Shown here piece after piece: positions 1-64,000 of a stretch of 64,000 nucleotides of DNA. The position numbers were made by a program, and so were the translations under genes. This DNA comes from an uncultured Alphaproteobacteria bacterium (GTDB lineage: Bacteria; Pseudomonadota; Alphaproteobacteria; Micavibrionales; UBA1664), in the NCBI GenBank assembly GCA_943789475.1, contig CALSUG010000001.1:111926-175925 (forward strand), in the 5' to 3' direction. Position 1 is the first letter of the stretch. Every line of letters starts with the position of its first letter. The notes under the pieces were generated by a model. That model searched no databases. It was given only the letters and a program-made list of their open reading frames with translations, and was not told the origin of the DNA.

Positions 1-948
1 CAGTTCATACTCAAGATCACAAGAACATGAATCCGATGATTTAGGCATTCGTTACCTATCACGTGCCGGATACGATACAATGGGAATGGCAAATTTCTTA
101 AAATCATTAGAAGCATCTAGCATATTAGAGAAAAAAGAAGCTGGTAAGAGTACCCAAAAGCGTACCTAACTATCTTTCAACACACCCTGTGACTGCAGAT
201 CGTGTGACGCGATCAATTACAGAAGCAAATAAATATCCAAAGGGTGAGAAAGAAACTCATCGGGTTACTTACCTTAAACAAATCAATGGAATGACCGTTG
301 GAGATAGCGCTGAACAAGGTTTTATTGATAACAATAAATTGTGTTCACCCTGAAACTGGGTTTCATATTCAATACGCCTAAAAATTTTAAAATTCACAAC
401 ACACCAAAGGCCGTTATCGCAAAGTCAAAGACAAAAAAATGGCCCTACTTTGATATTCTCAAGCGGTAAGAAAGATATTTCACAAACTGCAAAAGATATC
501 TTAACACAAGTTGTTCTCAAGGGAGACACATCCACCGCTCGTGATCTTGGTACTAACATGATTAATGGTTTCAAAACAGCAAGTGCAGAAACCAGTGGTG
601 TTATAGGTGGCCTCAAATCAAATATTCGCCATATCGTTATTGAATGGGATAAAGAGCACGTCTATTTCTTTAGTCTTGTAATGCCTGAACGCACAAGTGT
701 TGCAGAGATAGAAAAACTAAAATCATCAGCATATAGCTTCCAAACGTATGAAAGCCTCCGACAAATCTAAATACCTCCCAAAACGCATCCAAATCCGCGT
801 TGCTAAATCAGGTGCAACAGCGGCAGCAATGGCAAAAAAATTTCCCTATGATGATGATTTAAATGCCATGAGATTTAACGTTATAAACGGATTAAAGTCA
901 GGGCAACCACTACAAGAAGGTCGCGCGTATAAAATTATTAGTCAATAA
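1..948 (+). pseudogene. M48 family metalloprotease, decayed 3' part
   Basis: Fragments in several frames together resemble the C-terminal part of a periplasmic M48 peptidase. The first fragment has the family's post-catalytic motif (SRSQEHESDDLGIRYL). Later fragments read as HPETGF, then a central domain, then a LysM-like tail (IQIRVAKSGATAAAMAKKF, RFNVINGLKSGQPL). The frame changes near 155, 335, 385, 430, 440 and 750, mostly through one extra base in a short homopolymer. No open frame spans the gene, so it cannot make a full protein. The catalytic HExxH part would lie left of the window. The family call rests on remembered motifs; the frame breaks are seen directly. Confidence 0.75.
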
Positions 949-952
949 AAAA

Positions 953-2098
953 TCAAGATATTGAATCTTTCAGAATATCTTTTGCGGTTTTGAACGTAAG
1001 CCCATCGTAATAGCGCATAGCCATACGAAGCTCATCTGCATTCACAGCTTGATGGGATCGTGCAACAGTACGGCTTAACAAGAACATTGATACAAAATTT
1101 TCTTTTGAAATTGCCATCGCACGACATGCAACAGCCAATCCTTGTCCACCGACTTGGCGCATCATATTCCACACAATATCATTATTCAGGCCAGACTTCA
1201 TTGAAAAGAGTGCAATAAAGAATCGTCCCTGACGACGACGCAATGTATTAACCAACATATGTTCGCTAATTTTATCTTGAGCGAAATATAATCCTGCAAC
1301 CTCATTCATTAATGTTGATGGTTCGCGTGTATTATCTTGTAAAATTGTATCAGAGAAATCTTGAACACAATCCTCCAGCGCTCTATTAACCTCTTCATTT
1401 ACAATATCAAAGCGATTAGCGATATCATTACGCAATGCAATTGATATATGCCAATAAATTTCAACCGCCAATTGACGCGGAAGTGTTTTATAATTCAACA
1501 ATTCATCAGCAAGACTTTCATCGCAAATCGCATGTTCTTTTACTTTTTGCAAATGACGATTATCCATTTCAATGGTGTCATTACGTAGCAAGCCTACCGA
1601 TGTTTTTACATCTTTTTGCGCAACAAGAGAATCAACAACACGATCTGATATCTCTGCACGCCCTGCCACGGCCTGCCAATGTCCAGCCCCTTTTGATTGA
1701 ATAATCAACAAAAGGTCCATATCTTTTAATAATGGTGAAAATTTCAACACTGGCCCAGCAACATCAATGTCATCATAAGCCAAATAATGGAGAAGTGTTG
1801 CATGCAAATCATCACGCGGCGCAAGGCGATCTGCCAAATTTTTACGCACATCTGTTTCTGCTTGTTTAATTAAGCTAACAAGAACGTCTGCGGCCAAATT
1901 TTCTTCTGAATCCGACAGATTAGCATCCAATATCGCCGCAACATTATTAATTAAATTTTGAGAGCCGTCAGAATTAGTGCGATCTTGCCTATATGCAAAA
2001 ACACTATCGTGCAAGTTGACTAACAACGGATCAAAACGATCAAACGCTGTTTCTCTTCCTTCTGATGAAGGTCTGTAATGATTATCCCTATATGCCAA
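953..2098 (-). CDS. DUF2336 domain protein
   Basis: A 381-residue soluble protein with no signal peptide or membrane segment. Residues about 90-260 match the helical-repeat pattern of DUF2336, a family found almost only in Alphaproteobacteria (runs such as VAGPVLKFSPLL and DMDLLLIIQSKGAGHWQAVA, then LPRQLAVEIYWHIS). The function of the family is not established; HEAT-like repeats suggest protein binding. It ends 5 bases from the end of the decayed M48 gene and is convergent with it. The start is an ATG but no strong ribosome site is visible. Confidence 0.75.
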   Translation of the reverse strand: MAYRDNHYRPSSEGRETAFDRFDPLLVNLHDSVFAYRQDRTNSDGSQNLINNVAAILDANLSDSEENLAADVLVSLIKQAETDVRKNLADRLAPRDDLHATLLHYLAYDDIDVAGPVLKFSPLLKDMDLLLIIQSKGAGHWQAVAGRAEISDRVVDSLVAQKDVKTSVGLLRNDTIEMDNRHLQKVKEHAICDESLADELLNYKTLPRQLAVEIYWHISIALRNDIANRFDIVNEEVNRALEDCVQDFSDTILQDNTREPSTLMNEVAGLYFAQDKISEHMLVNTLRRRQGRFFIALFSMKSGLNNDIVWNMMRQVGGQGLAVACRAMAISKENFVSMFLLSRTVARSHQAVNADELRMAMRYYDGLTFKTAKDILKDSIS

Positions 2099-2288
2099 AA
2101 TGCATTCCCAGTTTTTTTTATAATTATTATTTGTTCCTCAATTATCAGAATGCCAGAAACAGGTTACCAAACTCTTAATAGGAAAAAAGAGAGATACACA
2201 CATATGCATTAAGGGTTTATTAAGAAAATATTTACTTTAATGCGATAGCCTAGTATTCTTATAGGGATATTAAGGGGACGAAATTACC

Positions 2289-2531
2289 ATGACAAATAAC
2301 ATTGGATCAGCGCCACAATACACACCAAGTGTTGTACAAAACAGCCCGCAACAAAGCGCGGTTAAACAACAGGTGCAAACAAAAGTGGCCCAGGGCAACA
2401 GCGAACAAACACAAAAAATAATCAACGATCAAGTCGGTGGCGTAGAAGCAGCAGTTAAAAATGTTTTAGCGCAAGCCGAATCATCCCAACAACCCGTTAG
2501 TCGCGGCCAAGTTATAGACATCGTGGTATAA
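2289..2531 (+). CDS. Small Gln-rich protein of unknown function
   Basis: An 80-residue polar, Gln/Val-rich protein with no membrane segment. A purine-rich AAGGGGACG lies 8 bases before the ATG and fits a ribosome site. The C-terminal end (RGQVIDIVV) resembles the ending of small conserved alphaproteobacterial proteins of unknown role. It is transcribed divergently from the DUF2336 gene, with about 190 bases between them that would hold both promoters. No function is proposed. Confidence 0.6.
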   Translation: MTNNIGSAPQYTPSVVQNSPQQSAVKQQVQTKVAQGNSEQTQKIINDQVGGVEAAVKNVLAQAESSQQPVSRGQVIDIVV

Positions 2532-2573
2532 CACGTTCCCTCTTAACTCGTTTTTAATCTTGGCTTTGAATTT

Positions 2574-3098
2574 TTAAGCGGACCCTTTTGTTTCAGAAAA
2601 CATAAGGGTTAGGTTTTCTAGAGACCAATCTTCATTATCAAATAAATCCTGATCCGAATCTTCCATATCTGTGATCGCTAACGAAATACAAAAACGATCA
2701 ACTTCAGCTATTGCATGATCAATTGAATCTTCAACCATCATCAATATTTTTCCATCACCACTACCTTCTAATTGCAGTATTGATTTAAATAAGCTGTTCC
2801 CTACCCCATCAGTCATAAAAAATCCACGCCAGGCTGTTTCATTCGCCAATGCGATGGCTGTTTCTAAAATATCACGTTCTGAATTTTGAGTAGCCTTGAT
2901 AATAACTGTTGATTTCAGTGCATTATGATCCGCATTCCACTCCAAAACAAAATCATACTCCCCTTGTTTTCCACCACATGTAAAATGTAATCGTGTTTTC
3001 GTTTCTCGGGTAAAACTATAATCAGACGCCTCGAGCAAATCATCAAGAATATCAAGAGGATTAGAGAGCGTTTTTGTTTTATGAAGCGGTATCACCAT
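2574..3098 (-). CDS. YbjN domain protein
   Basis: About 174 residues from the chosen ATG. The pattern NPLDILDDLLEASDYSFTRE, then an aromatic beta strand (YDFVLEWNADHNAL) and a long helical half matches YbjN-type proteins (type III chaperone-like fold), common in Alphaproteobacteria. Their role is uncertain; some members affect stress or motility. A longer frame begins at a TTG at 3146, but its extra residues look unlike the family, so the internal ATG is preferred. It follows the exported protein gene on the same strand and may be cotranscribed. Confidence 0.6.
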   Translation of the reverse strand: MVIPLHKTKTLSNPLDILDDLLEASDYSFTRETKTRLHFTCGGKQGEYDFVLEWNADHNALKSTVIIKATQNSERDILETAIALANETAWRGFFMTDGVGNSLFKSILQLEGSGDGKILMMVEDSIDHAIAEVDRFCISLAITDMEDSDQDLFDNEDWSLENLTLMFSETKGSA

Positions 3099-3149
3099 GC
3101 AAATAGGTGTAACAGGTAAACAATGTCCACTGCAAGGAAAAGTCAAAAG

Positions 3150-3746
3150 TTATAGACACATAGATAAATTTTGAAGATCTAATTTCTGCATCTCACCTAA
3201 AGCCATTTCAGCTTTTTCCCAATATGCATTTAGAGATATAATGTCAAACGTATCAAATGCAAAATCAACTGGTGTTAATGTTTCTTCACCTTCATATACA
3301 ACAGTTTCTGTTAATGCATATCCTCGTTTTAAATTAATTTCCATGGGATACGATAGAGTTGAGCCATTTGCATTATTAAAAGCAGAGCGTGCAACCTCAA
3401 TTGAAACCACAGATGCTCGTGACATATGGGGGCCAGCATAATCAACACCATCCATATTTTTAATTCCATAGTATGTCATATCATCCAACATTTTTTTCAA
3501 TTGCTCTTGTGTTAACAAAGGCAAATTTAAATCAGACACTCCTAAGTGACCGTCCTCTTGCGTAGAATCTGACCACACATTAATTAACTTCCCCATATCA
3601 TCACTCATCACCACGTACGCCTGGTTTTTTTGACGATCAAAAACAATTCTTTCAACAGCTAAGTCTGCAAAACACTCCTGTGTCATTACACCTGTTGAAA
3701 TTCCTATAAACATTAAAGCTATCGCAGATGTTGATTTTAAATTCAT
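3150..3746 (-). CDS. Exported hypothetical protein
   Basis: A 198-residue protein with a Sec signal peptide (MNLKSTSAIALMFIGISTGV, cleavage likely near CFA-DL). GAGGAGGGG lies just upstream of the ATG and is a strong ribosome site. No family was recognised. The mature protein is acidic with one C-terminal Cys and one near the cleavage site. It is divergent from the 143-residue gene, and the gap between them holds an inverted repeat overlapping both putative -35 boxes. Confidence 0.65.
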   Translation of the reverse strand: MNLKSTSAIALMFIGISTGVMTQECFADLAVERIVFDRQKNQAYVVMSDDMGKLINVWSDSTQEDGHLGVSDLNLPLLTQEQLKKMLDDMTYYGIKNMDGVDYAGPHMSRASVVSIEVARSAFNNANGSTLSYPMEINLKRGYALTETVVYEGEETLTPVDFAFDTFDIISLNAYWEKAEMALGEMQKLDLQNLSMCL

Positions 3747-3797
3747 TATGTCCCCTCCTCACAAAAGTAGGTGTCTTATAATACAAGTATATGCAAT

Positions 3798-3824
3798 ATG
3801 TCAACTTATTTTATAAATTGACAT
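3798..3824. promoter_or_regulatory. Inverted repeat holding two divergent -35 boxes
   Basis: ATGTCAA and TTGACAT are perfect 7-bp arms separated by 13 bases. Each arm contains a consensus TTGACA -35 box, one per strand. On the plus strand CATAGT lies about 18 bases downstream. On the minus strand TATTAT/TTATAA lies 15-17 bases away. This reads as overlapping divergent promoters with an operator built from the -35 boxes. The binding protein is unknown. Confidence 0.45.
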
Positions 3825-3853
3825 ACCTTACCAAAATTTGCCATAGTACTAAT

Positions 3854-3904
3854 ATGAATACTGCAACACGCACTATTACTTCTATCATTATTATTGGCGC
3901 TTAA
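3854..3904 (+). CDS. Thr/Ile-rich 16-residue leader-like ORF
   Basis: The mini-ORF reads MNTATRTITSIIIIGA and stops inside the 12-bp palindrome GCGCTTAAGCGC. Four Thr and five Ile codons in 16 look like the attenuation leader peptides of threonine or isoleucine operons. Its ATG is 6 bases after the CATAGT -10 candidate, so the transcript could be leaderless. The next gene, 60 bases on, is not a recognised amino acid biosynthesis gene, which is odd. It may be an orphan leader, or chance. Confidence 0.35.
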   Translation: MNTATRTITSIIIIGA

Positions 3905-3965
3905 GCGCTACATATTCCTATTCTCAAACCACAATTTAATACGTTTATAATAATCTAGGATCATA

Positions 3966-4397
3966 ATGATGGAACTCCGTGTTCAAAGCATACAATTTAA
4001 AAAAGAAAAAGATGGTACATATAGCGCCTCACTCGAACTATATACAGATAATAATAAAGCAGAAATAATCAATGCACACTGTGATGTAAGCACTCTATCT
4101 CAAACTTATTACACAAACAGCACTGAACAAATTACAGACCAATTAAAGTGCGCGTTCCATGTTGCGGGATTATTTTTAGAAAAAATATTCCCAAATATCG
4201 ATTTTTGTTTCGTTATCCCTTCTGCAGGGGACGCGCCAGAATTATGGATTGATGAAAACGCTTATTATTCAAAAAAAAGATCAAATGAACACACGTTTTC
4301 TGAATGTTTACATGCCTGTGTTCACGCCATTAATGAATACACGAATGGGAATGGTGAAAAACTAAAATATGGTGGAACATCAACTCTAGCGTTATAA
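3966..4397 (+). CDS. Hypothetical protein
   Basis: 143 residues, soluble, no signal peptide. TAGGATC before the tandem ATG ATG may serve as ribosome site. The family was not recognised. It has several Cys and His residues in its second half (SECLHACVHAINEY) that might bind metal, but that is only a pattern. It is convergent with the membrane-anchored HExxH protein, with one base between their stops. Confidence 0.55.
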   Translation: MMELRVQSIQFKKEKDGTYSASLELYTDNNKAEIINAHCDVSTLSQTYYTNSTEQITDQLKCAFHVAGLFLEKIFPNIDFCFVIPSAGDAPELWIDENAYYSKKRSNEHTFSECLHACVHAINEYTNGNGEKLKYGGTSTLAL

Positions 4398-4398
4398 A

Positions 4399-5163
4399 TT
4401 AATATCCTGCTTTTTTCCTTAGTGATTTAATTTCTTGCATACGGGTGCTAATTTGCCATGTGCTTAGGTCTGCGTCCAAAATACCCGCGTAACGCCCTGC
4501 TCTTTCTGTACGATAGGCAACCAGTTCTTGTGGGTTAACTTGCACCATCTCGTGAGTGTCTTGTGCCATGTCATCATGAAAGAATGCTGCGTATGCAAGA
4601 ATTTCAAGGTCATTGTATAAAGGGTCATCTTTTGACAGCACACTATGCCCATAGGTCATGATGTGATGCATATTTTCATGCAAAACAACTTCAATAAATC
4701 TTTCAAAATCAATGCTCTGCCACTTTATTTTACTATTCAAATAGAGCGTTCTATCTTGTGGAACATACAATCCATTCGCATCACCACGTAAAGGAATAAA
4801 TTCTACATGCGGTGGTTCTAATTTATCTTTAAAATTATACGCTTCCAAATGAAATGAAATAAGGTGGTTTGCCTTATCCGCAAGATCACCTTTATCCTCA
4901 TTCCAATTTTTACGAAGATGGCTAAGCTCTTTATCTTCAATAATAACATCAATGAGATTGAGGCGTGATTGAGATTCCCAAACCCAAAATTGTTCAGAAA
5001 TTCCACGTTTTAGTGGTGAGTTCACATACGTTTGATCTGCGTTTATAACATCACCCACAACGACAACAATAGGAGTATTTTTTTTATCAAAATACCCTAT
5101 CCACATGAACACCGCCCATATGGAGACACCAATTAATGTAAAAATTTGCGTCTTTGACATCAC
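4399..5163 (-). CDS. Membrane-anchored putative zinc protease
   Basis: 254 residues with one N-terminal transmembrane anchor (about residues 7-24) and an extracytoplasmic domain. Residues EVVLHENMHHIMTYG contain HExxH (HENMH), the zinc motif of metallopeptidases. A conserved-looking segment follows (DLEILAYAAFFHDD and YRTERAGRYAG), where an acidic third ligand could lie. No named peptidase family was recognised. The role could be envelope proteolysis; this is inferred from the motif and topology only. Confidence 0.5.
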   Translation of the reverse strand: MMSKTQIFTLIGVSIWAVFMWIGYFDKKNTPIVVVVGDVINADQTYVNSPLKRGISEQFWVWESQSRLNLIDVIIEDKELSHLRKNWNEDKGDLADKANHLISFHLEAYNFKDKLEPPHVEFIPLRGDANGLYVPQDRTLYLNSKIKWQSIDFERFIEVVLHENMHHIMTYGHSVLSKDDPLYNDLEILAYAAFFHDDMAQDTHEMVQVNPQELVAYRTERAGRYAGILDADLSTWQISTRMQEIKSLRKKAGY

Positions 5164-5210
5164 ACCCCTTTGTTACAGGGTATCACACGAAAAGTCAAAT
5201 TTATGTTAAT

Positions 5211-6623
5211 TTATTGAAATGCTACTTCGTTAAACGATCTTAATTTTCGAGAGTGAAGCTTTTCTGGACCAATCTCCCGCAACATGCTCATCGTTAATAA
5301 GCCAATTTGCAAATGCTGATTCACACGATCACGATAAAATTTATCTGCCATACCAGGTAATTTTAATTGCCCATGCAACGGTTTATCCGACACACACAAT
5401 AATGTTCCATACGGAACACGAAAACGGAATCCATTAGCGGCAATCGTTCCACTCTCCATATCCAACGCTATCGCACGTGATTGACTCAATGGTAAGTTTT
5501 GACTAAGTGATGGTTGCAACTCCCAATTACGATCATCAATTGTCGCAACGGTTCCTGTCCGCATGAATTTTTTAACATCATACCCCTGTTCACCCGTAAT
5601 TTGTCCTGCCGCCGCAGCCAACGCCAGTTGTATTTCAGCCAATGCTGGAATAGGAATTGATGGGTCAAGATTACGATCCAAGATATTGTCCAAACGTAAA
5701 TATGCATGAGCCAGAACGTAATCACCCAGCTTTTGAGAGTTACGAAGTCCTGCACAATGTCCTAACATCAACCACGCATGTGGACGTAAAACCGCAATAT
5801 GATCCGTTATTGTCTTTGCATTTGATGGCCCAACCCCAATGTTCACCATTGTGATACCACCACCATCTGGACGTTTCAAATGATACGCTGGCATTTGCGG
5901 TAGGCGTGACAATGGTTGCCCCTCACCCGGCTCTATAAATTCACTATATCCACTTGCACCATTTTGAACAGATTCATTTCCAATACGAATAAACTCATCA
6001 ATATAAAATTGATAATTTGTAAAGATAACGTATTTTTGAAAGTGCTTCGCAGCCGTTCCTGTATAATGCTTCAACCGAGAAATACTGATATCAACACGAG
6101 GTCCAGTAAACAAACTCAATGGTTTTGGTTTCTCACCTGCATCATCACGGCGACCATCGGCAATTTCATCATCCATAATCGACAAATCAGGTTGGTCAAA
6201 AATTGATGGAAATGCCGCCATGGCCTCCGTCGTTAAATCATCCTCAACGTGATAATATTCACCCAACGCAAAATGAATTGGGATCGGTGTTTCTGAATAT
6301 CCAACCTCAATAAATCCACCATGATTACTTAACAGTAAATTTATTTGTTCACGGTAATAGTTTTCAAAAATATCTGGACGAGTTACGTCCATCACATAAT
6401 CCCCCATATAGGGCACAAACCCATAAGATAATCGCGCATCATTGCGATGCATTGTTTTGGGAGAAAATTTAATCAATGGATAGAATGCGGAAACAGGTCT
6501 TTTGGGGATACTTCCTTTTGCAAAGGATTCAAATTCCTCCTTCAGATATTGAACTGACTTATTATACAGACGTTCAATTTCATCAAAGGCTTTATCAGCA
6601 TCTTTATATTTTTTGAATCCCAT
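5211..6623 (-). CDS. amn: AMP nucleosidase
   Basis: A 470-residue cytosolic enzyme that hydrolyses AMP to adenine and ribose 5-phosphate, adjusting adenylate levels. The C-terminal half is the nucleoside phosphorylase-like domain: MVNIGVGPSNAKTITDHIAVLRPHAWLMLGHCAGLR, then ALDMESGTIAANGFRFRVPYGTLLCVSDKPLHG, where the Met-Glu and Ser-Asp pairs bind ribose and base. The ATG is preferred over an upstream TTG because GGAGGG precedes it. That ribosome site lies inside the last codons of the upstream membrane protein gene (gap of 4 bases), which suggests translational coupling. Confidence 0.9.
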   Translation of the reverse strand: MGFKKYKDADKAFDEIERLYNKSVQYLKEEFESFAKGSIPKRPVSAFYPLIKFSPKTMHRNDARLSYGFVPYMGDYVMDVTRPDIFENYYREQINLLLSNHGGFIEVGYSETPIPIHFALGEYYHVEDDLTTEAMAAFPSIFDQPDLSIMDDEIADGRRDDAGEKPKPLSLFTGPRVDISISRLKHYTGTAAKHFQKYVIFTNYQFYIDEFIRIGNESVQNGASGYSEFIEPGEGQPLSRLPQMPAYHLKRPDGGGITMVNIGVGPSNAKTITDHIAVLRPHAWLMLGHCAGLRNSQKLGDYVLAHAYLRLDNILDRNLDPSIPIPALAEIQLALAAAAGQITGEQGYDVKKFMRTGTVATIDDRNWELQPSLSQNLPLSQSRAIALDMESGTIAANGFRFRVPYGTLLCVSDKPLHGQLKLPGMADKFYRDRVNQHLQIGLLTMSMLREIGPEKLHSRKLRSFNEVAFQ

Positions 6624-6627
6624 ACTC

Positions 6628-7191
6628 TTAGAGCCCTCCAATTTGCTTTATATATTTTTCAATTCTGTTTTTTGCATATCCTTGGTTCATATGATAATAA
6701 GCCGCATATATAATTCCTCCTACAAAGAAAAACAGTGTCATTCCTTCAGATATAACTTGAAACAAATCCGATCGTAATTGTAGCGCTATAAGATGAAGAA
6801 TATAACCAATGACAACCGCAACAACAGCTGAATTAATTCCCATCATTATTTTAGGTATAGAAAATTTCTTATAAAGAGGTTTTCGGTAAAAACAATAATA
6901 TCCACTATCTTTATTCAAAACAGCAACAACGTTTTTTCCTGAATATACGACCTCGACATTATCTTCCTTCGATATCTTTAAAATGTCGGCATTAAGAGCG
7001 AAATACTCAACAGCCTCTTCACCAATTTGAACAGTGATGAACTTGTCACTTCCTTCTGGCGCATGAAAGTTATCATTTTGTAAAAATCCATATTCCATAG
7101 GGCGTTCGTAACTATCAAACCCTGGAACGGTTTCACGATCAAATTTTTCTATTGAATGAATTTCGCCTTTAAAAAATTGAAATATCGCCAT
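6628..7191 (-). CDS. Hypothetical membrane protein
   Basis: 187 residues: a soluble N-terminal part of about 110 residues, then two transmembrane helices (near 116-140 and 145-165) and a short basic tail. No family was recognised. Its last codons contain the ribosome site of amn, so the two are probably one transcript. Whether the membrane protein relates to AMP turnover is unknown. Confidence 0.6.
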   Translation of the reverse strand: MAIFQFFKGEIHSIEKFDRETVPGFDSYERPMEYGFLQNDNFHAPEGSDKFITVQIGEEAVEYFALNADILKISKEDNVEVVYSGKNVVAVLNKDSGYYCFYRKPLYKKFSIPKIMMGINSAVVAVVIGYILHLIALQLRSDLFQVISEGMTLFFFVGGIIYAAYYHMNQGYAKNRIEKYIKQIGGL

Positions 7192-7263
7192 TGTATTTAT
7201 TTGTCCCCTCTGACATATACAACCATATAACAGCGAATCTTAAAAACCAATGAACAAACATAC

Positions 7264-7294
7264 AAAAAAGGAGGAATATACCCTCCTTTTTTTT
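7264..7294. terminator. Bidirectional intrinsic terminator after rpsI
   Basis: An 11-bp stem (AAAAAAGGAGG with CCTCCTTTTTT) with a 7-base loop, with A and T runs on its two sides so it can work on both strands. It lies 30 bases beyond the rpsI stop on the minus strand. Confidence 0.8.
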
Positions 7295-7323
7295 CAAAAT
7301 TATTTTCAGCCAGTAGTAAACGA

Positions 7324-7845
7324 TTAACGCTTTGCCCACTGCTTCGTACGACGCGCTTTATGCTTACCGATTTTCTTCGGTTCAACTGTACGACTATCAC
7401 GTGTGATAAATCCAGCACTCTTCAATGAAGGACGTAATTCAGGATCGAAGTTAGCAAGTGCACGTGTAATACCGTGACGAACCGCACCAGCTTGACCTGA
7501 TAATCCACCACCTTTTACTGTACACATAACATCAAAACGACTTACTTGATTTGAAACCAAGAAAGGTTGGTTAATGATCAATTGTTGTGTTTTACGCTTG
7601 AAATATACTTCTTGTTCGCGACCGTTCACGATGATTTTACCTGTACCTGGTTTAACCCAAACACGTGCAACCGCATCTTTACGACGGCCTGTACCATATG
7701 CACGACCAAGTGAATCAATTTTTGGCTCACGCTTTGGCGCTTCTTCTTGTGCAACAGTTTCTGCTGTTTCAGCAGGAGCGTCAGCAGCCGCAGCCGTTGT
7801 CGCGTTTTTCAAATCTGCTAAGTCATTTACTTTTGTTTCTGTCAT
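7324..7845 (-). CDS. rpsI: 30S ribosomal protein S9
   Basis: 173 residues. The C-terminal 130 are S9: [40 protein letters not shown] and the basic tail [11 protein letters not shown], which reaches the tRNA P site. The N-terminal 40 residues are an Ala/Glu-rich extension common in Alphaproteobacteria. It is directly downstream of rplM in the conserved rplM-rpsI pair, with the stem-loop terminator after it. Confidence 0.97.
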
Positions 7846-7863
7846 AATCTTAATTCCTTATCC

Positions 7864-8325
7864 TTAGCGCTTGTTCTTTGGGTTCATTGCCGCAATGTCA
7901 AAAACCTCTGGCTTTTGCGCTTCATGTCCATGCTCAGTTCCCGCATAAACGTGCAATTTTTTCATTTGTGCACGGGCCAATGGACTTTCCTTTGGCATCA
8001 TACGTTCAACCGCTTTTTTAACAACACGTTCAGGGTGCGCGCCGTCAAGGATTTCACCTTTTGTACGTTGCTTAATTCCACCTGGGTGGCCTGTGTGCCA
8101 GTAAAAGATATCTGCATCACGCTTGTTACCCGTTAGCTTTACTTTTTCTGCATTGATAACGATAACGTTGTCACCTGTATCAATATGTGGAGTAAAGATC
8201 GCTTTATGCTTGCCGCGCAATACTTTTGCGATTTCGGCTGACATACGACCAAGAACGATGTCCTCAGCGTCAACGATCCACCATTTTTTCGTCACTTCTG
8301 ACGGTTTTGCTGAATATGTTTTCAT
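7864..8325 (-). CDS. rplM: 50S ribosomal protein L13
   Basis: 153 residues of the usual length. The start [20 protein letters not shown], the block [17 protein letters not shown], and the segment [11 protein letters not shown] are typical of L13, a 23S rRNA-binding protein needed early in 50S assembly. It is the first gene of the rplM-rpsI unit, with 18 bases before rpsI. AGAGGTAA precedes the ATG as a ribosome site. Confidence 0.97.
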
Positions 8326-8452
8326 GTTTATTTACCTCTTTTGTCTAAAACATGGCCTTTATGAAGGGTTTCAAAACAAAAGTCAAATATATTTTCAACG
8401 AAAAAATGTTTAAAAACAACATGTTACAAAAAAGGTATCAAAATACCCGGTG

Positions 8453-8773
8453 TCATTTCGTGCTTTCAGATGCCATCCAGTCCAAATAGGGTTGAAATCC
8501 TTGTGTAACAGGCAAGGCACATATACATGGGCATTCATAAGAATGAAGCGCCTTTACCGCCTTTTCAACCACTTCATAATTCTTTGTTTGTGTTTTAAGG
8601 ATAAGGACGACTTCTTGTTCTGAATTGATCTGACCATCCCACCAATACACACTTTCCATACTGTGCAAAATATTACCACAAGCCGCCAAACGTTCGGTCA
8701 CACAATGCCCTGCAATCTTTCTTGCCTCTTTAATATCACCACACGCTACATATATAAAAATTCTATCTGTCAT
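8453..8773 (-). CDS. cutA: Divalent-cation tolerance protein CutA
   Basis: 106 residues from the chosen ATG, the usual size of this trimeric PII-like cytosolic protein. Family signatures are ERLAACGNI, SVYWWDGQINSEQEVVLILKT and HSYECPCICALPV. Family members bind copper or other ligands and have been linked to metal tolerance, though the physiological role is unclear. A longer frame from 8809 adds residues outside the family pattern. It is divergent from thrS. Confidence 0.9.
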   Translation of the reverse strand: MTDRIFIYVACGDIKEARKIAGHCVTERLAACGNILHSMESVYWWDGQINSEQEVVLILKTQTKNYEVVEKAVKALHSYECPCICALPVTQGFQPYLDWMASESTK

Positions 8774-8838
8774 ATTTTTGTTATAACACATCAAATTCAG
8801 TGGTGACATATATTATCTAAATCGTTACAACATAAAGG

Positions 8839-10827
8839 ATGGAAGCGATAAAAACACAAGATAACAACGATATGATTACAATTACATTGCCTGATGGCGC
8901 AACACGCGAATACGAAACCAATACAACGGGTATGCAAATTGCAGAATCCATTTCAAAATCATTGGCCAAGGCGTGCGCCATGATCGCGGTTAATGATGAA
9001 TTGTGGGATTTATCACGCCCTATCGATGCCGATGCATCCATTCGCCTGATCAAACGTGACGATGCCGAAAGCATTGAATTTATTCGCCATGATTGTGCAC
9101 ATGTTTTGGCCGAAGCGGTTCAAGAACTGTTCCCCGATACACAAGTTACAATTGGACCAAATATTGAAGATGGTTTCTTCTATGACTTTGCACGTCCAGA
9201 ACCGTTCACGACGGAAGACCTTCCTAAAATCGAAAAAAAGATGCGTGAAATCATTCAACGTGGTTCAAAATTTGAACGCGAAGTATGGAATCGTGATGAC
9301 GCTATCAAATTCTTCGAAGATAAGGGGGAGGCATATAAGGCCGAATTAATCCGTGATTTACCTGCGGATCAAACAATTACACTATATCGTCAGGGTGATT
9401 GGATCGACCTCTGCCGTGGCCCTCACATGCCCTCAACAAAACAAGTTGGAACAGCTTTCAAATTGATGAAGGTTGCCGGCGCATATTGGCGTGGAGATTC
9501 AAATAATGCAATGCTGACCCGTATTTATGGAACTGCGTGGCATAATCAAGATGATTTGGACGCTTATTTACACCGTTTGGAAGAGGCCGAAAAACGCGAT
9601 CACCGTAAATTGGGTAAAGAAATGAACCTTTTCCATCTACAAGAGGAAGCTCAAGGTTCTGTATTTTGGCATCCAAAAGGATTTACAATTTTTAATCAAT
9701 TGGAACAATATGTCCGTCGTCGCATTACTGATGGTGGCTATGTCGAGGTTAAAACCCCACAATTAATGCATTCTAAATTTTGGAAAACATCTGGGCATTG
9801 GCAAAAGTATCGTGAAGATATGTTTGTTGTCCCTGATTGTATTCAAGAAGGACAAGATGACGCCCCTGTCGAAATGGCAAAGAATGTTGACTGGCTTGCG
9901 TTAAAACCTATGAACTGTCCTGCTCATGTTCAAATTTTCAACCAAGGCATAAAATCTTATAAAGACCTTCCTATCCGCATGGCGGAATTTGGATGTTGTC
10001 ACCGTAACGAAGCACATGGCGCTCTACACGGTCTAATGCGCCTACGTCAATTCACACAAGATGACGCACATATTTTCTGTCGTGAGGATCAAATCCTTTC
10101 CGAATCCGTTGAATTTTGCCAACTTGTGAAAAAGATGTATGATGATTTGGGTTTCCAAGATTATTACATCACGCTTGAAACACGTCCCGAACAACGTGTT
10201 GGATCGGATGAATTATGGGACAAGGCCGAAAAAGGTCTGATGGATGCCATGGATGAAATGGGTTTAGAATATAAATTATGCCCAGGGGACGGTGCATTTT
10301 ATGGCCCTAAACTAGGATACATTATTCGTGATGCGATCGGTCGTGAATGGGGTTGTGCGACATTACAACTTGATTTTAACTTACCAGAACGCTTTGATGC
10401 AACCTATGTTGCCGAAGATGGATCAAAACAGCGCCCCGTTATGTTACACCGTGCGGTGATGGGATCAATGGAACGTTTCATTGGTATTATGATTGAAAAC
10501 TATGCTGGTAAATTGCCACAATGGCTTGCCCCAACACAATGTGTTGTTACACCAATCACGGACGAGGCAAAAGAATATGCCCAAGACGTTCATAAACAAT
10601 TGAAAGACGCAGGATTACGCGTAAATATTGACACACGTAACGAGAAAATCAATTATAAAATCCGTGAACATTCTGTTGGTAAAGTGCCATACATCTTTGT
10701 TGTTGGTAAACGCGAGGCAGAGGAAGGCACTGTCGCCATCCGCACATTAGGATCACAAGATCAGACAATCTTACCTATCAAAGATGCCGTCATGATGATG
10801 AATAAAGTGTGCAAGGCACCCTTTTAA
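8839..10827 (+). CDS. thrS: Threonyl-tRNA synthetase
   Basis: 662 residues. Order: TGS domain (ITITLPDGATREYE), editing domain with HDCAHVLAEAV and the CRGPHMPST segment, class II catalytic core with motif 1 and zinc ligands in MNCPAHVQIF, motif 2 (FGCCHRNEAHGALHGLMRLRQFTQDDAHIFC), motif 3 (HRAVMGSMERFIGIMIE), and the C-terminal anticodon-binding domain. The first ATG lacks a well-spaced ribosome site; the ATG 11 codons later (8872) is an alternative. Its stop overlaps the start of the next gene (TAATG). Confidence 0.96.
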   Translation: MEAIKTQDNNDMITITLPDGATREYETNTTGMQIAESISKSLAKACAMIAVNDELWDLSRPIDADASIRLIKRDDAESIEFIRHDCAHVLAEAVQELFPDTQVTIGPNIEDGFFYDFARPEPFTTEDLPKIEKKMREIIQRGSKFEREVWNRDDAIKFFEDKGEAYKAELIRDLPADQTITLYRQGDWIDLCRGPHMPSTKQVGTAFKLMKVAGAYWRGDSNNAMLTRIYGTAWHNQDDLDAYLHRLEEAEKRDHRKLGKEMNLFHLQEEAQGSVFWHPKGFTIFNQLEQYVRRRITDGGYVEVKTPQLMHSKFWKTSGHWQKYREDMFVVPDCIQEGQDDAPVEMAKNVDWLALKPMNCPAHVQIFNQGIKSYKDLPIRMAEFGCCHRNEAHGALHGLMRLRQFTQDDAHIFCREDQILSESVEFCQLVKKMYDDLGFQDYYITLETRPEQRVGSDELWDKAEKGLMDAMDEMGLEYKLCPGDGAFYGPKLGYIIRDAIGREWGCATLQLDFNLPERFDATYVAEDGSKQRPVMLHRAVMGSMERFIGIMIENYAGKLPQWLAPTQCVVTPITDEAKEYAQDVHKQLKDAGLRVNIDTRNEKINYKIREHSVGKVPYIFVVGKREAEEGTVAIRTLGSQDQTILPIKDAVMMMNKVCKAPF

Positions 10828-11177
10828 TGACCATCGCCGTTTACGGGATTAAAAATTGCGACACCATGAAAAAAGCCTTTAAATGGCTCGATGAACATGG
10901 TGTCGATTACGATTTTCATGATTACAAAAAGATCCCCCCTGATAACGATGTTTTAAAACAAGCGATAGAGCAACACGGGTGGGAAAATGTTATTAACCGC
11001 CGTGGAACAACATGGCGCAAACTATCCAATGATGAAAAATCAAACATAAACACAGGTAACGCCGCTGATCTCGCCTTTGAGACCCCATCTATCATTAAAC
11101 GCCCCCTTATCACATATAATGATTCGATTATTTTGGGGTTTGATATGGACAAATATGAACAGGCGTTTATAAAGTAA
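10827..11177 (+). CDS. Spx/YffB-type arsenate reductase-like protein
   Basis: 116 residues with a thioredoxin-like fold. The N-terminal VYGIKNCDTMKKAFKWL carries one active-site Cys, followed by Asp-Thr rather than a second Cys, as in the YffB branch. RGTTWRKL and KRPLI are family signatures. YffB members are glutathione-dependent reductases of poorly known substrate and are not true arsenate reductases. The ATG overlaps the thrS stop by one base, implying coupling; an upstream TTG is rejected. Confidence 0.85.
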   Translation: MTIAVYGIKNCDTMKKAFKWLDEHGVDYDFHDYKKIPPDNDVLKQAIEQHGWENVINRRGTTWRKLSNDEKSNINTGNAADLAFETPSIIKRPLITYNDSIILGFDMDKYEQAFIK

Positions 11178-11197
11178 AAAAGACCTTAAAAGGAAAA

Positions 11198-11419
11198 ATG
11201 ACAATGTCACCAAATGAAATTCAAAAAGTACAAAAATATCTTCAACAAAAATTTGGACAACCTGACCTTATTTTGCGCACGCGTAAAACAAACGATTCTG
11301 TTGAAGTCCTTTTAAAAGGTGAATTCCTAGGTGTTTTGTACAAAGATGAAGACGAAGGTGAAACATCATACGACTTCAACATGGCGATCCTTGATATCGA
11401 TTTAGACGAGGTTGCATAA
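11198..11419 (+). CDS. DUF3126 family protein
   Basis: 73 residues, small and acidic. The pattern NEIQKVQKYLQQKFG, then EVLLKGEFLGVLYKDEDEGETSYDFNMAILDIDL matches DUF3126, a short alphaproteobacterial family of unknown function. AAAAGGAAAA precedes the ATG. It lies 20 bases after the YffB-like gene and probably belongs to the same transcript as thrS. Confidence 0.85.
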   Translation: MTMSPNEIQKVQKYLQQKFGQPDLILRTRKTNDSVEVLLKGEFLGVLYKDEDEGETSYDFNMAILDIDLDEVA

Positions 11420-11512
11420 TCTCTCTTCTATTTTATTGGGATAAAACGTGACTTTACCCTCTACAAAACGCACGAATTAATATAAAATTTTATAAATTAT
11501 TAATATCTTCTT

Positions 11513-11521
11513 TGCTATACT
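11513..11521 (+). promoter_or_regulatory. Extended -10 promoter of the hydrolase locus
   Basis: TGCTATACT is a TGn-extended -10 element preceded by an AT-rich stretch. It is about 15 bases upstream of the first start candidate of the four-gene locus. No clear -35 box is seen, as is common with extended -10 promoters. Confidence 0.45.
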
Positions 11522-11535
11522 GGAAAGGTATAACT

Positions 11536-12075
11536 ATGTGCGTATTAAAAAAAGGGGTCAACGTGAGGTTCAAATTCTCCATCATCATAATTATGGCGGC
11601 TGCTGTTTTTTTAACAACGGCTCTAGTGAGCGATGCTGGGGCCCAACAAAGCAAACCAAAACTATCCCCCATCATTTTGGATAAAGATACTAGCGACCCT
11701 GAGGCTACTAAAATCGTAAAAAAACTGACCGCCAGTCTTTTTAAAAACCAATCCATAAAAATTAGTGACATTTACGCACAATATGTACCTTTAGAAAAAA
11801 AAGGTTCTCACGATAAATTCATAATCTCACATCTCTATGAACCTCCCCAAGGATGTTATGCTGCAGGTTGCCGTACCGCTATATTCAAATCCTCTGGAAA
11901 CAATAAATGGAAACTTGTTTTTTTAGCTTTTAGTGAAAATATTTGGTTTGATAAAACCTCTACAGAAACGAAAATAGCCAATTTAATATTTAAAAGCTCA
12001 GATAGAAGAAAACCTATCGCTGTTTGGATGTGGAATGGTGAAAAATATGAGTTAATTAAGGGAAAATATGAATAA
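11536..12075 (+). CDS. Small exported protein upstream of the transglycosylase
   Basis: About 179 residues with a signal peptide (FKFSIIIIMAAAVFLTTALV, cleavage near AGA-QQ). The mature part has a Cys pair (GCYAAGC) and a beta-rich pattern; no family was recognised. GGAAAGG precedes the ATG; a GTG at 11563 behind AAGGGG is an equally good start and gives a shorter n-region. Its stop lies 8 bases inside the next gene, so the two are translationally coupled. The position immediately before a cell-wall hydrolase suggests a periplasmic partner or inhibitor; that is inference. Confidence 0.65.
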   Translation: MCVLKKGVNVRFKFSIIIIMAAAVFLTTALVSDAGAQQSKPKLSPIILDKDTSDPEATKIVKKLTASLFKNQSIKISDIYAQYVPLEKKGSHDKFIISHLYEPPQGCYAAGCRTAIFKSSGNNKWKLVFLAFSENIWFDKTSTETKIANLIFKSSDRRKPIAVWMWNGEKYELIKGKYE

Positions 12076-13453
12076 AAAACTTTTATCACTTTTTTTTACA
12101 ATCTCTTTATTAACTTTTGGTTCCGCAGAAACACGCGCAAGCAGCTGTTTATCTGGTGTAGATTGTAACTCATCACTGTCTGGCGCTGCCGGAGAACAAT
12201 GTAGTATGAGCGCATGGGTGGATGCTTTAATTGGAATGGAAAGTGGCGACAACTATGGAGCAGAGGCTCCAAACACATCTGCGGCAGGACGATACCAGTT
12301 TATTAACGGAACCAGATCAACTATTGGTAGCAACTACGGCCTCCCCTGTTCTGGAGGAAGTGAAGGAAGTGCAGAATACAATGCTTTCTTAAATTGCCCT
12401 GGATTACAAGATCAATATTTTCTTGCACTTGTCGAAGAAAACACTTCTATTTTACAAAGTCAATGTAATCAATATTGCGGTCAAACCCGTGATGGTGTTG
12501 AAGTGACAATGTCAGGATTACTTGCTATGGCACACAACGTAGGGCCTGGCTGCGCACAACAATGGGCTGCCGGTGGGCGAGCAAATATGACACACGATAT
12601 TGGAGGAACACAACCCTGTCACGATGCCAATGGTACAGATCCCGTGCAGCATTACGCTGCAGATATGGGAGGATTTGATGTTGCTGGCGCTGGACAAGAT
12701 GGAACATGTGGACAAGGAACCGCTCACCCCAATGCCGTCCCCTATCAAAATCACCTCCTTGGCTGTGACACAGCTGTACTAGATCAAAACAAAACAATTG
12801 TTGATGCGATGAATGAACGTGACATGCAAGTTGCTAAATCTATGATTACTCAACCTGCATCCATTGCACAAACAACATGTACAGATCAACATATTCAAAC
12901 ACAATCTGCCGCAGGTGGTATTTTGTCCAATCTTCCAGGTGGAAATATTAGTGAAACCATGGGGCCGTTAATTGAACAACCCTTCATTAAAAATTTAACT
13001 TCTAATTTCATGAGTGCAAATCCTTTAGGAAGCTTACAATCCATGATCAACAACAGTTACGCTCAAGTGACGGAACAGTTTAACACCATGATGAGCGGAT
13101 TAAGCGGTGGTCTCTTAGGTGGACTTGGCGGTGGCGGAGCTGGTGATACATCTGGGGGATGCGATATGATGAATGAATCATGGTTACTATCCCAATGCAT
13201 CCAAATGCCTAAATTCCCATCTGTTAACGATATTTTGAATGGAGCCATGAACGAAGTCACGGGCGCCGTAACAGATCTCATCAATTCACCTTTCAAGGCC
13301 TTAGATCAAGTCTGTCAGGGAATGTCCGATAAATTGGGCGATTTCAGCAGTAAGGCAGAAAACATTTTTGAGGATGCGGTAAGCAGTGCCACATCACCAA
13401 TCACAGATAGCCTAAATCAAGCAACAGGCACAATCACGGATATAGGAAACTAG
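12068..13453 (+). CDS. Exported lysozyme/transglycosylase-like hydrolase with shared C-terminal domain
   Basis: 461 residues. Signal peptide 1-25. Residues about 48-180 look like a lysozyme-fold lytic transglycosylase: WVDALIGMESGDNYG (candidate catalytic Glu58), SAAGRYQFINGT and LLAMAHNVGPG are in the family order, with many Cys for disulfides. Residues about 231-425 are a Gly/Met/Asn-rich domain with several Cys (LGCDTAVLDQNKTIVDAMNE, MMSGLSGGLLGGLGGGGAGD) that is nearly identical to that of the M23-like gene downstream. The tail has TSPITDSLNQ-type repeats. Likely acts on peptidoglycan in the periplasm or outside; the target is unknown. Confidence 0.7.
   Translation: MNKKLLSLFFTISLLTFGSAETRASSCLSGVDCNSSLSGAAGEQCSMSAWVDALIGMESGDNYGAEAPNTSAAGRYQFINGTRSTIGSNYGLPCSGGSEGSAEYNAFLNCPGLQDQYFLALVEENTSILQSQCNQYCGQTRDGVEVTMSGLLAMAHNVGPGCAQQWAAGGRANMTHDIGGTQPCHDANGTDPVQHYAADMGGFDVAGAGQDGTCGQGTAHPNAVPYQNHLLGCDTAVLDQNKTIVDAMNERDMQVAKSMITQPASIAQTTCTDQHIQTQSAAGGILSNLPGGNISETMGPLIEQPFIKNLTSNFMSANPLGSLQSMINNSYAQVTEQFNTMMSGLSGGLLGGLGGGGAGDTSGGCDMMNESWLLSQCIQMPKFPSVNDILNGAMNEVTGAVTDLINSPFKALDQVCQGMSDKLGDFSSKAENIFEDAVSSATSPITDSLNQATGTITDIGN
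12758..13343 (+). repeat. 586-bp direct repeat, copy 1
   Basis: It matches 14593-15178 at 585 of 586 positions by direct reading; the one difference (A at 12889, G at 14724) is silent. It encodes the shared C-terminal domain. The edges fall inside codons of both genes, after which the sequences diverge at once. Confidence 0.95.
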
Positions 13454-13459
13454 ATAAAA

Positions 13460-13939
13460 ATGAAAAAATATAAATTTATTTTAAGTCTTATTTGCGCAAC
13501 CTCCTTGTTCGTTGGTATTAATGCACATTCTCAAGATATCAAGATGGTAGAATTCACAACACAGCCGTCAACAGTATTAAAAAAAGCTATTCGTAAAACA
13601 CTTAAAAACAAAATCGATAAATTCTACAAAGAGTATCAATACATCCCCTACCTACAATACGGTTTCGTTGATTTAAATTCCGATCGTAAAAATGAAATCG
13701 TTGTTCGATTTGCAGAAGAATACGAATTTAGAGACCGTCACAACAATATAGACACACATGTGTTCGCACAAACATCAAAGGGATTGGTTCAGATACTAGA
13801 AACACAAGCCTTTTCAATTGGTATTGGCCCACGTGATCATACTGCTCTTAATCAAATATATGCCTATAAGGGTAAATCGCAACGTCGATATGAACGGTTT
13901 GGTTGGGATGGAAAACGGGAGTACAAAAAAACAAAATGA
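13460..13939 (+). CDS. Small exported protein upstream of the M23-like hydrolase
   Basis: 159 residues with a signal peptide (KKYKFILSLICATSLFVGI, cleavage near AHS-QD). The mature part contains DLNSDRKNEIVVRF, like an FG-GAP/EF-hand-type calcium loop, and is basic at the end. No family was recognised. It starts 6 bases after the transglycosylase-like gene, and its stop overlaps the next start (ATGA). It occupies the same position relative to its hydrolase as the first small exported protein does, but the two show no clear sequence similarity. Confidence 0.65.
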   Translation: MKKYKFILSLICATSLFVGINAHSQDIKMVEFTTQPSTVLKKAIRKTLKNKIDKFYKEYQYIPYLQYGFVDLNSDRKNEIVVRFAEEYEFRDRHNNIDTHVFAQTSKGLVQILETQAFSIGIGPRDHTALNQIYAYKGKSQRRYERFGWDGKREYKKTK

Positions 13940-15288
13940 TAAATACCTCTAAAAAAATACTATCCTTATTTTTTATTACAGCACTTGTCATTGCCGATGT
14001 AGCGCTAGCATCCTCTCTTGTCGGAAACCCCACAGGAAACCACCGTGAAACTAGCCCATTCGGCTGGAGATCATCTACAAACTCAAACCACTTAGGCGTC
14101 GATTATGGTGCTAATACTGCAGGAACTGCAGGCGATTCGACCTATTCAACCATTTCAAGAACCGTTGTTGAATCTCGATATCAAACCAATTCGGCTGGAA
14201 CTGGTGGATGGGGGAATACAGTCCTTATTGAAAGTAGTTCAGGTAATTATCGTGTTCGTTACTCTCACCTTGATCAACCTGGCCTTGCCTCAGGTACAAC
14301 AGTTAATCCCGGTGATACCGTAGGTGCAATGGGCGGCACCGGAAGAAACGGTGGATATGCCGTACATCTTGATTACGCAGTTTATGTTCGCAATCCTGCA
14401 ACAGGAGAATTTCAAGCTGTTGACCCAAATGTTGCAGCAGGCCTCGATTTAGATGATCCTGCTGTTGCTGCTATGCTTATTGCAGATGCAGAAAGTAAAA
14501 TTGCCGGAGAATTACGCAACGAAGGTGATCCTCAAGGAGGCGCTGGCGGAGAGGTCACTGTTGACGATTCCGGCGGGTCAGATGCTGCACCTCTTGGCTG
14601 TGACACAGCTGTACTAGATCAAAACAAAACAATTGTTGATGCGATGAATGAACGTGACATGCAAGTTGCTAAATCTATGATTACTCAACCTGCATCCATT
14701 GCACAAACAACATGTACAGATCAGCATATTCAAACACAATCTGCCGCAGGTGGTATTTTGTCCAATCTTCCAGGTGGAAATATTAGTGAAACCATGGGGC
14801 CGTTAATTGAACAACCCTTCATTAAAAATTTAACTTCTAATTTCATGAGTGCAAATCCTTTAGGAAGCTTACAATCCATGATCAACAACAGTTACGCTCA
14901 AGTGACGGAACAGTTTAACACCATGATGAGCGGATTAAGCGGTGGTCTCTTAGGTGGACTTGGCGGTGGCGGAGCTGGTGATACATCTGGGGGATGCGAT
15001 ATGATGAATGAATCATGGTTACTATCCCAATGCATCCAAATGCCTAAATTCCCATCTGTTAACGATATTTTGAATGGAGCCATGAACGAAGTCACGGGCG
15101 CCGTAACAGATCTCATCAATTCACCTTTCAAGGCCTTAGATCAAGTCTGTCAGGGAATGTCCGATAAATTGGGCGATTACACAAATAGTTTGACAGATTC
15201 CATCAATGATGGCGTTGACAGCATAACGTCACCAATAACGGATAATCTTAATCAAGTAACCGATAGCATTACAGATATAGGAAACTAG
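13936..15288 (+). CDS. Exported M23-like endopeptidase with shared C-terminal domain
   Basis: 450 residues. Signal peptide about 1-25. Residues 35-150 form a LytM/M23 domain: PFGWR, NHLGVDYGAN (His52, Asp56), VRYSHLD (His111) and VHLDYAVY (His144). In the usual HxH motif the second His is a zinc ligand; here it is Asp146, a notable change. M23 enzymes cut peptide cross-links of peptidoglycan. Residues about 220-414 are the same domain as in the transglycosylase-like protein. The start overlaps the preceding stop. An upstream ATG at 13903 is rejected because it would put 11 residues before the signal peptide. Confidence 0.75.
   Translation: MINTSKKILSLFFITALVIADVALASSLVGNPTGNHRETSPFGWRSSTNSNHLGVDYGANTAGTAGDSTYSTISRTVVESRYQTNSAGTGGWGNTVLIESSSGNYRVRYSHLDQPGLASGTTVNPGDTVGAMGGTGRNGGYAVHLDYAVYVRNPATGEFQAVDPNVAAGLDLDDPAVAAMLIADAESKIAGELRNEGDPQGGAGGEVTVDDSGGSDAAPLGCDTAVLDQNKTIVDAMNERDMQVAKSMITQPASIAQTTCTDQHIQTQSAAGGILSNLPGGNISETMGPLIEQPFIKNLTSNFMSANPLGSLQSMINNSYAQVTEQFNTMMSGLSGGLLGGLGGGGAGDTSGGCDMMNESWLLSQCIQMPKFPSVNDILNGAMNEVTGAVTDLINSPFKALDQVCQGMSDKLGDYTNSLTDSINDGVDSITSPITDNLNQVTDSITDIGN
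14593..15178 (+). repeat. 586-bp direct repeat, copy 2
   Basis: Second copy of the 12758-13343 segment, offset by 1835 bp, differing at one silent position. It is in frame in both genes. The near-identity implies recent duplication or gene conversion. Confidence 0.95.
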
Positions 15289-15471
15289 TGTGTGCCCTTG
15301 ATATTTTTAAGATCCATGAAACGAGTCAAGACATGCATCACTTGTTCCTTATCAACAGGTTCATCTTGTGTACGATGATCGCTCAATTGGTTTCTTAATG
15401 GCACGCATATTACGCAGAATTGATTCTTCTGCGGCTTTTCTTTTGTCTTTTTGACTAGGCACGTGTTTCAT
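15285..15471 (-). pseudogene. Small frameshifted ORF
   Basis: On the minus strand an ATG opens a basic peptide (MKHVPSQKDKRKAAEESIL) that stops after 36 codons. A second frame then runs on (NQLSDHRTQDEPVDKEQ, VLTRFMDLKNIKGTH) to a stop that overlaps the end of the M23-like gene. A single-base shift near 15400 would join them into about 60 residues. It resembles small basic proteins common in Alphaproteobacteria, but no family is claimed. Confidence 0.4.
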
Positions 15472-15515
15472 AATCCTTATTATAGCATAGATTACTTAAT
15501 AGGACTTTATGAAAC

Positions 15516-16805
15516 GTGATTACAAACATATATAAGACATTAAACTATCTTGCCTGGCCTGTATTACGCGCCCTTCCCACATTACGCTTGCGTGATGGAA
15601 AAGAAATAAAAGGCAGAACATCCGAGCGTTTTGGTATACCATCAACATCACGACCTGATAAAAAAGTTATTTGGTTTCATGCAGCCAGTAATGGTGAAAC
15701 ATTATCCGCTATTCCTCTTATCCATTCATTTCTTGAAAAAAATAGTGACCTCCACATCCTAATAACAACGATGACCGTTACCGCAGCACACCTTATTGAG
15801 CAACGCTTCGGTAATCATGAACATCTTACCCATCAATTCATTCCCTACGATCATCCATCATGGGTTAAACGCTTCCACAACCATTGGAAACCAGATATGG
15901 CTATTTGGGTTGAATCTGAATTATGGCCGAACCATTTAAATAAGCTAAAGGAAAACAATACCCCCTCCGTTCTCGTCAACGCACGATTATCAGATAAGAG
16001 TGTAAAAAGATGGTTCTGGGTAAATCATTTTTTTAAATCTATGATGTCATGCTTTGACATTATATTGGCGCAAACCGACCGTGATTTGAATAACTTAAAT
16101 ATCCTTGGCCTTAACAATGTCCAATCAATTGGTAATTTAAAAGACTTAGCCTCAGCACTTCCTTTTGACCCTGTTGCCGCCGATGATATTCGCCCTATCA
16201 TTGATGCCCGCACATCCATTTTATTCGCCAGCACACATGATCCTGAAGAAAGTATAGCTCGCGATATTCATGTTGAATTAAAAAAGAAACACCCAGACCT
16301 TCTCACCATCATCATCCCGCGCCATCCAAAGCGTGGAGAAGATATCGTAAACAGTTTGAATACAAGCGACCTGAATATTGCACGCAGATCACTAAGAATG
16401 TCCCCACGTACAAACACAGATATCTACGTCGCTGACACATTAGGTGAAATGGGATTATTTTACGATCTTTGCCCTATCGTGTTTGTTGGTAACTCTCTAG
16501 GTACAAAGCCAGGTGGTGGACACAATCTAATGGAGCCTGCATGGTTTAATTGCGCCATTATTTCTGGTGAAGATCTTCATAATTTTTCTGTTCTTGCTGA
16601 TGAAATGCCACAACAAAACGCATGCTTAATTGCAAAAAATAAGAATGAATTGTTAAATAAATTTAATAGCTTAATTAACAATGAGAATTTAAAAAATGAA
16701 CTATTAATTAATGCAAGAAAATATGTATCTCAAAAACAATCCAGTGGATTAAACGCCATCCTTAACGCCATTGATCCCACTTGTAAAAAAGCTAAAATTC
16801 TTTAA
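15516..16805 (+). CDS. waaA: KDO transferase
   Basis: 429 residues, membrane-associated GT-B glycosyltransferase that adds KDO from CMP-KDO to the lipid A precursor on the inner leaflet. Seen: N-terminal hydrophobic anchor (NYLAWPVLRALP), WFHAASNGETLSA with the catalytic Glu, AIWVESELWPN, and C-terminal donor site FVGNSLGTKPGGGHNLMEPA. The start is a GTG with AATAGGAC before it. It heads a run with lpxK and the acyltransferase. Confidence 0.92.
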   Translation: MITNIYKTLNYLAWPVLRALPTLRLRDGKEIKGRTSERFGIPSTSRPDKKVIWFHAASNGETLSAIPLIHSFLEKNSDLHILITTMTVTAAHLIEQRFGNHEHLTHQFIPYDHPSWVKRFHNHWKPDMAIWVESELWPNHLNKLKENNTPSVLVNARLSDKSVKRWFWVNHFFKSMMSCFDIILAQTDRDLNNLNILGLNNVQSIGNLKDLASALPFDPVAADDIRPIIDARTSILFASTHDPEESIARDIHVELKKKHPDLLTIIIPRHPKRGEDIVNSLNTSDLNIARRSLRMSPRTNTDIYVADTLGEMGLFYDLCPIVFVGNSLGTKPGGGHNLMEPAWFNCAIISGEDLHNFSVLADEMPQQNACLIAKNKNELLNKFNSLINNENLKNELLINARKYVSQKQSSGLNAILNAIDPTCKKAKIL

Positions 16806-16814
16806 ATTATCCCT

Positions 16815-17813
16815 ATGGTTAAAAAACAAATTCCACAATTTTGGTATGCATCCGAGGAAGAAACCTCTCCACTTGCAGCACTCCTACTCAAGCCGTTCAG
16901 CTTGTTATATCAAGGAATATCAACAACAAACCGCGCCATAACACGCACGCGAAAATCCCCCTTACCTGTCATCTGTATTGGAAATTTAACAATGGGTGGA
17001 GCTGGAAAAACACCGACAGCGCGCGCAATACATGATGTTGTTAAAGCCCAAGGAAAATTCGCAACACCTTGTTTTTTAATGCGTGGATATGGCGGCAAGA
17101 ACAAAGGCCCTATCGAGGTTGACCTTACCTCACACACATCATGGGATGTAGGTGATGAAGCGTTAATGCAGGCACGCTATGCCCCAACGATCGTTTCACG
17201 CAATCGATATGATGGTGCAAAATTGGCAAAAAAATTAGGATATGACATTATTATCATGGATGATGGTTTTCAAAATATGTCCCTCAAAAAAGATATATCG
17301 ATCATTGTTGTCGATGGTGGATTTGGCTTAGGCAATAAACAATGCTTTCCATCAGGACCATTACGCGAAACAGTTGAAAGCGGTTCTGCACGCGCAAGCG
17401 CTGCCCTTATCATAAACCGCACAGATATAACGAAAAACATCAATATCGGCACACTCAAACAATTTGATGCAGCCATAGAATTACAAGACACAGGCAAACC
17501 GAACAAAAACAAAAAAGTCATCGCCTTTGCAGGAATCGCACGCCCTGAAAAGTTTTTCAACACACTCGAAGAAAATGGTTACCATCTCCACGCACATTAT
17601 GGCTTTCCCGACCATGCAACATACACACACGGTCAACTCAATAAATTAATGTCACTTGCCGATAAAGAAGGCATTCCATTAATCACCACAGAAAAAGATT
17701 GGGTACGCCTATCCAAGAAATGGCAATCAAAAATATCTTACCTTAAAATTGCCATTAATTTAGATGATAAATTCCAAAACTACATCACAACAAAATTGGA
17801 TAATATCCCGTGA
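16815..17813 (+). CDS. lpxK: Tetraacyldisaccharide 4'-kinase
   Basis: 332 residues. It phosphorylates the 4' position of the lipid A disaccharide at the inner membrane. The N-terminal amphipathic helix (PFSLLYQGIS) is followed by the P-loop CIGNLTMGGAGKTPTA, then GDEALMQARYAPTIVS and IIIMDDGFQN. GFPDHATYT and TTEKDWVRL close the C-terminal domain. It lies 9 bases after waaA and overlaps the next gene (GTGA). Confidence 0.95.
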   Translation: MVKKQIPQFWYASEEETSPLAALLLKPFSLLYQGISTTNRAITRTRKSPLPVICIGNLTMGGAGKTPTARAIHDVVKAQGKFATPCFLMRGYGGKNKGPIEVDLTSHTSWDVGDEALMQARYAPTIVSRNRYDGAKLAKKLGYDIIIMDDGFQNMSLKKDISIIVVDGGFGLGNKQCFPSGPLRETVESGSARASAALIINRTDITKNINIGTLKQFDAAIELQDTGKPNKNKKVIAFAGIARPEKFFNTLEENGYHLHAHYGFPDHATYTHGQLNKLMSLADKEGIPLITTEKDWVRLSKKWQSKISYLKIAINLDDKFQNYITTKLDNIP

Positions 17814-18676
17814 AGAACATACGGTACTGGACTGAACACTTAACACTTCTGTCATTGCATGGTTTTTGTAAAATTTTACCGTGGAAAACAGCCTCAAATC
17901 TATTCGGGTGGATTGCTTGCACTATTGGTACACACATGGCAATGAACCGCAAGGCCGTACGCCACGTTCGTGCAGCTATGCAATGCGATCACGAAACAGC
18001 TAATCTAATTACCCGCAATCATTGGAATAATTTAGGTCGCGTTATGGCGGAATTCCCACACCTGAAAGATATTGCCGAATCTCATGTTGAATTTCGTGGT
18101 GAAGAACATCTTCGCGCTCTTAAAGATGACAATCAATGTGGCATTTTATTTGGCGCCCATATCGGAAATTGGGAAGTAATTCCCCACGCCTTACTTCACC
18201 ATTTTGATTTGGCAATGCACCCTGTCTATCGTGCACCCAACAACCCGATGGTCGATAAGAGATTACACAAATATAGATCTCCCGATGGTCGTCTTGTCCC
18301 CTATTCCAAATCTCGTAAAGGAATGGTTGGTATGGTTAAGGCATTAAAATCTGGCGAACATCTTGGCCTTCTTATCGATCAAAAATATAACGAAGGTGTC
18401 GACGCTCCATTTTTTGGCATGAGAGCACGTACAGGAACCGCCTTTATTGAATTATCACAAAAATACAAATGCCCACTTGTTCCTATACGATGCATACGTG
18501 AAGATAAAAAATTTATTATTGAGGCTTCTACCCCAATTCAAACACAAGATAGAGACACAATGGATGTACTCAATGATGCTCATACTATTTTAGAAGGATG
18601 GATCAAAGAAAACCCATCACAATGGTTGTGGGTTCACAAACGCTGGAAAGCAGAGGAATTAAGAAATGTCGCATAA
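17810..18676 (+). CDS. lpxL: Lipid A lauroyl/myristoyl acyltransferase
   Basis: 288 residues of the LpxL/HtrB family, which adds secondary acyl chains to KDO-lipid A. The catalytic HX4E motif is in FGAHIGNWEVIP; HPVYRAPNNPMVDKRLHKYR and LLIDQKYNEGVDAPFFG are family blocks. The C-terminal PSQWLWVHKRWK is typical. The start is a GTG overlapping the lpxK stop. Whether it works as LpxL, LpxM or another paralogue cannot be told from sequence alone. Confidence 0.85.
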   Translation: MKNIRYWTEHLTLLSLHGFCKILPWKTASNLFGWIACTIGTHMAMNRKAVRHVRAAMQCDHETANLITRNHWNNLGRVMAEFPHLKDIAESHVEFRGEEHLRALKDDNQCGILFGAHIGNWEVIPHALLHHFDLAMHPVYRAPNNPMVDKRLHKYRSPDGRLVPYSKSRKGMVGMVKALKSGEHLGLLIDQKYNEGVDAPFFGMRARTGTAFIELSQKYKCPLVPIRCIREDKKFIIEASTPIQTQDRDTMDVLNDAHTILEGWIKENPSQWLWVHKRWKAEELRNVA

Positions 18677-20009
18677 TTTTGACTACGATTATTTTGTTAT
18701 TGGTGCTGGATCAGGCGGGGTACGATCTGCACGTATAGCCGCATCACATGGCGCAAAGGTCGGTATTGCGGAAGGCCGTTTCATGGGAGGAACATGCGTC
18801 AATATTGGATGTGTTCCAAAAAAATTGATGGCCTATGCCGCGGATTATCATGCTCATTTCGAAGATGCTGCAGGATTTGGATGGTCAAAAGAAACGCCTT
18901 CATTTGATTGGTCAACACTCATCAAAAACAAAGATATCGAAATTAAACGATTGAATGGTATCTATAAAAACTTGCTCGGTAATGCTGACGTTACAATTCA
19001 TGGCGATTACGCATCATTCATTGATGAACACACATTGAAAATTGGTGATGAAACGATTACAGCCGATAAAATTCTCATCGCAACGGGTGGAACACCACGC
19101 CTACCAGACTTTGGCGGTGCAGAACACATGATCGTATCCGACGATGCGTTCTATCTTGAAAACTTGCCTGAGCATGTTGTCATTTATGGTGGTGGATATA
19201 TCGCGGTTGAGTTCGCACACATCTTCCATGGCCTGGGCGCAAAGGTTTCACTTATCTATCGTGGGGACATGTTCCTACGTGGATTTGATGATGATATTCG
19301 CGAACACCTCTATAAAGAAATGCAAAAACAAGGCGTCGAATTCCATTTCAACACAACGATTGAACATATTGAAAAATCACAACAACTCAATATCACCCTA
19401 TCCAACGGAAAAACAATCACAGCCGACGAAGCAATGGCGGCGATTGGCCGTGTGGCAAAAACAGATAACCTCAATCCATCAGCCGCGAATGTTGAATTAA
19501 ACGCCAATGGCACGATCAAAACGAATGATGGATACCAAACATCAACCGATAACATCTATGCCGTGGGTGATGTGACAGGTCGTGTTGAACTAACTCCTGT
19601 CGCGATTAAAGAGGGACACTGGTTGGCCGACACAATGTTTGGCAATATTGATCGCCCTGCCCCATCCTATGATAATATTCCAACGGCGGTGTTCTCACGG
19701 CCCAATATTGGAACGGTTGGCCTGAGCGAAGCACAAGCCCGCGCACAAGGTCATAATATCACCGTTTACAAATCGGATTTTAAACCCATGGTTCACACCC
19801 TATCCAAACGGGATGAACGCACATTCATAAAAATGATTGTCGATAATAAAACCGATAAAGTTTTAGGTATCCACATGGTTGGTTTGGATAGCCCCGAAAT
19901 GTTACAAGGGTTTGGCGTGGCGATTAAGGCCGGCGCGACAAAGGCCATATTTGATGAAACCATCGGCATTCACCCGACCAGCGCAGAAGAGCTGGTTACG
20001 ATGCGATAA
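18666..20009 (+). CDS. gor: Glutathione-disulfide reductase
   Basis: 447 residues, cytosolic FAD enzyme that regenerates glutathione with NADPH. FAD site VIGAGSGGVRSARIAA, redox disulfide GGTCVNIGCVPKKLM, nucleotide site VIYGGGYIAVEFAHIF, second FAD block IYAVGDVTG and the C-terminal catalytic His-Glu in IGIHPTSAEELVTMR are all present. It overlaps the acyltransferase gene by 11 bases and is followed by an intrinsic terminator. Confidence 0.93.
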   Translation: MSHNFDYDYFVIGAGSGGVRSARIAASHGAKVGIAEGRFMGGTCVNIGCVPKKLMAYAADYHAHFEDAAGFGWSKETPSFDWSTLIKNKDIEIKRLNGIYKNLLGNADVTIHGDYASFIDEHTLKIGDETITADKILIATGGTPRLPDFGGAEHMIVSDDAFYLENLPEHVVIYGGGYIAVEFAHIFHGLGAKVSLIYRGDMFLRGFDDDIREHLYKEMQKQGVEFHFNTTIEHIEKSQQLNITLSNGKTITADEAMAAIGRVAKTDNLNPSAANVELNANGTIKTNDGYQTSTDNIYAVGDVTGRVELTPVAIKEGHWLADTMFGNIDRPAPSYDNIPTAVFSRPNIGTVGLSEAQARAQGHNITVYKSDFKPMVHTLSKRDERTFIKMIVDNKTDKVLGIHMVGLDSPEMLQGFGVAIKAGATKAIFDETIGIHPTSAEELVTMR

Positions 20010-20032
20010 AACGACTTAATTAAGTCGTTTTT
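20008..20032 (+). terminator. Terminator after gor
   Basis: A 24-bp perfect palindrome made of 12-base arms (AAAACGACTTAA and its complement), starting in the gor stop codon and ending in a T run on the plus strand. Confidence 0.75.
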
Positions 20033-20128
20033 ATTCTTATAACCTATAGATTTTATTGATTCCGACTTAAACGACTTAGGTGTTTATTTTTATAAGCCTT
20101 CTGTACAATCCTTACTCACAAAATAATG

Positions 20129-20166
20129 GTTTTGTGGTATTCGATATAATCACTATACCACAAAAC
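20129..20166. repeat. 12-bp stem-loop between gor and rph
   Basis: GTTTTGTGGTAT pairs perfectly with ATACCACAAAAC across a 14-base loop. No T run follows on either strand, so it is not a standard terminator. It sits 20 bases past the rph stop and may protect that transcript's 3' end or be a protein site. Confidence 0.5.
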
Positions 20167-20185
20167 TTTCGTTCCCTGCCTAATT

Positions 20186-20899
20186 TTACAAAGCGCTTTT
20201 TTGAATTTCAGTCAATTCTGCACATCCTTTTTTCGCAAGAGACATTAACTCCATGAACTGCTCATCACTAAATGCGAACTCTTCGGCTGTGGCTTGCACT
20301 TCGACAATACCGCCCTTACCTGTCAGGACAAAATTGCTGTCGGCTTCGGCATTTGAATCTTCGATATAATCAAGATCAAGAACACTTTTGCCCTTGTAAA
20401 TTCCACATGAAATTGCGGCGATAGAATCAATGACGGGACTTTCGTTCAACAAACCAATTGTTTGCAAATGTTTAACCGCCAACATTAATGCGACATATGC
20501 ACCTGTAATCGACGCCGTGCGTGTACCACCATCAGCTTGAATAACATCACAATCAATTTTAACCTGACGTTCACCCAATTTATCCATATCAACAACGGCG
20601 CGCAGGGCACGACCGATAAGACGTTGAATTTCTTGTGTACGCCCAGATTGCTTTCCACGTGCCGCCTCGCGGTCCATACGGCTATGCGTTGAGCGGGGTA
20701 ACATGCCATATTCCGCCGTGACCCAACCTTTACCTGTTCCGCGCATCCAACCAGGTACTTTTTCCTCCACAGAGGCCGTACACAACACATGCGTATCACC
20801 ACATTTAATCATGCATGATCCTTCGGCGTGCTTTGTAACATTTGTTTCAATTGAAATTTCACGCATTTGGTCATTTGAACGGGATGATGGGCGAGACAT
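20186..20899 (-). CDS. rph: Ribonuclease PH
   Basis: 237 residues, the usual length. A phosphate-dependent 3' exoribonuclease that trims tRNA 3' ends. Signatures: [59 protein letters not shown] and [18 protein letters not shown]. It is divergent from grpE, a common alphaproteobacterial arrangement near heat-shock genes. Confidence 0.96.
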
Positions 20900-21001
20900 A
20901 GATTATTCCTTTTTGTTTTTATTATTTTTGTCACCATACATAATCTTGCCAAATTCACAAAGCATGATTATATTCCGTAACAAAGATTAATCGAGGAATA
21001 G

Positions 21002-21610
21002 ATGATGACTGAAAACGCAGCCGAAAACCAAACACCAGAAAACGAAAACATGTCAGAAACTGACAATGTTGAAAACCTGAACACTGAAGAAGAACTTAAT
21101 CAAAATGCAGATGCACAATTAATCGCTAAATTGGAAAACGACTGTAACGACATGCGTGACAAAATGATGCGTGCATTGGCCGAGGCCGAAAACACACGCA
21201 AGCGCGGTGAAAAAATGCAAGAAGACACAAAGAAATACGCTGTGTCATCATTCGCAAAAGACATGTTAGACATCGCCGACAATTTACGCCGCGCATTAGA
21301 CGCGATTAGCGAAGATCAATTAGCCGATGAAACGGTTAAAACATTATATGACGGTGTGGCCGCGACAGAACGTGTGATGTTGTCCAATTTTGAGAAACAA
21401 GGCATTAAAAAAATTGAACCCACCGAAGGAAAATTTGACCCTAATTTCCACGAAGTAATGTTTGAGGCAGAAACACCAGGTAAACAGGCTGGTGAAATTA
21501 TACAATTACTAGAAGCAGGATACGTTCTTAACGATCGCCTCTTACGCCCTGCGCGTGTTGGCGTTGCTAAGGCTGGTACAACAGAACACAAAGTTGATAC
21601 ACAGGCATAA
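21002..21610 (+). CDS. grpE: Nucleotide exchange factor GrpE
   Basis: 202 residues. It releases ADP from DnaK. A long acidic N-terminal coiled-coil (to about residue 100) precedes the beta-wing with GVAATERVMLSNFEKQGIKKIEP, KFDPNFHEVMFE and VLNDRLLRPARVGVAK. GAGGAATAG precedes tandem ATGs. Its stop overlaps the next start (TAATG). dnaK and dnaJ are 1.3 kb downstream, with two other genes between. Confidence 0.95.
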   Translation: MMTENAAENQTPENENMSETDNVENLNTEEELNQNADAQLIAKLENDCNDMRDKMMRALAEAENTRKRGEKMQEDTKKYAVSSFAKDMLDIADNLRRALDAISEDQLADETVKTLYDGVAATERVMLSNFEKQGIKKIEPTEGKFDPNFHEVMFEAETPGKQAGEIIQLLEAGYVLNDRLLRPARVGVAKAGTTEHKVDTQA

Positions 21611-22116
21611 TGATACATAACACATTCAGCGATAAACATGATGATACATTAACATCCCTCGTCGCTGAACTAGTTTCACATTTAGAAGAATTTCATCCCG
21701 ACTGCTGGGATGAAATACAATCTCGCACAAACACTTTATTTAAAAGGAAGTTGAACACAGATTTTGCACTATCTATAGTAAATCTTTTCAATCCCCTAGC
21801 CCTATTAAAAAAACATAAGTTTCCAAAATGTCGCCCAGAGGATTACTGGATGAATGCACAAAGGAATTCCATTCGTGAATTCATTGATCAACAAAACGTT
21901 TCCATTGAAAGTTACGAATTCACAGATAAAGAAAAAATATTTCTTGGTTATAAAACATGCGACATTATTCACCTCACTCAACAACAGGAACGAACGATGA
22001 AAGATAAACTAACTAATATTTTTTACGGAGCCATTGCGCCAATCATTTTTCATACAAGCCGCACAAGCTATCCTAGGGATCATGTCAGAACAAGAACAGT
22101 TCGTTTTTGGTTTTAA
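21610..22116 (+). CDS. Hypothetical protein coupled to grpE
   Basis: 168 residues, soluble, rich in Phe/His/Asp; no family was recognised. It starts on the grpE stop codon, so it is translated with grpE. No membrane segment or signal. The C-terminus is basic (HTSRTSYPRDHVRTRTVRFWF). Function unknown. Confidence 0.5.
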   Translation: MIHNTFSDKHDDTLTSLVAELVSHLEEFHPDCWDEIQSRTNTLFKRKLNTDFALSIVNLFNPLALLKKHKFPKCRPEDYWMNAQRNSIREFIDQQNVSIESYEFTDKEKIFLGYKTCDIIHLTQQQERTMKDKLTNIFYGAIAPIIFHTSRTSYPRDHVRTRTVRFWF

Positions 22117-22184
22117 CCAACGCCATAACATCGCCTTAATATATAAGTATCCTTTTAAAATAATAAATTAAAAGGATATTTTTT

Positions 22185-22820
22185 ATGCGTTCGATTTTCA
22201 AATTTTTAGGAATATCAATGGTGATTATGATGGCAACGACTTCTTCATTTGCAAAAGGAAAAACAGCAACGGCAACACTGGCCGGCGGATGTTTTTGGTG
22301 TATCGAAACAGATTTTGAAAAACTCGATGGTATCATTGATGCCGTATCTGGATACGCGGGTGGTGATCGCCCTGCCCCAACATATCAAAATTACAACAAA
22401 TTATCGGGTGGGTACAAAACACCACATATAGAGGTGATTCAGGTAACCTATGATACAGAAAAATTATCCTATAAAGATATCCTTGAATATCACATGCGCC
22501 ATATCGACCCAACGGACGGTGACGGACAATTTTGTGACCGTGGCGCAGGGTACCGCCCCGCCGTGTTTGTAAAAAATGACGAGGAACGTAAAATCGCAAT
22601 GCGCGTGAACGCAGAAACAGCCGACATTTTAGGAAAACCAGTTAATGTAGACATCGTTGACGATGCACCGTTCACCGCCGCAGAAGATTATCATCAAGAT
22701 TATTCAAAGAAGAATCCTGTGCGTTATAAATTCTATCGCTGGAATTGTGGACGCGACCAAACCGTTGCAAAAGTATGGGGTAAAGACGTCCCTCAAAAAT
22801 CATTGACAACAAACAAATAA
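22185..22820 (+). CDS. msrA: Periplasmic peptide methionine sulfoxide reductase MsrA
   Basis: 211 residues. A signal peptide (1-23) places it in the periplasm, unlike cytosolic MsrA. The catalytic motif GGCFWCIETDFEKLDG is followed by SGYAGG, HIEVIQVTYD, DGDGQFCDRGAGYRPAVF and AAEDYHQDY. A C-terminal Cys (YRWNCGRD) can act as resolving residue. It repairs S-methionine sulfoxide in envelope proteins. AAAGGAT lies upstream of the ATG. Confidence 0.93.
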   Translation: MRSIFKFLGISMVIMMATTSSFAKGKTATATLAGGCFWCIETDFEKLDGIIDAVSGYAGGDRPAPTYQNYNKLSGGYKTPHIEVIQVTYDTEKLSYKDILEYHMRHIDPTDGDGQFCDRGAGYRPAVFVKNDEERKIAMRVNAETADILGKPVNVDIVDDAPFTAAEDYHQDYSKKNPVRYKFYRWNCGRDQTVAKVWGKDVPQKSLTTNK

Positions 22821-22854
22821 AGGAATATATTCTTATTATAAGATTATTGATTTT

Positions 22855-22898
22855 AGGCGCCATTGGGCTTAAAACAATATCCTATATATGAGGCGCCT
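22855..22898 (+). promoter_or_regulatory. Stem-loop upstream of dnaK
   Basis: AGGCGCC and GGCGCCT form a 7-bp stem around a 30-base loop, 56 bases before the dnaK start. It could be msrA's 3' structure or lie in a dnaK leader. A clear heat-shock sigma promoter was not found by eye. Confidence 0.3.
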
Positions 22899-22953
22899 CT
22901 GTTGAGGGCTTCGAAACATGTAAAACTTGCTTATATTATAAGGAGAAAAAACT

Positions 22954-24882
22954 ATGAGTAAAATTATCGGAATTGATTTAGGAACAACAAACTCTTGTGT
23001 ATCCGTAATGGATGGTGACAAGGCCAGCGTTATTGAAAATGCAGAAGGCGCACGCACAACACCATCATATGTTGCGTTCACAGAAGGTGAAGAGCGAATC
23101 GCAGGGATGCCCGCAAAACGCCAGGCGGTTACAAACCCTGAAAAAACATTATATGGTATTAAACGTTTAATCGGTCGTCAGTTTGATGATGCCGAAGTTC
23201 AAAAAATGGCAAAAAATGCACCATTCAAAATCGTTAAGGCGAAAAATGGTGATGCATGGGTTGAGATCGATGGTGACACATTCTCACCTTCACAAATTTC
23301 CGCGATCATTTTGAAAAAAATGAAGGAAACTGCCGAGGCACATTTAGGTTCAAAGGTAACAAAGGCCGTTATTACGGTTCCTGCGTACTTTAACGACTCA
23401 CAACGTCAGGCAACAAAAGATGCGGGTAAAATCGCTGGTTTAGAAGTTGAACGTATTATCAACGAACCAACAGCAGCGGCATTGGCCTATGGCTTGGATA
23501 AAAACACAGATACAACAATCGCGGTTTATGACCTTGGTGGTGGTACATTTGATGTTTCTATCCTCGACATTTCAGATGGTGTTTTTGAAGTAAAGGCAAC
23601 AAATGGTGATACATTCCTTGGTGGTGAAGATTTTGATGAACGCATCATTGATTTCTTGGCTGATGAATTCAAAAAGGAACAATCTGTTGACCTTCGTGAA
23701 GACAAAATGGCTCTTCAACGTTTGAAAGAAGCGGCAGAAAAAGCAAAGATTGAACTTTCTTCTACAACTTCAACAGAAGTGAACCTGCCATTTATTACAG
23801 CAGATGCATCAGGCCCTAAACATTTGAACATCAAATTAAGCCGTGCAAAATTAGAATCACTTGTTGAAGATTTGATCAAACGTTCAATCGAACCAATGAA
23901 AGCCGCATTAAAAGACGCAGGTTTAAAAGCCGCCGAAATTGATGATGTTGTCATGGTTGGTGGTATGACACGTATGCCAAAAGTTATCGAAGCGGTAAAA
24001 GACTTCTTTGGTAAAGAACCACATAAAGGTGTGAACCCTGATGAAGTTGTTGCCAACGGTGCGTCAATTCAAGGTGGTGTTTTACAAGGTGATGTTAAAG
24101 ATGTTCTTCTTTTGGATGTGACGCCATTATCACTTGGTATCGAAACATTGGGTGGTGTGTTCACACGTATGATCGACCGTAACACAACAATTCCAACGAA
24201 AAAATCTCAGGTTTATTCAACAGCAGAAGACAACCAAAACGCCGTGACAATTCGTGTTGCCCAAGGGGAACGTGAAATGGCCGCGGATAACAAAAACCTT
24301 GGTCAATTTGACCTTGTTGGTATTCCACCTGCACCACGTGGTGTTCCACAAATCGAGGTAACATTTGATATTGATGCCAACGGTATTGTTTCTGTTTCTG
24401 CGAAAGATCAAGCAACAGGCAAAGAGCAACAAATCCAAATCCAAGCAAGTGGTGGATTGTCCGATGCGGATATCGACCAAATGGTAAAGGATGCGGAAGC
24501 AAACGCCGAAGCAGATAAAGAAAAACGTGAAGGTGTTGAAGCTCGTAACCAAGCCGAATCAATGGTCAATTCAACTGAAAAATCATTAGAAGAATTTGGT
24601 GATGACGTTGAAGCCGCAGATAAAGAAGCGATTGAAACGGCAATTGCCGAAACAAAAGCTCTTCTTGAAAAAGAAGATGCAACGTCTGAAGAGCTAACAG
24701 AAAGCACAAATGCGTTGGCTCAGGCTTCAATGAAACTTGGTGAAATGGCATACCGTAAGGCACAAGAAGAAGCCGCGGCAAACGGTGAAACACCAGAAGG
24801 TGAAACAGGCGACGAAACAAAAGCATCAGAAGATGATGTTGTTGATGCCGATTTTACCGAAGTTGAAGACGATAAAAAATAG
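22954..24882 (+). CDS. dnaK: Hsp70 chaperone DnaK
   Basis: 642 residues, full length. The ATPase domain has [48 protein letters not shown] and GGMTRMPKV. The linker is [19 protein letters not shown], followed by the substrate-binding domain and lid, with the acidic end [20 protein letters not shown] lies 7 bases before the ATG. It works with GrpE and the DnaJ encoded nearby. Confidence 0.98.
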
Positions 24883-24906
24883 ATACAGATTTTTTCTGTA
24901 TAACTT

Positions 24907-24936
24907 TTCAAGGTGTATTCCATAATACACCTTGAA
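24907..24936. repeat. 13-bp perfect hairpin after dnaK
   Basis: TTCAAGGTGTATT pairs with AATACACCTTGAA around the loop CCAT. No T run follows, so it may stabilise the dnaK 3' end or lower read-through into the J-domain and dnaJ genes. Confidence 0.65.
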
Positions 24937-24953
24937 TCGCCTACTAAGGATAT

Positions 24954-25292
24954 ATGTTGATGAAAAAATCTTTGACCAGTTACGATATTTTAAATATTAC
25001 CCCTCAATCATCTCAAAAAGATGTTGAAACGGCGTATCGTAAATTGGCCATGGCATGGCATCCCGATCGTCACGCACATAATGGAAAAGCATCAATTGCC
25101 AATCGCAATTTCAAACTTTTGCAACAAGCGTACGAAAATGTAAAAACACCTGATGCAAGGTCACGATACAATCATCAATTATCCGTACAAAAACGTTCAA
25201 TCATTATAAACCAAAACAAGGTTATGAATGACAATCGTCCACTACGATCCTTTATGCAGGCACTTGATAATCTATTTGGCGCGTCCAAATAA
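24954..25292 (+). CDS. Short J-domain protein
   Basis: 112 residues. Residues 6-72 are a J domain: SYDILNITPQSSQKDVETAYRKLAMAWHPDRH with the HPD tripeptide needed to stimulate DnaK ATPase. There is no Gly/Phe or zinc-finger region. The C-terminal 40 residues (RSFMQALDNLFGA) may bind a client. It sits between dnaK and dnaJ, an extra co-chaperone in the operon. Confidence 0.8.
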   Translation: MLMKKSLTSYDILNITPQSSQKDVETAYRKLAMAWHPDRHAHNGKASIANRNFKLLQQAYENVKTPDARSRYNHQLSVQKRSIIINQNKVMNDNRPLRSFMQALDNLFGASK

Positions 25293-25312
25293 AAAGTGGA
25301 GAATGAATAAAA

Positions 25313-26476
25313 ATGTCTGACGATTACTACGATATTCTTGGTGCAAAAAAAGGCGCCAGCGCAGATGAACTGAAAAAAGCTTATCGCAAGAAGGCAATGA
25401 AATATCACCCTGACACCAACAAGGATTCAGGCGCAGAAGCGAAATTTAAAGAAATCAATGAAGCCTATGACGTTTTAAAAGACGATCAAAAACGTGCCGC
25501 GTACGATGCTTATGGCAAGGATGCCTTTAAAGGTGGTATGGGTGGCGGCGCAGGTCGTGGTGGTTTTTCCGATTTTGGATTTGGTACAGGCGGTCAAGGC
25601 GCAGGTTTTTCGGACATATTCGAAGAAATGTTCGGTGATATGATGGGCGGCCGTGGTCGTGGCGGTGGACAACAACGTGGTGGTGCCGCGCGCGGAAATG
25701 ATTTGCAATATTCAATGGATATTTCATTGGATGAAGCCTTTAAAGGCGCGGAAAAAACAATCCGCATTCCAACATGGGAATCATGCGGTACATGTAAAGG
25801 AGACGGTGCGAAACCAGGAACAAAACCACAAACATGTGGTTCATGTAATGGCGCGGGTCGCGTTCGCGCACAACAGGGTTTCTTTACCGTTGAACGCGTT
25901 TGTCCAACATGTAGTGGCGCCGGTGAAACCATCAAAGATAAATGTGGTTCATGTTCTGGTGAAGGTCGCATGCGCACATCAAAAACATTAAAGGTCAATA
26001 TCCCAGCAGGGATAGAAGATGGTCGTCGCATTCGCCTAAACAATGAAGGTGAAGCAGGATTAAAAGGTGGCCCATCCGGCGATTTGTATGTTTTGGTAAG
26101 TATCAAATCACATAAATTTTATCAACGCGAAGGATCAAACCTTTATTGCCGCGTTCCCGTTGCAATGACAGATGCTGCGTTGGGTGGATCGGTTAACGTA
26201 CCTACAATAGAAGGTGGTAAGGCCGAGGTTAAAATACCCGCAGGAACACAAACAGGACAACAGTTCCGCTTAAAAGGTAAAGGAATGAGCGTTCTGCATT
26301 CTTCATCACGTGGTGATGCCTATATCGAAATTTTTGTTGAAACACCTGTAAATTTATCGAGTAAGCAAAAAGATGTTTTGAAAGGTTTTGGTGGTAAAGA
26401 TCCGTCCAAAAACTCACCTGAATCATCTGGATTTTTGAATAAAGTTAAAGAATTTTGGGAAGATCTAACTGATTAA
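25313..26476 (+). CDS. dnaJ: Chaperone DnaJ
   Basis: 387 residues, full length. J domain with KYHPDTNK, Gly/Phe-rich linker (about 75-130), four CxxCxGxG zinc repeats ([32 protein letters not shown]), then the two C-terminal substrate domains. It delivers unfolded clients to DnaK. It starts 20 bases after the short J-domain gene. Confidence 0.98.
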
Positions 26477-26488
26477 AGCCATATTATT

Positions 26489-26884
26489 CTAAGGAAAAAG
26501 AGTAACGACAGTTGCCTGCATGTCAGGTGACTGTTCTTGAATGTTACGAACCTTCGTTGAGTTCAGATACGTAACGCCATGGCCATCAGGATCTATATCA
26601 CCCAACATTTTTTCCATGTTGGTTTGAAATTTAATTATATCGCCTTTATTGAGAGAATTAACAAAAGAATCCTCTTTTAAACTATCTTTACCAACTGCAA
26701 TACCAGATATATCCGAGAGGTCATGATGTGCCCCCTGCCCTGAAATCGTTCCAACAATTACAACGCATCTACTTCGTGGGGATATATATTGAATATCATC
26801 AACAGTAATGCGAAGCCATCGATTTCCCTTTGAGGCAAATCTATCAGCTAGTTTCACAATATCTGTTTCGTCTTTTTCACTCAT
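26489..26884 (-). CDS. Hypothetical protein
   Basis: 131 residues, soluble. It has beta-strand-rich segments (RCVVIVGTISGQG and GDIIKFQTNMEKM). No family recognised. The ATG overlaps the stop of the upstream 110-residue gene, so the two form a coupled pair. It is convergent with dnaJ. Confidence 0.55.
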   Translation of the reverse strand: MSEKDETDIVKLADRFASKGNRWLRITVDDIQYISPRSRCVVIVGTISGQGAHHDLSDISGIAVGKDSLKEDSFVNSLNKGDIIKFQTNMEKMLGDIDPDGHGVTYLNSTKVRNIQEQSPDMQATVVTLFP

Positions 26885-27213
26885 AAAGAATTCACTCTCT
26901 GTCTTAATGGGTGTTCATGTAACTCACCTCCTAATTTTTCAATATACGAAACAATTCTATGGGGTGTTTTACCGCTCATTAATCCAACCAATTCACTTGT
27001 AAGCCTTAATCGAACCATATCCCCTTGTAGAAAATGAACATCAGAATACTTACTAAGCGGAACCGCTACTGTCATGATAGTTTCACTTGAATTTGGTTTT
27101 GCCAATTTCAAAAACATATAATCTTGTATATTGGCCACACAATTTACACGATAATCTTGTAATGCTCTTGCTCGTGCCCTAAACAATGCCTTTACATTAA
27201 TAACCTGTCCCAT
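26881..27213 (-). CDS. Hypothetical protein, partner of the preceding gene
   Basis: 110 residues from the ATG with AAAAAGG before it. Basic N-terminal part (INVKALFRARARALQDYRVNCVANIQD) and a segment (FLQGDMVRLRLTSELVG) that resembles the partner's GDIIKFQTN segment, so the two may be distant relatives. Function unknown. It is divergent from the IMP dehydrogenase gene. Confidence 0.55.
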   Translation of the reverse strand: MGQVINVKALFRARARALQDYRVNCVANIQDYMFLKLAKPNSSETIMTVAVPLSKYSDVHFLQGDMVRLRLTSELVGLMSGKTPHRIVSYIEKLGGELHEHPLRQRVNSL

Positions 27214-27275
27214 ATTCAACCTTTTTATTTTTAATGTACGGTAAAAAAATATGACAATTCAATGTTTTTATTATA

Positions 27276-27302
27276 TTGATTTTTTTTGTGTGCTTGTATA
27301 GT
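27276..27302 (+). promoter_or_regulatory. Promoter of guaB, possible leaderless transcript
   Basis: TTGATT and TATAGT are separated by 15 bases. The -10 box ends 7 bases before the ATG at 27310, so transcription should begin at or next to the start codon. No ribosome site precedes that ATG, which fits a leaderless message. Confidence 0.45.
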
Positions 27303-27309
27303 TTACATC

Positions 27310-28410
27310 ATGGAACATATCAATACATACACTCCCCCCGTTATTACAGAAGCCCTAACCTATGACGATGTCCTACTAACACCGCAAGATACATGTGTGA
27401 CGCCTGACCAAGTATCAACACAAACATCACTATCTAAATCTTTATCACTTAATATTCCAATCCTATCCGCCGCGATGGATACGGTATCTGAATATGACAT
27501 GGGTGTTGCCATGGCGGATAATGGTGGAATTGCGGTTTTACACCGCAATATGGAGATAGAAACACAAGCGGACATAATCAAAAAATTAAATGATAATGGT
27601 CACCAATCTGCCGCCGCAATAGGGTCTAACCCTGCACAGCTTGATCGTGCAAAAGCACTCATTGACGCTGGCGTTAATATGCTCGTGATCGATACAGCTC
27701 ACGGCCACTCTAAAGCTGTTTTAAATCAAGTTGAAACCGTTCGTTCATTATCAGACGACTTAACATTATGTGCAGGTAACATTGCCACGGCAAAAGCAGC
27801 CGAGGCACTCATCGATCTTGGCGTGAATGCCGTTAAAGTTGGTATTGGTCCCGGATCAATTTGCACAACACGTATTGTTGCCGGTGTGGGTGTCCCACAG
27901 CTTAGCGCGGTTATGAATGTTGCATCCGTAGCAAAAAACAAAGGCGTTGCCGTTATCGCCGATGGTGGGTTACGCCATTCAGGTGATATTGTGAAGGCAT
28001 TGGCCGCAGGGGCAGATGCAGTGATGGTTGGATCATTATTGGCCGGAACAAATGAGTCCCCCGGAGAGATAATTTCAATTAATGGTGAAAAATATAAGGC
28101 CTATCGTGGAATGGGATCCATCGGCGCCATGCAAGAAGGTTCCGCCGATCGTTATTTCCAAAGAAACAATTCCGAGGCGAACAAACTTGTCGCCGAAGGT
28201 GTCGAAGGATTAACAAAAGCCAAAGGTTCTACATCTGATATTTTATATCAACTTGTTGGTGGATTACGCTCAGGCATGGGATATATCGGCGCACAAACAA
28301 TTGCACACATGCCACAACGCGCTGAATTTGTACGCATTAGTAACGCAGGGTTAAAAGAAAGCCACGTCCACGATTTGGCATCAATGCAATCCGCACCAAA
28401 TTATGGATGA
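27310..28410 (+). CDS. guaB: IMP dehydrogenase lacking CBS domains
   Basis: 366 residues. It should oxidise IMP to XMP, the first step to GMP. The barrel is intact: ALTYDDVLLTPQD, LSAAMDTVSE, IDTAHGHS, the active-site loop GIGPGSICTTRIVAGVGVPQ with the catalytic Cys, IADGGLRHSGDIVKALAAGADAVMVGS, the YRGMGSIGAMQ flap and GLRSGMGYIGA. The usual pair of regulatory CBS domains (about 120 residues) is absent between IETQADIIKK and GHQSAAAIG. GMP reductase is less likely, given the GSADRYFQ and VAEGVEG segments. Confidence 0.85.
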   Translation: MEHINTYTPPVITEALTYDDVLLTPQDTCVTPDQVSTQTSLSKSLSLNIPILSAAMDTVSEYDMGVAMADNGGIAVLHRNMEIETQADIIKKLNDNGHQSAAAIGSNPAQLDRAKALIDAGVNMLVIDTAHGHSKAVLNQVETVRSLSDDLTLCAGNIATAKAAEALIDLGVNAVKVGIGPGSICTTRIVAGVGVPQLSAVMNVASVAKNKGVAVIADGGLRHSGDIVKALAAGADAVMVGSLLAGTNESPGEIISINGEKYKAYRGMGSIGAMQEGSADRYFQRNNSEANKLVAEGVEGLTKAKGSTSDILYQLVGGLRSGMGYIGAQTIAHMPQRAEFVRISNAGLKESHVHDLASMQSAPNYG

Positions 28411-28472
28411 CATAATATAAAATATAGTTTAAACATAATCCTAAAATAAAATTAAATACAGGGATTATAAAA

Positions 28473-29675
28473 ATGGTTACAGAGGTGTTCGAAAAAGTCA
28501 AAATGCCAAGAGTTCATTACACAGTTCCAAAAGCAGAAATGCATGTCCATATCTCGCTCGCATTATCCGATGAAGGATTTAAACGCCGCGTAAAAAAACG
28601 TAGAACCCCTCTCGAACTCGATTTTATGGTCAACCGTGAAAAACGATATTATCAAAACCTAACCGAATTTCATGGCACATACGAAAATTGCCGTGACATG
28701 ACAAAAACACCACAAGAACTTGCCGATACCGTCCAACAATATTTACAACGTATTGCGCGTGAAGGCGCCGTTTATGCCGAAATATCAAATTCTTTCCGTG
28801 AAGGTGCTCTATTTGAATCACAGATGGAGGCCGTTTCGGCAGGAATAGAAGCTGCTCGTCATAACATGGGTATTGAATCCCGCATTGTTGTCACATCACT
28901 ACGCAATAGTGGTGCAGAAAAAGCCGAAGAAGCAGTTAAATCTCTCGCAAAAATAAAAGAAAAATATCCACTTATTACAGGTTTTGGCTTGGTTGGGGAT
29001 GAAGGTGTAAATCGTTTTTCCGACTTTAAAAAATCTCTACATATGGCCTGGGATGCAGGATTTGGTCTAACACCTCATGTGGCGGAACAACAACTCCACA
29101 ATGCTGTCGATTTTTTAGACTCAATTCCTGAAGAAGCATGGAATATCAATCCTAGCGATCAGCGCCGTTTACGCGTTGGTCACGGTGTACTCATTCATAT
29201 GTCCTCTGACCTCATGCGCGAATTTGCAGAGCGACAAATTTGTATGGAACTTTGTATTTCTGCAAACAAACGTATCGGCCTACCACAAGAAACAAAAATT
29301 TTAAAATCAGGTAACATTATCAAGGCAACAACAAGCGATCGCTTTATTACAATTGACCGTGATTTACGCCCATATTATGAACAAGCCGAAGAGCACCCAA
29401 TAAAAACACTTATAGATGCGGGCATTCCAGTATGTTTAGGATCAGATAACCCTCTTTTGATGAATACAAATATTGGTAAAGAATACTCCATGTCTCATAA
29501 AGCTGGTGTAACGGAAACCTCTGACCACCTACAAATAACACGCAATGCCATTATGAATGCAAACGTTGATGCGGTCACACGGGGGCGCCTGTTATCTCAT
29601 ATTGATAATTACACCATTGATCCTCGTCCGACAGCCACAGCTCTTGGACACAAACGTGTTGAATTAGCTCTTTAG
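28473..29675 (+). CDS. add: Adenosine deaminase family protein
   Basis: 400 residues, amidohydrolase fold. Metal-site motifs are in order: VPKAEMHVHISLAL, HVAEQ, RVGHGVLI and LGSDNPLLMNT. It probably deaminates adenosine or adenine, feeding IMP toward the neighbouring guaB. The usual HxHL(E/D)G start motif is HVHISLAL, a mild departure, so the exact substrate is uncertain. It is 62 bases after guaB. Confidence 0.8.
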   Translation: MVTEVFEKVKMPRVHYTVPKAEMHVHISLALSDEGFKRRVKKRRTPLELDFMVNREKRYYQNLTEFHGTYENCRDMTKTPQELADTVQQYLQRIAREGAVYAEISNSFREGALFESQMEAVSAGIEAARHNMGIESRIVVTSLRNSGAEKAEEAVKSLAKIKEKYPLITGFGLVGDEGVNRFSDFKKSLHMAWDAGFGLTPHVAEQQLHNAVDFLDSIPEEAWNINPSDQRRLRVGHGVLIHMSSDLMREFAERQICMELCISANKRIGLPQETKILKSGNIIKATTSDRFITIDRDLRPYYEQAEEHPIKTLIDAGIPVCLGSDNPLLMNTNIGKEYSMSHKAGVTETSDHLQITRNAIMNANVDAVTRGRLLSHIDNYTIDPRPTATALGHKRVELAL

Positions 29676-29726
29676 GATTAATCAAACTCTTTGACTTACA
29701 ACTTATAATTTCCGATACTGCGTTTC

Positions 29727-30545
29727 ATGACATACGAACCAAAAAGAAACGCAGAAGGCATCCCGCTACATACCGAAGAAGGATTTGCAAAAATGCGTGT
29801 GGCCGGAAAATTAGCCTCCGAAACGCTCGATTTTATCACACCACATGTTGTGGAGGGCGTAAGCACAGAAGAACTGGATGACCTCATCCATAGCTTCATC
29901 ACACGCAATGGCGCAACTCCTGCCACATTAGGATACAAAGGATATCCCAAGTCATCATGTATTTCGATCAATAATGTTATTTGTCACGGTATCCCTTCCC
30001 GTGAAAGAAAATTAAAAAAAGGTGATATTTTAAACATTGATGTCACTGCAATTGTCGATGGGTGGTTTGGCGACACATCCCGCATGTATACGGTTGGTGA
30101 GCCTTCCATAAAGGCTAAACGTCTCATGGATGTCACATACCGATGCCTTATAGAATCTATCGAAATGGTTAAACCTGGCATCACACTGGGTGACATTGGC
30201 CACAAGATTCAGTCGATCGCCGAACCAGAACGTTTTTCCGTGGTTCGTGATTTTTGCGGACATGGTATTGGAACACAATTTCATGAACCGCCAAGCGTTG
30301 TTCATTTTGGTAAACCCGGCCAAGGAACGGTATTAGAAGAAGGCATGATGTTCACCATCGAACCGATGATTAACGAAGGTAAATTTGACGCAAAGATTTT
30401 GGATGATGGGTGGACCGCCGTCACACGTGATCGTAAACTTTCAGCGCAATTCGAACACACCCTCGCCGTAACCGCCGATGGGTATGAAATATTCACACTC
30501 TCACCTGCGGGATATACAAAGCCACCTTATGACATCAAGGGATAA
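29727..30545 (+). CDS. map: Type I methionine aminopeptidase
   Basis: 272 residues. It removes the initiator Met. Metal ligands are visible in DVTAIVDGWFGDTSRMY (two Asp), CGHGIGTQFHEPPSVVHF (His), FTIEPMINEG (Glu) and QFEHTLAVT (Glu). YPKSSCISINNVICHGIP is the typical entrance motif. It overlaps the start of radC by about 17 bases. Confidence 0.96.
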   Translation: MTYEPKRNAEGIPLHTEEGFAKMRVAGKLASETLDFITPHVVEGVSTEELDDLIHSFITRNGATPATLGYKGYPKSSCISINNVICHGIPSRERKLKKGDILNIDVTAIVDGWFGDTSRMYTVGEPSIKAKRLMDVTYRCLIESIEMVKPGITLGDIGHKIQSIAEPERFSVVRDFCGHGIGTQFHEPPSVVHFGKPGQGTVLEEGMMFTIEPMINEGKFDAKILDDGWTAVTRDRKLSAQFEHTLAVTADGYEIFTLSPAGYTKPPYDIKG

Positions 30546-31218
30546 ACCACACCATACGGGTCATCGCGATCGCCTCCGCCAACGATTTCAAGATGGTGGT
30601 GACACCGCATTGGCCGATTATGAGTTATTAGAACTACTCCTTTTTACCGCCATTCCACGCAAAGATGTGAAACCAATTGCGAAAGACCTTCTCGCTCAAT
30701 TTGGCACGATCCACAAAATGTTTGCCGCAAAAATTGAAGACCTGTGCACTATAAAAGGTATCTCCGAAAATACTGCAATATTTATAAAATCTATCCACGC
30801 TCTACACACGCGTGGCATGTCTAATGATCTAATAAACAAACCGATTCTCAACAATTGGGATCGTTTGCTTGATTATTGTCATGCAACCATGGCCGAAGAC
30901 GATATAGAAAAATTTTATATCCTGTACCTTAATCGCAAAAACACCCTCATTCATAAAGAAGTTCACGCATCAGGGACCGTTGATGCCGCCAATGTCTATA
31001 TCCGTGAAATCATGAAAAAGGCCATGAACTTGGGTGCGACCTCCCTCGTCCTCATCCATAATCACCCCAGCGGCGATCCAACACCTTCAGGTGACGATAT
31101 TACCGTTACAAATTTATTAATCGATGCCGGAAAACCCTTAGGAATTGAAATCCATGATCACCTTATTATTTCACGCAGTGGTCATATGAGTTTTAGAAAT
31201 TTAGGCTTGATAGGATAA
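30529..31218 (+). CDS. radC: RadC family JAB protein
   Basis: 229 residues from the chosen ATG. N-terminal helix-hairpin-helix region (DYELLELLLFTAIPRKDVKPIAKDLL) and C-terminal JAB/MPN+ domain with LIHNHPSGDPTPSGDD. The first glutamate of the motif is in KEVHASGTVD. The biochemical role is unsettled; it was once tied to DNA repair. The family often travels with mobile DNA but here follows map. Confidence 0.93.
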   Translation: MTSRDKPHHTGHRDRLRQRFQDGGDTALADYELLELLLFTAIPRKDVKPIAKDLLAQFGTIHKMFAAKIEDLCTIKGISENTAIFIKSIHALHTRGMSNDLINKPILNNWDRLLDYCHATMAEDDIEKFYILYLNRKNTLIHKEVHASGTVDAANVYIREIMKKAMNLGATSLVLIHNHPSGDPTPSGDDITVTNLLIDAGKPLGIEIHDHLIISRSGHMSFRNLGLIG

Positions 31219-31695
31219 TCTTGTATTTTTTTGAGGGTACATCATGCGACCGAATTCGAACGGAGAAACCGCGTTATTAATAAAAGCATGAAAACCTGCA
31301 GAATGAAGGCTATTATTTCCCAAATCAACAACACAGTTTTCCAACTCAGGATTTCTTTCTACTATCCCACGTATATTCGATGATATTAATGAAATTTGTT
31401 TTAGAACATCTGCATCTGCTTTATAATATTCTTGAACCTTTGAGGAAGATTTATCTAATAAGTTTAAAAAGCCAGACCATGTTGAACTATTATCATTTCC
31501 CAATAACATGGCCTCTTCCATCATTCTTTGTAGGGTTTGATAGGTACGAGTACGCATAGCATTATTTCCACTATGACCAAACGCGATTGTTTTGCACAAC
31601 ACATCAACAGATCGTTGCAAGTCTCGACGTGGTTGCCCAACCAGCCCTCCAATAAAATTTACACCATCTTTAAATATTTGCGAAACATTGATCAT
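31201..31695 (-). CDS. Hypothetical protein
   Basis: 164 residues, mainly helical, soluble. It overlaps the radC 3' end by 18 bases (convergent). No family recognised. No strong ribosome site before the ATG. Confidence 0.5.
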   Translation of the reverse strand: MINVSQIFKDGVNFIGGLVGQPRRDLQRSVDVLCKTIAFGHSGNNAMRTRTYQTLQRMMEEAMLLGNDNSSTWSGFLNLLDKSSSKVQEYYKADADVLKQISLISSNIRGIVERNPELENCVVDLGNNSLHSAGFHAFINNAVSPFEFGRMMYPQKNTRLSYQA

Positions 31696-31826
31696 ATTAT
31701 TATGTATAATTTATTTTTATCTAAATGTCAAATTTAAAAATTTGCATCCGTGTGGATAACCTGTCATAGTCAAATTGCGTTTGATAGACGCCATGACGAC
31801 CACGTGCCTTTTTTGATTATTTTTTA

Positions 31827-31868
31827 ATTAAGCACCGACTACGCCCATAACGACTATCAGTGCTTAAT
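31827..31868 (+). promoter_or_regulatory. Hairpin in the cspA leader
   Basis: ATTAAGCAC and GTGCTTAAT are perfect 9-bp arms around 24 bases, in the long untranslated stretch before cspA. Cold-shock genes often have structured leaders that switch with temperature, so this may be such an element. Confidence 0.4.
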
Positions 31869-31897
31869 ATGAAACAGCCAACAAAGGAGATCTTCTC

Positions 31898-32107
31898 ATG
31901 GCAACAGGTACAGTAAAATGGTTTAATTCAACAAAAGGTTACGGGTTCATTACACCTGATGAAGGCGGACAAGATGTATTCGTACATATTTCTGCAGTTC
32001 AAGCAGCAGGCATGCAATCTTTAGAAGATAATCAAAAGCTTTCTTTTGAACTTCAAAATGACCCTGCAAAAGGCAAAACTTCTGCGGTAAATCTACAAGC
32101 TGCTTAA
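31898..32107 (+). CDS. cspA: Cold-shock protein
   Basis: 69 residues, single CSD/OB fold. RNP1 (KGYGFITP) and RNP2 (DVFVHISAV) are intact, following GTVKWFNSTKG. It acts as an RNA chaperone. AAAGGAGAT lies 8 bases before the ATG. Its own terminator is the hairpin at 32139 that the casposon split and duplicated. Confidence 0.96.
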   Translation: MATGTVKWFNSTKGYGFITPDEGGQDVFVHISAVQAAGMQSLEDNQKLSFELQNDPAKGKTSAVNLQAA

Positions 32108-32138
32108 TTTAACCTTTGGTTATATAAGAATTCTAAAA

Positions 32139-32156
32139 CCCGCTATTTTTAGCGGG
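32139..32156 (+). repeat. Target site duplication, left copy (terminator hairpin)
   Basis: CCCGCTATTTTTAGCGGG is repeated in the same orientation at 39534-39551. It is a 7-bp stem with a TTTT loop. The loop is T-rich on the plus strand in both copies, so they form a direct repeat and are not part of the inverted repeat. Because the arms are palindromic, the true duplication could be 12, 14, 16 or 18 bp. Confidence 0.9.
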
Positions 32157-32250
32157 GGTATAGTGATAAGTTAGAAAGTTCTGAAATCTGACCATATTGA
32201 CTAGCTAGAATTGATTAAACCGCTATCAGAATGATAGCGGTTTTTTCTTT
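32157..32250 (+). repeat. Casposon terminal inverted repeat, left
   Basis: The first 71 bases match the reverse complement of 39463-39533 with one mismatch (A/G at base 13). The similarity continues, less exactly, through a hairpin and T run to 32250. It begins GGTATAGTGATAAG. Confidence 0.95.
32217..32246 (+). terminator. Terminator inside the left inverted repeat
   Basis: A 12-bp perfect stem (AAACCGCTATCA with TGATAGCGGTTT), loop GAA, then a T run on the plus strand. It faces transcription entering from cspA, whose own terminator lost its T tract on this side. It can also end the element's minus-strand transcript, but with a weaker tract (TTTAATC). Confidence 0.8.
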
Positions 32251-32257
32251 ATAAAGA

Positions 32258-33943
32258 TTAAGTAATCTTCAAGGTTCGTGATAAAGGCTTTTGTTTTTTA
32301 TCAGCTATTAACAAACCTCTTTTCTCAAGTAATGCAGTTGTATCTGGTAGCTTACCTGTGAAATTTTGAAATTGATTTAATGGAGATATAGTCGCACCCT
32401 TAGATAAGATATCTTCTCTAAATTTTTGTCCTGCATCTCGACTTCTTAACCCAGACTGTTCAAATACCTTGAATGCAGCAGTATCTAAAACAGATGACCA
32501 CATGTAAGAATAATAACCACAAGCATATCCACCCGCAAAAATATGCGCGAATGATGTGGTAGTGCATGCCCCATATGATGGCATAAGAGCAGCACGAGAC
32601 TTTATTGATTGCTCTATATCATATGCACCACTTTCGGGACTTGGTGTATAATAATTCCAAGCCAAATCGGTTTCAATTAATTGTAGTTGCCTTACCGTAC
32701 CGATAGCGTTCCCTGACTTTTGTGCCTCTTCTCTTGATCTTAATAATTTTAACGGTATGGTTTCACCAGTTTCATGATGCTTAGCGACTGATTGCACATA
32801 CTCAACATCATCAAGCCAGTTTTCCATTATTTGAGAAGGCAGTTCAACAAAATCCCATGGTACCGATGTGCCGCTCAAACTGTGAAATCTTGATTTACTG
32901 AGAAGCGTGTGTAAACCATGTCCCATTTCATGGTATAATGTTTTCGCTTGACCTACAGTTAATAAAATAGGCTCACCTTCACTCGGTTTAGATATATTCA
33001 TATTTATATCCGCAACTGGAAGGTTCGTTTTCCCATCTAATGTTTCATAGTGTCCAGCGATTTGATAAGCCCACGCCCCAACCTTTTTATGATCACGGGC
33101 AAATAAATCCATAGCAATATTACCAATAATACTACCGTCTTCATCATAAACGTCATAAGTAACTATGTCTTGCTGACTCTCTAAAGTTGAATAATCATCG
33201 TTTTGAACAAAACGAATGCCATAAAGATCGTTTAGTAAACCAAATAAACCTTGTTTGACTGATTCTAACTCTAAATAAGGCTTCATATCATTGGCGTCAT
33301 AATCGTAGTTTTCTTTTGTATGAAGCTTTGAATAATAACTCATATCCCATGGCTCGAATACTTCTAAACCATCTTGGGATTTTGCAAAATCTGCCAATTC
33401 AGATATCTCTGATTTCGCTGCATTAACGGCATAAGGATACATTTCTTCAACAAAATCTATAATGGCTTGAGGTGATTCAAGCATGCGATCATCCATTGCA
33501 TAGTCACCATGCGTTTTAAATCCCTTTAGGTTTGCACTTTTCTTGCGAATAGATGCTATCTCTTTTAAAATTTCATTATTATCGAATTCACCATCATTGC
33601 AACGTGTGGAATAAGCTCTCCACATTCTTTCTCTAAGGCTTCTATTGGTCGCATTGCCCATTATTTCTAAGTAGTCATAGGGTTGTAAATTAAATAGCCA
33701 ACCATCTTTCTCATTATCTGTTGCACGTTCTTTCGCTCTATCAATTACATCACTCGGAATGCCGTCTAGCTCTTCTAGTGATTTAACTGCTATCAATGTA
33801 TCGTTAGTTGCACGCGTGACATTCTCACGAAATTTAACAGCCAATTCTGATAATCTGTTGCTTAAGTTTTCTAATTCTTTCTTTTGTTCATCAGACAAAA
33901 GAGCACCGTTGTTAACGAAACTGGTTTGATTGTTTTTAAATGC
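32258..33943 (-). pseudogene. M3 family oligopeptidase, 5'-truncated
   Basis: The frame encodes the C-terminal three quarters of an M3 (Dcp/PrlC-like) thimet oligopeptidase. The zinc site is intact: LYHEMGHGLH (His323, Glu324, His327 counted from the TTG at 33898) with the third ligand in FVELPSQIMENW. About 540 residues remain of a usual 680 or so. Homology starts abruptly at SFVNNGALLSDEQKK just after an in-frame TAG, and there the frame overlaps the polB 3' end. No ATG is near; a TTG is the first usable start. Probably a captured host gene fragment. Whether it is translated is unknown; the C-terminal catalytic region could fold. Confidence 0.8.
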
Positions 33944-36333
33944 CTATCTGATTGCATGCACAGTAAAAAATTAAAAGGGCGAACACGATCATTATAACTC
34001 CTATCGGCGTTATAAATATTAAACCATCTCTCTAATATGGGTTTTGTTGCACCATATCGGCTAACAGCAGGTGTATTGAAGTTTTTCAGACTTTGATAAT
34101 CAGGATGTCTATTTCCAAGTGAGGCACTAATAATTTCAAACCATAAATCTTGTTGCCATGGTTGAGCATCTTCTAAATTTTTAATATCAGGGCTTTGATA
34201 GGGTGCGATTAAATGGCCTAATCCATGGGATGATACCTTTCTTAAAACAGGTTTCCCGTTGTTATCTAAATTATATAATGCGTATCTTTTGGATGATACG
34301 GCATGACAATAAAGAGGCTCTAAATCATCCTTATTATCTCGGCTATAATTATAATCTTCGATTTTAAGTAGTGGTGATTTATTTTTTGAATAGGGATTCA
34401 AAGGCGTAAACCATTCCGAAATTGAAAAGGATCGATTATAAAAATCATCTTGTGTCATGTTATGGGGTTTTGCCAAGGCCATACTATCGGTATCACAAAA
34501 TGCCCAATCTAAACCCGCCTCAATCGCTAGATGTTCCGTTGTTGCAAGCATCAAACGTGCCGCGCCCGTTATTAATGTCGCTAAAAGAGGATGAAAAAAT
34601 GTCCCTGCTTTTTCAAACTTATTCTTTTCTAAATGGTTTGGAGTGCCGTTATAACCGTTACAGATTAATTTCTGCTTTAACTTTTCTTCTTCAACATTTA
34701 ATTCAACAAAAATACCGTAACTTGTCGCATTGGCCAAAATTTTAAGTGCCTGTTGCTGATTATCTAAAATATCTTTCTCAAATGGCGTTGCTGTTTTGAT
34801 TTTGTCTTTAACCGCACTTCGCAAATCAATAGTCGTTTTGAAAAGATCGTCTTCATAAGGGTTCACGATATAATCTTGATTACCTGCAACACAAATAGAT
34901 TTCAAGTCTTCTTGCGGTGAACACGGTGTGAATGAAATTGCTTTTATTATTTCAGGTGTTTTCCCTGTTAAAATCTGAGATGAAATACAATCAGCAAGCG
35001 TAAACCATAAATTTTCATCACTCGTTAAATAGTTTAATCCGATTGTATATTGAGCATCGCCACCATATTTTGCACGTACAGGAAATATATCACTATCAGG
35101 CTTAATTTTAACAAGCGTGGTTAATAATTTCCACGTATCAGGATTTTGTAAATCGGATATTTTAAAATCATTAAAGAATGTTTTTGTTTCTATCGTGCTG
35201 TCATAATAATTCATGCCTTGTGATGTTACAAATCGCCATAACCCCATGAGTGTGCAAACTGTTGGATACATGGATAGAAAGTCACAATATAGAATTTGCG
35301 TTGGTGTTTTTCGAATATGCACTTCCGAACGCCCACCAAAATAAGAACTCATGATGTTCCCAATAAGATCATCAGGGAAATCAGGTTGCATTTTTTGCCA
35401 TGGTTGAATGCCCATATCGCGTAAATAGGCTTTGCCCAAACTGGCCTCGCTATGAATATTATGTGATGACGTCAATTTCAATCCATGTAAATCATAGAGC
35501 TTTTGAAGCTTTGTATAGCATTGCCAAGTTGTTTCAGTATCGCGCACCGCATATTCGATATAATCGGCTGTTAGTGCTTTGCCGTGATCATCCGTTAATT
35601 GTTTCAATGCATCAACACTCAAAGATTTAGCCAATGAATCAAGTGTATGTGATTGACTGGTCAATGCCGCCGCTAATGTTTTAACATCAATAAAAAAGCC
35701 ACGGCGAATAGGATTTTTTCGTTTTTTCTTGCGATTGGGTTTTGATGTTCTTTGTCCTTTGGGTGTTGTAAATTGAATAAATGAATTACGCGCGGACATA
35801 TGCTTGATTTGTACCCTTGGATAAAAATCATTCTCGATTAATTTAAACGTAAATCCACCCTGCATTAATTTATTGTGTTTTGTTGTTCGTGCCTCGGCAT
35901 GATCAATTGCCAAACGTGAAATATCGAAAGGTAAATTAAATCCAACAATACGAGAGCGATATTTATAACCAACACCAAAAAATATCTTTTTGATAAATTC
36001 AGCAACCGTCAAAATAGTTAAATTATTTTGCGTTGCACATTCTTTAAGGGTTCTAATTTCACCCTCTGTTAAAACGTCTTCATCGTAAAAAATACCTTTA
36101 TGCGTTATCACGTCACCTTTACGCACTTGATATGTTCCAAATCGCAATTTTTGTGACGCATCAATTGTAGTTTCAGTATCAAAGATTAATGTCCAACAAG
36201 ATGGTTCGGGTCGTTTGCGCGCGGATTTCTTCTGTGTCGTCGGTGACGCGGCTGTTATTGGATCATTTTTTGTGACATAGGCACGCAACGCAATTGGCAA
36301 ATCTTCACTTATCGGAATATTTTGATTACCCAT
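33871..36333 (-). CDS. polB: Family B DNA polymerase of the casposon
   Basis: 820 residues. Exonuclease: Exo I IFDTETT (Asp52, Glu54), Exo II GFNLPFD (Asn133, Asp137), Exo III YAVRD (Tyr261, Asp265). Polymerase: motif A CDFLSMYPTV (Asp351), motif B KILANATSYG (531-540), motif C FCDTDS (Asp614, Asp616). It likely copies the element during or after transposition. The ATG overlaps the HNH stop by 8 bases. The last 17 or so residues (from about VSLTTVLF) come from M3 peptidase DNA read in another frame, so the native C-terminus was lost at the fusion. Confidence 0.93.
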   Translation of the reverse strand: MGNQNIPISEDLPIALRAYVTKNDPITAASPTTQKKSARKRPEPSCWTLIFDTETTIDASQKLRFGTYQVRKGDVITHKGIFYDEDVLTEGEIRTLKECATQNNLTILTVAEFIKKIFFGVGYKYRSRIVGFNLPFDISRLAIDHAEARTTKHNKLMQGGFTFKLIENDFYPRVQIKHMSARNSFIQFTTPKGQRTSKPNRKKKRKNPIRRGFFIDVKTLAAALTSQSHTLDSLAKSLSVDALKQLTDDHGKALTADYIEYAVRDTETTWQCYTKLQKLYDLHGLKLTSSHNIHSEASLGKAYLRDMGIQPWQKMQPDFPDDLIGNIMSSYFGGRSEVHIRKTPTQILYCDFLSMYPTVCTLMGLWRFVTSQGMNYYDSTIETKTFFNDFKISDLQNPDTWKLLTTLVKIKPDSDIFPVRAKYGGDAQYTIGLNYLTSDENLWFTLADCISSQILTGKTPEIIKAISFTPCSPQEDLKSICVAGNQDYIVNPYEDDLFKTTIDLRSAVKDKIKTATPFEKDILDNQQQALKILANATSYGIFVELNVEEEKLKQKLICNGYNGTPNHLEKNKFEKAGTFFHPLLATLITGAARLMLATTEHLAIEAGLDWAFCDTDSMALAKPHNMTQDDFYNRSFSISEWFTPLNPYSKNKSPLLKIEDYNYSRDNKDDLEPLYCHAVSSKRYALYNLDNNGKPVLRKVSSHGLGHLIAPYQSPDIKNLEDAQPWQQDLWFEIISASLGNRHPDYQSLKNFNTPAVSRYGATKPILERWFNIYNADRSYNDRVRPFNFLLCMQSDRHLKTIKPVSLTTVLFCLMNKRKN

Positions 36334-36673
36334 AATGTAACCGATCTTGTGCGCTTTGGATTAAATATTGTCCGTATTCCTTTAATCGTTCAACTAAGAG
36401 TTCGAAAAAATCAGCAAGCCCAATTAACAAATGTCCAATATTTTCGAGTGTTATATTTTCGGCACTTATTTTCTTGGGATGATCATATTGTGAATCGCTT
36501 AATTTACGGTGACAATTGCGGCATACGTTACATAGATCATCACCATAATGTTGACCTGCAATATGATGTTGCTCAAGGCACTCCCAACTATCTTCACCGC
36601 ATATAATGCAAGTGGGATAATTAGAGCCTAAAGTTTCAAGGCGTTTTTGTTTACGTGCTTCTTTATCATTCAT
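36326..36673 (-). CDS. HNH endonuclease of the casposon
   Basis: 115 residues from the ATG preceded by AAGGAGAAAAA. It has an HNH core: CIICGED, CLEQHHIAGQHYGDDLCNVCRNCHRKLSD, with two Cys pairs for a structural zinc. HNH nucleases accompany Cas1 and PolB in many casposons; the role in transposition is not settled. A longer frame to 36769 is rejected because of the strong internal ribosome site. It overlaps polB. Confidence 0.9.
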   Translation of the reverse strand: MNDKEARKQKRLETLGSNYPTCIICGEDSWECLEQHHIAGQHYGDDLCNVCRNCHRKLSDSQYDHPKKISAENITLENIGHLLIGLADFFELLVERLKEYGQYLIQSAQDRLHYG

Positions 36674-36686
36674 GTTTTTTCTCCTT

Positions 36687-37277
36687 CTAAATAATGATGC
36701 GATAAACTTGTTCAAATGATTCATTGCCACTCGTCGCAATGCGATAGAGTGAATTTGGATTTGTTTCAAAAATATAGATTTTGTTTTTTTGATCTTTGAT
36801 AGATTTGCCGATAAATGGCTTTAAATGTTTAATATCATTCGTGCGTAAAAATCTTTTAACGCCCGCCATATAACGCCCTAACTTAGAGGCATAATGAAAC
36901 TTATCAATGATTATAGGTGTCGCTTCACCATCGCTATAAATAAGCATTTTGCGAGGTAGGGTGTTTTTTACAATCCAACGGTTGCCCTTTTTACGAATTG
37001 CTCCTAATTGTCTAGCTTGGTTGCGTAATCGTTGCGGTGATACACGGATTTCTTTTGCGGCGTCCGATAAAGAATTACCCTCGCGTAAAGATTTCAAACT
37101 GATTTGTAATTTATTATCGGCAATCGGTTTAGACTTACCAACATAGTTTTCATTGGCTTTAGGATGTCCTCGCGCTTGCGATAGAGATAATCCTCTCGCC
37201 GTACCACGTGCAATGCGTCTTTTATATTCTGCGGCGTAATCGCGTTTTTTACCCTTGGATTTTGTTTTTACCGTCAT
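36687..37277 (-). CDS. HTH protein of the casposon
   Basis: 196 residues, basic. An N-terminal KRDYAAEYKRRIARGTARGLSLSQARGHP segment, found in many phage and plasmid proteins, precedes a helix-turn-helix (about 58-82, LREGNSLSDAAKEIRVSPQRLRNQARQLG). The C-terminal part may bind DNA or the end complexes. It is 13 bases upstream of the HNH gene. A regulator or TIR-binding role is inference. Confidence 0.75.
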   Translation of the reverse strand: MTVKTKSKGKKRDYAAEYKRRIARGTARGLSLSQARGHPKANENYVGKSKPIADNKLQISLKSLREGNSLSDAAKEIRVSPQRLRNQARQLGAIRKKGNRWIVKNTLPRKMLIYSDGEATPIIIDKFHYASKLGRYMAGVKRFLRTNDIKHLKPFIGKSIKDQKNKIYIFETNPNSLYRIATSGNESFEQVYRIII

Positions 37278-37384
37278 AATTAACCTTTAATTCTCATTCA
37301 AGAATCAAAAGTAAATCAGATATAAACCTCGATAAATGTCACAAAAATAGAAATAATTTTGAGGGTATTTTTGAGGATGGTTTT

Positions 37385-38182
37385 TTAAAAATATTTACGA
37401 ATAGTTCGCCTTATAGTTTCGTCAGATAGTCCTTTGTCGTTAGCATCAGGATACAATATCTCTATAGCATTACGAATATGTGAGTAATGAGATTGAATGG
37501 AGTGATCGCGTATTATTTTTCCGTCAGCATCTAATTTTTTAAACGCATCTTCGATCATCACCTTTTTTGAGGGGCGACCTCGTGTAATATATGGCTCTTT
37601 ATCAGGAAGGGGAGCATTTTGTTTTTTATTCAAAATATTCCACCGATAATAGTCGGTTGCTGTTTCTAAAAACTCTTTTAAAAGCACTTGTTCAGAAATT
37701 TGAAAACTTGAGTCCTTTTTATAGGGAAAATCTAAAGTTTTTCCCGTCCAAATGTGGTGGTACTCAAAAAGATAAAATAATGCCTCTAAAAATATATCTT
37801 TTTTCAAATTAGATATCTTAAATAATTCATCAATCGATACAGAATCATCAAGGCGTTTTTTATATAAATCAGGAAGCAGTGAATATATTTCAGACATAGC
37901 CTTTAATAAAGCTTTTGATTTATTTATTTCAATTAAAGGCAATGCATATGATTTTAATAAATAAAAATCTTTGTTTTCAATTCGCTCAATATAAATAAAT
38001 TGATACTCATGCTGTAAAGTATCTAACAACACCATATGTTTGGGGTTATTTGCACGGTATCTTTTTTTCTCAACACGCGGCGGTTCACTATCTAAATGAA
38101 TAAATATATTTTTTAAGCACTCTAAAATATCGCTCCCTAATATTTCTTTTGCACTTTCTATATCTTGCAAATAATTATTCAA
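37385..38182 (-). CDS. Unknown casposon protein
   Basis: 265 residues between cas1 and the HTH gene; no family recognised. Mostly helical and charged; the last 55 residues (SYHS-like block, then GLSDETIRRTIRKYF) look like a DNA-binding or winged-helix end, and TRGRPSKKVMIEDAFKKL resembles the linker before such domains. Possibly a target or end-recognition factor. About 100 bases separate it from the HTH gene, so it may have its own promoter. Confidence 0.6.
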   Translation of the reverse strand: MNNYLQDIESAKEILGSDILECLKNIFIHLDSEPPRVEKKRYRANNPKHMVLLDTLQHEYQFIYIERIENKDFYLLKSYALPLIEINKSKALLKAMSEIYSLLPDLYKKRLDDSVSIDELFKISNLKKDIFLEALFYLFEYHHIWTGKTLDFPYKKDSSFQISEQVLLKEFLETATDYYRWNILNKKQNAPLPDKEPYITRGRPSKKVMIEDAFKKLDADGKIIRDHSIQSHYSHIRNAIEILYPDANDKGLSDETIRRTIRKYF

Positions 38183-38229
38183 ATTTAAAATACCGTTATT
38201 ATTATTTTCTTTTTAAAAATATAACGGAA

Positions 38230-39384
38230 TTATAGATTGATTTGAATGTTTTTACCGACTAATTGCTTAATAACCTTATTTGTTACTGTATTTATTTCAG
38301 GAATATCATACATTAATTTCACAACATATCGCGCAAATTGAGGATGTAGCCTGCATACGCCATTTTTATTTAATGTAAAATCGTCTGGTGCAAATGTACG
38401 GCTAAGAACAAATTCTAAAATATGTTGATCTATCAAAGGGCGCAATGGCTCCATAATATCAAATATAAGGGATGTGCGATCTTTGGTATTAGAGTGCATA
38501 TATCCAATGGTGGGATCAAGCCCTGCGGCAACAACATAACCTCGAACTTGGTTTTCAAGAATAGCGTAAGCGTAATTTAAAATGGCATTAACAGGGTGAT
38601 TGGCTAATTGATTGCTTTTACCACCTCGACCATATCCAATACGCGTACCGATATTTTCCCATTCTGGTGGAATATGTTTGCGATTTAATCCACGCCATTT
38701 AAGAGGTAAGGTGTACCAATACCGAAAATAAGCCGCCGCCGCAATTCCCTCTACTGCAAGTAATGAAGCTAAGTTACAGGGTGGATTATTTTTGATCTTA
38801 GTTTCTTGTTCTTTAATTTTTGTCAATATTGGCTTTGCCGTATCGCAATTATCAGATATTTTTTTAATTGTTTGATATGAATTTTTAATTTTTTGTAAAA
38901 CAACCCATTTTGAAAATTCAAAACCATTATCTTTTACTTGGATTTCTAATTGCCGGTTTACCAATTTGGTATCGGCGGCATAGTAAGTATTACCAATGGA
39001 TGAAACATGACCTTGCCAGTCAATTTGAATAAGAGGCACGCCTTGATCCGATAACCATTGAAGGGCATTAAAACTCAAACTGCCGTCACCATCCAATATA
39101 ACAATACGAGAGGGTAATTGGCGATCATTTGGAAAGAAACGGTATTCTTCTCGTATTTGAGGATAATGAGTAAAGCCGCATTTAATAAGTAATGTATCTC
39201 TATCAATATTTAATTTGATACCATGACCACTTAATATAAGAGGTTTATGAATGATACGGCGTTTGCGAGCTGTATATTGTGGGATTGGATTTATCTTTTT
39301 TAACCAATAATCACCTCTATCTGACCACTCATTATCATTCGATATATCGTTATCAATATTCAATTTTAATTGTGCTTTTGTCAT
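38230..39384 (-). CDS. cas1: Cas1 family casposase
   Basis: 384 residues. The Cas1 all-helical catalytic domain is clear: LLAVEGIAAAAYFRYW (Glu212), HPVNAILNYAYAILENQVRGYVVAAGLDPTIGYMH (His297), and SLIFDIMEPLRPLIDQ (Asp309, Glu312). The N-terminal beta domain includes FPNDRQLPSRIVILDGDGS. It is the metal-dependent integrase that joins the element ends to the target. Length and the extra N-terminal 45 residues fit casposases more than CRISPR Cas1. It is the first gene of the element, about 50 bases inside the right inverted repeat. An upstream TTG would add 5 residues. Confidence 0.95.
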   Translation of the reverse strand: MTKAQLKLNIDNDISNDNEWSDRGDYWLKKINPIPQYTARKRRIIHKPLILSGHGIKLNIDRDTLLIKCGFTHYPQIREEYRFFPNDRQLPSRIVILDGDGSLSFNALQWLSDQGVPLIQIDWQGHVSSIGNTYYAADTKLVNRQLEIQVKDNGFEFSKWVVLQKIKNSYQTIKKISDNCDTAKPILTKIKEQETKIKNNPPCNLASLLAVEGIAAAAYFRYWYTLPLKWRGLNRKHIPPEWENIGTRIGYGRGGKSNQLANHPVNAILNYAYAILENQVRGYVVAAGLDPTIGYMHSNTKDRTSLIFDIMEPLRPLIDQHILEFVLSRTFAPDDFTLNKNGVCRLHPQFARYVVKLMYDIPEINTVTNKVIKQLVGKNIQINL

Positions 39385-39437
39385 GGTTATTTGTAGCAAA
39401 AACCGAACAATAAAACCACTTCAAACCGTTAATACAC

Positions 39438-39533
39438 AAAGAAAAAAACCGCCATCAATAAAGATAGCGGTTTAATCAATTCTAGCTAGTCAATATGGTC
39501 AGATTTCAGAACTTTCTAACCTATCACTATACC
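39438..39533 (-). repeat. Casposon terminal inverted repeat, right
   Basis: Reverse complement of the left repeat: 70 of 71 bases in the outer part, then a related but diverged hairpin and T run. It ends at the right copy of the target duplication. Confidence 0.95.
39442..39473 (-). terminator. Terminator inside the right inverted repeat
   Basis: On the minus strand ACCGCTATC pairs with GATGGCGGT, then seven T. One pair is G-U on the minus strand RNA and a C-A mismatch on the plus strand, so it favours minus-strand termination. It faces transcription coming in from the prophage baseplate genes. Confidence 0.75.
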
Positions 39534-39551
39534 CCCGCTATTTTTAGCGGG
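39534..39551 (+). repeat. Target site duplication, right copy
   Basis: Identical to 32139-32156 and in the same orientation. Here it keeps the T tract (GTTTTTTAAT) of the old terminator, while the left copy keeps the A tract (TCTAAAAC). Joining the two flanks rebuilds one complete bidirectional intrinsic terminator. Confidence 0.9.
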
Positions 39552-39572
39552 TTTTTTAATCTCGAAATAATT

Positions 39573-40463
39573 TCATTTCACGAACGGAACATATGTTGCA
39601 CGTGTAAAGCTGATATCAACATCAAACCCCTCATCATCACGAACAGGTATTGTGGTATCGCCACACGTACCAACACCGCCTGTTTTTTTCTTATATATAG
39701 CATCCGCAATTTCACTATCACTACCACCATCGACAATTACCGCAACAGAATGAGACGGAATCGTATAGTTTTGAACTGTTACATCCTCACCTTTATCATT
39801 GTCACGCCCTATAACATCAGAAACACCCTCTATACGTTTAATTGCACCAACAATAGACCCAACAATTGTTAATGCGTTTTTTTCTCTTTGTGCCTTGTAC
39901 TGTGTTCTATAAGAAGCATCTTGTTCGACATCTCGCCCTAATATCGCATCATCAGTGTTTAAAACAGTTTCCCACCCTAGAACTAAATCAACAATTTGTG
40001 AAAGCTCACCTGTTGCCGCTGGAACAACCCCAGCCTCAACGCTATACATCGTTGCAGCTGCACTCCCGTTACTCTCCAGTTGAACATCTTCATCCAACTG
40101 AAACATATCTCCATCTTGTGTTTTCGCTCTACTCCCAGCAGGAATGAGCGTTGAAGGTAATCCGTTCAAAATTACAGGTGTAAGCGATCTTTCTTTATCG
40201 CGCCTTGAAACACCTAAAACATTCGCAATTCCATCAATTTGCAAGCCATAAGCTTGATCAATATCATTCGCACTCGCAACAGCAACTATCGCATCATCTG
40301 ATTGAGATAATGACTGTGCTAAAATACCAATGATTTGTCCCTGTGGTGTTTCGCTATCTAAATCTATATTTTCACCAAAGGCACTTTTGAAAGCACCCTC
40401 AAGTTTTTCAATATATCCTTCTAAGCTTGTAGCTTGAACGCCTGTATCAGTTATTTTAGCCAT
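39573..40463 (-). CDS. Baseplate J-like protein, C-terminally short
   Basis: 296 residues. N-terminal EKLEGAFKSAFGENIDLDSETPQGQIIGILAQSLSQ and the central domain with LVLGWETVLNTDDAILGRDVEQDASYRTQYKAQRE are hallmarks of the Mu gp47/P2 J family, a baseplate wedge part. The frame ends at FDVDISFTRATYVPFVK, where relatives usually continue for perhaps 60-80 residues. The stop lies 22 bases from the casposon target copy, so the phage module appears cut there before the casposon arrived. Confidence 0.85.
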   Translation of the reverse strand: MAKITDTGVQATSLEGYIEKLEGAFKSAFGENIDLDSETPQGQIIGILAQSLSQSDDAIVAVASANDIDQAYGLQIDGIANVLGVSRRDKERSLTPVILNGLPSTLIPAGSRAKTQDGDMFQLDEDVQLESNGSAAATMYSVEAGVVPAATGELSQIVDLVLGWETVLNTDDAILGRDVEQDASYRTQYKAQREKNALTIVGSIVGAIKRIEGVSDVIGRDNDKGEDVTVQNYTIPSHSVAVIVDGGSDSEIADAIYKKKTGGVGTCGDTTIPVRDDEGFDVDISFTRATYVPFVK

Positions 40464-40807
40464 TAAATTTCCACCTCAATATCGCCGTATATTGTTTGAA
40501 CTGTCGCCTGATAGAGCAATGTCCTATCGATAATTTTTGTTGATACTTTTCCAATTCCAGTAACACCATCTTCTTGTAAAATTTCTTTATTAAAAATACT
40601 GGCCGCTAACCCTGCATTTGCAGGACGCGTTAGAATTTCTTCTTTGTATGGGATTCCTTCATTAATATTTAAAAACCAATCCCTCTTAAAAAAACGAAGA
40701 CGTTGCAATATCTTTTGTCGAACGCGCTCTAAATCAGATACAGGCTTTAAACTTCCTGAATTATCAAGAGATATATCGCTATTCGAAAAATCTAAACTAA
40801 CCTTCAT
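40463..40807 (-). CDS. Baseplate wedge protein (gp46/gp25-like)
   Basis: 114 residues. VRQKILQRLRFFKRDWFLNINEGIPYKEEIL is the signature of small Mu gp46-type wedge proteins. It overlaps the stop of the spike gene and the start of J by single bases, in the usual V-W-J order. Confidence 0.8.
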   Translation of the reverse strand: MKVSLDFSNSDISLDNSGSLKPVSDLERVRQKILQRLRFFKRDWFLNINEGIPYKEEILTRPANAGLAASIFNKEILQEDGVTGIGKVSTKIIDRTLLYQATVQTIYGDIEVEI

Positions 40808-41550
40808 TCTGATGTACCTGTATTTGATGGCCCTGTTTGAACACCACTATGCGTGTGTGTGTCACCAATATTTTTTCCATTGTGAGTTATTTCCCCATTA
40901 GTCGCTTCAATTCCCGAACTAAATCGTGCGGGGCCGCCACCCGCACCTGTGGCATTTCCTGTCCATGTAAGCGAACCATCAATAAGAACATCACCATTAA
41001 TCACTGTGTCTGTACAATTAACCTCAGCATTCGTGCAATCCACCTGAACCTTAGCTGGTGTTTTTAATCGAATGTGACCATCTTCAACATACACAGCATT
41101 GCTACCATCTTCGCTTTGCATTGAAACTCCGTCACTCGTTGCTGGTGTAATTGCAAGAGAACCGAACCCCGGTATGGCAACAGCATCTTTAATATCAAAA
41201 AAACCCTCGTCTGGCTTTGATATCTGATAATTCAACTTGAATTTTGATAACCCTCGCGCAGAAAACATACACAAAACTGCATCACCTTTTTTCACAGGCA
41301 AATGAAGAACAAATCCCCCTCCTGATGGGTGGGCAAATGGCACGTTTGCAATTGGTGGACGATCAACCAATGTTCCATCCGTTTTTTGTAATTGAATAGC
41401 TGGTTGAACGATTCCCCTTTTGGTTTCTTCATCATAAGACACAACAATACCAGGTAACGTTGTGTAAATACCCTTGAGCATTTGTTCAAAAGCAAAGTTT
41501 AAAACACTTGATAGGTCAGAATAATCTTTTTCGTTATCTATATTACTCAT
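40804..41550 (-). CDS. Baseplate spike protein (Gp138/gp45-like)
   Basis: 248 residues. The N-terminal OB-like domain (about 30-150, LPGIVVSYDEETKRGIVQPAIQ and SGGGFVLHLPVKKGDAVLCMF) resembles Gp138/gpV proteins. The C-terminal beta-helix has short repeats (VQVDCTNAEVNCTDTVINGDV) and ends in THTHSGVQTGPSNTG, the His-x-His tip that binds iron in membrane-piercing spikes. Confidence 0.85.
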   Translation of the reverse strand: MSNIDNEKDYSDLSSVLNFAFEQMLKGIYTTLPGIVVSYDEETKRGIVQPAIQLQKTDGTLVDRPPIANVPFAHPSGGGFVLHLPVKKGDAVLCMFSARGLSKFKLNYQISKPDEGFFDIKDAVAIPGFGSLAITPATSDGVSMQSEDGSNAVYVEDGHIRLKTPAKVQVDCTNAEVNCTDTVINGDVLIDGSLTWTGNATGAGGGPARFSSGIEATNGEITHNGKNIGDTHTHSGVQTGPSNTGTSE

Positions 41551-42391
41551 CTAATGGCACCGCTATAATTTCACTAACAAAATCACCGTTTCTATTATCC
41601 CCTCGATGAACGATTTTTGTCACCTTGTAGAAGCCTTCTTTTGATTGTGCTCTTGCATTTTTGTCATCACCAGAAGCGGGTTTTTGAAGCACCGATGAAA
41701 CGGGCTGTATCTTAGAATTAATGTTTATTAACGCATTGAGTAAAGAAACAACCTTAATACCTTTATCCGTGAACGATGGAGAACCCACCATTCCACTATC
41801 TTCACTCAATACAAACACCGCATCATTAGGAACACCGCCATTACTTGAAAAATTAATAACCCCATTATCTTCATACCACTGAATATTTGAAGGTCGTAAT
41901 ATTCTATCTAACATGTCGGATGTTCTGCCTGACCACGCAAAGTCATTTAAAATCAAATTATCTGGTATCGTTGATAACGTCCCCGATATTAACGAAAACG
42001 AAGGTAGTGCATCTTTAACCACCTGTTTCGCGGACACAGGCCCCTGATATGATTTTACAAATTCCGCACTGGTTGTTTTAAAAACATTTCCCCCGAGAGT
42101 AATTACAGTCACTCGGTTTAATCCGCTTTTGTCTTTTTCGACCTTCCGAACATCACCATCAAAAACAAGATTTGCAATTCCATCATATCCAGCAAGAAAA
42201 CGAATCCGTTTTCCTCGCTTAAAGATGCGAGCCTCGGTACTTTCATTCAAATTATATATCTTTATCCAGCCCTCCGCAGGCTTTGAAGATGTTTCTTTTA
42301 TTATTTCAAATGCTATAAACAAATCAGATATGGAATCAGCATTATCATCATCACCTATAATGACCTCTACGATCCGTTTATAGAGACGCAT
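41543..42391 (-). CDS. Baseplate hub protein
   Basis: 282 residues with beta-rich N-terminal half (IRFLAGYDGIANLVFDGDVRKVE) and VIHRGD-like end (KVTKIVHRGDNRNGDFVSEI) as in phage hub proteins that connect the tail tube to the spike. It overlaps both neighbours. Its position between the plug and spike genes supports this; homology was judged by pattern only. Confidence 0.7.
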   Translation of the reverse strand: MRLYKRIVEVIIGDDDNADSISDLFIAFEIIKETSSKPAEGWIKIYNLNESTEARIFKRGKRIRFLAGYDGIANLVFDGDVRKVEKDKSGLNRVTVITLGGNVFKTTSAEFVKSYQGPVSAKQVVKDALPSFSLISGTLSTIPDNLILNDFAWSGRTSDMLDRILRPSNIQWYEDNGVINFSSNGGVPNDAVFVLSEDSGMVGSPSFTDKGIKVVSLLNALININSKIQPVSSVLQKPASGDDKNARAQSKEGFYKVTKIVHRGDNRNGDFVSEIIAVPLDE

Positions 42392-42710
42392 TTAATGCAC
42401 CCTTCAATTCTTCATTCGTTAAATAAACCATCTTGTGCGTATTTCCCCATGCTCTACGTCCAAGCTCTTGCTCGGGCGCTGTTGATGGAACAACAACGAG
42501 TTCACCTTCGAAATCTTTTATAATATTCCGTATAAGGCGAGCTTTATTATTTAGGCGACGAGCGCTTACAATTTTTTTATTTTCGTACGCTATATCGATA
42601 TACCAACCACTCCCTACGTTTTGATACCAAATTTTTATTTCGACCGGTTGTTTATTGAGGAAAGTCACAAATTTTTGACTAGCATCATTTGTTACTGGGA
42701 TTAACTGCAC
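42378..42710 (-). CDS. Baseplate plug-like protein
   Basis: 110 residues. QKFVTFLNKQPVEIKIWYQNVGSGWYIDI and ELVVVPSTAPEQELGRRAWG fit the small plug-domain proteins of contractile baseplates. It lies between the Dit-like and hub genes. Confidence 0.65.
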   Translation of the reverse strand: MQLIPVTNDASQKFVTFLNKQPVEIKIWYQNVGSGWYIDIAYENKKIVSARRLNNKARLIRNIIKDFEGELVVVPSTAPEQELGRRAWGNTHKMVYLTNEELKGALNASL

Positions 42711-42718
42711 AATATCTC

Positions 42719-43315
42719 CTACGTTCCGCTTATTGCATTGATGATAAGATCAGTGTCGTCATCACTTATTTCTATTGATTGTTTTTGTCCAAAATCAACC
42801 GTGCTTGTTTTATCAGCAGCCTCACTGTCTTGATCTACATTTGACGGTGGCAATTTTGTTAACCTTGTTTGAGCAAAAATAACTTCTTCTAAATCAATTC
42901 TAAAACGCAAAGACTTGCCCGTTTTTTCATTTGGCGCACAATGAACATTCTTGATCATCATGTTTTCATATGTTTGCAATCTTGTTACGACAGTCAACGG
43001 TTCTAAATTTTCTGCTAAAAACCTTATGCGGCCCCACGCCTCAGTTGATCTTCCATATCCGGGAATATCCACGATAGCGTTCGAGGCCACAAACAAATCA
43101 GAAACCCAACCCTCAAGGCTCAATTTATCAGGCAACTTAACCGCATTGTCTGTACCGCTTGAACCGCTTTCAATAGGATAATTTGTTGTATCTATGGATA
43201 TTCGATGTTCTTCATCCGGGTGAGCGTCCACCACCCCCCAAAGCCCCTGTATATAAGTCGAATACCGATCTATAATCGTAAAATCAAAAGACGTTAACGC
43301 ATCAACAATACTCAT
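42719..43315 (-). CDS. Dit-like tail/baseplate protein
   Basis: 198 residues. The pattern ISIDTTNYPIESGSSGTDNAVKLPDKLSLEGWVSD and LRFRIDLEEVIFAQTR resembles the N-terminal domain of Dit-like distal tail proteins in myophages. It overlaps the tape measure stop by 4 bases. Confidence 0.65.
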   Translation of the reverse strand: MSIVDALTSFDFTIIDRYSTYIQGLWGVVDAHPDEEHRISIDTTNYPIESGSSGTDNAVKLPDKLSLEGWVSDLFVASNAIVDIPGYGRSTEAWGRIRFLAENLEPLTVVTRLQTYENMMIKNVHCAPNEKTGKSLRFRIDLEEVIFAQTRLTKLPPSNVDQDSEAADKTSTVDFGQKQSIEISDDDTDLIINAISGT

Positions 43316-44919
43316 CGTGCGAAGGCTCCATCAAAATTTTGTGCCGTATTTTGCATTTGATCCCGTAAGGCACCACCCACATTTTGTGCAATTTCTCTAC
43401 TATCGCCGCCTTTGGCATCAACGGTTAGGCTTTGAATGCTCACACTGTTTGACTGACTGTTAACGGATGATCCCACTGATGCAGGCAACGTTGAATCTGG
43501 TGATGCTGTGTTTTTAGCGATAATATTTGTATCACCTATATTAAACCCAAGAAGTTCACCAATGGATCCCGCGATGCCCTTTATTTTATCCCACCCCCAA
43601 AGGAATGCCTTTACGATATCGTCCCACCAATACCAAACAGCGGTTAAAACGCCGACTAGCGCATATAATCCAAGGATCAAAAACCCAACAGGATTCATCG
43701 CCATGACTGCGTTAAATATCCCCATTACAATAGAAACACCTTTTAATGCCGCAGCCAACCCCAACAAAACAGGCCCTAACGTTAGAACAAATCCTGTAAA
43801 ACCTCTTATGCCAGATGCTCCATCACCGCTTAAAAGACTTGCCAGCCATCCGATACCATTCGCCACCCGTATTATAGCATCCGTTAATCCAGCGTCACCA
43901 AGAGCCAACAATAATCCTTCAATTTTTGATGTCACCGATGCAACCGCACCCGGCAAGCCAGCCATTTGTTGATCTGCCATTCTTTGAGCAGAACCACCAG
44001 CGCCTTCATAAGCGGCCGTCAAATCTTTGATGCCCTTGGTGTTACCCGATAAAATCAATGCTTGGGTTGTTGCCTCTGCACCGAATATTGCCGCCGCTTG
44101 CGCTAAGTCTATATTTTTTTCACCCATTTCAGCCATTAAGTCAGCAATTTTTCCTTGCTTAACGGCCTTTTGCACCTCACTCAAACTTAACCCTAATGAA
44201 GCCATAGCGTTGCGTGCTTCTTTTGATGGCTTAGCAAGTCGCAACATAATTGTTTTTAATCCTGTACCTGCGATCGATGCCTCAAGACCGTTGTTTTGCA
44301 ACGTCGCAAGCATGGATGCTGTCTCTTCTAATTCCATTCCTAAGCTTTGAGCGGTTGGCGCAACTTTGGACATCGCAAAGCCCATTTCGGACACCGTTGT
44401 TTTTGCGGAACTTGCCGCAGCCGCCAGAACATCAGCGACACGTCCACTATCGCTCGCCTCCATTTTAAAGGCAGCCATAACAGCTGTTGTTGTTTCAGCT
44501 GCCTCTTTCATGCTCAATTGACCAGCAGCCGCCAATGCCAAAACACCGGGCATTGTCTCAAGAATTTTTATAGTGTCGTAACCTGCCTTACCTAATTCCG
44601 TTTGTGCGTCTGCAGCCTGTGATGCACTAAATGATGTTTCTCGACCAAGTTGTTTTGCCTGTTTGCGTAACATAGCCATATCTTCATCGGTAGCATTTGT
44701 AGCCGCGCGCAATGCATTCATGCCTTTCTCAAAACCTAAAACGCTATGACCAACGCCAAATAATGCCGCCGTTAAAACAGCACCACCAACCGCCGCGGTA
44801 TTAGCCGCCTTGTCTAATTCAGCGCGTGTTTCTTTTATCTTTTGTTTCGCGTTCTTTATCCCTTTATCATCCACTTCAAAACCAAGGACGGTAACAAGAG
44901 TATCAAGTAACGTTGACAT
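43312..44919 (-). CDS. Tail tape measure protein
   Basis: 535 residues. TP901-type core: KGMNALRAATNATDEDMAMLRKQAKQLGRETSFSASQAADAQTELGKAGYDT, then a second coiled segment. Hydrophobic helices near 375-430 (GFVLTLGPVLLGLAAALKG, GFLILGLYALVGVLTAVWYW) are expected for the part ejected into the membrane. Length sets the tail length; this predicts a short contractile tail. Confidence 0.92.
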   Translation of the reverse strand: MSTLLDTLVTVLGFEVDDKGIKNAKQKIKETRAELDKAANTAAVGGAVLTAALFGVGHSVLGFEKGMNALRAATNATDEDMAMLRKQAKQLGRETSFSASQAADAQTELGKAGYDTIKILETMPGVLALAAAGQLSMKEAAETTTAVMAAFKMEASDSGRVADVLAAAASSAKTTVSEMGFAMSKVAPTAQSLGMELEETASMLATLQNNGLEASIAGTGLKTIMLRLAKPSKEARNAMASLGLSLSEVQKAVKQGKIADLMAEMGEKNIDLAQAAAIFGAEATTQALILSGNTKGIKDLTAAYEGAGGSAQRMADQQMAGLPGAVASVTSKIEGLLLALGDAGLTDAIIRVANGIGWLASLLSGDGASGIRGFTGFVLTLGPVLLGLAAALKGVSIVMGIFNAVMAMNPVGFLILGLYALVGVLTAVWYWWDDIVKAFLWGWDKIKGIAGSIGELLGFNIGDTNIIAKNTASPDSTLPASVGSSVNSQSNSVSIQSLTVDAKGGDSREIAQNVGGALRDQMQNTAQNFDGAFAR

Positions 44920-44921
44920 TG

Positions 44922-45126
44922 TTATTTCTTCCTTTTTCTTTCTTCCACGGCGCGGGCGCGTTTTTCATTTTCAGAACGAACCATCAATATTTCGTTCATG
45001 TTTGCAAAGTCATCTATGGATAACGTGTATATATCCCCATACGAGCAAAGCCCCGCATCTATGGGCATCGCAAGAAATGGTGGTAAATTTATTGTTTGGA
45101 CGGGATTAAACCCAATATCTTTTTGG
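44922..45126 (-). CDS. Tail assembly chaperone, frameshift extension (T)
   Basis: This short frame (FNPVQTINLPPFLAMPIDAG, ending RARAVEERKRKK) overlaps the chaperone gene in the -1 frame and has no start of its own. Tail chaperones just before a tape measure gene usually make a G and a GT product by -1 slippage. The A-rich CCCAAAAAG near 45118-45126 in the overlap is the likely slip site. Confidence 0.6.
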
Positions 45127-45556
45127 GAAGTTTTGAGGCCATTCCGCGTAATGAACCTGTAAAATTTATGGCGAGGCACCTCACAAGAACCTCATAAATA
45201 TGGATTGGCTCTAATTTGGCAAAAGCCATTTCTTCCATATTGTGTAATGTCACCCAATCATCAACACCATTTCCTTTGAACTTTGTTGATGAGAAAAATT
45301 CTTCTCTTATTTCTTTTATAAAAGATGGCGACAGTTGCAATATTGCCAAAAGATACGCACTTCCATCATCGCTTTTTTCAGCGGGGATACCATTCATGGT
45401 TTTGGAAAGTTCATACCTGATTTTTTCAAATAAATCATGTCCCGCTATTGCCGATAATTTATCAACACGAAAAGAAACATTCTCAATTTTAAATTCAGGT
45501 TTATTAATTCCATCCCTGATAGATTTGATTAATCCTTCAACGTTATCTGTCGCCAT
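45089..45556 (-). CDS. Tail assembly chaperone (G)
   Basis: 155 residues, helical, between the tail tube and tape measure genes, the fixed position of this chaperone in long-tailed phages. It coats the tape measure during tail building. The 3' end overlaps the extension frame, consistent with programmed -1 slippage. Assigned by position more than sequence. Confidence 0.7.
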   Translation of the reverse strand: MATDNVEGLIKSIRDGINKPEFKIENVSFRVDKLSAIAGHDLFEKIRYELSKTMNGIPAEKSDDGSAYLLAILQLSPSFIKEIREEFFSSTKFKGNGVDDWVTLHNMEEMAFAKLEPIHIYEVLVRCLAINFTGSLRGMASKLPKKILGLIPSKQ

Positions 45557-45571
45557 GCTCTCTATCCTTTA

Positions 45572-46000
45572 TTAAAATTTAGCTGCACTGTAGTCAGGCA
45601 TAATTCGTTCAAACGATATTTCAAATTCAGCATTAGAAACTTCGCCCTTACCCATGCTTGGCCCAAGAGGGAATTTAGTTAAAACGCCACGTTCCAATAG
45701 AATGCTAATTCCATTTGCTGCGTCTTCAATCGTTCCGTTAAATTCCAAACGTGCGCCATTTTGAAATGCCGTTGCCAAGTTCGTTAAAATTTTTGTTGTC
45801 GGACTGTTGGCCAATAATTTAAAAATTACCGCGCCCCCTTTTGTTCCTGTCCCCGCACCTGTCATAAGGCCATCCGCCCCAAACTTAGTTTGTGCAATCT
45901 CCACATCTTGTGGCAGGCTCAACGCATCGGAATCATCCGACCATCCAGTGACAGTAAAGTTGTTTAAAGTCACAACTGTTTGTTCAAGTGAAAAAATCAT
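45572..46000 (-). CDS. Tail tube protein
   Basis: 142 residues, beta-rich. TVVTLNNFTVTGWSDDSDALSLPQDVEIAQTKFGADGLMTG and NAEFEISFERIMPDYSAAKF match the small tube proteins of myophages that also carry DUF3383-type sheaths. It directly follows the sheath gene. Confidence 0.8.
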   Translation of the reverse strand: MIFSLEQTVVTLNNFTVTGWSDDSDALSLPQDVEIAQTKFGADGLMTGAGTGTKGGAVIFKLLANSPTTKILTNLATAFQNGARLEFNGTIEDAANGISILLERGVLTKFPLGPSMGKGEVSNAEFEISFERIMPDYSAAKF

Positions 46001-46012
46001 TATTTATATCTC

Positions 46013-47506
46013 CTAGTTTTCAAAATCGATTTGAATGTCAACAAAGTGAATTGCGCCCGCACCCTTAACCCAAATACGGAAAGGTGTTGTTTTACGTTGG
46101 TTACGATCCGACTGTGATAATTCAGTAATCGGCGCCGCGTAAATCAAATAACCATTTGGCAAAAATCCTTCAAAGTCTTTGTTACCTGTCGTTTGTTGTA
46201 CATCTAATGTTAAAGCGTCAGATAATTGACCAGGTGCAATACCACCGTTTTTAACACCTTGACGACAGACCTGTTCAATCACACGTTTAATTGCCGCGTT
46301 ACCCTCTTTTGTTTGAGGTACCTTTGTCGGGTTTTGACGCAACAAATTATAAACATCTGCTTGAACAGTATTTGTGAACCAATCTAACCAGTAACGAACA
46401 TCCACATAAACAGATGGTGCAAACGTTATGCCTTCTGCATAAATATCGTCACCCGAGAATGGCGCATAATAATTAACATTTTTACGTTCTAGTTCTGTTT
46501 GTTCAGTCGGTGTTAAATTATCCGAAGCTGTACCGGGTAACGATTTAAACTTACCTGTAATCAAACTGTTATTCGCTGAAAAATTAACCGCCGAAAAACG
46601 ACCCGCAATTGACAGTGACTTATAATCCTTTGTACGTGACCATGTACCAAATGTGCGCTCTGGCTTTAAAGCACTTACTTGTGCAAATACAGACGATGTT
46701 TCACCTGTTGTTACAACGTTTTCATCATTGCTTTCTGCACTAAACATGTAAATGCGAGAAGCAACCCAAGAACGAACTTTATCAACTGTTGCCGTATCAT
46801 TTAAAGATGCATCCAATGTGATAAAATACCACTGATCATTCAAAGCCAAGATAGACGTTAATGCATCTTCCAATGATTCTGCATCTGCACCCTGTTGAAA
46901 TATTGAAGTCTCATTATCAATTCCAAGCAATGATGCTATTTCTGTTCCTGTTGCCGCACTTGTGCCGTGCGTTAACAATGCCGTAGCACCAACGACAGAA
47001 CCAGTTGAAATTTCAAATCGTGCCTTTACCGCATTGTATGTTATTTCAACTTGATCAAGGCTTGCATCTGCACCGGCTCTCAATGCCGTTTGTAATGTTG
47101 TCGCAACATCCGCATACGCAGTAACCGCCGAGAAATCAATCCCTGTAAAGTCTTCATCATTAATTGAAATTGAACCATCATTAATTGCCTGAAAATCTGA
47201 CAATTGAGATACTGATCCACCAACGATGATAGCAGGTGCATCTTCATTAATCCAGCGCGCAATTATTAAATTTTTAGGATACGGACTTTGTTGGAAATAA
47301 ACGTTTGCAGCCTTATATGGTTCCGTACTTTCATCAAACACAGACTCCACATCAGGCATTGATGCGTTAACGCTCACGCGCCCCGCCCCTGTTGGAAGTG
47401 TTGTATCATTTGTTAAAAAAAGTGGAATACCAAATTCTCTACGCAATACGCCTTGCGGTGTAATTGTTGCGCTTACCTTAACGATATCTGAAATCTCAAG
47501 TGTCAT
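46013..47506 (-). CDS. Contractile tail sheath protein (DUF3383-like)
   Basis: 497 residues. The start (LEISDIVKVSATITPQGVLRREFGIPLFLTND) and the C-terminal FEGFLPNGYLIYAAPITELSQSDRNQRKTTPFRIWVKGAGAIHFVDIQIDFEN resemble DUF3383 sheath proteins. Its presence shows a contractile (myophage) tail. It overlaps the neck gene by 11 bases. Confidence 0.87.
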   Translation of the reverse strand: MTLEISDIVKVSATITPQGVLRREFGIPLFLTNDTTLPTGAGRVSVNASMPDVESVFDESTEPYKAANVYFQQSPYPKNLIIARWINEDAPAIIVGGSVSQLSDFQAINDGSISINDEDFTGIDFSAVTAYADVATTLQTALRAGADASLDQVEITYNAVKARFEISTGSVVGATALLTHGTSAATGTEIASLLGIDNETSIFQQGADAESLEDALTSILALNDQWYFITLDASLNDTATVDKVRSWVASRIYMFSAESNDENVVTTGETSSVFAQVSALKPERTFGTWSRTKDYKSLSIAGRFSAVNFSANNSLITGKFKSLPGTASDNLTPTEQTELERKNVNYYAPFSGDDIYAEGITFAPSVYVDVRYWLDWFTNTVQADVYNLLRQNPTKVPQTKEGNAAIKRVIEQVCRQGVKNGGIAPGQLSDALTLDVQQTTGNKDFEGFLPNGYLIYAAPITELSQSDRNQRKTTPFRIWVKGAGAIHFVDIQIDFEN

Positions 47507-48032
47507 TATTATCTACCTCAATGTTGGTTGTTAAATCTTTTTCCGCAGACATATTCAATGTGAAATCAACCTCACGAATTGCCTGTGTTTCTTGTGTCAC
47601 AGTGTCAGAAACACCGATCGTCAATTCTAAAACTGCGCGTTCTTCCCAAAGAGAAGAAACAATCGCATCTAAACGTCTTGCCTTGGTTGTGTTAATTAAC
47701 GTCAAACCTTCTTTTGCAAGATATTGTTGTCCTTTTGGGGTTTGAACCTTTAATGCCTTACACATTTCAAACGCCCCATTTTGATAAAACTGTACTGAAA
47801 ATTTATGAATGTGATTTCCATTTATCAATACATCCAAATCACCCTCAACCGCCCCCTCGTCAAAGCGAATTGAATTTGTTCCTTGTTGCTCCATATCAAT
47901 CAACAAAACAGATGCATAAAGTTCGCTGGGTGATGGATTGTTATCATTGCCTGGTATCACAAGCGAACTATCTAAACCTGTTTCCAAGGCTACATATTTT
48001 CTAACTAATTTTTCGAAATCATCCTGCGTCAT
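47496..48032 (-). CDS. Neck/tail terminator protein
   Basis: 178 residues between the head-tail joining genes and the sheath, the usual place of the tail terminator. ELYASVLLIDMEQQGTNSIRF and FSVQFYQNGAFEMCKALKV fit gp12-like neck terminators. Function inferred from order and pattern. Confidence 0.65.
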   Translation of the reverse strand: MTQDDFEKLVRKYVALETGLDSSLVIPGNDNNPSPSELYASVLLIDMEQQGTNSIRFDEGAVEGDLDVLINGNHIHKFSVQFYQNGAFEMCKALKVQTPKGQQYLAKEGLTLINTTKARRLDAIVSSLWEERAVLELTIGVSDTVTQETQAIREVDFTLNMSAEKDLTTNIEVDNNDT

Positions 48033-48412
48033 GGTTGCTTATCCAATCTGATCGCTGTTATTTCAAAATGTGAATCGCTTGAATAATCGACAACGCTTAA
48101 AACAATGTACGTAATATCTTTCCATACGATCAAATCAGGGGACCCATCATTTTCGTGCGTTCTAATTGGCAAAATTGCGCCAATGTCTTTTACATCAACA
48201 AACACCTCAATCCCTTGTGATATTTTTTGCCCTCCAACTGTATTTTGACGAAGAAGCGCAAGCCCTCCTGTATCAATAGGATCAACGCTTGCCATTATAT
48301 CAACCGTATTATCACCACCCGTTACATATTCGCCGTTTTCATTGCGTGAACCAGTCGGTTTTTGTTTTATCGTTATGAGTTCATAACGTTGTCTTGATCG
48401 CTGGTATTTCAT
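48029..48412 (-). CDS. Head-tail joining protein
   Basis: 127 residues, beta-rich (RYELITIKQKPTGSRNENGEYVTGG). It lies in the neck cluster and overlaps the terminator gene start by 4 bases. Probably the head closure ring. Confidence 0.55.
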   Translation of the reverse strand: MKYQRSRQRYELITIKQKPTGSRNENGEYVTGGDNTVDIMASVDPIDTGGLALLRQNTVGGQKISQGIEVFVDVKDIGAILPIRTHENDGSPDLIVWKDITYIVLSVVDYSSDSHFEITAIRLDKQP

Positions 48413-48414
48413 TA

Positions 48415-48861
48415 TTATTTTTTCACCTTATGTGTCACGGATGCACGCATAAATCCCGCATCCACCAAAGGGTTTGATGAACCTTTTTTTGCAATCGTTT
48501 GGCTTGCCAATGCTGGCGCTGTTAATTCTGTAATTGATCTTTGAACCTCGCCCGCATGCATGGCCCCTATTCGCTCTGCCAACATTGGGTCAACGGCCAT
48601 CGTTTCAGGTTCAATACCACTCTTAAGAACATTTAATAATTTGTCTTTGACCTTACCGTTGGCTTGTCTAAAGAATGGTCTTTCAGGTAAATTTCCATCA
48701 CCAAATTCATGTGCGGCCGCAACCCCCGCAACAGGTGTTCCGTCTTCGTATTTTGCATTGTCAAAGAAACCTGTTTCAACCGCTTTGATGTGGCCTTTAA
48801 ATGCATTTTTCAAAAGGGCATCTAATTTTTTACCACCCTTGAAACGAACTTTTTTAGCCAT
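48415..48861 (-). CDS. Head-tail connector protein (gp10-like)
   Basis: 148 residues. VETGFFDNAKYEDGTPVAGVAAAHEFGDGNLPERPFFRQA is the typical HK97 gp10/minor tail pattern (AxxxEFG, PxRPFFR). The ATG chosen overlaps the previous gene's stop; an earlier start at 48894 lies deeper in that gene. Confidence 0.8.
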   Translation of the reverse strand: MAKKVRFKGGKKLDALLKNAFKGHIKAVETGFFDNAKYEDGTPVAGVAAAHEFGDGNLPERPFFRQANGKVKDKLLNVLKSGIEPETMAVDPMLAERIGAMHAGEVQRSITELTAPALASQTIAKKGSSNPLVDAGFMRASVTHKVKK

Positions 48862-49219
48862 AAACTCTTGCTCTGAATTTTCCACCTGCATCATGGCGTT
48901 TGAATTGTAAATATTTGCGACCGTACGAGGTTATCTCATAGAATGAATCTGCATCACGTTCGCTTTGTGTTTTATATGTGTTTTGTTTCTTACCTGTTTT
49001 GTCAGAGGTAACGACACCCATACCGCCATCGATCGAAGCATCATTCCCTTTATCGACAACATACAAATGTGCCGCAAGGTAAATGACCGCCCGTTCGGAT
49101 TGTGCGTAAATCACAAGAGCATCTTCAAGATACATCGTAACCGTTTCATCAGACACACTATCGAGTTCATCAAAACGATTACGAAAGCTTCCCAGCAATT
49201 TATTTAAATCGAAAGACAC
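48854..49219 (-). CDS. DUF4054-type head-tail connector
   Basis: 121 residues. TVTMYLEDALVIYAQSERAVIYLAAHLYVVDKG and a C-terminal SFYEITSYGRKYLQFKRHD fit DUF4054, a family of gp6-like adaptor proteins at the portal. Confidence 0.8.
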   Translation of the reverse strand: MSFDLNKLLGSFRNRFDELDSVSDETVTMYLEDALVIYAQSERAVIYLAAHLYVVDKGNDASIDGGMGVVTSDKTGKKQNTYKTQSERDADSFYEITSYGRKYLQFKRHDAGGKFRARVYG

Positions 49220-49221
49220 GA

Positions 49222-49665
49222 TTATTCGTCTCCCTCAATCATACCTTTATAAGCCTCGGCTTGATCCTTTGCGAATGGTCCATGAACTTTTTCTTCTTGA
49301 TCCATGACATACCATTTACCACCACCGCGATGTTCAACATGGTGAACTTCTGGATCAAAAACGAATTCATCAACTTCATCAACTTCATCAACTTCATCAA
49401 CTTCATCAACTTCATCAACTTCATCAACTTCATCAACTTCATCAACTTCATCAACTTCATCAACTTCATCAACTTCATCAACTTCATCAATGATGACCGC
49501 TTCGCCCTCAATCATGTCAAATGATTTTTCAAGGTGAGCCTTTCCAGCCGGATAGGATGCAAACGCTTCATACGCCTCATCAGTTAGGTTAACCGTACCC
49601 TGTGAGGGTACGATTTCACCATTAATAACGATGGGTGCATTTGTTTTATTCAAAAGCACTGGCAT
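49222..49665 (-). CDS. Phage protein with acidic VDE tandem repeat
   Basis: 147 residues. Residues about 59-100 are 14 copies of a three-residue acidic unit (first I-D-E, then V-D-E), encoded by a perfect 9-bp DNA repeat. An N-terminal beta domain (MPVLLNKTNAPIVINGEIVPSQGTVNL) and a C-terminal GGGKWYVMDQEEKVHGPFAKDQAEAYKG domain frame it. It sits between the capsid and the connector; role unknown. Confidence 0.75.
   Translation of the reverse strand: MPVLLNKTNAPIVINGEIVPSQGTVNLTDEAYEAFASYPAGKAHLEKSFDMIEGEAVIIDEVDEVDEVDEVDEVDEVDEVDEVDEVDEVDEVDEVDEVDEFVFDPEVHHVEHRGGGKWYVMDQEEKVHGPFAKDQAEAYKGMIEGDE
49366..49482 (+). repeat. 9-bp tandem repeat, 13 perfect copies
   Basis: TTCATCAAC is repeated 13 times without change, then a fourteenth copy ends in T instead of C. 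It is in frame in the phage gene on the minus strand. Copy number is likely to change by slippage. Confidence 0.95.
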
Positions 49666-49667
49666 GA

Positions 49668-50759
49668 TTAGATCCCGTCCACGTAACGCATTGTTGTTGG
49701 GCGTTTCACGTTCAAGCCTGAAATTTTGTACTCCATAGGAGCCTTAACCACAAAACCTTCATTGATTGTTGTGATAACACGTGGTGAAATTGGCATCGCC
49801 ATTTCCATGATACGTTTATCCTTGAAACCAATTAACATACGGTCAGAGCCACCAGCACCAGCACCCTTTAATTCAGCAACAGATGCAAGCTTAACTTCTT
49901 GACCTGTACGAGCTGTCCAAGGGTTGTTCTTTTTAACGTATCCCCAAACAGTCTTATCCGCGTTATCACCATAACCAAGTGTTGTTACACGGTTATATTG
50001 TGCGATAGGCAAATAGATTGTTAGTTCCTTGCGGATGATACGTCCAACAACTTCGGCAGATTGCTCAACAATACTACCAATTTTCTTGTTCAACAGTTCA
50101 ACCAATTCTTGCGCTGTTGACGCTTCCATTGTTGCAGGCGTTGTGTCTGTTAAGATTTCGTCATGATTAACCAAACCTTTAAACCCAACTGTTTCATCAC
50201 CCAACAAACCAACTTGTTCGATATGATCCATTGCACCTTCTGATGCGGCCTTTACCGTTTCGCTATCCAATGAAACACCAGTGAATGCGGCACGGCGCAA
50301 ATCTTCCAATGTCCACTGTGGAACGATACCACCATATTCAAGGCTATACGCAACATTACGCATACCAACTTGTGCATTGTTCGCATCGCCACCATCACTT
50401 GTGATAAACGATCCTTTACCTACTTTATCGCTTACGCGGTAAGAGTATGTTGTTGCACCTTCTGGCACATTGTTAATCAAAGGAACCAATTCATCTAAAC
50501 GGAAATCCGTGTAAAGAGTTTCTTCAATTTCAGCCTGAACCGCTTGAAGGTTATTTGTTAAAAATCCAACCGCTTGTGCCGCTGCATCTGCATCATTCAT
50601 TGGGATTGCCAATGGATTATGTGCATCACGTAACGCCGCAAAGTCATGATTACGACCACGTGCATTTAGGTTAGAGTTGTGTGAATCCATAAATCCAGCC
50701 GCCTTGATCGCCTCAAGGTGATTGTAGTCATGTAAGTTTTGTCCAAAAATATTAGGCAT
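49668..50759 (-). CDS. Major capsid protein (DUF2184)
   Basis: 363 residues, full length for the family. VPLINNVPEGATTYSYRVSDKVG, VAYSLEYGGIVPQWTLEDLRRAAFTG, GVSLDSETVKAASEGAMDHIEQVGLLGD and NLNVKRPTTMRYVDGI are DUF2184 signatures of an HK97-fold capsid protein. The head genes to its right are a protease and a decoration protein. Confidence 0.9.
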   Translation of the reverse strand: MPNIFGQNLHDYNHLEAIKAAGFMDSHNSNLNARGRNHDFAALRDAHNPLAIPMNDADAAAQAVGFLTNNLQAVQAEIEETLYTDFRLDELVPLINNVPEGATTYSYRVSDKVGKGSFITSDGGDANNAQVGMRNVAYSLEYGGIVPQWTLEDLRRAAFTGVSLDSETVKAASEGAMDHIEQVGLLGDETVGFKGLVNHDEILTDTTPATMEASTAQELVELLNKKIGSIVEQSAEVVGRIIRKELTIYLPIAQYNRVTTLGYGDNADKTVWGYVKKNNPWTARTGQEVKLASVAELKGAGAGGSDRMLIGFKDKRIMEMAMPISPRVITTINEGFVVKAPMEYKISGLNVKRPTTMRYVDGI

Positions 50760-50776
50760 TTCTTTTGCTCCTTAAG

Positions 50777-51253
50777 TTATGCGCGAGTTTGGCCGTTGAT
50801 ACGTGCTTCGATAAGTTCACCGTTAGCACCACCAGTTACGACAGTTACAAGTAATTTAGGTTGAGTTGTGATGTCATCCACAGTGACCGCAGGGGCCTTA
50901 ACCCACTGGCCTGATGTGTGATCAAAGATTAACGCATCATCGCAAACAACAGTTTCACCAGCGACCAGGTAAAACACACCTGATTTTGCCAATTTAACCA
51001 TTGTGTCTGCGGCGTATTCAATTTCGCCGCTTGCAACAACACCAACATCATAAGATACGATTGATGTTACGTTTAAACGTTGGGCTTCGTTTGCTGGTTT
51101 AACAAATTTTGTTCCATCAAAGAAAACGCCTTCGCCACCTTTTACAGCAACACCAGCTTGCCCACGGTCAAATGCATGCGCTTCGTTTGCGCGTGCCAAC
51201 ATTCCTGCATGACCTTTACCAGAATATGTTGAATAATTATTTTGAATAGTCAT
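50777..51253 (-). CDS. Capsid cement/decoration protein
   Basis: 158 residues, Gly/Val/Thr-rich beta protein. GQAGVAVKGGEGVFFDGTKFVKPANEAQRLNVTSIVSYDVG fits gp24-like structural cement proteins that sit on DUF2184 capsids. It lies 4 bases after the prohead protease. Confidence 0.8.
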   Translation of the reverse strand: MTIQNNYSTYSGKGHAGMLARANEAHAFDRGQAGVAVKGGEGVFFDGTKFVKPANEAQRLNVTSIVSYDVGVVASGEIEYAADTMVKLAKSGVFYLVAGETVVCDDALIFDHTSGQWVKAPAVTVDDITTQPKLLVTVVTGGANGELIEARINGQTRA

Positions 51254-51256
51254 TGA

Positions 51257-52333
51257 TTACTCTCCTTGTTTTTTCAATTTACGAGCATCCAAACCAGACA
51301 TTGGTTTAGCTAATGTTGAAACACTCGTGTTAGTTTTGATTTCGTCCGCTTTGTCCGACGCCGCCTTACGATCTTTTAAAATTGTGTCTAAAACACCACG
51401 TAAATAAGCATCGTCTTGGTCTGCGATATTTTCGATATCATCAGCCAAAGCCACTTCAAGAATTTCACGATCATTCATTGAATGAACATCTTGTTCATCA
51501 TCCAATAATGGTGCGACATCCGTAATCAATTGCGTACGAGCCTTTACAGCATCCGCAACATCTAATGGTGCAACATCATCTTGATCATCGCCTTCATCAT
51601 CAGCGTCATCTTCTGCATCATTTTGAGATGCATTGATCAAATCCTCAATTTTAGGTAATAAAGCATCACCCATTTTTGAAACGATAGCGTCAATATCTAC
51701 CTTGTTTTCAGTTGCTCCTTGATCCTCGTTCAAAGCATCACGCAGCAGCTTAAGAAGTTCTTCTTTTGTCATGTTATTTGTTCTCCTGTCTAAAATACGA
51801 ACCTCAGGGCCACAGCGACCCTGCTCAACAATTGCCAGATGGTTAATAATCATCGGTCCGGCAAACCGATATTTGTATGGCTGGCCTTCGTATTCACCAT
51901 CTTCACGAATGAGATAGCATTCATACCCTGCGCTTGTTTCGCACAGACCCGCCTCAATCTTCTTAATCACATCTGTGTCTGTAATTTGAACAGACGCACC
52001 AAGTCGTTTTTCATCTAACGCCTCGACACGATCACCGATATGACCGATTGATAATTCTTTGTAATTATTCGCATCAACATTGATGTCAGGGTGCTGATGC
52101 GTAATTGGTTTCATTTTCGCGCTTGCAATTGTTTCGGCATGAAACACTGTGTCTTCTCCACGAAACACACCCACAAGCTCCCTTTTTTCACCACCAAGTT
52201 CACTATCAAGATACATTTGAACCCCTACCCCTGTGATGGCGGCAGTGGCTTTTAAATATCCCTCTGGTGTTTTCTCGCGTGATGTCGTCACGGACTGTAA
52301 ATCCGTGCCGTGAAATTTAATTTTATCTGGCAT
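51257..52333 (-). CDS. DUF2213 prohead protease/scaffold
   Basis: 358 residues from the ATG preceded by AGGAAAAATA. The N-terminal 190 residues match DUF2213 proteases (TPEGYLKATAAITGVGVQMYLDSELG, HQHPDINVDANNYKELSIGHIGD, GPMIINHLAIVEQGRCGPEVRILD). An acidic C-terminal scaffold follows (DDADDEGDDQDDVAPL). It cuts head proteins during maturation. Confidence 0.85.
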   Translation of the reverse strand: MPDKIKFHGTDLQSVTTSREKTPEGYLKATAAITGVGVQMYLDSELGGEKRELVGVFRGEDTVFHAETIASAKMKPITHQHPDINVDANNYKELSIGHIGDRVEALDEKRLGASVQITDTDVIKKIEAGLCETSAGYECYLIREDGEYEGQPYKYRFAGPMIINHLAIVEQGRCGPEVRILDRRTNNMTKEELLKLLRDALNEDQGATENKVDIDAIVSKMGDALLPKIEDLINASQNDAEDDADDEGDDQDDVAPLDVADAVKARTQLITDVAPLLDDEQDVHSMNDREILEVALADDIENIADQDDAYLRGVLDTILKDRKAASDKADEIKTNTSVSTLAKPMSGLDARKLKKQGE

Positions 52334-52341
52334 TATTTTTC

Positions 52342-53046
52342 CTATTCGATAACTGGTATTGCGACACAACGACACATCACGGCCTCACCTGGATGACCCG
52401 TTGATGGTGTTATTTCCCAATTTTGACGAGTGCCATGCATCATGGCGTGATCTTCGCGCACCCTCTCATCACCCGAGGTAAACCAATCATATTCTTTAAT
52501 ACCGATTTGTTGGTGCCTAAGTTTTGTTAACTTACCAATTGTCTTTGATGTTTGGTCACGCGCAATAATTTTTGCACGGCGCTCACCAGTCTTAAACCGT
52601 CTTTTTAACGTTGCATTCAACGCCTGTTTATCAAACCCCTTGTTTACAAAGGTGTCCTCTAGGCTGTCTTTCAAACTACCATGCAATTGCGTCGGTATCG
52701 ATTTAATCAAATCAACGTTTATTGATATTGCCTCTTTGATATGCGGATATATCGCCACATCCTGTAACAAGGGGGCAACATTAATACCCAGCGCACTGCG
52801 AAAGCTGCTTTCCGTTTTTTCACGGTGATATTGATTAAGCCCTTCAATATGCTTTTTGGCTTGTTCTTCTGGAACATCCCTTAAATCAATATCTATATAT
52901 TTTTCATAGTCTTCTTCGATATTATTAATTAAAGACTTTAAATTATCTGTTTCATTAACCCTCGCTTTTACACGTGCAAAATATGGGGCAATAACATCGC
53001 GTTTTAATATTTTTTCGTAGCGACGCTCATCAATTCGCCTTGTTCG
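52342..53046 (-). pseudogene. MuF-like head morphogenesis gene without a start
   Basis: The open frame has the MuF/minor capsid C-terminal pattern: RRAKIIARDQTSKTIGKL, EYDWFTSGDERVREDHAMMHG and TGHPGEAVMCRCVAIPVIE. The upstream part (DERRYEKILKRDVIAPYFARVKA) reads straight back into the terminase gene with no ATG or GTG; the first TTG is at 52770. So its 5' end is missing, probably removed with the portal gene. Confidence 0.7.
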
Positions 53047-53915
53047 TTACACAAGCGTTCCGCCTTTGATGCCGTTTGATGTTGAAATTCTGCTTGCCAT
53101 TCGGTTGCACATTCCAACAAAGGACCATATCGATCAGCATATCCGTTTAAATCAGCACCACCATCATTGGGATCTAATCCCGCATGGCGAATACCCGATA
53201 TATCAACATTCAAATCCTTATGCGCATCAACGCATTTCAATAACCATGAATACGGCAATAACACATATTCGCTTGCCCCATCATCAGGTTCACCCAACCA
53301 TATGTGCGGATAACGTTCTGGTGTTGTTTCCAAACACAACAAACGTTCATCTTCCATTTCATCAGGAAAGAACGGGTTATCATCATAATTAACTTTAATA
53401 ACCGTTGATTTAGGAGGCGGGCCACTTTCACTAAAAAACATCTCATCAACGGCGCCCGCCCTATCATGTCGGTTCATCGAGAACCATATTTGCGAACCAG
53501 GCTTTCTTATCGATGGCCTTAATAGCTCTAAACTTTTATGTGCTAATGATTGACCCTCCTCAACCCACACAATATCGTAATCCTCAAGCCCCTTAATGGA
53601 CATGATGTTACGTGCAAATCCCTTAAAGGCAACCCGTGTACCATTGGCACCAAGTATCACCTTGTTTTGCACCTCGTAAAAATCATCCAAATCAGCCTTT
53701 GAAATCATTAATTCCAATGCTGGCTTTACACTCTCATCAATCGAGTTTTGAAATTCACGACCACATAATATTCTTAATGGTCGTTGCGCCCCCATAATAA
53801 CAAGAGCCTGAGCAAACGTATGTGTTTTTGCACCACCACGCCCACCATATGCTACAAGGTAACGTTCAACGTCCCATAGCTGTTCCGCCCAATCGGGCAA
53901 GTGAACATCCGCCAT
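53004..53915 (-). CDS. Terminase large subunit, truncated
   Basis: 303 residues. The ATPase half is intact: Walker A YGGRGGAKTHTFAQAL, Walker B DIVWVEEGQSL, and LLRPSIRKPGSQIWFSMN. The RNase H-like nuclease starts (GIRHAGLDPNDGGADLNGYADRYG) but the frame ends soon after, at SVATKKY. Relatives are about 450-500 residues. The last codons come from MuF DNA in another frame. It would not be able to cut DNA. Confidence 0.85.
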   Translation of the reverse strand: MADVHLPDWAEQLWDVERYLVAYGGRGGAKTHTFAQALVIMGAQRPLRILCGREFQNSIDESVKPALELMISKADLDDFYEVQNKVILGANGTRVAFKGFARNIMSIKGLEDYDIVWVEEGQSLAHKSLELLRPSIRKPGSQIWFSMNRHDRAGAVDEMFFSESGPPPKSTVIKVNYDDNPFFPDEMEDERLLCLETTPERYPHIWLGEPDDGASEYVLLPYSWLLKCVDAHKDLNVDISGIRHAGLDPNDGGADLNGYADRYGPLLECATEWQAEFQHQTASKAERLCNEQGELMSVATKKY

Positions 53916-53916
53916 A

Positions 53917-54303
53917 TCATTTCTTTGACTTTACAAAATTGACGTTCAACGCATCAGGCATCAAGTCTTTACCATCCGCACCCGTTTGTTCCGTGCGTGT
54001 TGAAAATTCTTTCTTAACCTTACGTTCAAGATATTTAAGCGCCAGTTCAGGATTGCTTTCAATCGCGTTAACAACAGACTTTCTAGCCTTAAAGGTTGGC
54101 TTCTCTTTTAATAGTTTTTTTCGCTCCGAAAAGTCAGGATTGTTTCTTTCAAAATCATAAAGCGTACTTACACCAATATCCGCATGGATACAGGCTTCCT
54201 CGTCTGTACACCCCAATGAAAAAGCATATTCTAATTTATCTATAGTTTTCGGAGTTACCTTTATCGGGCGACCCATCTTTTTTGTATCTTCTTTTTTTCC
54301 CAT
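53917..54303 (-). CDS. Terminase small subunit-like protein
   Basis: 128 residues with an HTH (about 17-50: KVTPKTIDKLEYAFSLGCTDEEACIHADIGVSTLYDFER) followed by a helical linker. It binds the packaging site and hands DNA to the large subunit; its stop is one base from the large subunit ATG. Confidence 0.75.
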   Translation of the reverse strand: MGKKEDTKKMGRPIKVTPKTIDKLEYAFSLGCTDEEACIHADIGVSTLYDFERNNPDFSERKKLLKEKPTFKARKSVVNAIESNPELALKYLERKVKKEFSTRTEQTGADGKDLMPDALNVNFVKSKK

Positions 54304-54351
54304 AGATCAATCTCTTTTGACTTTTAAAATGCCACCGTTTAATGTGCATTT

Positions 54352-54615
54352 ATGAGTGACCATACCGATAACGTTCAATCGTTACCTATTAACCACAAGA
54401 CCGTAAAAAAGGATGATATGTCCCTATTGGCCTATGGTGATTCAATGTCACCTGATTTTATTGAATTACTTATTCGCTCTGCCAACGATTTTGACAAATA
54501 TGCCGACCTTGCGCCGGACCCTGTAATGATGCATAGACAAGCAACCCAAATACGAAAATTGCTAGATTATTTTAAGCATCTTGAAACAATGGAAAGCAAA
54601 AAAGAAAACCCTTAA
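54352..54615 (+). CDS. Small hypothetical phage protein
   Basis: 87 residues, plus strand, inside a minus-strand block, acidic and helical (IELLIRSANDFDKYADL). No clear ribosome site before the ATG. Convergent with the 111-residue gene (4-base overlap). Function unknown. Confidence 0.4.
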   Translation: MSDHTDNVQSLPINHKTVKKDDMSLLAYGDSMSPDFIELLIRSANDFDKYADLAPDPVMMHRQATQIRKLLDYFKHLETMESKKENP

Positions 54616-54947
54616 TTTCTTTCCGATATATACAACTTCCCAGTATCGCTTTCAGTGATGGCCGCAATATGCGTGTGACCAACCTTAATGTCCATATATT
54701 GGTTCGCTGGTAAAAAATGATCGTTCGTTGTTGCGACAACCGTATTATCACCAAAATTAACAAACATATCCGCCGTGGCATATAACGACACAACCGCGGC
54801 ATCATCACTTTCAATAACAAGCGCATTAACACTACGTGCCGATGCGGTCGTAACACCAAATGATTGAGAGCCCAATTTCTTAAATCCCAATACGGGTATA
54901 GAACGACCCTCACGGTCTTTTGGCATGTTTACATCTGCTTTATTCAT
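54612..54947 (-). CDS. Small phage structural-type protein
   Basis: 111 residues. SDDAAVVSLYATADMFVNFGDNTVVATTNDHFLPAN and a GHTHIAAITESDTGKLYI end fit the small beta proteins encoded beside terminase or capsid genes in many phages. The exact role is unknown. Confidence 0.5.
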   Translation of the reverse strand: MNKADVNMPKDREGRSIPVLGFKKLGSQSFGVTTASARSVNALVIESDDAAVVSLYATADMFVNFGDNTVVATTNDHFLPANQYMDIKVGHTHIAAITESDTGKLYISERN

Positions 54948-55070
54948 GGCACTATTTCGCTTTCATGTTTCTCTTATTTTGAAGCAAGCCGCATTTACAC
55001 GTGAATGAGTTAGTTTCCAGATTGGGAAAGGAGAAAACCTTGCGCGGCCTGCCACAGAATAAGAGGGTAT

Positions 55071-55094
55071 AAAAAAACGCCCCGAAAGGCGTTT
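55071..55094 (-). terminator. Terminator after the small membrane protein
   Basis: AAACGCC and GGCGTTT form a 7-bp stem with loop CCGAAA; the minus strand then has seven T. It is 11 bases past the small membrane protein stop. Confidence 0.8.
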
Positions 55095-55104
55095 GTATCA
55101 AATT

Positions 55105-55290
55105 TTATTGAGGTTGCTGTTGTTGGTATTGTTCATACAACATTTGAAGACGATCAATCATAGGATCAAATATTCCCTCATTATACATCTCACCAAAGAG
55201 ATATATTGCAAACGCAATATACGCTATGGCTTTAAGTGACGTATATATCGGCTGTTTCATTTTAAATGATGGTAAAATATTCATACCCAC
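55105..55290 (-). CDS. Small phage membrane protein
   Basis: 61 residues with one transmembrane segment (YTSLKAIAYIAFAIYLFGEMY) and a Gln-rich end. The start is a GTG, or an ATG two codons later. It is bounded by terminators on both sides. A holin-like role is possible but not shown; there is no endolysin nearby. Confidence 0.45.
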   Translation of the reverse strand: MGMNILPSFKMKQPIYTSLKAIAYIAFAIYLFGEMYNEGIFDPMIDRLQMLYEQYQQQQPQ

Positions 55291-55326
55291 ATCATATCGA
55301 AACTATCGACAAAAGCAATACAGCAT

Positions 55327-55352
55327 AAAAAAAGCGCCCAAACTTTGGACGC
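55327..55352 (-). terminator. Terminator after the 149-residue gene
   Basis: A 9-bp imperfect stem (GCGTCCAAA with TTTGGGCGC, one G-U) then seven T on the minus strand. It separates the early and packaging transcripts. Confidence 0.65.
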
Positions 55353-55410
55353 ATTAACTCAAGAACTATTTGAGTGTATTCGCAATCGTATTGCAAGCAC
55401 TTTTTTTAAA

Positions 55411-55860
55411 TTATTTTAATTGATCCCCCATACCACGCATAATGCACCATTGATTAAGGACAGCCACATAAACTTCCATAATTTTTTCTTTACTAAGGCT
55501 GTGAATACGGGCGGCCTCATCCATATCATAGACAACGCGCGAAAGATTAATGACAAAATTATAGAATGGTTTGTATTCTTTTTTAAATTGCCCCAACGCG
55601 TCTATCAATTCAATTTGACGGTCCGACCAATCACGCCATTCATTATCACCCTTTGCACAATCAACACGCGCGCCGTATTCTTGGCCTGCATATTCCATAC
55701 CCTTTGTTAACAATCCAAACGCTTCGATTATCTCTTGTTCCGCATCGGACAGGCTTCCAACCATTAAATCCTGTAATTTGGCTGTATCTTCCGCCACATC
55801 AATAATTTGCGTGACCTTATCCGTAATTTTAATCGTTCTTTTTACAATCGTTCTGCTCAT
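55411..55860 (-). CDS. Hypothetical phage protein
   Basis: 149 residues, helical, acidic. No family recognised. It is the last gene of the early block before the terminator. Confidence 0.5.
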   Translation of the reverse strand: MSRTIVKRTIKITDKVTQIIDVAEDTAKLQDLMVGSLSDAEQEIIEAFGLLTKGMEYAGQEYGARVDCAKGDNEWRDWSDRQIELIDALGQFKKEYKPFYNFVINLSRVVYDMDEAARIHSLSKEKIMEVYVAVLNQWCIMRGMGDQLK

Positions 55861-55880
55861 TTTTTACCTTCCCTTGTTTT

Positions 55881-56093
55881 TTAATGTACTGATCTGCGCC
55901 CGTATAAACGCTCGCCAATTTCTGCTAATGTTTTACGCTCCGCTACGCTCAAACGTTCGTCTTGGCAATGCACTGAAACGATGTATCGTTCCTTCCAATG
56001 CTTGCGTAAATATTGATCGTTCCCTGATGTATCCCTTGATGGCAATGTGATGCGCACCTCTGGCAAGTAATCATTTATATTTTGTTTCTTCAT
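55881..56093 (-). CDS. Hypothetical phage protein
   Basis: 70 residues with a basic middle (YLRKHWKERYIVSVHCQDERLSVAERKTLAEIGERLYGR). Unknown. It follows the 191-residue gene by 2 bases. Confidence 0.45.
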   Translation of the reverse strand: MKKQNINDYLPEVRITLPSRDTSGNDQYLRKHWKERYIVSVHCQDERLSVAERKTLAEIGERLYGRRSVH

Positions 56094-56095
56094 TT

Positions 56096-56671
56096 TTATT
56101 TACTCTCCTCACCTTTCATAAAACTCATTGGAATTCCGTGTTTTCTGTTTAGATATTCTAAATATCCATCATCAACGCCTGTTGCTCCGAGACCGTTTAG
56201 AAACATTGCCTTATCTCTCTCCGTGAATTCGTGCCATTGCTTATCCATCCAAGAGCGAAAAATTTCTTTTTTTGGTGCTGGCAATGCCATACGTTTTTCG
56301 TGGACAGCGTCAATGCGCTTGTACTGATTCTCTTTCGTACGAAATTTAAGACATATGTCGCGTATATCCGAAACCAAAGGCATCGCTTTTCCAACCTTCC
56401 GCCATTCATCAAACGCATCGTTAATACTTTGGACAGAAAACGTTTTTAATTCTGCCGTAAAATCAAGGATGATACCTTCCAAAGATTTTTCATCCCTTCC
56501 AAATTGTGGGAAATTTTCAAAGGCTCTCCTAACGCGATTAATGATGATGTTTGCACGATCCAGCTCCTCCTTCGTTTTGTCCGATAATGTCTCGTAAGAT
56601 TTGCTCTCGTGCTGATTTTTCTGACTGTTCCCTACGTTCAAACTTGGTATCACTTGTCCTACCTGTTGCAT
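56096..56671 (-). CDS. Phage replication-associated protein
   Basis: 191 residues. NIIINRVRRAFENFPQFGRDEKSLEGIILDFTAELKTFSVQSINDAFDEWRKVGKAMPLVSDIRD resembles helicase-loader or replication accessory proteins that follow a DnaD-like gene. It overlaps the initiator gene by about 130 bases in another frame. The role is inferred from order. Confidence 0.45.
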   Translation of the reverse strand: MQQVGQVIPSLNVGNSQKNQHESKSYETLSDKTKEELDRANIIINRVRRAFENFPQFGRDEKSLEGIILDFTAELKTFSVQSINDAFDEWRKVGKAMPLVSDIRDICLKFRTKENQYKRIDAVHEKRMALPAPKKEIFRSWMDKQWHEFTERDKAMFLNGLGATGVDDGYLEYLNRKHGIPMSFMKGEESK

Positions 56672-57326
56672 TTTGTTGCCCTTCCTTCTTCAATTTTTCG
56701 ATGATTTCTTTTTGTCTTCTCCGCCCCCATGTTTGCAATGTTGCCCAGTAATCCTTGTATGGTTTTCCAGTGGATTGGCAGTACTGCACGAGGTCATCAC
56801 GCAAATCATGAATATTCACATCTGGGCATTTCTCCTCGAAATACGCCTGATATTGTCCATCAAGTGAGTGATTCTCAATCTCCTCGATTGATTTGATTTT
56901 CATGGATGGTTTTTGGCTCGCGCACGGAATAGATATATTATTATTATATTCTTTAGGTGTGGTTGATTGATGGTTAGTTGTTGGTTGATCGTTGGTTGAT
57001 GGTTGGTTATCCGTTGGTTGCACCCCTTGATATTCCCCCCACTTAACCACTGATATTATTGAATAAGCGTTGGTTGCTTGGATGGTTATCTCGTTGGTTG
57101 ATTGTAGGTTTTTAAGCGCTGTTCTTATTTGTTGTTCAGACAGGCCAAGTTGATCCGCTAATGCCTTGCGACCAGTCACGATTGACCCCACAGGCACAAC
57201 ATCACCGCGAAATCTTTTTTCTTTAATGTTCGCCGATAACAATAGGTGTATAAACACGTCCTTTGTTGGGGCATGCGTATACCATTCCCATTCCTTGAAT
57301 TGACGATGAAGTTTTATCCAGCTCAT
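56538..57326 (-). CDS. DnaD-like phage replication initiator
   Basis: 262 residues from the ATG with GGAGG before it. N-terminal winged helix (about 1-85: KDVFIHLLLSANIKEKRFRGDVVPVGSIVTGRKALADQLGLSEQQIRTALKNLQ) of phage replisome organisers, a Gln/Thr-rich linker (PSTNDQPTTNHQST), and a C-terminal region with QTWGRRRQKEII. Probably starts replication. The linker DNA (56950-57025) is a GGTTGATGGTTG-type repeat that may be the origin. Confidence 0.65.
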   Translation of the reverse strand: MSWIKLHRQFKEWEWYTHAPTKDVFIHLLLSANIKEKRFRGDVVPVGSIVTGRKALADQLGLSEQQIRTALKNLQSTNEITIQATNAYSIISVVKWGEYQGVQPTDNQPSTNDQPTTNHQSTTPKEYNNNISIPCASQKPSMKIKSIEEIENHSLDGQYQAYFEEKCPDVNIHDLRDDLVQYCQSTGKPYKDYWATLQTWGRRRQKEIIEKLKKEGQQNATGRTSDTKFERREQSEKSAREQILRDIIGQNEGGAGSCKHHH

Positions 57327-57898
57327 GCGACCTCCTCCATATTCCATCCTTCAGGAGTAAAACGCGGATATTCAGTGTGATTGATATCAAACAGATACCA
57401 TGCACAATCATCCTTTCCCTTCATTCCACTACCTTCAATCCACTCAACACGACCAACACGCACAATCTTGACGCAATGCCTCAGAAGCTCTGAAACGGTC
57501 TTGCATCCCATGCGTTTAGCCATATGTTTTTGTTCTGTGTATTTCCATGATGCATCAAATAGCAACCATGTGGGCGCCATGTTCATAAAGTGCCATATCA
57601 TCGGGTGAAGTATTTCACGCGTCCAAGCAGGGTTTGTAATGATGCGTGATGCGCCACCCGTATTTTGAAGCTGCATTGCATCTATTTTATCCACGTTTGG
57701 ATGTTTTGGATCTATATCACACGAAAAAAGGCAGGTATGACCGTTACGTTCCAAATGTGCCGCCAGTCGATAATCACCAGCGCAAGGTTCAATGAATATC
57801 GTTTTATCATCCAAATGTTCTAACAAAGGAATCACAGCCTCATACGGTGTAAAATAAGCGTCATTTTTACAACGTGGAAAATCTGATCTTTTACCCAT
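57323..57898 (-). CDS. Phage adenine-type DNA methyltransferase-like protein
   Basis: 191 residues. Class I MTase fold: FTPYEAVIPLLEHLDDKTIFIEPCAGDYRLAAHLERNG (SAM site) and IITNPAW (NPP[YFW]-like). The ATG overlaps the previous stop (TAATG). A small MTase of this type may protect phage DNA from host restriction. The motif NPAW differs from the canonical NPPY/F, so activity is uncertain. Confidence 0.6.
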   Translation of the reverse strand: MGKRSDFPRCKNDAYFTPYEAVIPLLEHLDDKTIFIEPCAGDYRLAAHLERNGHTCLFSCDIDPKHPNVDKIDAMQLQNTGGASRIITNPAWTREILHPMIWHFMNMAPTWLLFDASWKYTEQKHMAKRMGCKTVSELLRHCVKIVRVGRVEWIEGSGMKGKDDCAWYLFDINHTEYPRFTPEGWNMEEVA

Positions 57899-58497
57899 TA
57901 TGCGTTCCCCCATTGTCGCGCCATCGCTTTTGCAATTCCTGGGTAAAAACGACTACGCTCTTTCCCTCTATTTGCACTTGGTGGCATTTTGTGTATCCGA
58001 GCTTCACGACCTTCTACGATGTCTGTTGGTGTTAAAGGGGTAAGGTTTTTTAACCACAAGCATGTGCGCTTAGTTTCACCGTGGCCAAATTGCCAAGGTT
58101 GGATACTCTGCGTAAAATCCCTATATCCCTCGATTAGTTTTTTTGCATGTTTATGCATGACCGGATTTTCAATGCATATTTTTTCAATAGGAGCATTCAA
58201 TAAATCAGAGAACAATTGAGCGCCCTCTCTTAACTCCTGCCACATCTGGTCTTTTGTTTTTCCATTAGGTGGATTAAACAACCAGCGCACACCGCTATTA
58301 CAAAGGCGTGTGCACGGTGGATGCGCGACCATCAACATATCCCATCCCCAATGCAAAACATCTCTAACATCACCCTGTATATGACGATTGCTATTTGTTT
58401 CCGTAGGCAGGATGTCGCAACTCCACGCATCATGACCTTCATCTAGAAAGGCATCCCTAACAATTCCGCTATATTCGCATGCAACGAGAACCTTCAT
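57898..58497 (-). CDS. Phage DNA cytosine methyltransferase-like protein
   Basis: 199 residues. MKVLVACEYSGIVRDAFLDEGHDAWSCDILP is the SAM-binding start common in phage Dcm-like proteins. HPPCTRLCNSG holds a PC pair like the catalytic loop. It is shorter than full cytosine MTases. Coupled to the adenine-type gene. Confidence 0.6.
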   Translation of the reverse strand: MKVLVACEYSGIVRDAFLDEGHDAWSCDILPTETNSNRHIQGDVRDVLHWGWDMLMVAHPPCTRLCNSGVRWLFNPPNGKTKDQMWQELREGAQLFSDLLNAPIEKICIENPVMHKHAKKLIEGYRDFTQSIQPWQFGHGETKRTCLWLKNLTPLTPTDIVEGREARIHKMPPSANRGKERSRFYPGIAKAMARQWGNA

Positions 58498-58550
58498 GAT
58501 ATGTATGCGCTCCTATTGACTGGTGATAAAAACTGGTTGATTATCAGGCC

Positions 58551-58826
58551 ATGACAGATGGATATTGGATTACATGCACTAAACTCAAAGATTGCACTAA
58601 AAATACGTATCATTATTGGGCTTATTTGGAAGGAACCACCATTGGAATTGTCTCTCACACGGATGACACCAAAGAACTTGCTATTCAAGGCATGAAGGCC
58701 AAAGGTAAAGAACATAAAGCCATTGGTGGAATGGACTTCCCTGCGCTTCAATCCGGTGATGATCATGAGGCTATATCCACTCATGATCTTGAGGTTTTCT
58801 TTGTTGAACCTGACTATTTCGATTAA
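58551..58826 (+). CDS. Small hypothetical phage protein
   Basis: 91 residues on the plus strand, between two minus-strand genes. Compact domain-like (YHYWAYLEGTTIGIVSHTDDTKELAIQG). No strong ribosome site. Unknown. It could have been missed as a counter-gene to the early operon. Confidence 0.45.
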   Translation: MTDGYWITCTKLKDCTKNTYHYWAYLEGTTIGIVSHTDDTKELAIQGMKAKGKEHKAIGGMDFPALQSGDDHEAISTHDLEVFFVEPDYFD

Positions 58827-58831
58827 GGTCA

Positions 58832-59201
58832 TTACATTATCCCCCATCTCTTCAATTGCTCTGAAAATTGCAACCATCCATCAATTGGATCGATTGCCGT
58901 TATTGTTACGACCTCATGCCCTGTACCGTTTAAAAACGCGTGAAATGCCTTTTGTTCAGGAGATAGGTAATTACCCTTTTTCTTCATTTTCCACCCAAAA
59001 CACACGACCTTCACTGCATAAAATGCACAAATCAGGAACCCCCTTTTGGACACCTTCGGCCTTCATAGCGATTGCAACTGATTTAGCCCGAAGGCCACCA
59101 TTCGGAATTGCGAATACAGTAAATCGCTTACCAAAATAAGGAAGCTGTCTCACATGACGCATAATGAATTTTTGAATGGTGGACTCGGTGGCTTTGGACA
59201 T
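58832..59201 (-). pseudogene. VRR-NUC nuclease, frameshifted
   Basis: The first frame (MSKATESTIQKFIMRHVRQL to VFWVENEEKG) and the second (KKKGNYLSPEQKAFHAFLNG to QLKRWGIM) together make a VRR-NUC domain with GVPDLCIL and the E-x-K core. One extra A in a GAAAATG run near 58987 breaks the gene. Phage VRR-NUC proteins act in DNA repair or in recombination. Confidence 0.7.
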
Positions 59202-59203
59202 GA

Positions 59204-59497
59204 TTACTCCATCCCAAGTGATGATTTATACAAAACAAGCATGTCATCGGCTTCACGGCGTTTTTCTTTGTCCAATTTACGAAGAGATATAACCTTACGA
59301 ATTGTCTTGGTGCAAAATCCTGTACCCTTGGCCTCGGCATACACATCTTTGATATCTTCACCGATGGCCGCCTTTTCCTCTTCCAAACGCTCAATACGTT
59401 CGATGAGTGATTTAAGGCGTGCGCCGGCTACTCCTCCAACATCCTTGGTATCTTCTGCCGTTGTTTCTTCTGCTTGTTTTAATTCAGTTGCACTCAT
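59204..59497 (-). CDS. GapR/DUF2312-like protein
   Basis: 97 residues. RLKSLIERIERLEEEKAAIGEDIKDVYAEAKGTGFCTKTIRKVISLRKLDKEKRREADDMLVLYKSSLG matches the alphaproteobacterial DUF2312 family. GapR binds over-twisted DNA as a clamp and helps topoisomerases near forks and promoters. The prophage copy may help its replication; that is inference. Confidence 0.85.
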   Translation of the reverse strand: MSATELKQAEETTAEDTKDVGGVAGARLKSLIERIERLEEEKAAIGEDIKDVYAEAKGTGFCTKTIRKVISLRKLDKEKRREADDMLVLYKSSLGME

Positions 59498-59529
59498 GGT
59501 GTTTTCTTCTTTCTCTTTTGGTTTAGTGA

Positions 59530-59715
59530 TTAAAGTAAGTCGCGTTGATTGGATGGCATGACACGGTCAGACAAGCGCACCATGCACTCACCAACGAGCA
59601 AGAAGCCCAAAGCAATTAATCCAAGTAAATTTGAAATGTGTTTACGCGTGAGACGTCCCATGCTTTTGAGCAGTTTGACCACCCAATAATTTTGATATGT
59701 TTGTGTATTCTTCAT
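59530..59715 (-). CDS. Small phage membrane protein
   Basis: 61 residues from the ATG with AAGGGTTGGAAA before it. One transmembrane segment (NLLGLIALGFLLVGECMV). It overlaps the upstream gene by 74 bases in another frame. Unknown. Confidence 0.4.
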   Translation of the reverse strand: MKNTQTYQNYWVVKLLKSMGRLTRKHISNLLGLIALGFLLVGECMVRLSDRVMPSNQRDLL

Positions 59716-59992
59716 TTTCCAACCCTTCCCCGTGTTGTCTGATTTGTTGAACATCTTGGCGCGCCTTTGAAATGCGGTTTAGAATTTCCAAGCGTTGTTG
59801 AATAAGCTTGTATTCCATAACCTTCATTTCGCATTTTTCGTCATAGGCAAGCTTGTGAAAACGGTCTTCTCCAATTCCCGTTTCACGACCCAAACGCCAT
59901 AGATGCTGTTGTTTTGGCTCCCCATTTTTGAATGGAAAAACCTGTCTTACCCACTCTCTAAATGGTGATCCTGTGCGGTGTTCAATCTCCAT
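59642..59992 (-). CDS. Hypothetical phage early protein
   Basis: 116 residues from the ATG preceded by AAAGGGG. FREWVRQVFPFKNGEPKQQHLWRLGRETGIGEDRFHKLAYDEKCEMKVMEYKLIQQRLE suggests an HTH-like regulator. It lies just inside the switch. Confidence 0.5.
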   Translation of the reverse strand: MEIEHRTGSPFREWVRQVFPFKNGEPKQQHLWRLGRETGIGEDRFHKLAYDEKCEMKVMEYKLIQQRLEILNRISKARQDVQQIRQHGEGLENEEYTNISKLLGGQTAQKHGTSHA

Positions 59993-60093
59993 TACAAACA
60001 CCCCTTTTTTGAAATATCGACATCTCGACAAAGAATATCGACACTTCGATATTTTTCGGTGTTACCTCTATATCCAACGGAGGTAATAACCAA

Positions 60094-60315
60094 ATGACAG
60101 AAAAAAACGTAATCCCTTTCCCACTTACGCAAACAAGACAATGCGATGAAGATCAACTCTCCAACCTTCCCCCCGATGTTCTTCGCGTTGACTTGCTGTC
60201 TATTGCGAATTACCTCCACCGATGCGCCACGTGGACAGATAGGCCATTGTGGATGAAATCCATGGCGCATGAAGTCAAACGTGTTGCAAGTGAGGTTGGT
60301 AAGGCGGCTCATTGA
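60094..60315 (+). CDS. Small hypothetical phage protein
   Basis: 73 residues on the plus strand. GGAGGTAA lies 8 bases before the ATG. Two plausible helices. Convergent with the Cro-like gene (7-base overlap). Unknown. Confidence 0.5.
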   Translation: MTEKNVIPFPLTQTRQCDEDQLSNLPPDVLRVDLLSIANYLHRCATWTDRPLWMKSMAHEVKRVASEVGKAAH

Positions 60316-60506
60316 TTGGCCAATCCAAGAATGTCTTCAATAGATATCTTTGCCTTTTTCTTTTTTCCTTTTAAGGCAAGGTATATTGGAGCAACCCATT
60401 TTTCAGGGAGGCTTCCACTTGATTTGATTTTTCGAAAATTAGTGTCGGACATACCTATCTTTTTTCGAATAGATTTGATTTCATTCCATATGTTTAAATC
60501 TGTCAT
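60309..60506 (-). CDS. Cro-like regulator
   Basis: 65 residues, helical with an HTH (SIRKKIGMSDTNFRKIKSSGSLPEKW). It is transcribed away from the repressor gene and starts the leftward early region. Role inferred from place and size. Confidence 0.55.
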   Translation of the reverse strand: MTDLNIWNEIKSIRKKIGMSDTNFRKIKSSGSLPEKWVAPIYLALKGKKKKAKISIEDILGLANQ

Positions 60507-60522
60507 AAAATTAAAATGCTAC

Positions 60523-60555
60523 TATTGGTAACAATTGTCAATAACAAAATGTTAC
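60523..60555. promoter_or_regulatory. Prophage switch operator region
   Basis: Between the divergent Cro-like and repressor genes, TATTGGTAACA is followed 16 bases later by TGTTAC, giving inverted GTAACA arms. The 10-mer TATTGGTAAC recurs at 61990-61999 before the XRE regulator gene. Both could be repressor sites. Confidence 0.4.
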
Positions 60556-60600
60556 TTATAGAAACAAGACTTTCAAGGAAACATCTGCTTTATTGTGAAT

Positions 60601-60946
60601 ATGAGTAACACTATGCAAGAACGAGTAACAAAAGCCCGCAAAGATGCTGGATTTAAAAGCCAAACAGCCATCGCAAATGCCATGGGAATAACAAGAGCGG
60701 CTTATTCAAGATACGAGTTAGATAGAAAAATAACTGTAGAGAACATTGGCGCATTTGTTGAGGCTACTGGTGTAAATGAAAAGTGGCTTTTAACAGGTCA
60801 AGGGGAGCCAAAACGAGCAGGGTAATGCAGAAGAAACACCATTGGAAATGGCCAAAAAACTGGAACAAGTTTTAAAAAATGATGATTTGCTATCACCAAT
60901 TATTCAATCGTTATCTAAAGTCTTAGAAGAAAGAGCAAAAAAATGA
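60601..60946 (+). pseudogene. CI-like repressor, frameshifted
   Basis: The first frame (MSNTMQERVTKARKDAGFKS to TGQGEPKRAG) is an HTH_3 repressor (ITRAAYSRYELDRKIT). A second frame (QNEQGNAEETPLEMAKKLEQ to KVLEERAKK) would be its C-terminus; one extra C near 60812 breaks it. The rebuilt stop overlaps the next ATG (ATGA), which supports the restored length. Confidence 0.6.
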
Positions 60947-61360
60947 ACGAAGACAATACAAATATGTTCCTTGCAAAATATGCGAAGAAATTTTTCGTTT
61001 ATATTATCATGCCACTATGCGCTCTTGTCACTCTTTTAATAATTTTAGGAACTTCATTGCCTGACACACCAAATCAAATAAGAGAAAAACAACAATCCCA
61101 AAAAGAAATGATTATCAACAAGGCTTTCAACGGGTGGAACGGCGAACACAAAGCATTAACGCAAGCAATCAAAGATAGTATGCACGCACCGGAAACATAC
61201 AATCATATAAAAACATTTTACAGAGATGATAATGACACCCTTCTTGTTACTATGGAATACTCAGGAACTAACGCGATGGGGTGGACGTATAGTGAGAAAA
61301 GTTATTGCCGTGACCGATGTTGAAACAGGCAATGTTGTCCGTATAATTTCAGAAGAATAG
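60943..61360 (+). pseudogene. Membrane protein gene, frameshifted
   Basis: The first frame has a transmembrane helix (FFVYIIMPLCALVTLLIILG) and a periplasmic part ending KSYCRDRC. Removing one G in the GGGG run near 61279 restores a continuing frame (GRIVRKVIAVTDVETGNVVR) to a stop at 61360. It is coupled to the repressor. Function unknown. Confidence 0.5.
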
Positions 61361-61362
61361 AT

Positions 61363-61386
61363 AAAAAATAACGACCCATAAGGTCG
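61363..61386 (-). terminator. Terminator of the 49-residue gene
   Basis: A 5-bp stem CGACC/GGTCG with a 5-base loop, then a T-rich run on the minus strand. Confidence 0.5.
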
Positions 61387-61393
61387 CTATCTA

Positions 61394-61543
61394 TTATTTA
61401 CTTACTACTTTCTCTATCTGTTGAACATTATCATTACCAGCGCTCAATTCTTGTATAACCTCACATACAAACAATATATGTGCATTAATACTGCGTAACG
61501 ACTTTGCAATTGAAACAAGTGTTTCTCTTTCTGCTTCTGTCAT
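61394..61543 (-). CDS. 49-residue hypothetical protein
   Basis: The ORF starts MTEAERETLVSIAKSLRSIN and ends QQIEKVVSK. AAAGGAGGTAAAGAG lies directly upstream of the ATG, one of the strongest ribosome sites in the window, so it is likely real. Helical, acidic-basic. Unknown. Confidence 0.6.
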   Translation of the reverse strand: MTEAERETLVSIAKSLRSINAHILFVCEVIQELSAGNDNVQQIEKVVSK

Positions 61544-61571
61544 ATCTCTTTACCTCCTTTCCCCACTTTAA

Positions 61572-61874
61572 TTAGTATGAATATTTAAACTTGTTGATAT
61601 CCGCCATGCATTTCTTGAATGCCTGTACTGATAATTTCTGTGCCTTGCGATAATCTTCATAGGCCATCTTGTAATGTGCCATATGGATACATACGATCCC
61701 ATCGATACCGTTTGAACAACCATGTTCACGCACCTTCTTTGTTAAGTCACGCAAGCGGTCACGTTTTGCATACGCATCATCAATAAAGTATTTTGCATCA
61801 ACAGCGCTCATGCAGTAATCATCCGCGAATACGTCGATTGATTGGCGCTTGTATGTGTATTTAATATTGTTCAT
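61572..61874 (-). CDS. Hypothetical protein
   Basis: 100 residues, charged, with several Cys and Tyr. GGGAAGAACG precedes the ATG. It is read away from the XRE regulator gene. Unknown. Confidence 0.5.
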   Translation of the reverse strand: MNNIKYTYKRQSIDVFADDYCMSAVDAKYFIDDAYAKRDRLRDLTKKVREHGCSNGIDGIVCIHMAHYKMAYEDYRKAQKLSVQAFKKCMADINKFKYSY

Positions 61875-61989
61875 TTGTCGTTCTTCCCTGAAACATGTGT
61901 TTAACTTATGATCTATGTATATTACATAATGTATTAATGAAAGGTTAAAAAAGATTGATTATACTATTTTTTTAGTATATAAATATTAT

Positions 61990-61999
61990 TATTGGTAAC
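61990..61999. promoter_or_regulatory. Possible second repressor site
   Basis: TATTGGTAAC matches the 10-mer at the prophage switch (60523-60532). It lies 47 bases before the start of the XRE regulator gene. A 10-base match can be chance; it is listed as a candidate. Confidence 0.25.
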
Positions 62000-62046
62000 G
62001 AACAAACTTTAACACTATAAAAAACAAACTTTACGTTGGGTATATA

Positions 62047-62568
62047 ATGGAACTTGGTACAAAATATAAAATGATCAGGTATGCTGAGGACAAAAACATC
62101 AGTGAATTTGCAGAACTTTGTAGTTTATCTATACAAAATTATGGTGAAATTGAACGATGTGAGAAAGCCCCCTCACCTAAATCTATTGAAAAAATCAATC
62201 AAGCAGTCACCAAGCTCGGTTGGGAAATACTCGACGATGGCGTGGTTAAAAGAGAAAAAACATTCTTAACATTTGAAGGTGATTACCAATTTCATGAATT
62301 GTTCAATGATATAGATCGCCTATTGGATACAGGTGAAGAATTGTTGATCGATGGCGCGGTAGAAAACAAAACTCCTAATGACATTCTTTCAAAGGTAATT
62401 GGGCTACGCACAAAGGGTGTTAAAATGCGTCACCTTATATGTGAGGGAGATAATCAATTAAAAGCCCCTCTTGATGAGTATAGATGCATCCCGACACAAT
62501 CATTTGTCAATCAATCAGTGTTTTTGTACAAGAACACGGTTGCTATTACACTCTATAGAAGAAAATAA
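62047..62568 (+). CDS. XRE-type regulator upstream of the cyclodipeptide synthase
   Basis: 173 residues. An N-terminal HTH (about 10-60: IRYAEDKNISEFAELCSLSIQNYGEIERCEKAPSPKSIEKIN) of the XRE kind and a C-terminal beta-rich domain (about 80-170). No recognised effector family. The cyclodipeptide synthase starts about 100 bases downstream on the same strand, so it may be regulated by or coexpressed with this protein. Confidence 0.6.
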   Translation: MELGTKYKMIRYAEDKNISEFAELCSLSIQNYGEIERCEKAPSPKSIEKINQAVTKLGWEILDDGVVKREKTFLTFEGDYQFHELFNDIDRLLDTGEELLIDGAVENKTPNDILSKVIGLRTKGVKMRHLICEGDNQLKAPLDEYRCIPTQSFVNQSVFLYKNTVAITLYRRK

Positions 62569-62669
62569 AATCATCGTCTTACGCGACAAGAACTTTCATA
62601 CATTCTTGCGTAAGCGTTTTGAAACTTCATGGAAGCAATACCAACAGCCAACACACACAGAGGAAACCA

Positions 62670-63329
62670 ATGTCTTCACTGTATAGAATCACAACACCAC
62701 GCAATGAACGTCACGGCAAAGATATAGCTCGTTTAGATATCTCTGTAGGGCAATCATATCATGAAGGTGAAAAAATGATTGCTCTTGCTGAATGGACATC
62801 CCGTCACTTTAACGAGTGTGTTGTAAATGTTTGCGATAGCCTCCAGCGCCATAATTTAGAGTTTATGGGGATTGAAAAAGGACGAGCATATAAGATGGCA
62901 CTATCCGCAGGTGATGCATGGATAAATAGAAACCAAGAAGCCCTTAATATGTTGCCCAACCTTACCATTACACGTTGGGACGATTGGCGCCAAAAACCAG
63001 AATGGGCTAATGCCGTAAAAGAAATTGAGAATCTATACAATACAGATCAAGAGTTTAAGAGTGTCGTTGATCAAACAGCTCAATCATTCTGGGACAAGAA
63101 AGAATTGAAAGCTAACTCGGTACAAAACGATTTTGTACGTGCATCAAAAAAATACATTTTAGAAGAAGCTGTTTATGCTCTTATCTCATCATTTGATAAT
63201 GTTGCCGACATTTACCCTGGTTCTTATCTGCCAGTATTTGATTATATGCGTGATCGCGGACTACCAGCGCCACAATCAATGACCACAGTGAGCTTTAAAA
63301 GACGCAAGCAAGCACAAAAGGTAGCTTAA
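62670..63329 (+). CDS. tRNA-dependent cyclodipeptide synthase, XYP type
   Basis: 219 residues, the usual size. It would join two aminoacyl-tRNAs into a cyclic dipeptide. DISVGQSYHEGEKMIALAEW aligns with the AlbC ISAGNSYF region, placing the covalent Ser at Ser25. KKYILEEAVYAL gives the Tyr162/Glu166 pair (AlbC Tyr178/Glu182). Gln28 in place of Asn and Tyr182-Pro183 fit the XYP subfamily. Asp23 replaces a usual Gly before the Ser. GAGGAAACCA precedes the ATG; an upstream ATG in frame is less likely. No tailoring enzyme is adjacent in this window. Confidence 0.8.
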   Translation: MSSLYRITTPRNERHGKDIARLDISVGQSYHEGEKMIALAEWTSRHFNECVVNVCDSLQRHNLEFMGIEKGRAYKMALSAGDAWINRNQEALNMLPNLTITRWDDWRQKPEWANAVKEIENLYNTDQEFKSVVDQTAQSFWDKKELKANSVQNDFVRASKKYILEEAVYALISSFDNVADIYPGSYLPVFDYMRDRGLPAPQSMTTVSFKRRKQAQKVA

Positions 63330-63419
63330 CCCCTACCCCAGCGCGAAGATTGTATAAAAATTTCTTTGAGTATAGATTTTAAATTTGCGCTCTCGGCAAA
63401 ATGGTGTTAGCTTTTATTT

Positions 63420-63437
63420 AGTAACCTTTAAGTTACT
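63420..63437. promoter_or_regulatory. Operator-like inverted repeat of the toxin gene
   Basis: AGTAAC and GTTACT are inverted arms with 6 bases between, 18 bases before the HigB-like gene. Toxin-antitoxin operons commonly repress themselves through such repeats. Confidence 0.4.
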
Positions 63438-63454
63438 GTTAAGGAATTTAAGAT

Positions 63455-63817
63455 ATGATGAAAGTAGTTTGGTACATCGACGAACAGGGAAAATCCCCGA
63501 TGGAATCCTTCTTAAAGAAGGTGAAGTCAGTTCGTGATAGCGGAAGGATATTAAAGGAGATCGATAAACTAGAATACGGAAATATGGGAGATTGCAAACC
63601 ATTACGGGGAGGCATACAAGAAAAAAGATTACATTTTACTCCTGAGCCTTACAGATTATATTTTGGATACGACGGAGATAAAATTATCGTATTGCTAAGC
63701 GGAAGCAATAAGGGAGATCAAGAAAAAGAAATAAAATCCGCAATAGAGTATTGGAAAGATTACAAACGCTTAAAAGCATTAAACAACAGGGAAATAGCTT
63801 TAAAAGGAGGGGACTAA
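63455..63817 (+). CDS. HigB-like (Gp49/DUF891) toxin
   Basis: 120 residues of the RelE/HigB superfamily: VVWYIDEQGKSPMESFLKKV, GDCKPLRGGIQEKRLHFTPEPYRLYFGYDGDKIIVLLSG and KEIKSAIEYWKDY. These are ribosome-linked mRNA interferases. Tandem ATGs follow AAGGAATTTAAG. The partner gene begins 3 bases after its stop, giving the toxin-first order of HigBA operons. Confidence 0.85.
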   Translation: MMKVVWYIDEQGKSPMESFLKKVKSVRDSGRILKEIDKLEYGNMGDCKPLRGGIQEKRLHFTPEPYRLYFGYDGDKIIVLLSGSNKGDQEKEIKSAIEYWKDYKRLKALNNREIALKGGD

Positions 63818-63820
63818 AAA

Positions 63821-64000
63821 ATGACAGAATCAAAACACATGATTGTAAAAATGATTAAAGAAGATAAAGAACTTTTTAAATCCTATCTCGCAGAGGTCTT
63901 GACTGGTTTATTTCAAGGCGAGATAAGAACAAACTTAGTTTCATTGAGAAACCTTGTGAACGCCACTTGCGGATTCCCAGCGCTTTCAACAGCAACAGGA
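63821..64000 (+). CDS. Antitoxin of the HigB-like pair, 5' part
   Basis: 60 codons from the ATG to the window edge without a stop. AAAAGGAGGGG precedes it. The sequence (IKEDKELFKSYLAEVLTGLFQGEIRTNLVSLRNLVNATCG) has helices that fit an HTH antitoxin. It is cut off, so the family cannot be fixed. Confidence 0.6.
   Translation, partial: MTESKHMIVKMIKEDKELFKSYLAEVLTGLFQGEIRTNLVSLRNLVNATCGFPALSTATG

What the first reader, a model, noticed from the sequence alone, without database searches (positions are those of the whole stretch)
32139..39551. A complete casposon in an alphaproteobacterial chromosome
Solo Cas1 with intact catalytic residues, a family B DNA polymerase with all Exo and Pol motifs, HNH and HTH genes lie inside near-perfect long inverted repeats (70/71 bp) flanked by an 18-bp direct repeat. 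There is no cas2 and no CRISPR array. Casposons are best known from archaea, and rare in bacteria. The intact ends and duplication suggest recent movement.
Basis: partly seen in the sequence, partly recalled or inferred. Interest (0 to 1): 0.95.

Follow-up and report, generated by a model that had tools for sequence, protein, structure and literature searches.

The report
Casposon landed in a terminator hairpin
A bacterial chromosome carries a transposon that encodes a relative of the CRISPR enzyme Cas1 and sits inside the duplicated terminator hairpin of a cold-shock gene; in 28 of 35 such elements whose ends could be read the duplicated landing site is a palindrome able to form a hairpin, so these enzymes likely choose hairpins as targets, which may explain why CRISPR repeats are palindromic.

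Summary
In detail: 32139-39551 is a casposon, with solo Cas1, PolB, HNH- and HTH-like genes inside inverted repeats (70/71) flanked by an identical 18-bp direct repeat; the genome has no Cas2 and no second Cas1. It is not complete: PolB lacks a conserved C-terminal ~210-220 aa and abuts an M3 peptidase that lacks its N-terminal part, a likely deletion scar. Alphaproteobacterial casposons have been known since 2014.

The new part is the landing site. The direct repeat is the intrinsic-terminator hairpin of the upstream cold-shock gene, and relatives keep that terminator with no element. Ends could be called in 28 of 60 loci; 22 of 28 target duplications are palindromic (p<0.01 against host windows; 17 of 28 by folding energy), 19 exactly centred on the hairpin axis. 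Loci fetched later gave 6 of 7. Nine of the 28 are plain terminators, including those of rpsD, rpsI, greA, ilvC, pckA and folE; some others resemble dispersed palindromic repeats. Casposons of this clade therefore likely target hairpins, a rule not stated in the papers I could see. It fits a published model in which CRISPR repeats descend from casposase target sites. No wet-lab test was done.

The parts
31898..32107 (+). cold-shock protein gene (cspA-like), the host gene upstream of the insertion
   Evidence: PF00313 E 1.6e-24; DNA matches in 4 of 7 relatives
32139..32156 (.). left copy of the target duplication: terminator hairpin of the cold-shock gene, now without its T-tract
   Evidence: 18/18 identical to right copy; folds; loop in direct orientation
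32157..32227 (.). left terminal inverted repeat, begins GGTATAGTGATA
   Evidence: 70/71 to right TIR; only two copies in genome
32217..32243 (+). terminator-like hairpin at the inner end of the left TIR, facing into the element
   Evidence: 12 pairs plus T-run; fold z -5.7
32258..33898 (-). M3 family peptidase, N-terminal part missing (546 aa; 656-750 aa in 117 of the 119 other listed homologs)
   Evidence: PF01432 E 8e-111; homolog lengths
33871..33905 (.). junction where polB 3' part and peptidase 5' part are both missing; likely deletion scar
   Evidence: PolB homology ends at about aa 806 of 820; ORFs overlap here
33871..36333 (-). family B DNA polymerase, Exo and Pol motifs present, C-terminal ~210-220 aa with HTH absent
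   Evidence: PF00136 over its cut-off, PF03175 just under; motifs; P0122, P0123, P0124, P0126 are 1016-1028 aa at 69-85% identity; HTH in relatives
36326..36673 (-). HNH-type nuclease gene (115 aa from the ATG shared with L007)
   Evidence: CxxC...HH...CxxCH seen by eye; no Pfam hit for the window protein, HNH_2 only at E 0.15 in the L007 ortholog
36687..37277 (-). 196-aa HTH-like protein
   Evidence: found in 50 of the 56 loci (window included) with a PolB match; HTH_17 only at E 0.067 in the L007 ortholog
37385..38182 (-). 265-aa conserved protein of unknown fold; among 80 loci held only here, in L007 and L008
   Evidence: tblastn; no Pfam hit
38230..39399 (-). solo Cas1 (casposase), 389 aa
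   Evidence: PF01867; best PDB match 6OPM, the M. mazei casposase, E 1.8e-22
39446..39473 (-). terminator-like hairpin at the inner end of the right TIR, facing into the element
   Evidence: 11 pairs plus T-run; fold z -6.4
39463..39533 (.). right terminal inverted repeat
39534..39557 (+). right copy of the target duplication plus the original T-tract (TTTTTT): reads as an intact intrinsic terminator

Best explanation
This is a casposon of the bacterial (family 3) type, a Cas1-carrying transposon, whose Cas1 integrase likely joined the two inverted-repeat ends to opposite strands at symmetric points of the intrinsic-terminator hairpin of a cold-shock gene, so that the hairpin now stands as an 18-bp direct repeat at each end. 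Shown by sequence: the gene set, the ends, the duplication, the undivided terminator in relatives, and a palindromic landing site in most of the relatives whose ends could be read. Inferred: that Cas1 is the enzyme that did it; that recognition is of the palindrome or its extruded hairpin rather than of a fixed sequence; that gap repair made the duplication; and that the terminators at the inner ends of the TIRs (32217-32243 and 39446-39473) keep transcription from the cold-shock gene and from the neighbouring prophage out of the element after the target terminator was split. The true duplication may be 14-18 bp, since the CCC/GGG ends of the target run into the G-rich TIR ends. The element probably also suffered a deletion that removed the end of polB and the start of a peptidase cargo gene, so it would now need help from elsewhere to replicate.
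For: Element. Empty sites for the window: the cold-shock genes of G001, G003, G006 and G004 are followed by a hairpin with no element; the first three have a T-run. A second empty site: rpsD of G006, same genus as G005, keeps its terminator where G005 carries element L009; G007 and G001 also show a hairpin with T-run there, G004 one without; the split G003 match was not examined. Rule: 22 of 28 target duplications are palindromic at p<0.01 against random host windows of the same locus; the hairpin axis falls exactly on the middle of the duplication in 19 of 28; of loci fetched afterwards 6 of 7 are palindromic and 5 of 7 exactly centred. Over 35 targets complementarity extends about 5 bp outside the duplication (63-74% at positions -1 to -5, 23% at -6) with varied pair types. 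Nine of 28 are hairpins with a neighbouring A- or T-tract, against 25 of 404 host-flank hairpins. The repeat is not its own reverse complement in any of the 28, so two identical copies mean a duplicated target, not TIR tips. Prior chemistry: M. mazei casposase acts as a tetramer and accepts a symmetrised 14-bp target (PMC6977970, passages); CRISPR Cas1 of Sulfolobus binds stem-loop DNA without sequence specificity (PMC9456107, passages).
Against: Six of 28 targets miss p<0.01: L014, L037, L072 and L076 look non-palindromic, L026 and L044 form only imperfect or G-T hairpins. By folding energy only 17 of 28 reach p<0.01 and 21 p<0.05. In the later set L150 reaches only p 0.04, and L153 and L164 are elements partly similar to L051 and L032 of the first set, at other sites. 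The outermost pair is C-G in 29 of 35 targets, so a symmetric CC...GG sequence preference is not excluded. Ends could be called in only 28 of 60 loci with both arms. The terminator comparison pools genomes of different GC content. The one archaeal duplication whose letters I saw, M. mazei, is not a palindrome, so hairpin use is not common to all casposons. No biochemistry was done.
Confidence: 0.85

Rival explanations
1. The palindrome is the outer tip of the element's own inverted repeats, as Krupovic et al. wrote of 'internal palindromic sequences' in some TIRs, and not part of the target.
For: A palindrome at both tips would look like both a direct and an inverted repeat; PMC4046053 reports palindromes within TIRs.
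Against: The two copies are identical in direct orientation while none of the 28 equals its own reverse complement. The palindromes differ between elements with similar TIR starts (window, L007, L009). Relatives without the element carry a terminator at the same place.
Confidence: 0.04
2. Casposons of this clade insert anywhere between genes, and terminators are merely where insertions do no harm and survive.
For: Seven identified sites lie 24-59 bp after the stop codon of a host gene, among them rpsD, rpsI and greA.
Against: Survival alone would not place the duplication exactly on the hairpin axis (19 of 28 at offset 0.0), nor favour dispersed palindromes without terminator tails.
Confidence: 0.08
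3. The enzyme reads a symmetric sequence motif (5'-CC...GG-3') about 14-18 bp wide with two-fold symmetry, and hairpin formation is incidental.
For: The outermost pair is C-G in 29 of 35 targets. M. mazei casposase uses a CGCA motif and accepts a symmetrised target (PMC6977970).
Against: Inner pairs (positions 3-6) are complementary in 70-77% and pairs outside the duplication in 63-74%, with CG, GC, AT and TA all seen over the whole range, which a fixed outer motif does not require.
Confidence: 0.3
4. A stranded CRISPR adaptation gene or domesticated Cas1, not a mobile element.
For: Cas1 family membership. In the tree the M. mazei casposase falls with the two CRISPR references, on long branches, so the tree does not separate the two kinds.
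Against: No Cas2 and no second Cas1 in the genome, perfect target duplication and TIRs, PolB and casposon-type neighbours shared with relatives.
Confidence: 0.01
5. The M3 peptidase is working cargo and PolB is functional as an 820-aa protein, so the element is autonomous.
For: The Pfam M3 domain is whole (2-456 of 457) and both frames are open. Shorter PolB relatives are also listed, such as P0125 with 688 aa at 86% identity over 83% of the query, which may be a fragment or a truncated protein.
Against: 117 of the 119 other listed M3 homologs have 656-750 aa; P0122, P0123, P0124 and P0126 have a 1016-1028-aa PolB and the tail with an HTH is seen in P0122 and L007; both losses meet at one junction.
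Confidence: 0.12

Closest known systems
Family 3 casposons (HenMar-C1, NitAL212-C1, StrAlb-C1, AceAut-C1; PMC4046053, parts 1-3 of 6 of the text read)
   Same: bacterial host, solo Cas1 without added domains (as HenMar-C1), PolB, HNH-type and HTH-like genes, TIRs, target duplication; Cas1 is related to Henriciella and Hyphomonas loci
   Different: landing site is a terminator hairpin, where print says only 'intergenic' (PMC6614799); PolB truncated; M3 peptidase piece; a 265-aa protein seen only in three loci held
Methanosarcina mazei MetMaz-C1 (PMC10359463 and PMC6977970, passages)
   Same: TIR begins GGGATATAG against GG(GG)TATAG here; 14-bp duplication, compatible with 14-18 bp here; best PDB match of this Cas1 is its casposase 6OPM
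   Different: targets the tRNA-Leu 3' end and needs upstream tRNA sequence; its duplication ATAATCTTAATGCG is not a palindrome
CRISPR Cas1-Cas2 integration into repeats
   Same: Cas1 chemistry; the target is a palindromic repeat that is duplicated (PMC4940900, passages)
   Different: needs Cas2 (recalled); inserts 30-40-bp fragments, not a 7-kb element
Tn7 (comparison made in PMC4046053)
   Same: inserts downstream of an important gene without breaking it
   Different: here many different genes are used and the hairpin appears to be recognised; Cas1 instead of TnsABC and TnsD

Membership tests
casposon | solo Cas1 with catalytic residues, not linked to CRISPR | tested here: met
   a genome-wide array search was not done
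casposon | family B DNA polymerase gene | tested here: met
   C-terminal ~210-220 aa missing, so probably damaged
casposon | terminal inverted repeats | tested here: met
casposon | target site duplication (with an empty site in relatives) | tested here: met
casposon | mobility by Cas1 | not testable with these tools
   needs an integration assay
family 3 casposon | bacterial host and Cas1 in the bacterial casposon clade | tested here: inconclusive
   groups with bacterial loci that carry PolB and TIRs; HenMar-C1 itself and families 1 and 4 were not in the tree, and the M. mazei casposase fell with the CRISPR references on long branches
family 3 casposon | HNH nuclease and conserved HTH gene | tested here: inconclusive
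   HNH by motif only, Pfam E 0.15 in ortholog; HTH E 0.067; same gene order in L007
family 3 casposon | no C-terminal HTH on Cas1 (a family 2 trait) | tested here: met
   389 aa, Pfam hit to 361, no HTH hit at E 0.01
family 3 casposon | PolB of the RNA-primed type rather than protein-primed (family 1) | not tested
   no PolB tree was made; Pfam hits are PF00136 and, under its cut-off, PF03175
CRISPR-Cas adaptation module | Cas2 in the genome | tested here: not met
   0 of 1 genome; control rang in 7 of 14
intrinsic terminator (target site) | GC-rich hairpin followed by a T-run, just after a stop codon | tested here: met
   right copy plus TTTTTT; 31 bp after the cold-shock stop in the rejoined site; fold z -5.7

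The most novel reading that the evidence does not exclude
Bacterial casposases are hairpin-seeking integrases: they recognise extruded DNA palindromes, chiefly intrinsic terminators and dispersed palindromic repeats, cut symmetrically about the hairpin axis and duplicate it, and CRISPR repeats are palindromic because the ancestral casposase already used palindromes as its target.
Probability: 0.38. Interest if true: 0.9.

Novelty: new variant of a known kind. Interest (0 to 1): 0.67.

Why it matters
The machinery is that of a known kind; what is new is the landing site, which print gives only as 'intergenic' for families 3 and 4 (PMC6614799). A published model holds that the CRISPR repeat derives from the site preferred by the casposase (PMC6977970, passage), yet the one archaeal duplication whose letters I saw (M. 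mazei) is not a palindrome, whereas CRISPR repeats are described as palindromes that are duplicated on integration (PMC4940900). A clade of casposons that duplicates palindromes would supply that step and makes it testable. It also points to a safe-site strategy, terminators after important genes, that is not tied to one gene, and to an integrase that might be aimed by placing a hairpin.

Tried and rejected
Considered and dropped: palindrome as TIR tip; chance repeats (mismatched-arm control 0,0,1,0,0,0,2,0,0,2 hits of 60); CRISPR remnant; a second genomic copy of the inverted repeat. A scan of IMG/VR gave 1 relative among 15 candidate stretches, a Cas1 cut by the contig end (L117), not used. 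Plasmids gave 1 partial hit in 72,556 records. Literature searches for casposase with cruciform and for insertion sequences at rho-independent terminators gave no paper. That TIRs carry inward terminators is not a general rule: 6 of 28 elements have them at both ends and 7 at one, against 4.5% of random one-strand windows. The tree shows no single gain of palindrome use (3 changes needed; all 500 shuffles as low), and in it the M. mazei casposase falls with the two CRISPR references on long branches, so it does not decide ancestry.

Rows dropped before counts: of 80 loci (79 plus the window) one (L085) had no Cas1 match by tblastn; 60 had both arms over 500 bp, and 32 of these gave no repeat call. 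In the tree 55 of 80 loci were kept, with Cas1 matches under about 290 residues left out; L026 and L044 were labelled palindromic there although they miss p<0.01. Of 21 regions fetched were taken as contigs of the first set by equal contig length and dropped; 11 were left, of which 7 gave calls, among them a 1.9-kb remnant, L159. From the fragments in G516 and the already known G142 and G144-G148 were not fetched.
Full report
The element. Window 32139-39551 holds an 18-bp direct repeat, CCCGCTATTTTTAGCGGG, at each end. Inside it are inverted repeats that agree at 70 of 71 positions. The element carries, all on the minus strand, cas1 (389 aa), a 265-aa conserved gene, a 196-aa HTH-like gene, an HNH-type gene, polB and an M3 peptidase. 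Cas1 has E217, H302 and E317 invariant in an alignment of 26; in the alignment these face the columns that correspond to the E-H-E site of the M. mazei casposase (E162, H232, E247; PMC6977970 passage; the 17-residue numbering offset is my count). Its best solved relative is that casposase, 6OPM, at E 1.8e-22, ahead of CRISPR Cas1 proteins at 3.8e-13 or weaker. The genome (G000, 1.97 Mb, 9 contigs) has one Cas1, no Cas2 (control 7 of 14) and only these two copies of the inverted repeat. An array search was not done.

Not complete. PolB homology stops near residue 806 of 820, though the four motif blocks looked for are present. Close relatives continue for about 210-220 residues with a conserved block and an HTH: P0122 has 85% identity and 1027 aa, P0124 83% and 1028 aa, L007 68% and 1016 aa. 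One close relative, P0125, is listed with only 688 aa (86% identity over 83% of the query), and others further down are also shorter; fragments and real truncations cannot be told apart there. The neighbouring M3 peptidase has a whole M3 domain but is 546 aa where 117 of the 119 other listed homologs have 656-750, so its N-terminal part is missing. Both losses meet at about 33.9 kb, which reads as one deletion (inferred). The listed homologs are at most 40% identical. No M3 match was found in any of the other 79 loci as held.

Relatives. One scan of species genomes with the Cas1 alignment gave 79 loci, 53 of them titled as Alphaproteobacteria, the rest Nitrosomonas, Chloroflexi, Armatimonadetes, unnamed Proteobacteria and others; some are short fragments. 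Of the 80 loci with the window, 56 have a PolB match and 50 of these the 196-aa gene. The M. mazei casposase and two CRISPR Cas1 references lie together on long branches in that tree, so it says which loci are near, not whether casposon and CRISPR lines separate. Henriciella marina and Nitrosomonas were among the bacterial (family 3) casposons of 2014 (PMC4046053, parts 1-3 of 6 read). So a casposon in an alphaproteobacterium is not itself new.

The landing site in the window. The 18-bp repeat begins 31 bp after the stop codon of a cold-shock gene (PF00313). It is a hairpin, with AAAA before the left copy and TTTTTT after the right copy. The rejoined site folds at -17.6 kcal/mol, z -5.7. A simple scan finds the right copy with its T-run as a terminator but not the left copy, which has lost it (11 sites found, 5.0 expected). 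Four of seven relatives in the family gave a match to the cold-shock region, and none has an element just after the gene: G001, G003 and G006 show a hairpin with a T-run, G004 a hairpin without one. The repeat is not its own reverse complement, so two identical direct copies are a duplicated target and not tips of the inverted repeats.

The rule in relatives. Of 80 loci, 60 have both arms longer than 500 bp, and a direct repeat next to matching inverted ends was called in 28. Pairing left arms with right arms of other loci gave 0-2 calls per 60 in ten rounds. For 22 of 28, the stem in the duplication plus 4 bp on each side is matched by under 1% of random windows from the same host flanks. The hairpin axis coincides exactly with the middle of the duplication in 19 of 28 and lies within 1.5 bp in 22, the weak fold of L076 included. 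By folding energy the result is weaker: 17 of 28 at p<0.01 and 21 at p<0.05. Misses of the stem test are L014 (Microvirga, TIR GGGATATAG as in M. mazei), L037, L072, L076, and the imperfect hairpins L026 and L044.

A second look with new loci. Two further searches gave matches in 21 of 398 and 5 of 396 genomes. Of the 11 new ones, 7 gave calls; 6 of 7 are palindromic at p<0.01 and 5 of 7 exactly centred. L153 and L164 are partly similar in DNA to L051 and L032, so the sets are not wholly independent. Together 28 of 35.

What kind of palindrome. Nine of the 28 are hairpins with an A- or T-tract next to them, against 25 of 404 hairpins in host flanks; a tenth target, L076, has the tract without a hairpin. 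Seven follow identified genes: the window's cold-shock gene, ilvC (L007), rpsD (L009), rpsI (L022), pckA (L017), folE (L039) and greA (L047), by Pfam, at 24-59 bp from the stop. The other two are L023 and L042. rpsD of G006, same genus as G005, keeps an undivided terminator where G005 carries L009. Some others look like dispersed repeats: the arms CCCTCTCC...GGAGAGGG occur 32, 20, 3, 4, 4, 6 and 4 times in the seven genomes of L028, L045, L049, L019, L036 with L040, L026 and L046, with 0 for the reversed control pattern in each; three or four copies are thin evidence of a repeat family.

Structure or sequence. Over 35 targets, positions 0-6 inside the duplication are complementary in 70-86% (position 7: 4 of 10), and positions 1-5 outside in 63-74%, dropping to 23% at position 6. 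Pair types vary except at the outer edge of the duplication, where C-G dominates (29 of 35). The simplest reading is recognition of a palindrome about 26 bp wide with a liking for C at the cut points; a pure CC...GG motif is possible but does not predict the rest.

How it likely works (inferred). The M. mazei casposase is a tetramer on its target and accepts a symmetrised 14-bp site (PMC6977970, passages). CRISPR Cas1 of Sulfolobus binds stem-loops without regard to sequence (PMC9456107, passages). A Cas1 that binds a palindrome would attack both strands at equal distance from its axis; repair doubles the hairpin. The insertion parts the left hairpin from its T-tract, but the left TIR carries its own terminator 60 bp further in, and the right TIR one facing the other way, so read-through into the element would be limited. 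Inward TIR terminators are not universal (6 of 28 at both ends, 7 at one, background 4.5%).

What is known. The passages that I saw speak of tRNA genes (family 2), gene 3' ends (family 1) and 'intergenic regions' (families 3 and 4; [quoted passage not shown] Searches for casposon with terminator (7 papers), with palindrom and target site (32 papers, 20 listed), with stem-loop (11) and casposase with cruciform (0) showed no statement of the rule. Of these papers I saw passages of PMC6614799, PMC9939771, PMC10359463, PMC4940900 and PMC9456107, three of six parts of PMC4046053, and the rest as listings only; PMC6977970 was seen in passages and has no 'palindrom', 'hairpin' or 'cruciform'. The 2016 mobility paper and two casposase papers are not held and supplements could not be read, so novelty is provisional. 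PMC6977970 proposes that the CRISPR repeat derives from the site preferred by the casposase, which the present rule would extend.

Noticed in passing
window 39573-40463 and rightwards: Prophage-like genes whose tail module stops at a shortened baseplate J gene (296 aa; the matching phage flopper gene spans 1158 bases, 385 aa, and is followed by further tail genes). The break lies about 15 bp from the cold-shock terminator. Other genes of the prophage were read by eye only.
   Followed up: partly
window 12068-13453 and 13903-15288: Two 461-aa ORFs with different N-terminal domains but, by eye, almost identical C-terminal halves of roughly 230 residues, suggesting duplication or conversion with domain exchange.
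   Followed up: no
window 49366-49490: Perfect 9-bp tandem repeat, 13.9 copies, inside a phage-region ORF coding for a D-E-V repeat.
   Followed up: no
G000:C5:72317-73922 (L101): The genome's other M3 peptidase gene is split between two frames near its 3' end, while the casposon carries a different, shortened M3 peptidase.
   Followed up: partly
L007:7918-9741, 16253-17227, 17308-19149: Other genes inside the nearest full element: an AAA_15/AAA_21 ATPase, a DUF4238 protein and a protein with a weak KAP NTPase match, possibly defence genes.
   Followed up: partly
L009:9172-15485: Looks composite: a third inverted-repeat copy at 12840-12888 and a cas1 fragment at 15225-15329, without a PolB match.
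   Followed up: partly
L076:9723-10863 and L159: Short TIR-bounded remnants of 1.1 and 1.9 kb with cas1 fragments, perhaps on the way to non-autonomous elements.
   Followed up: no
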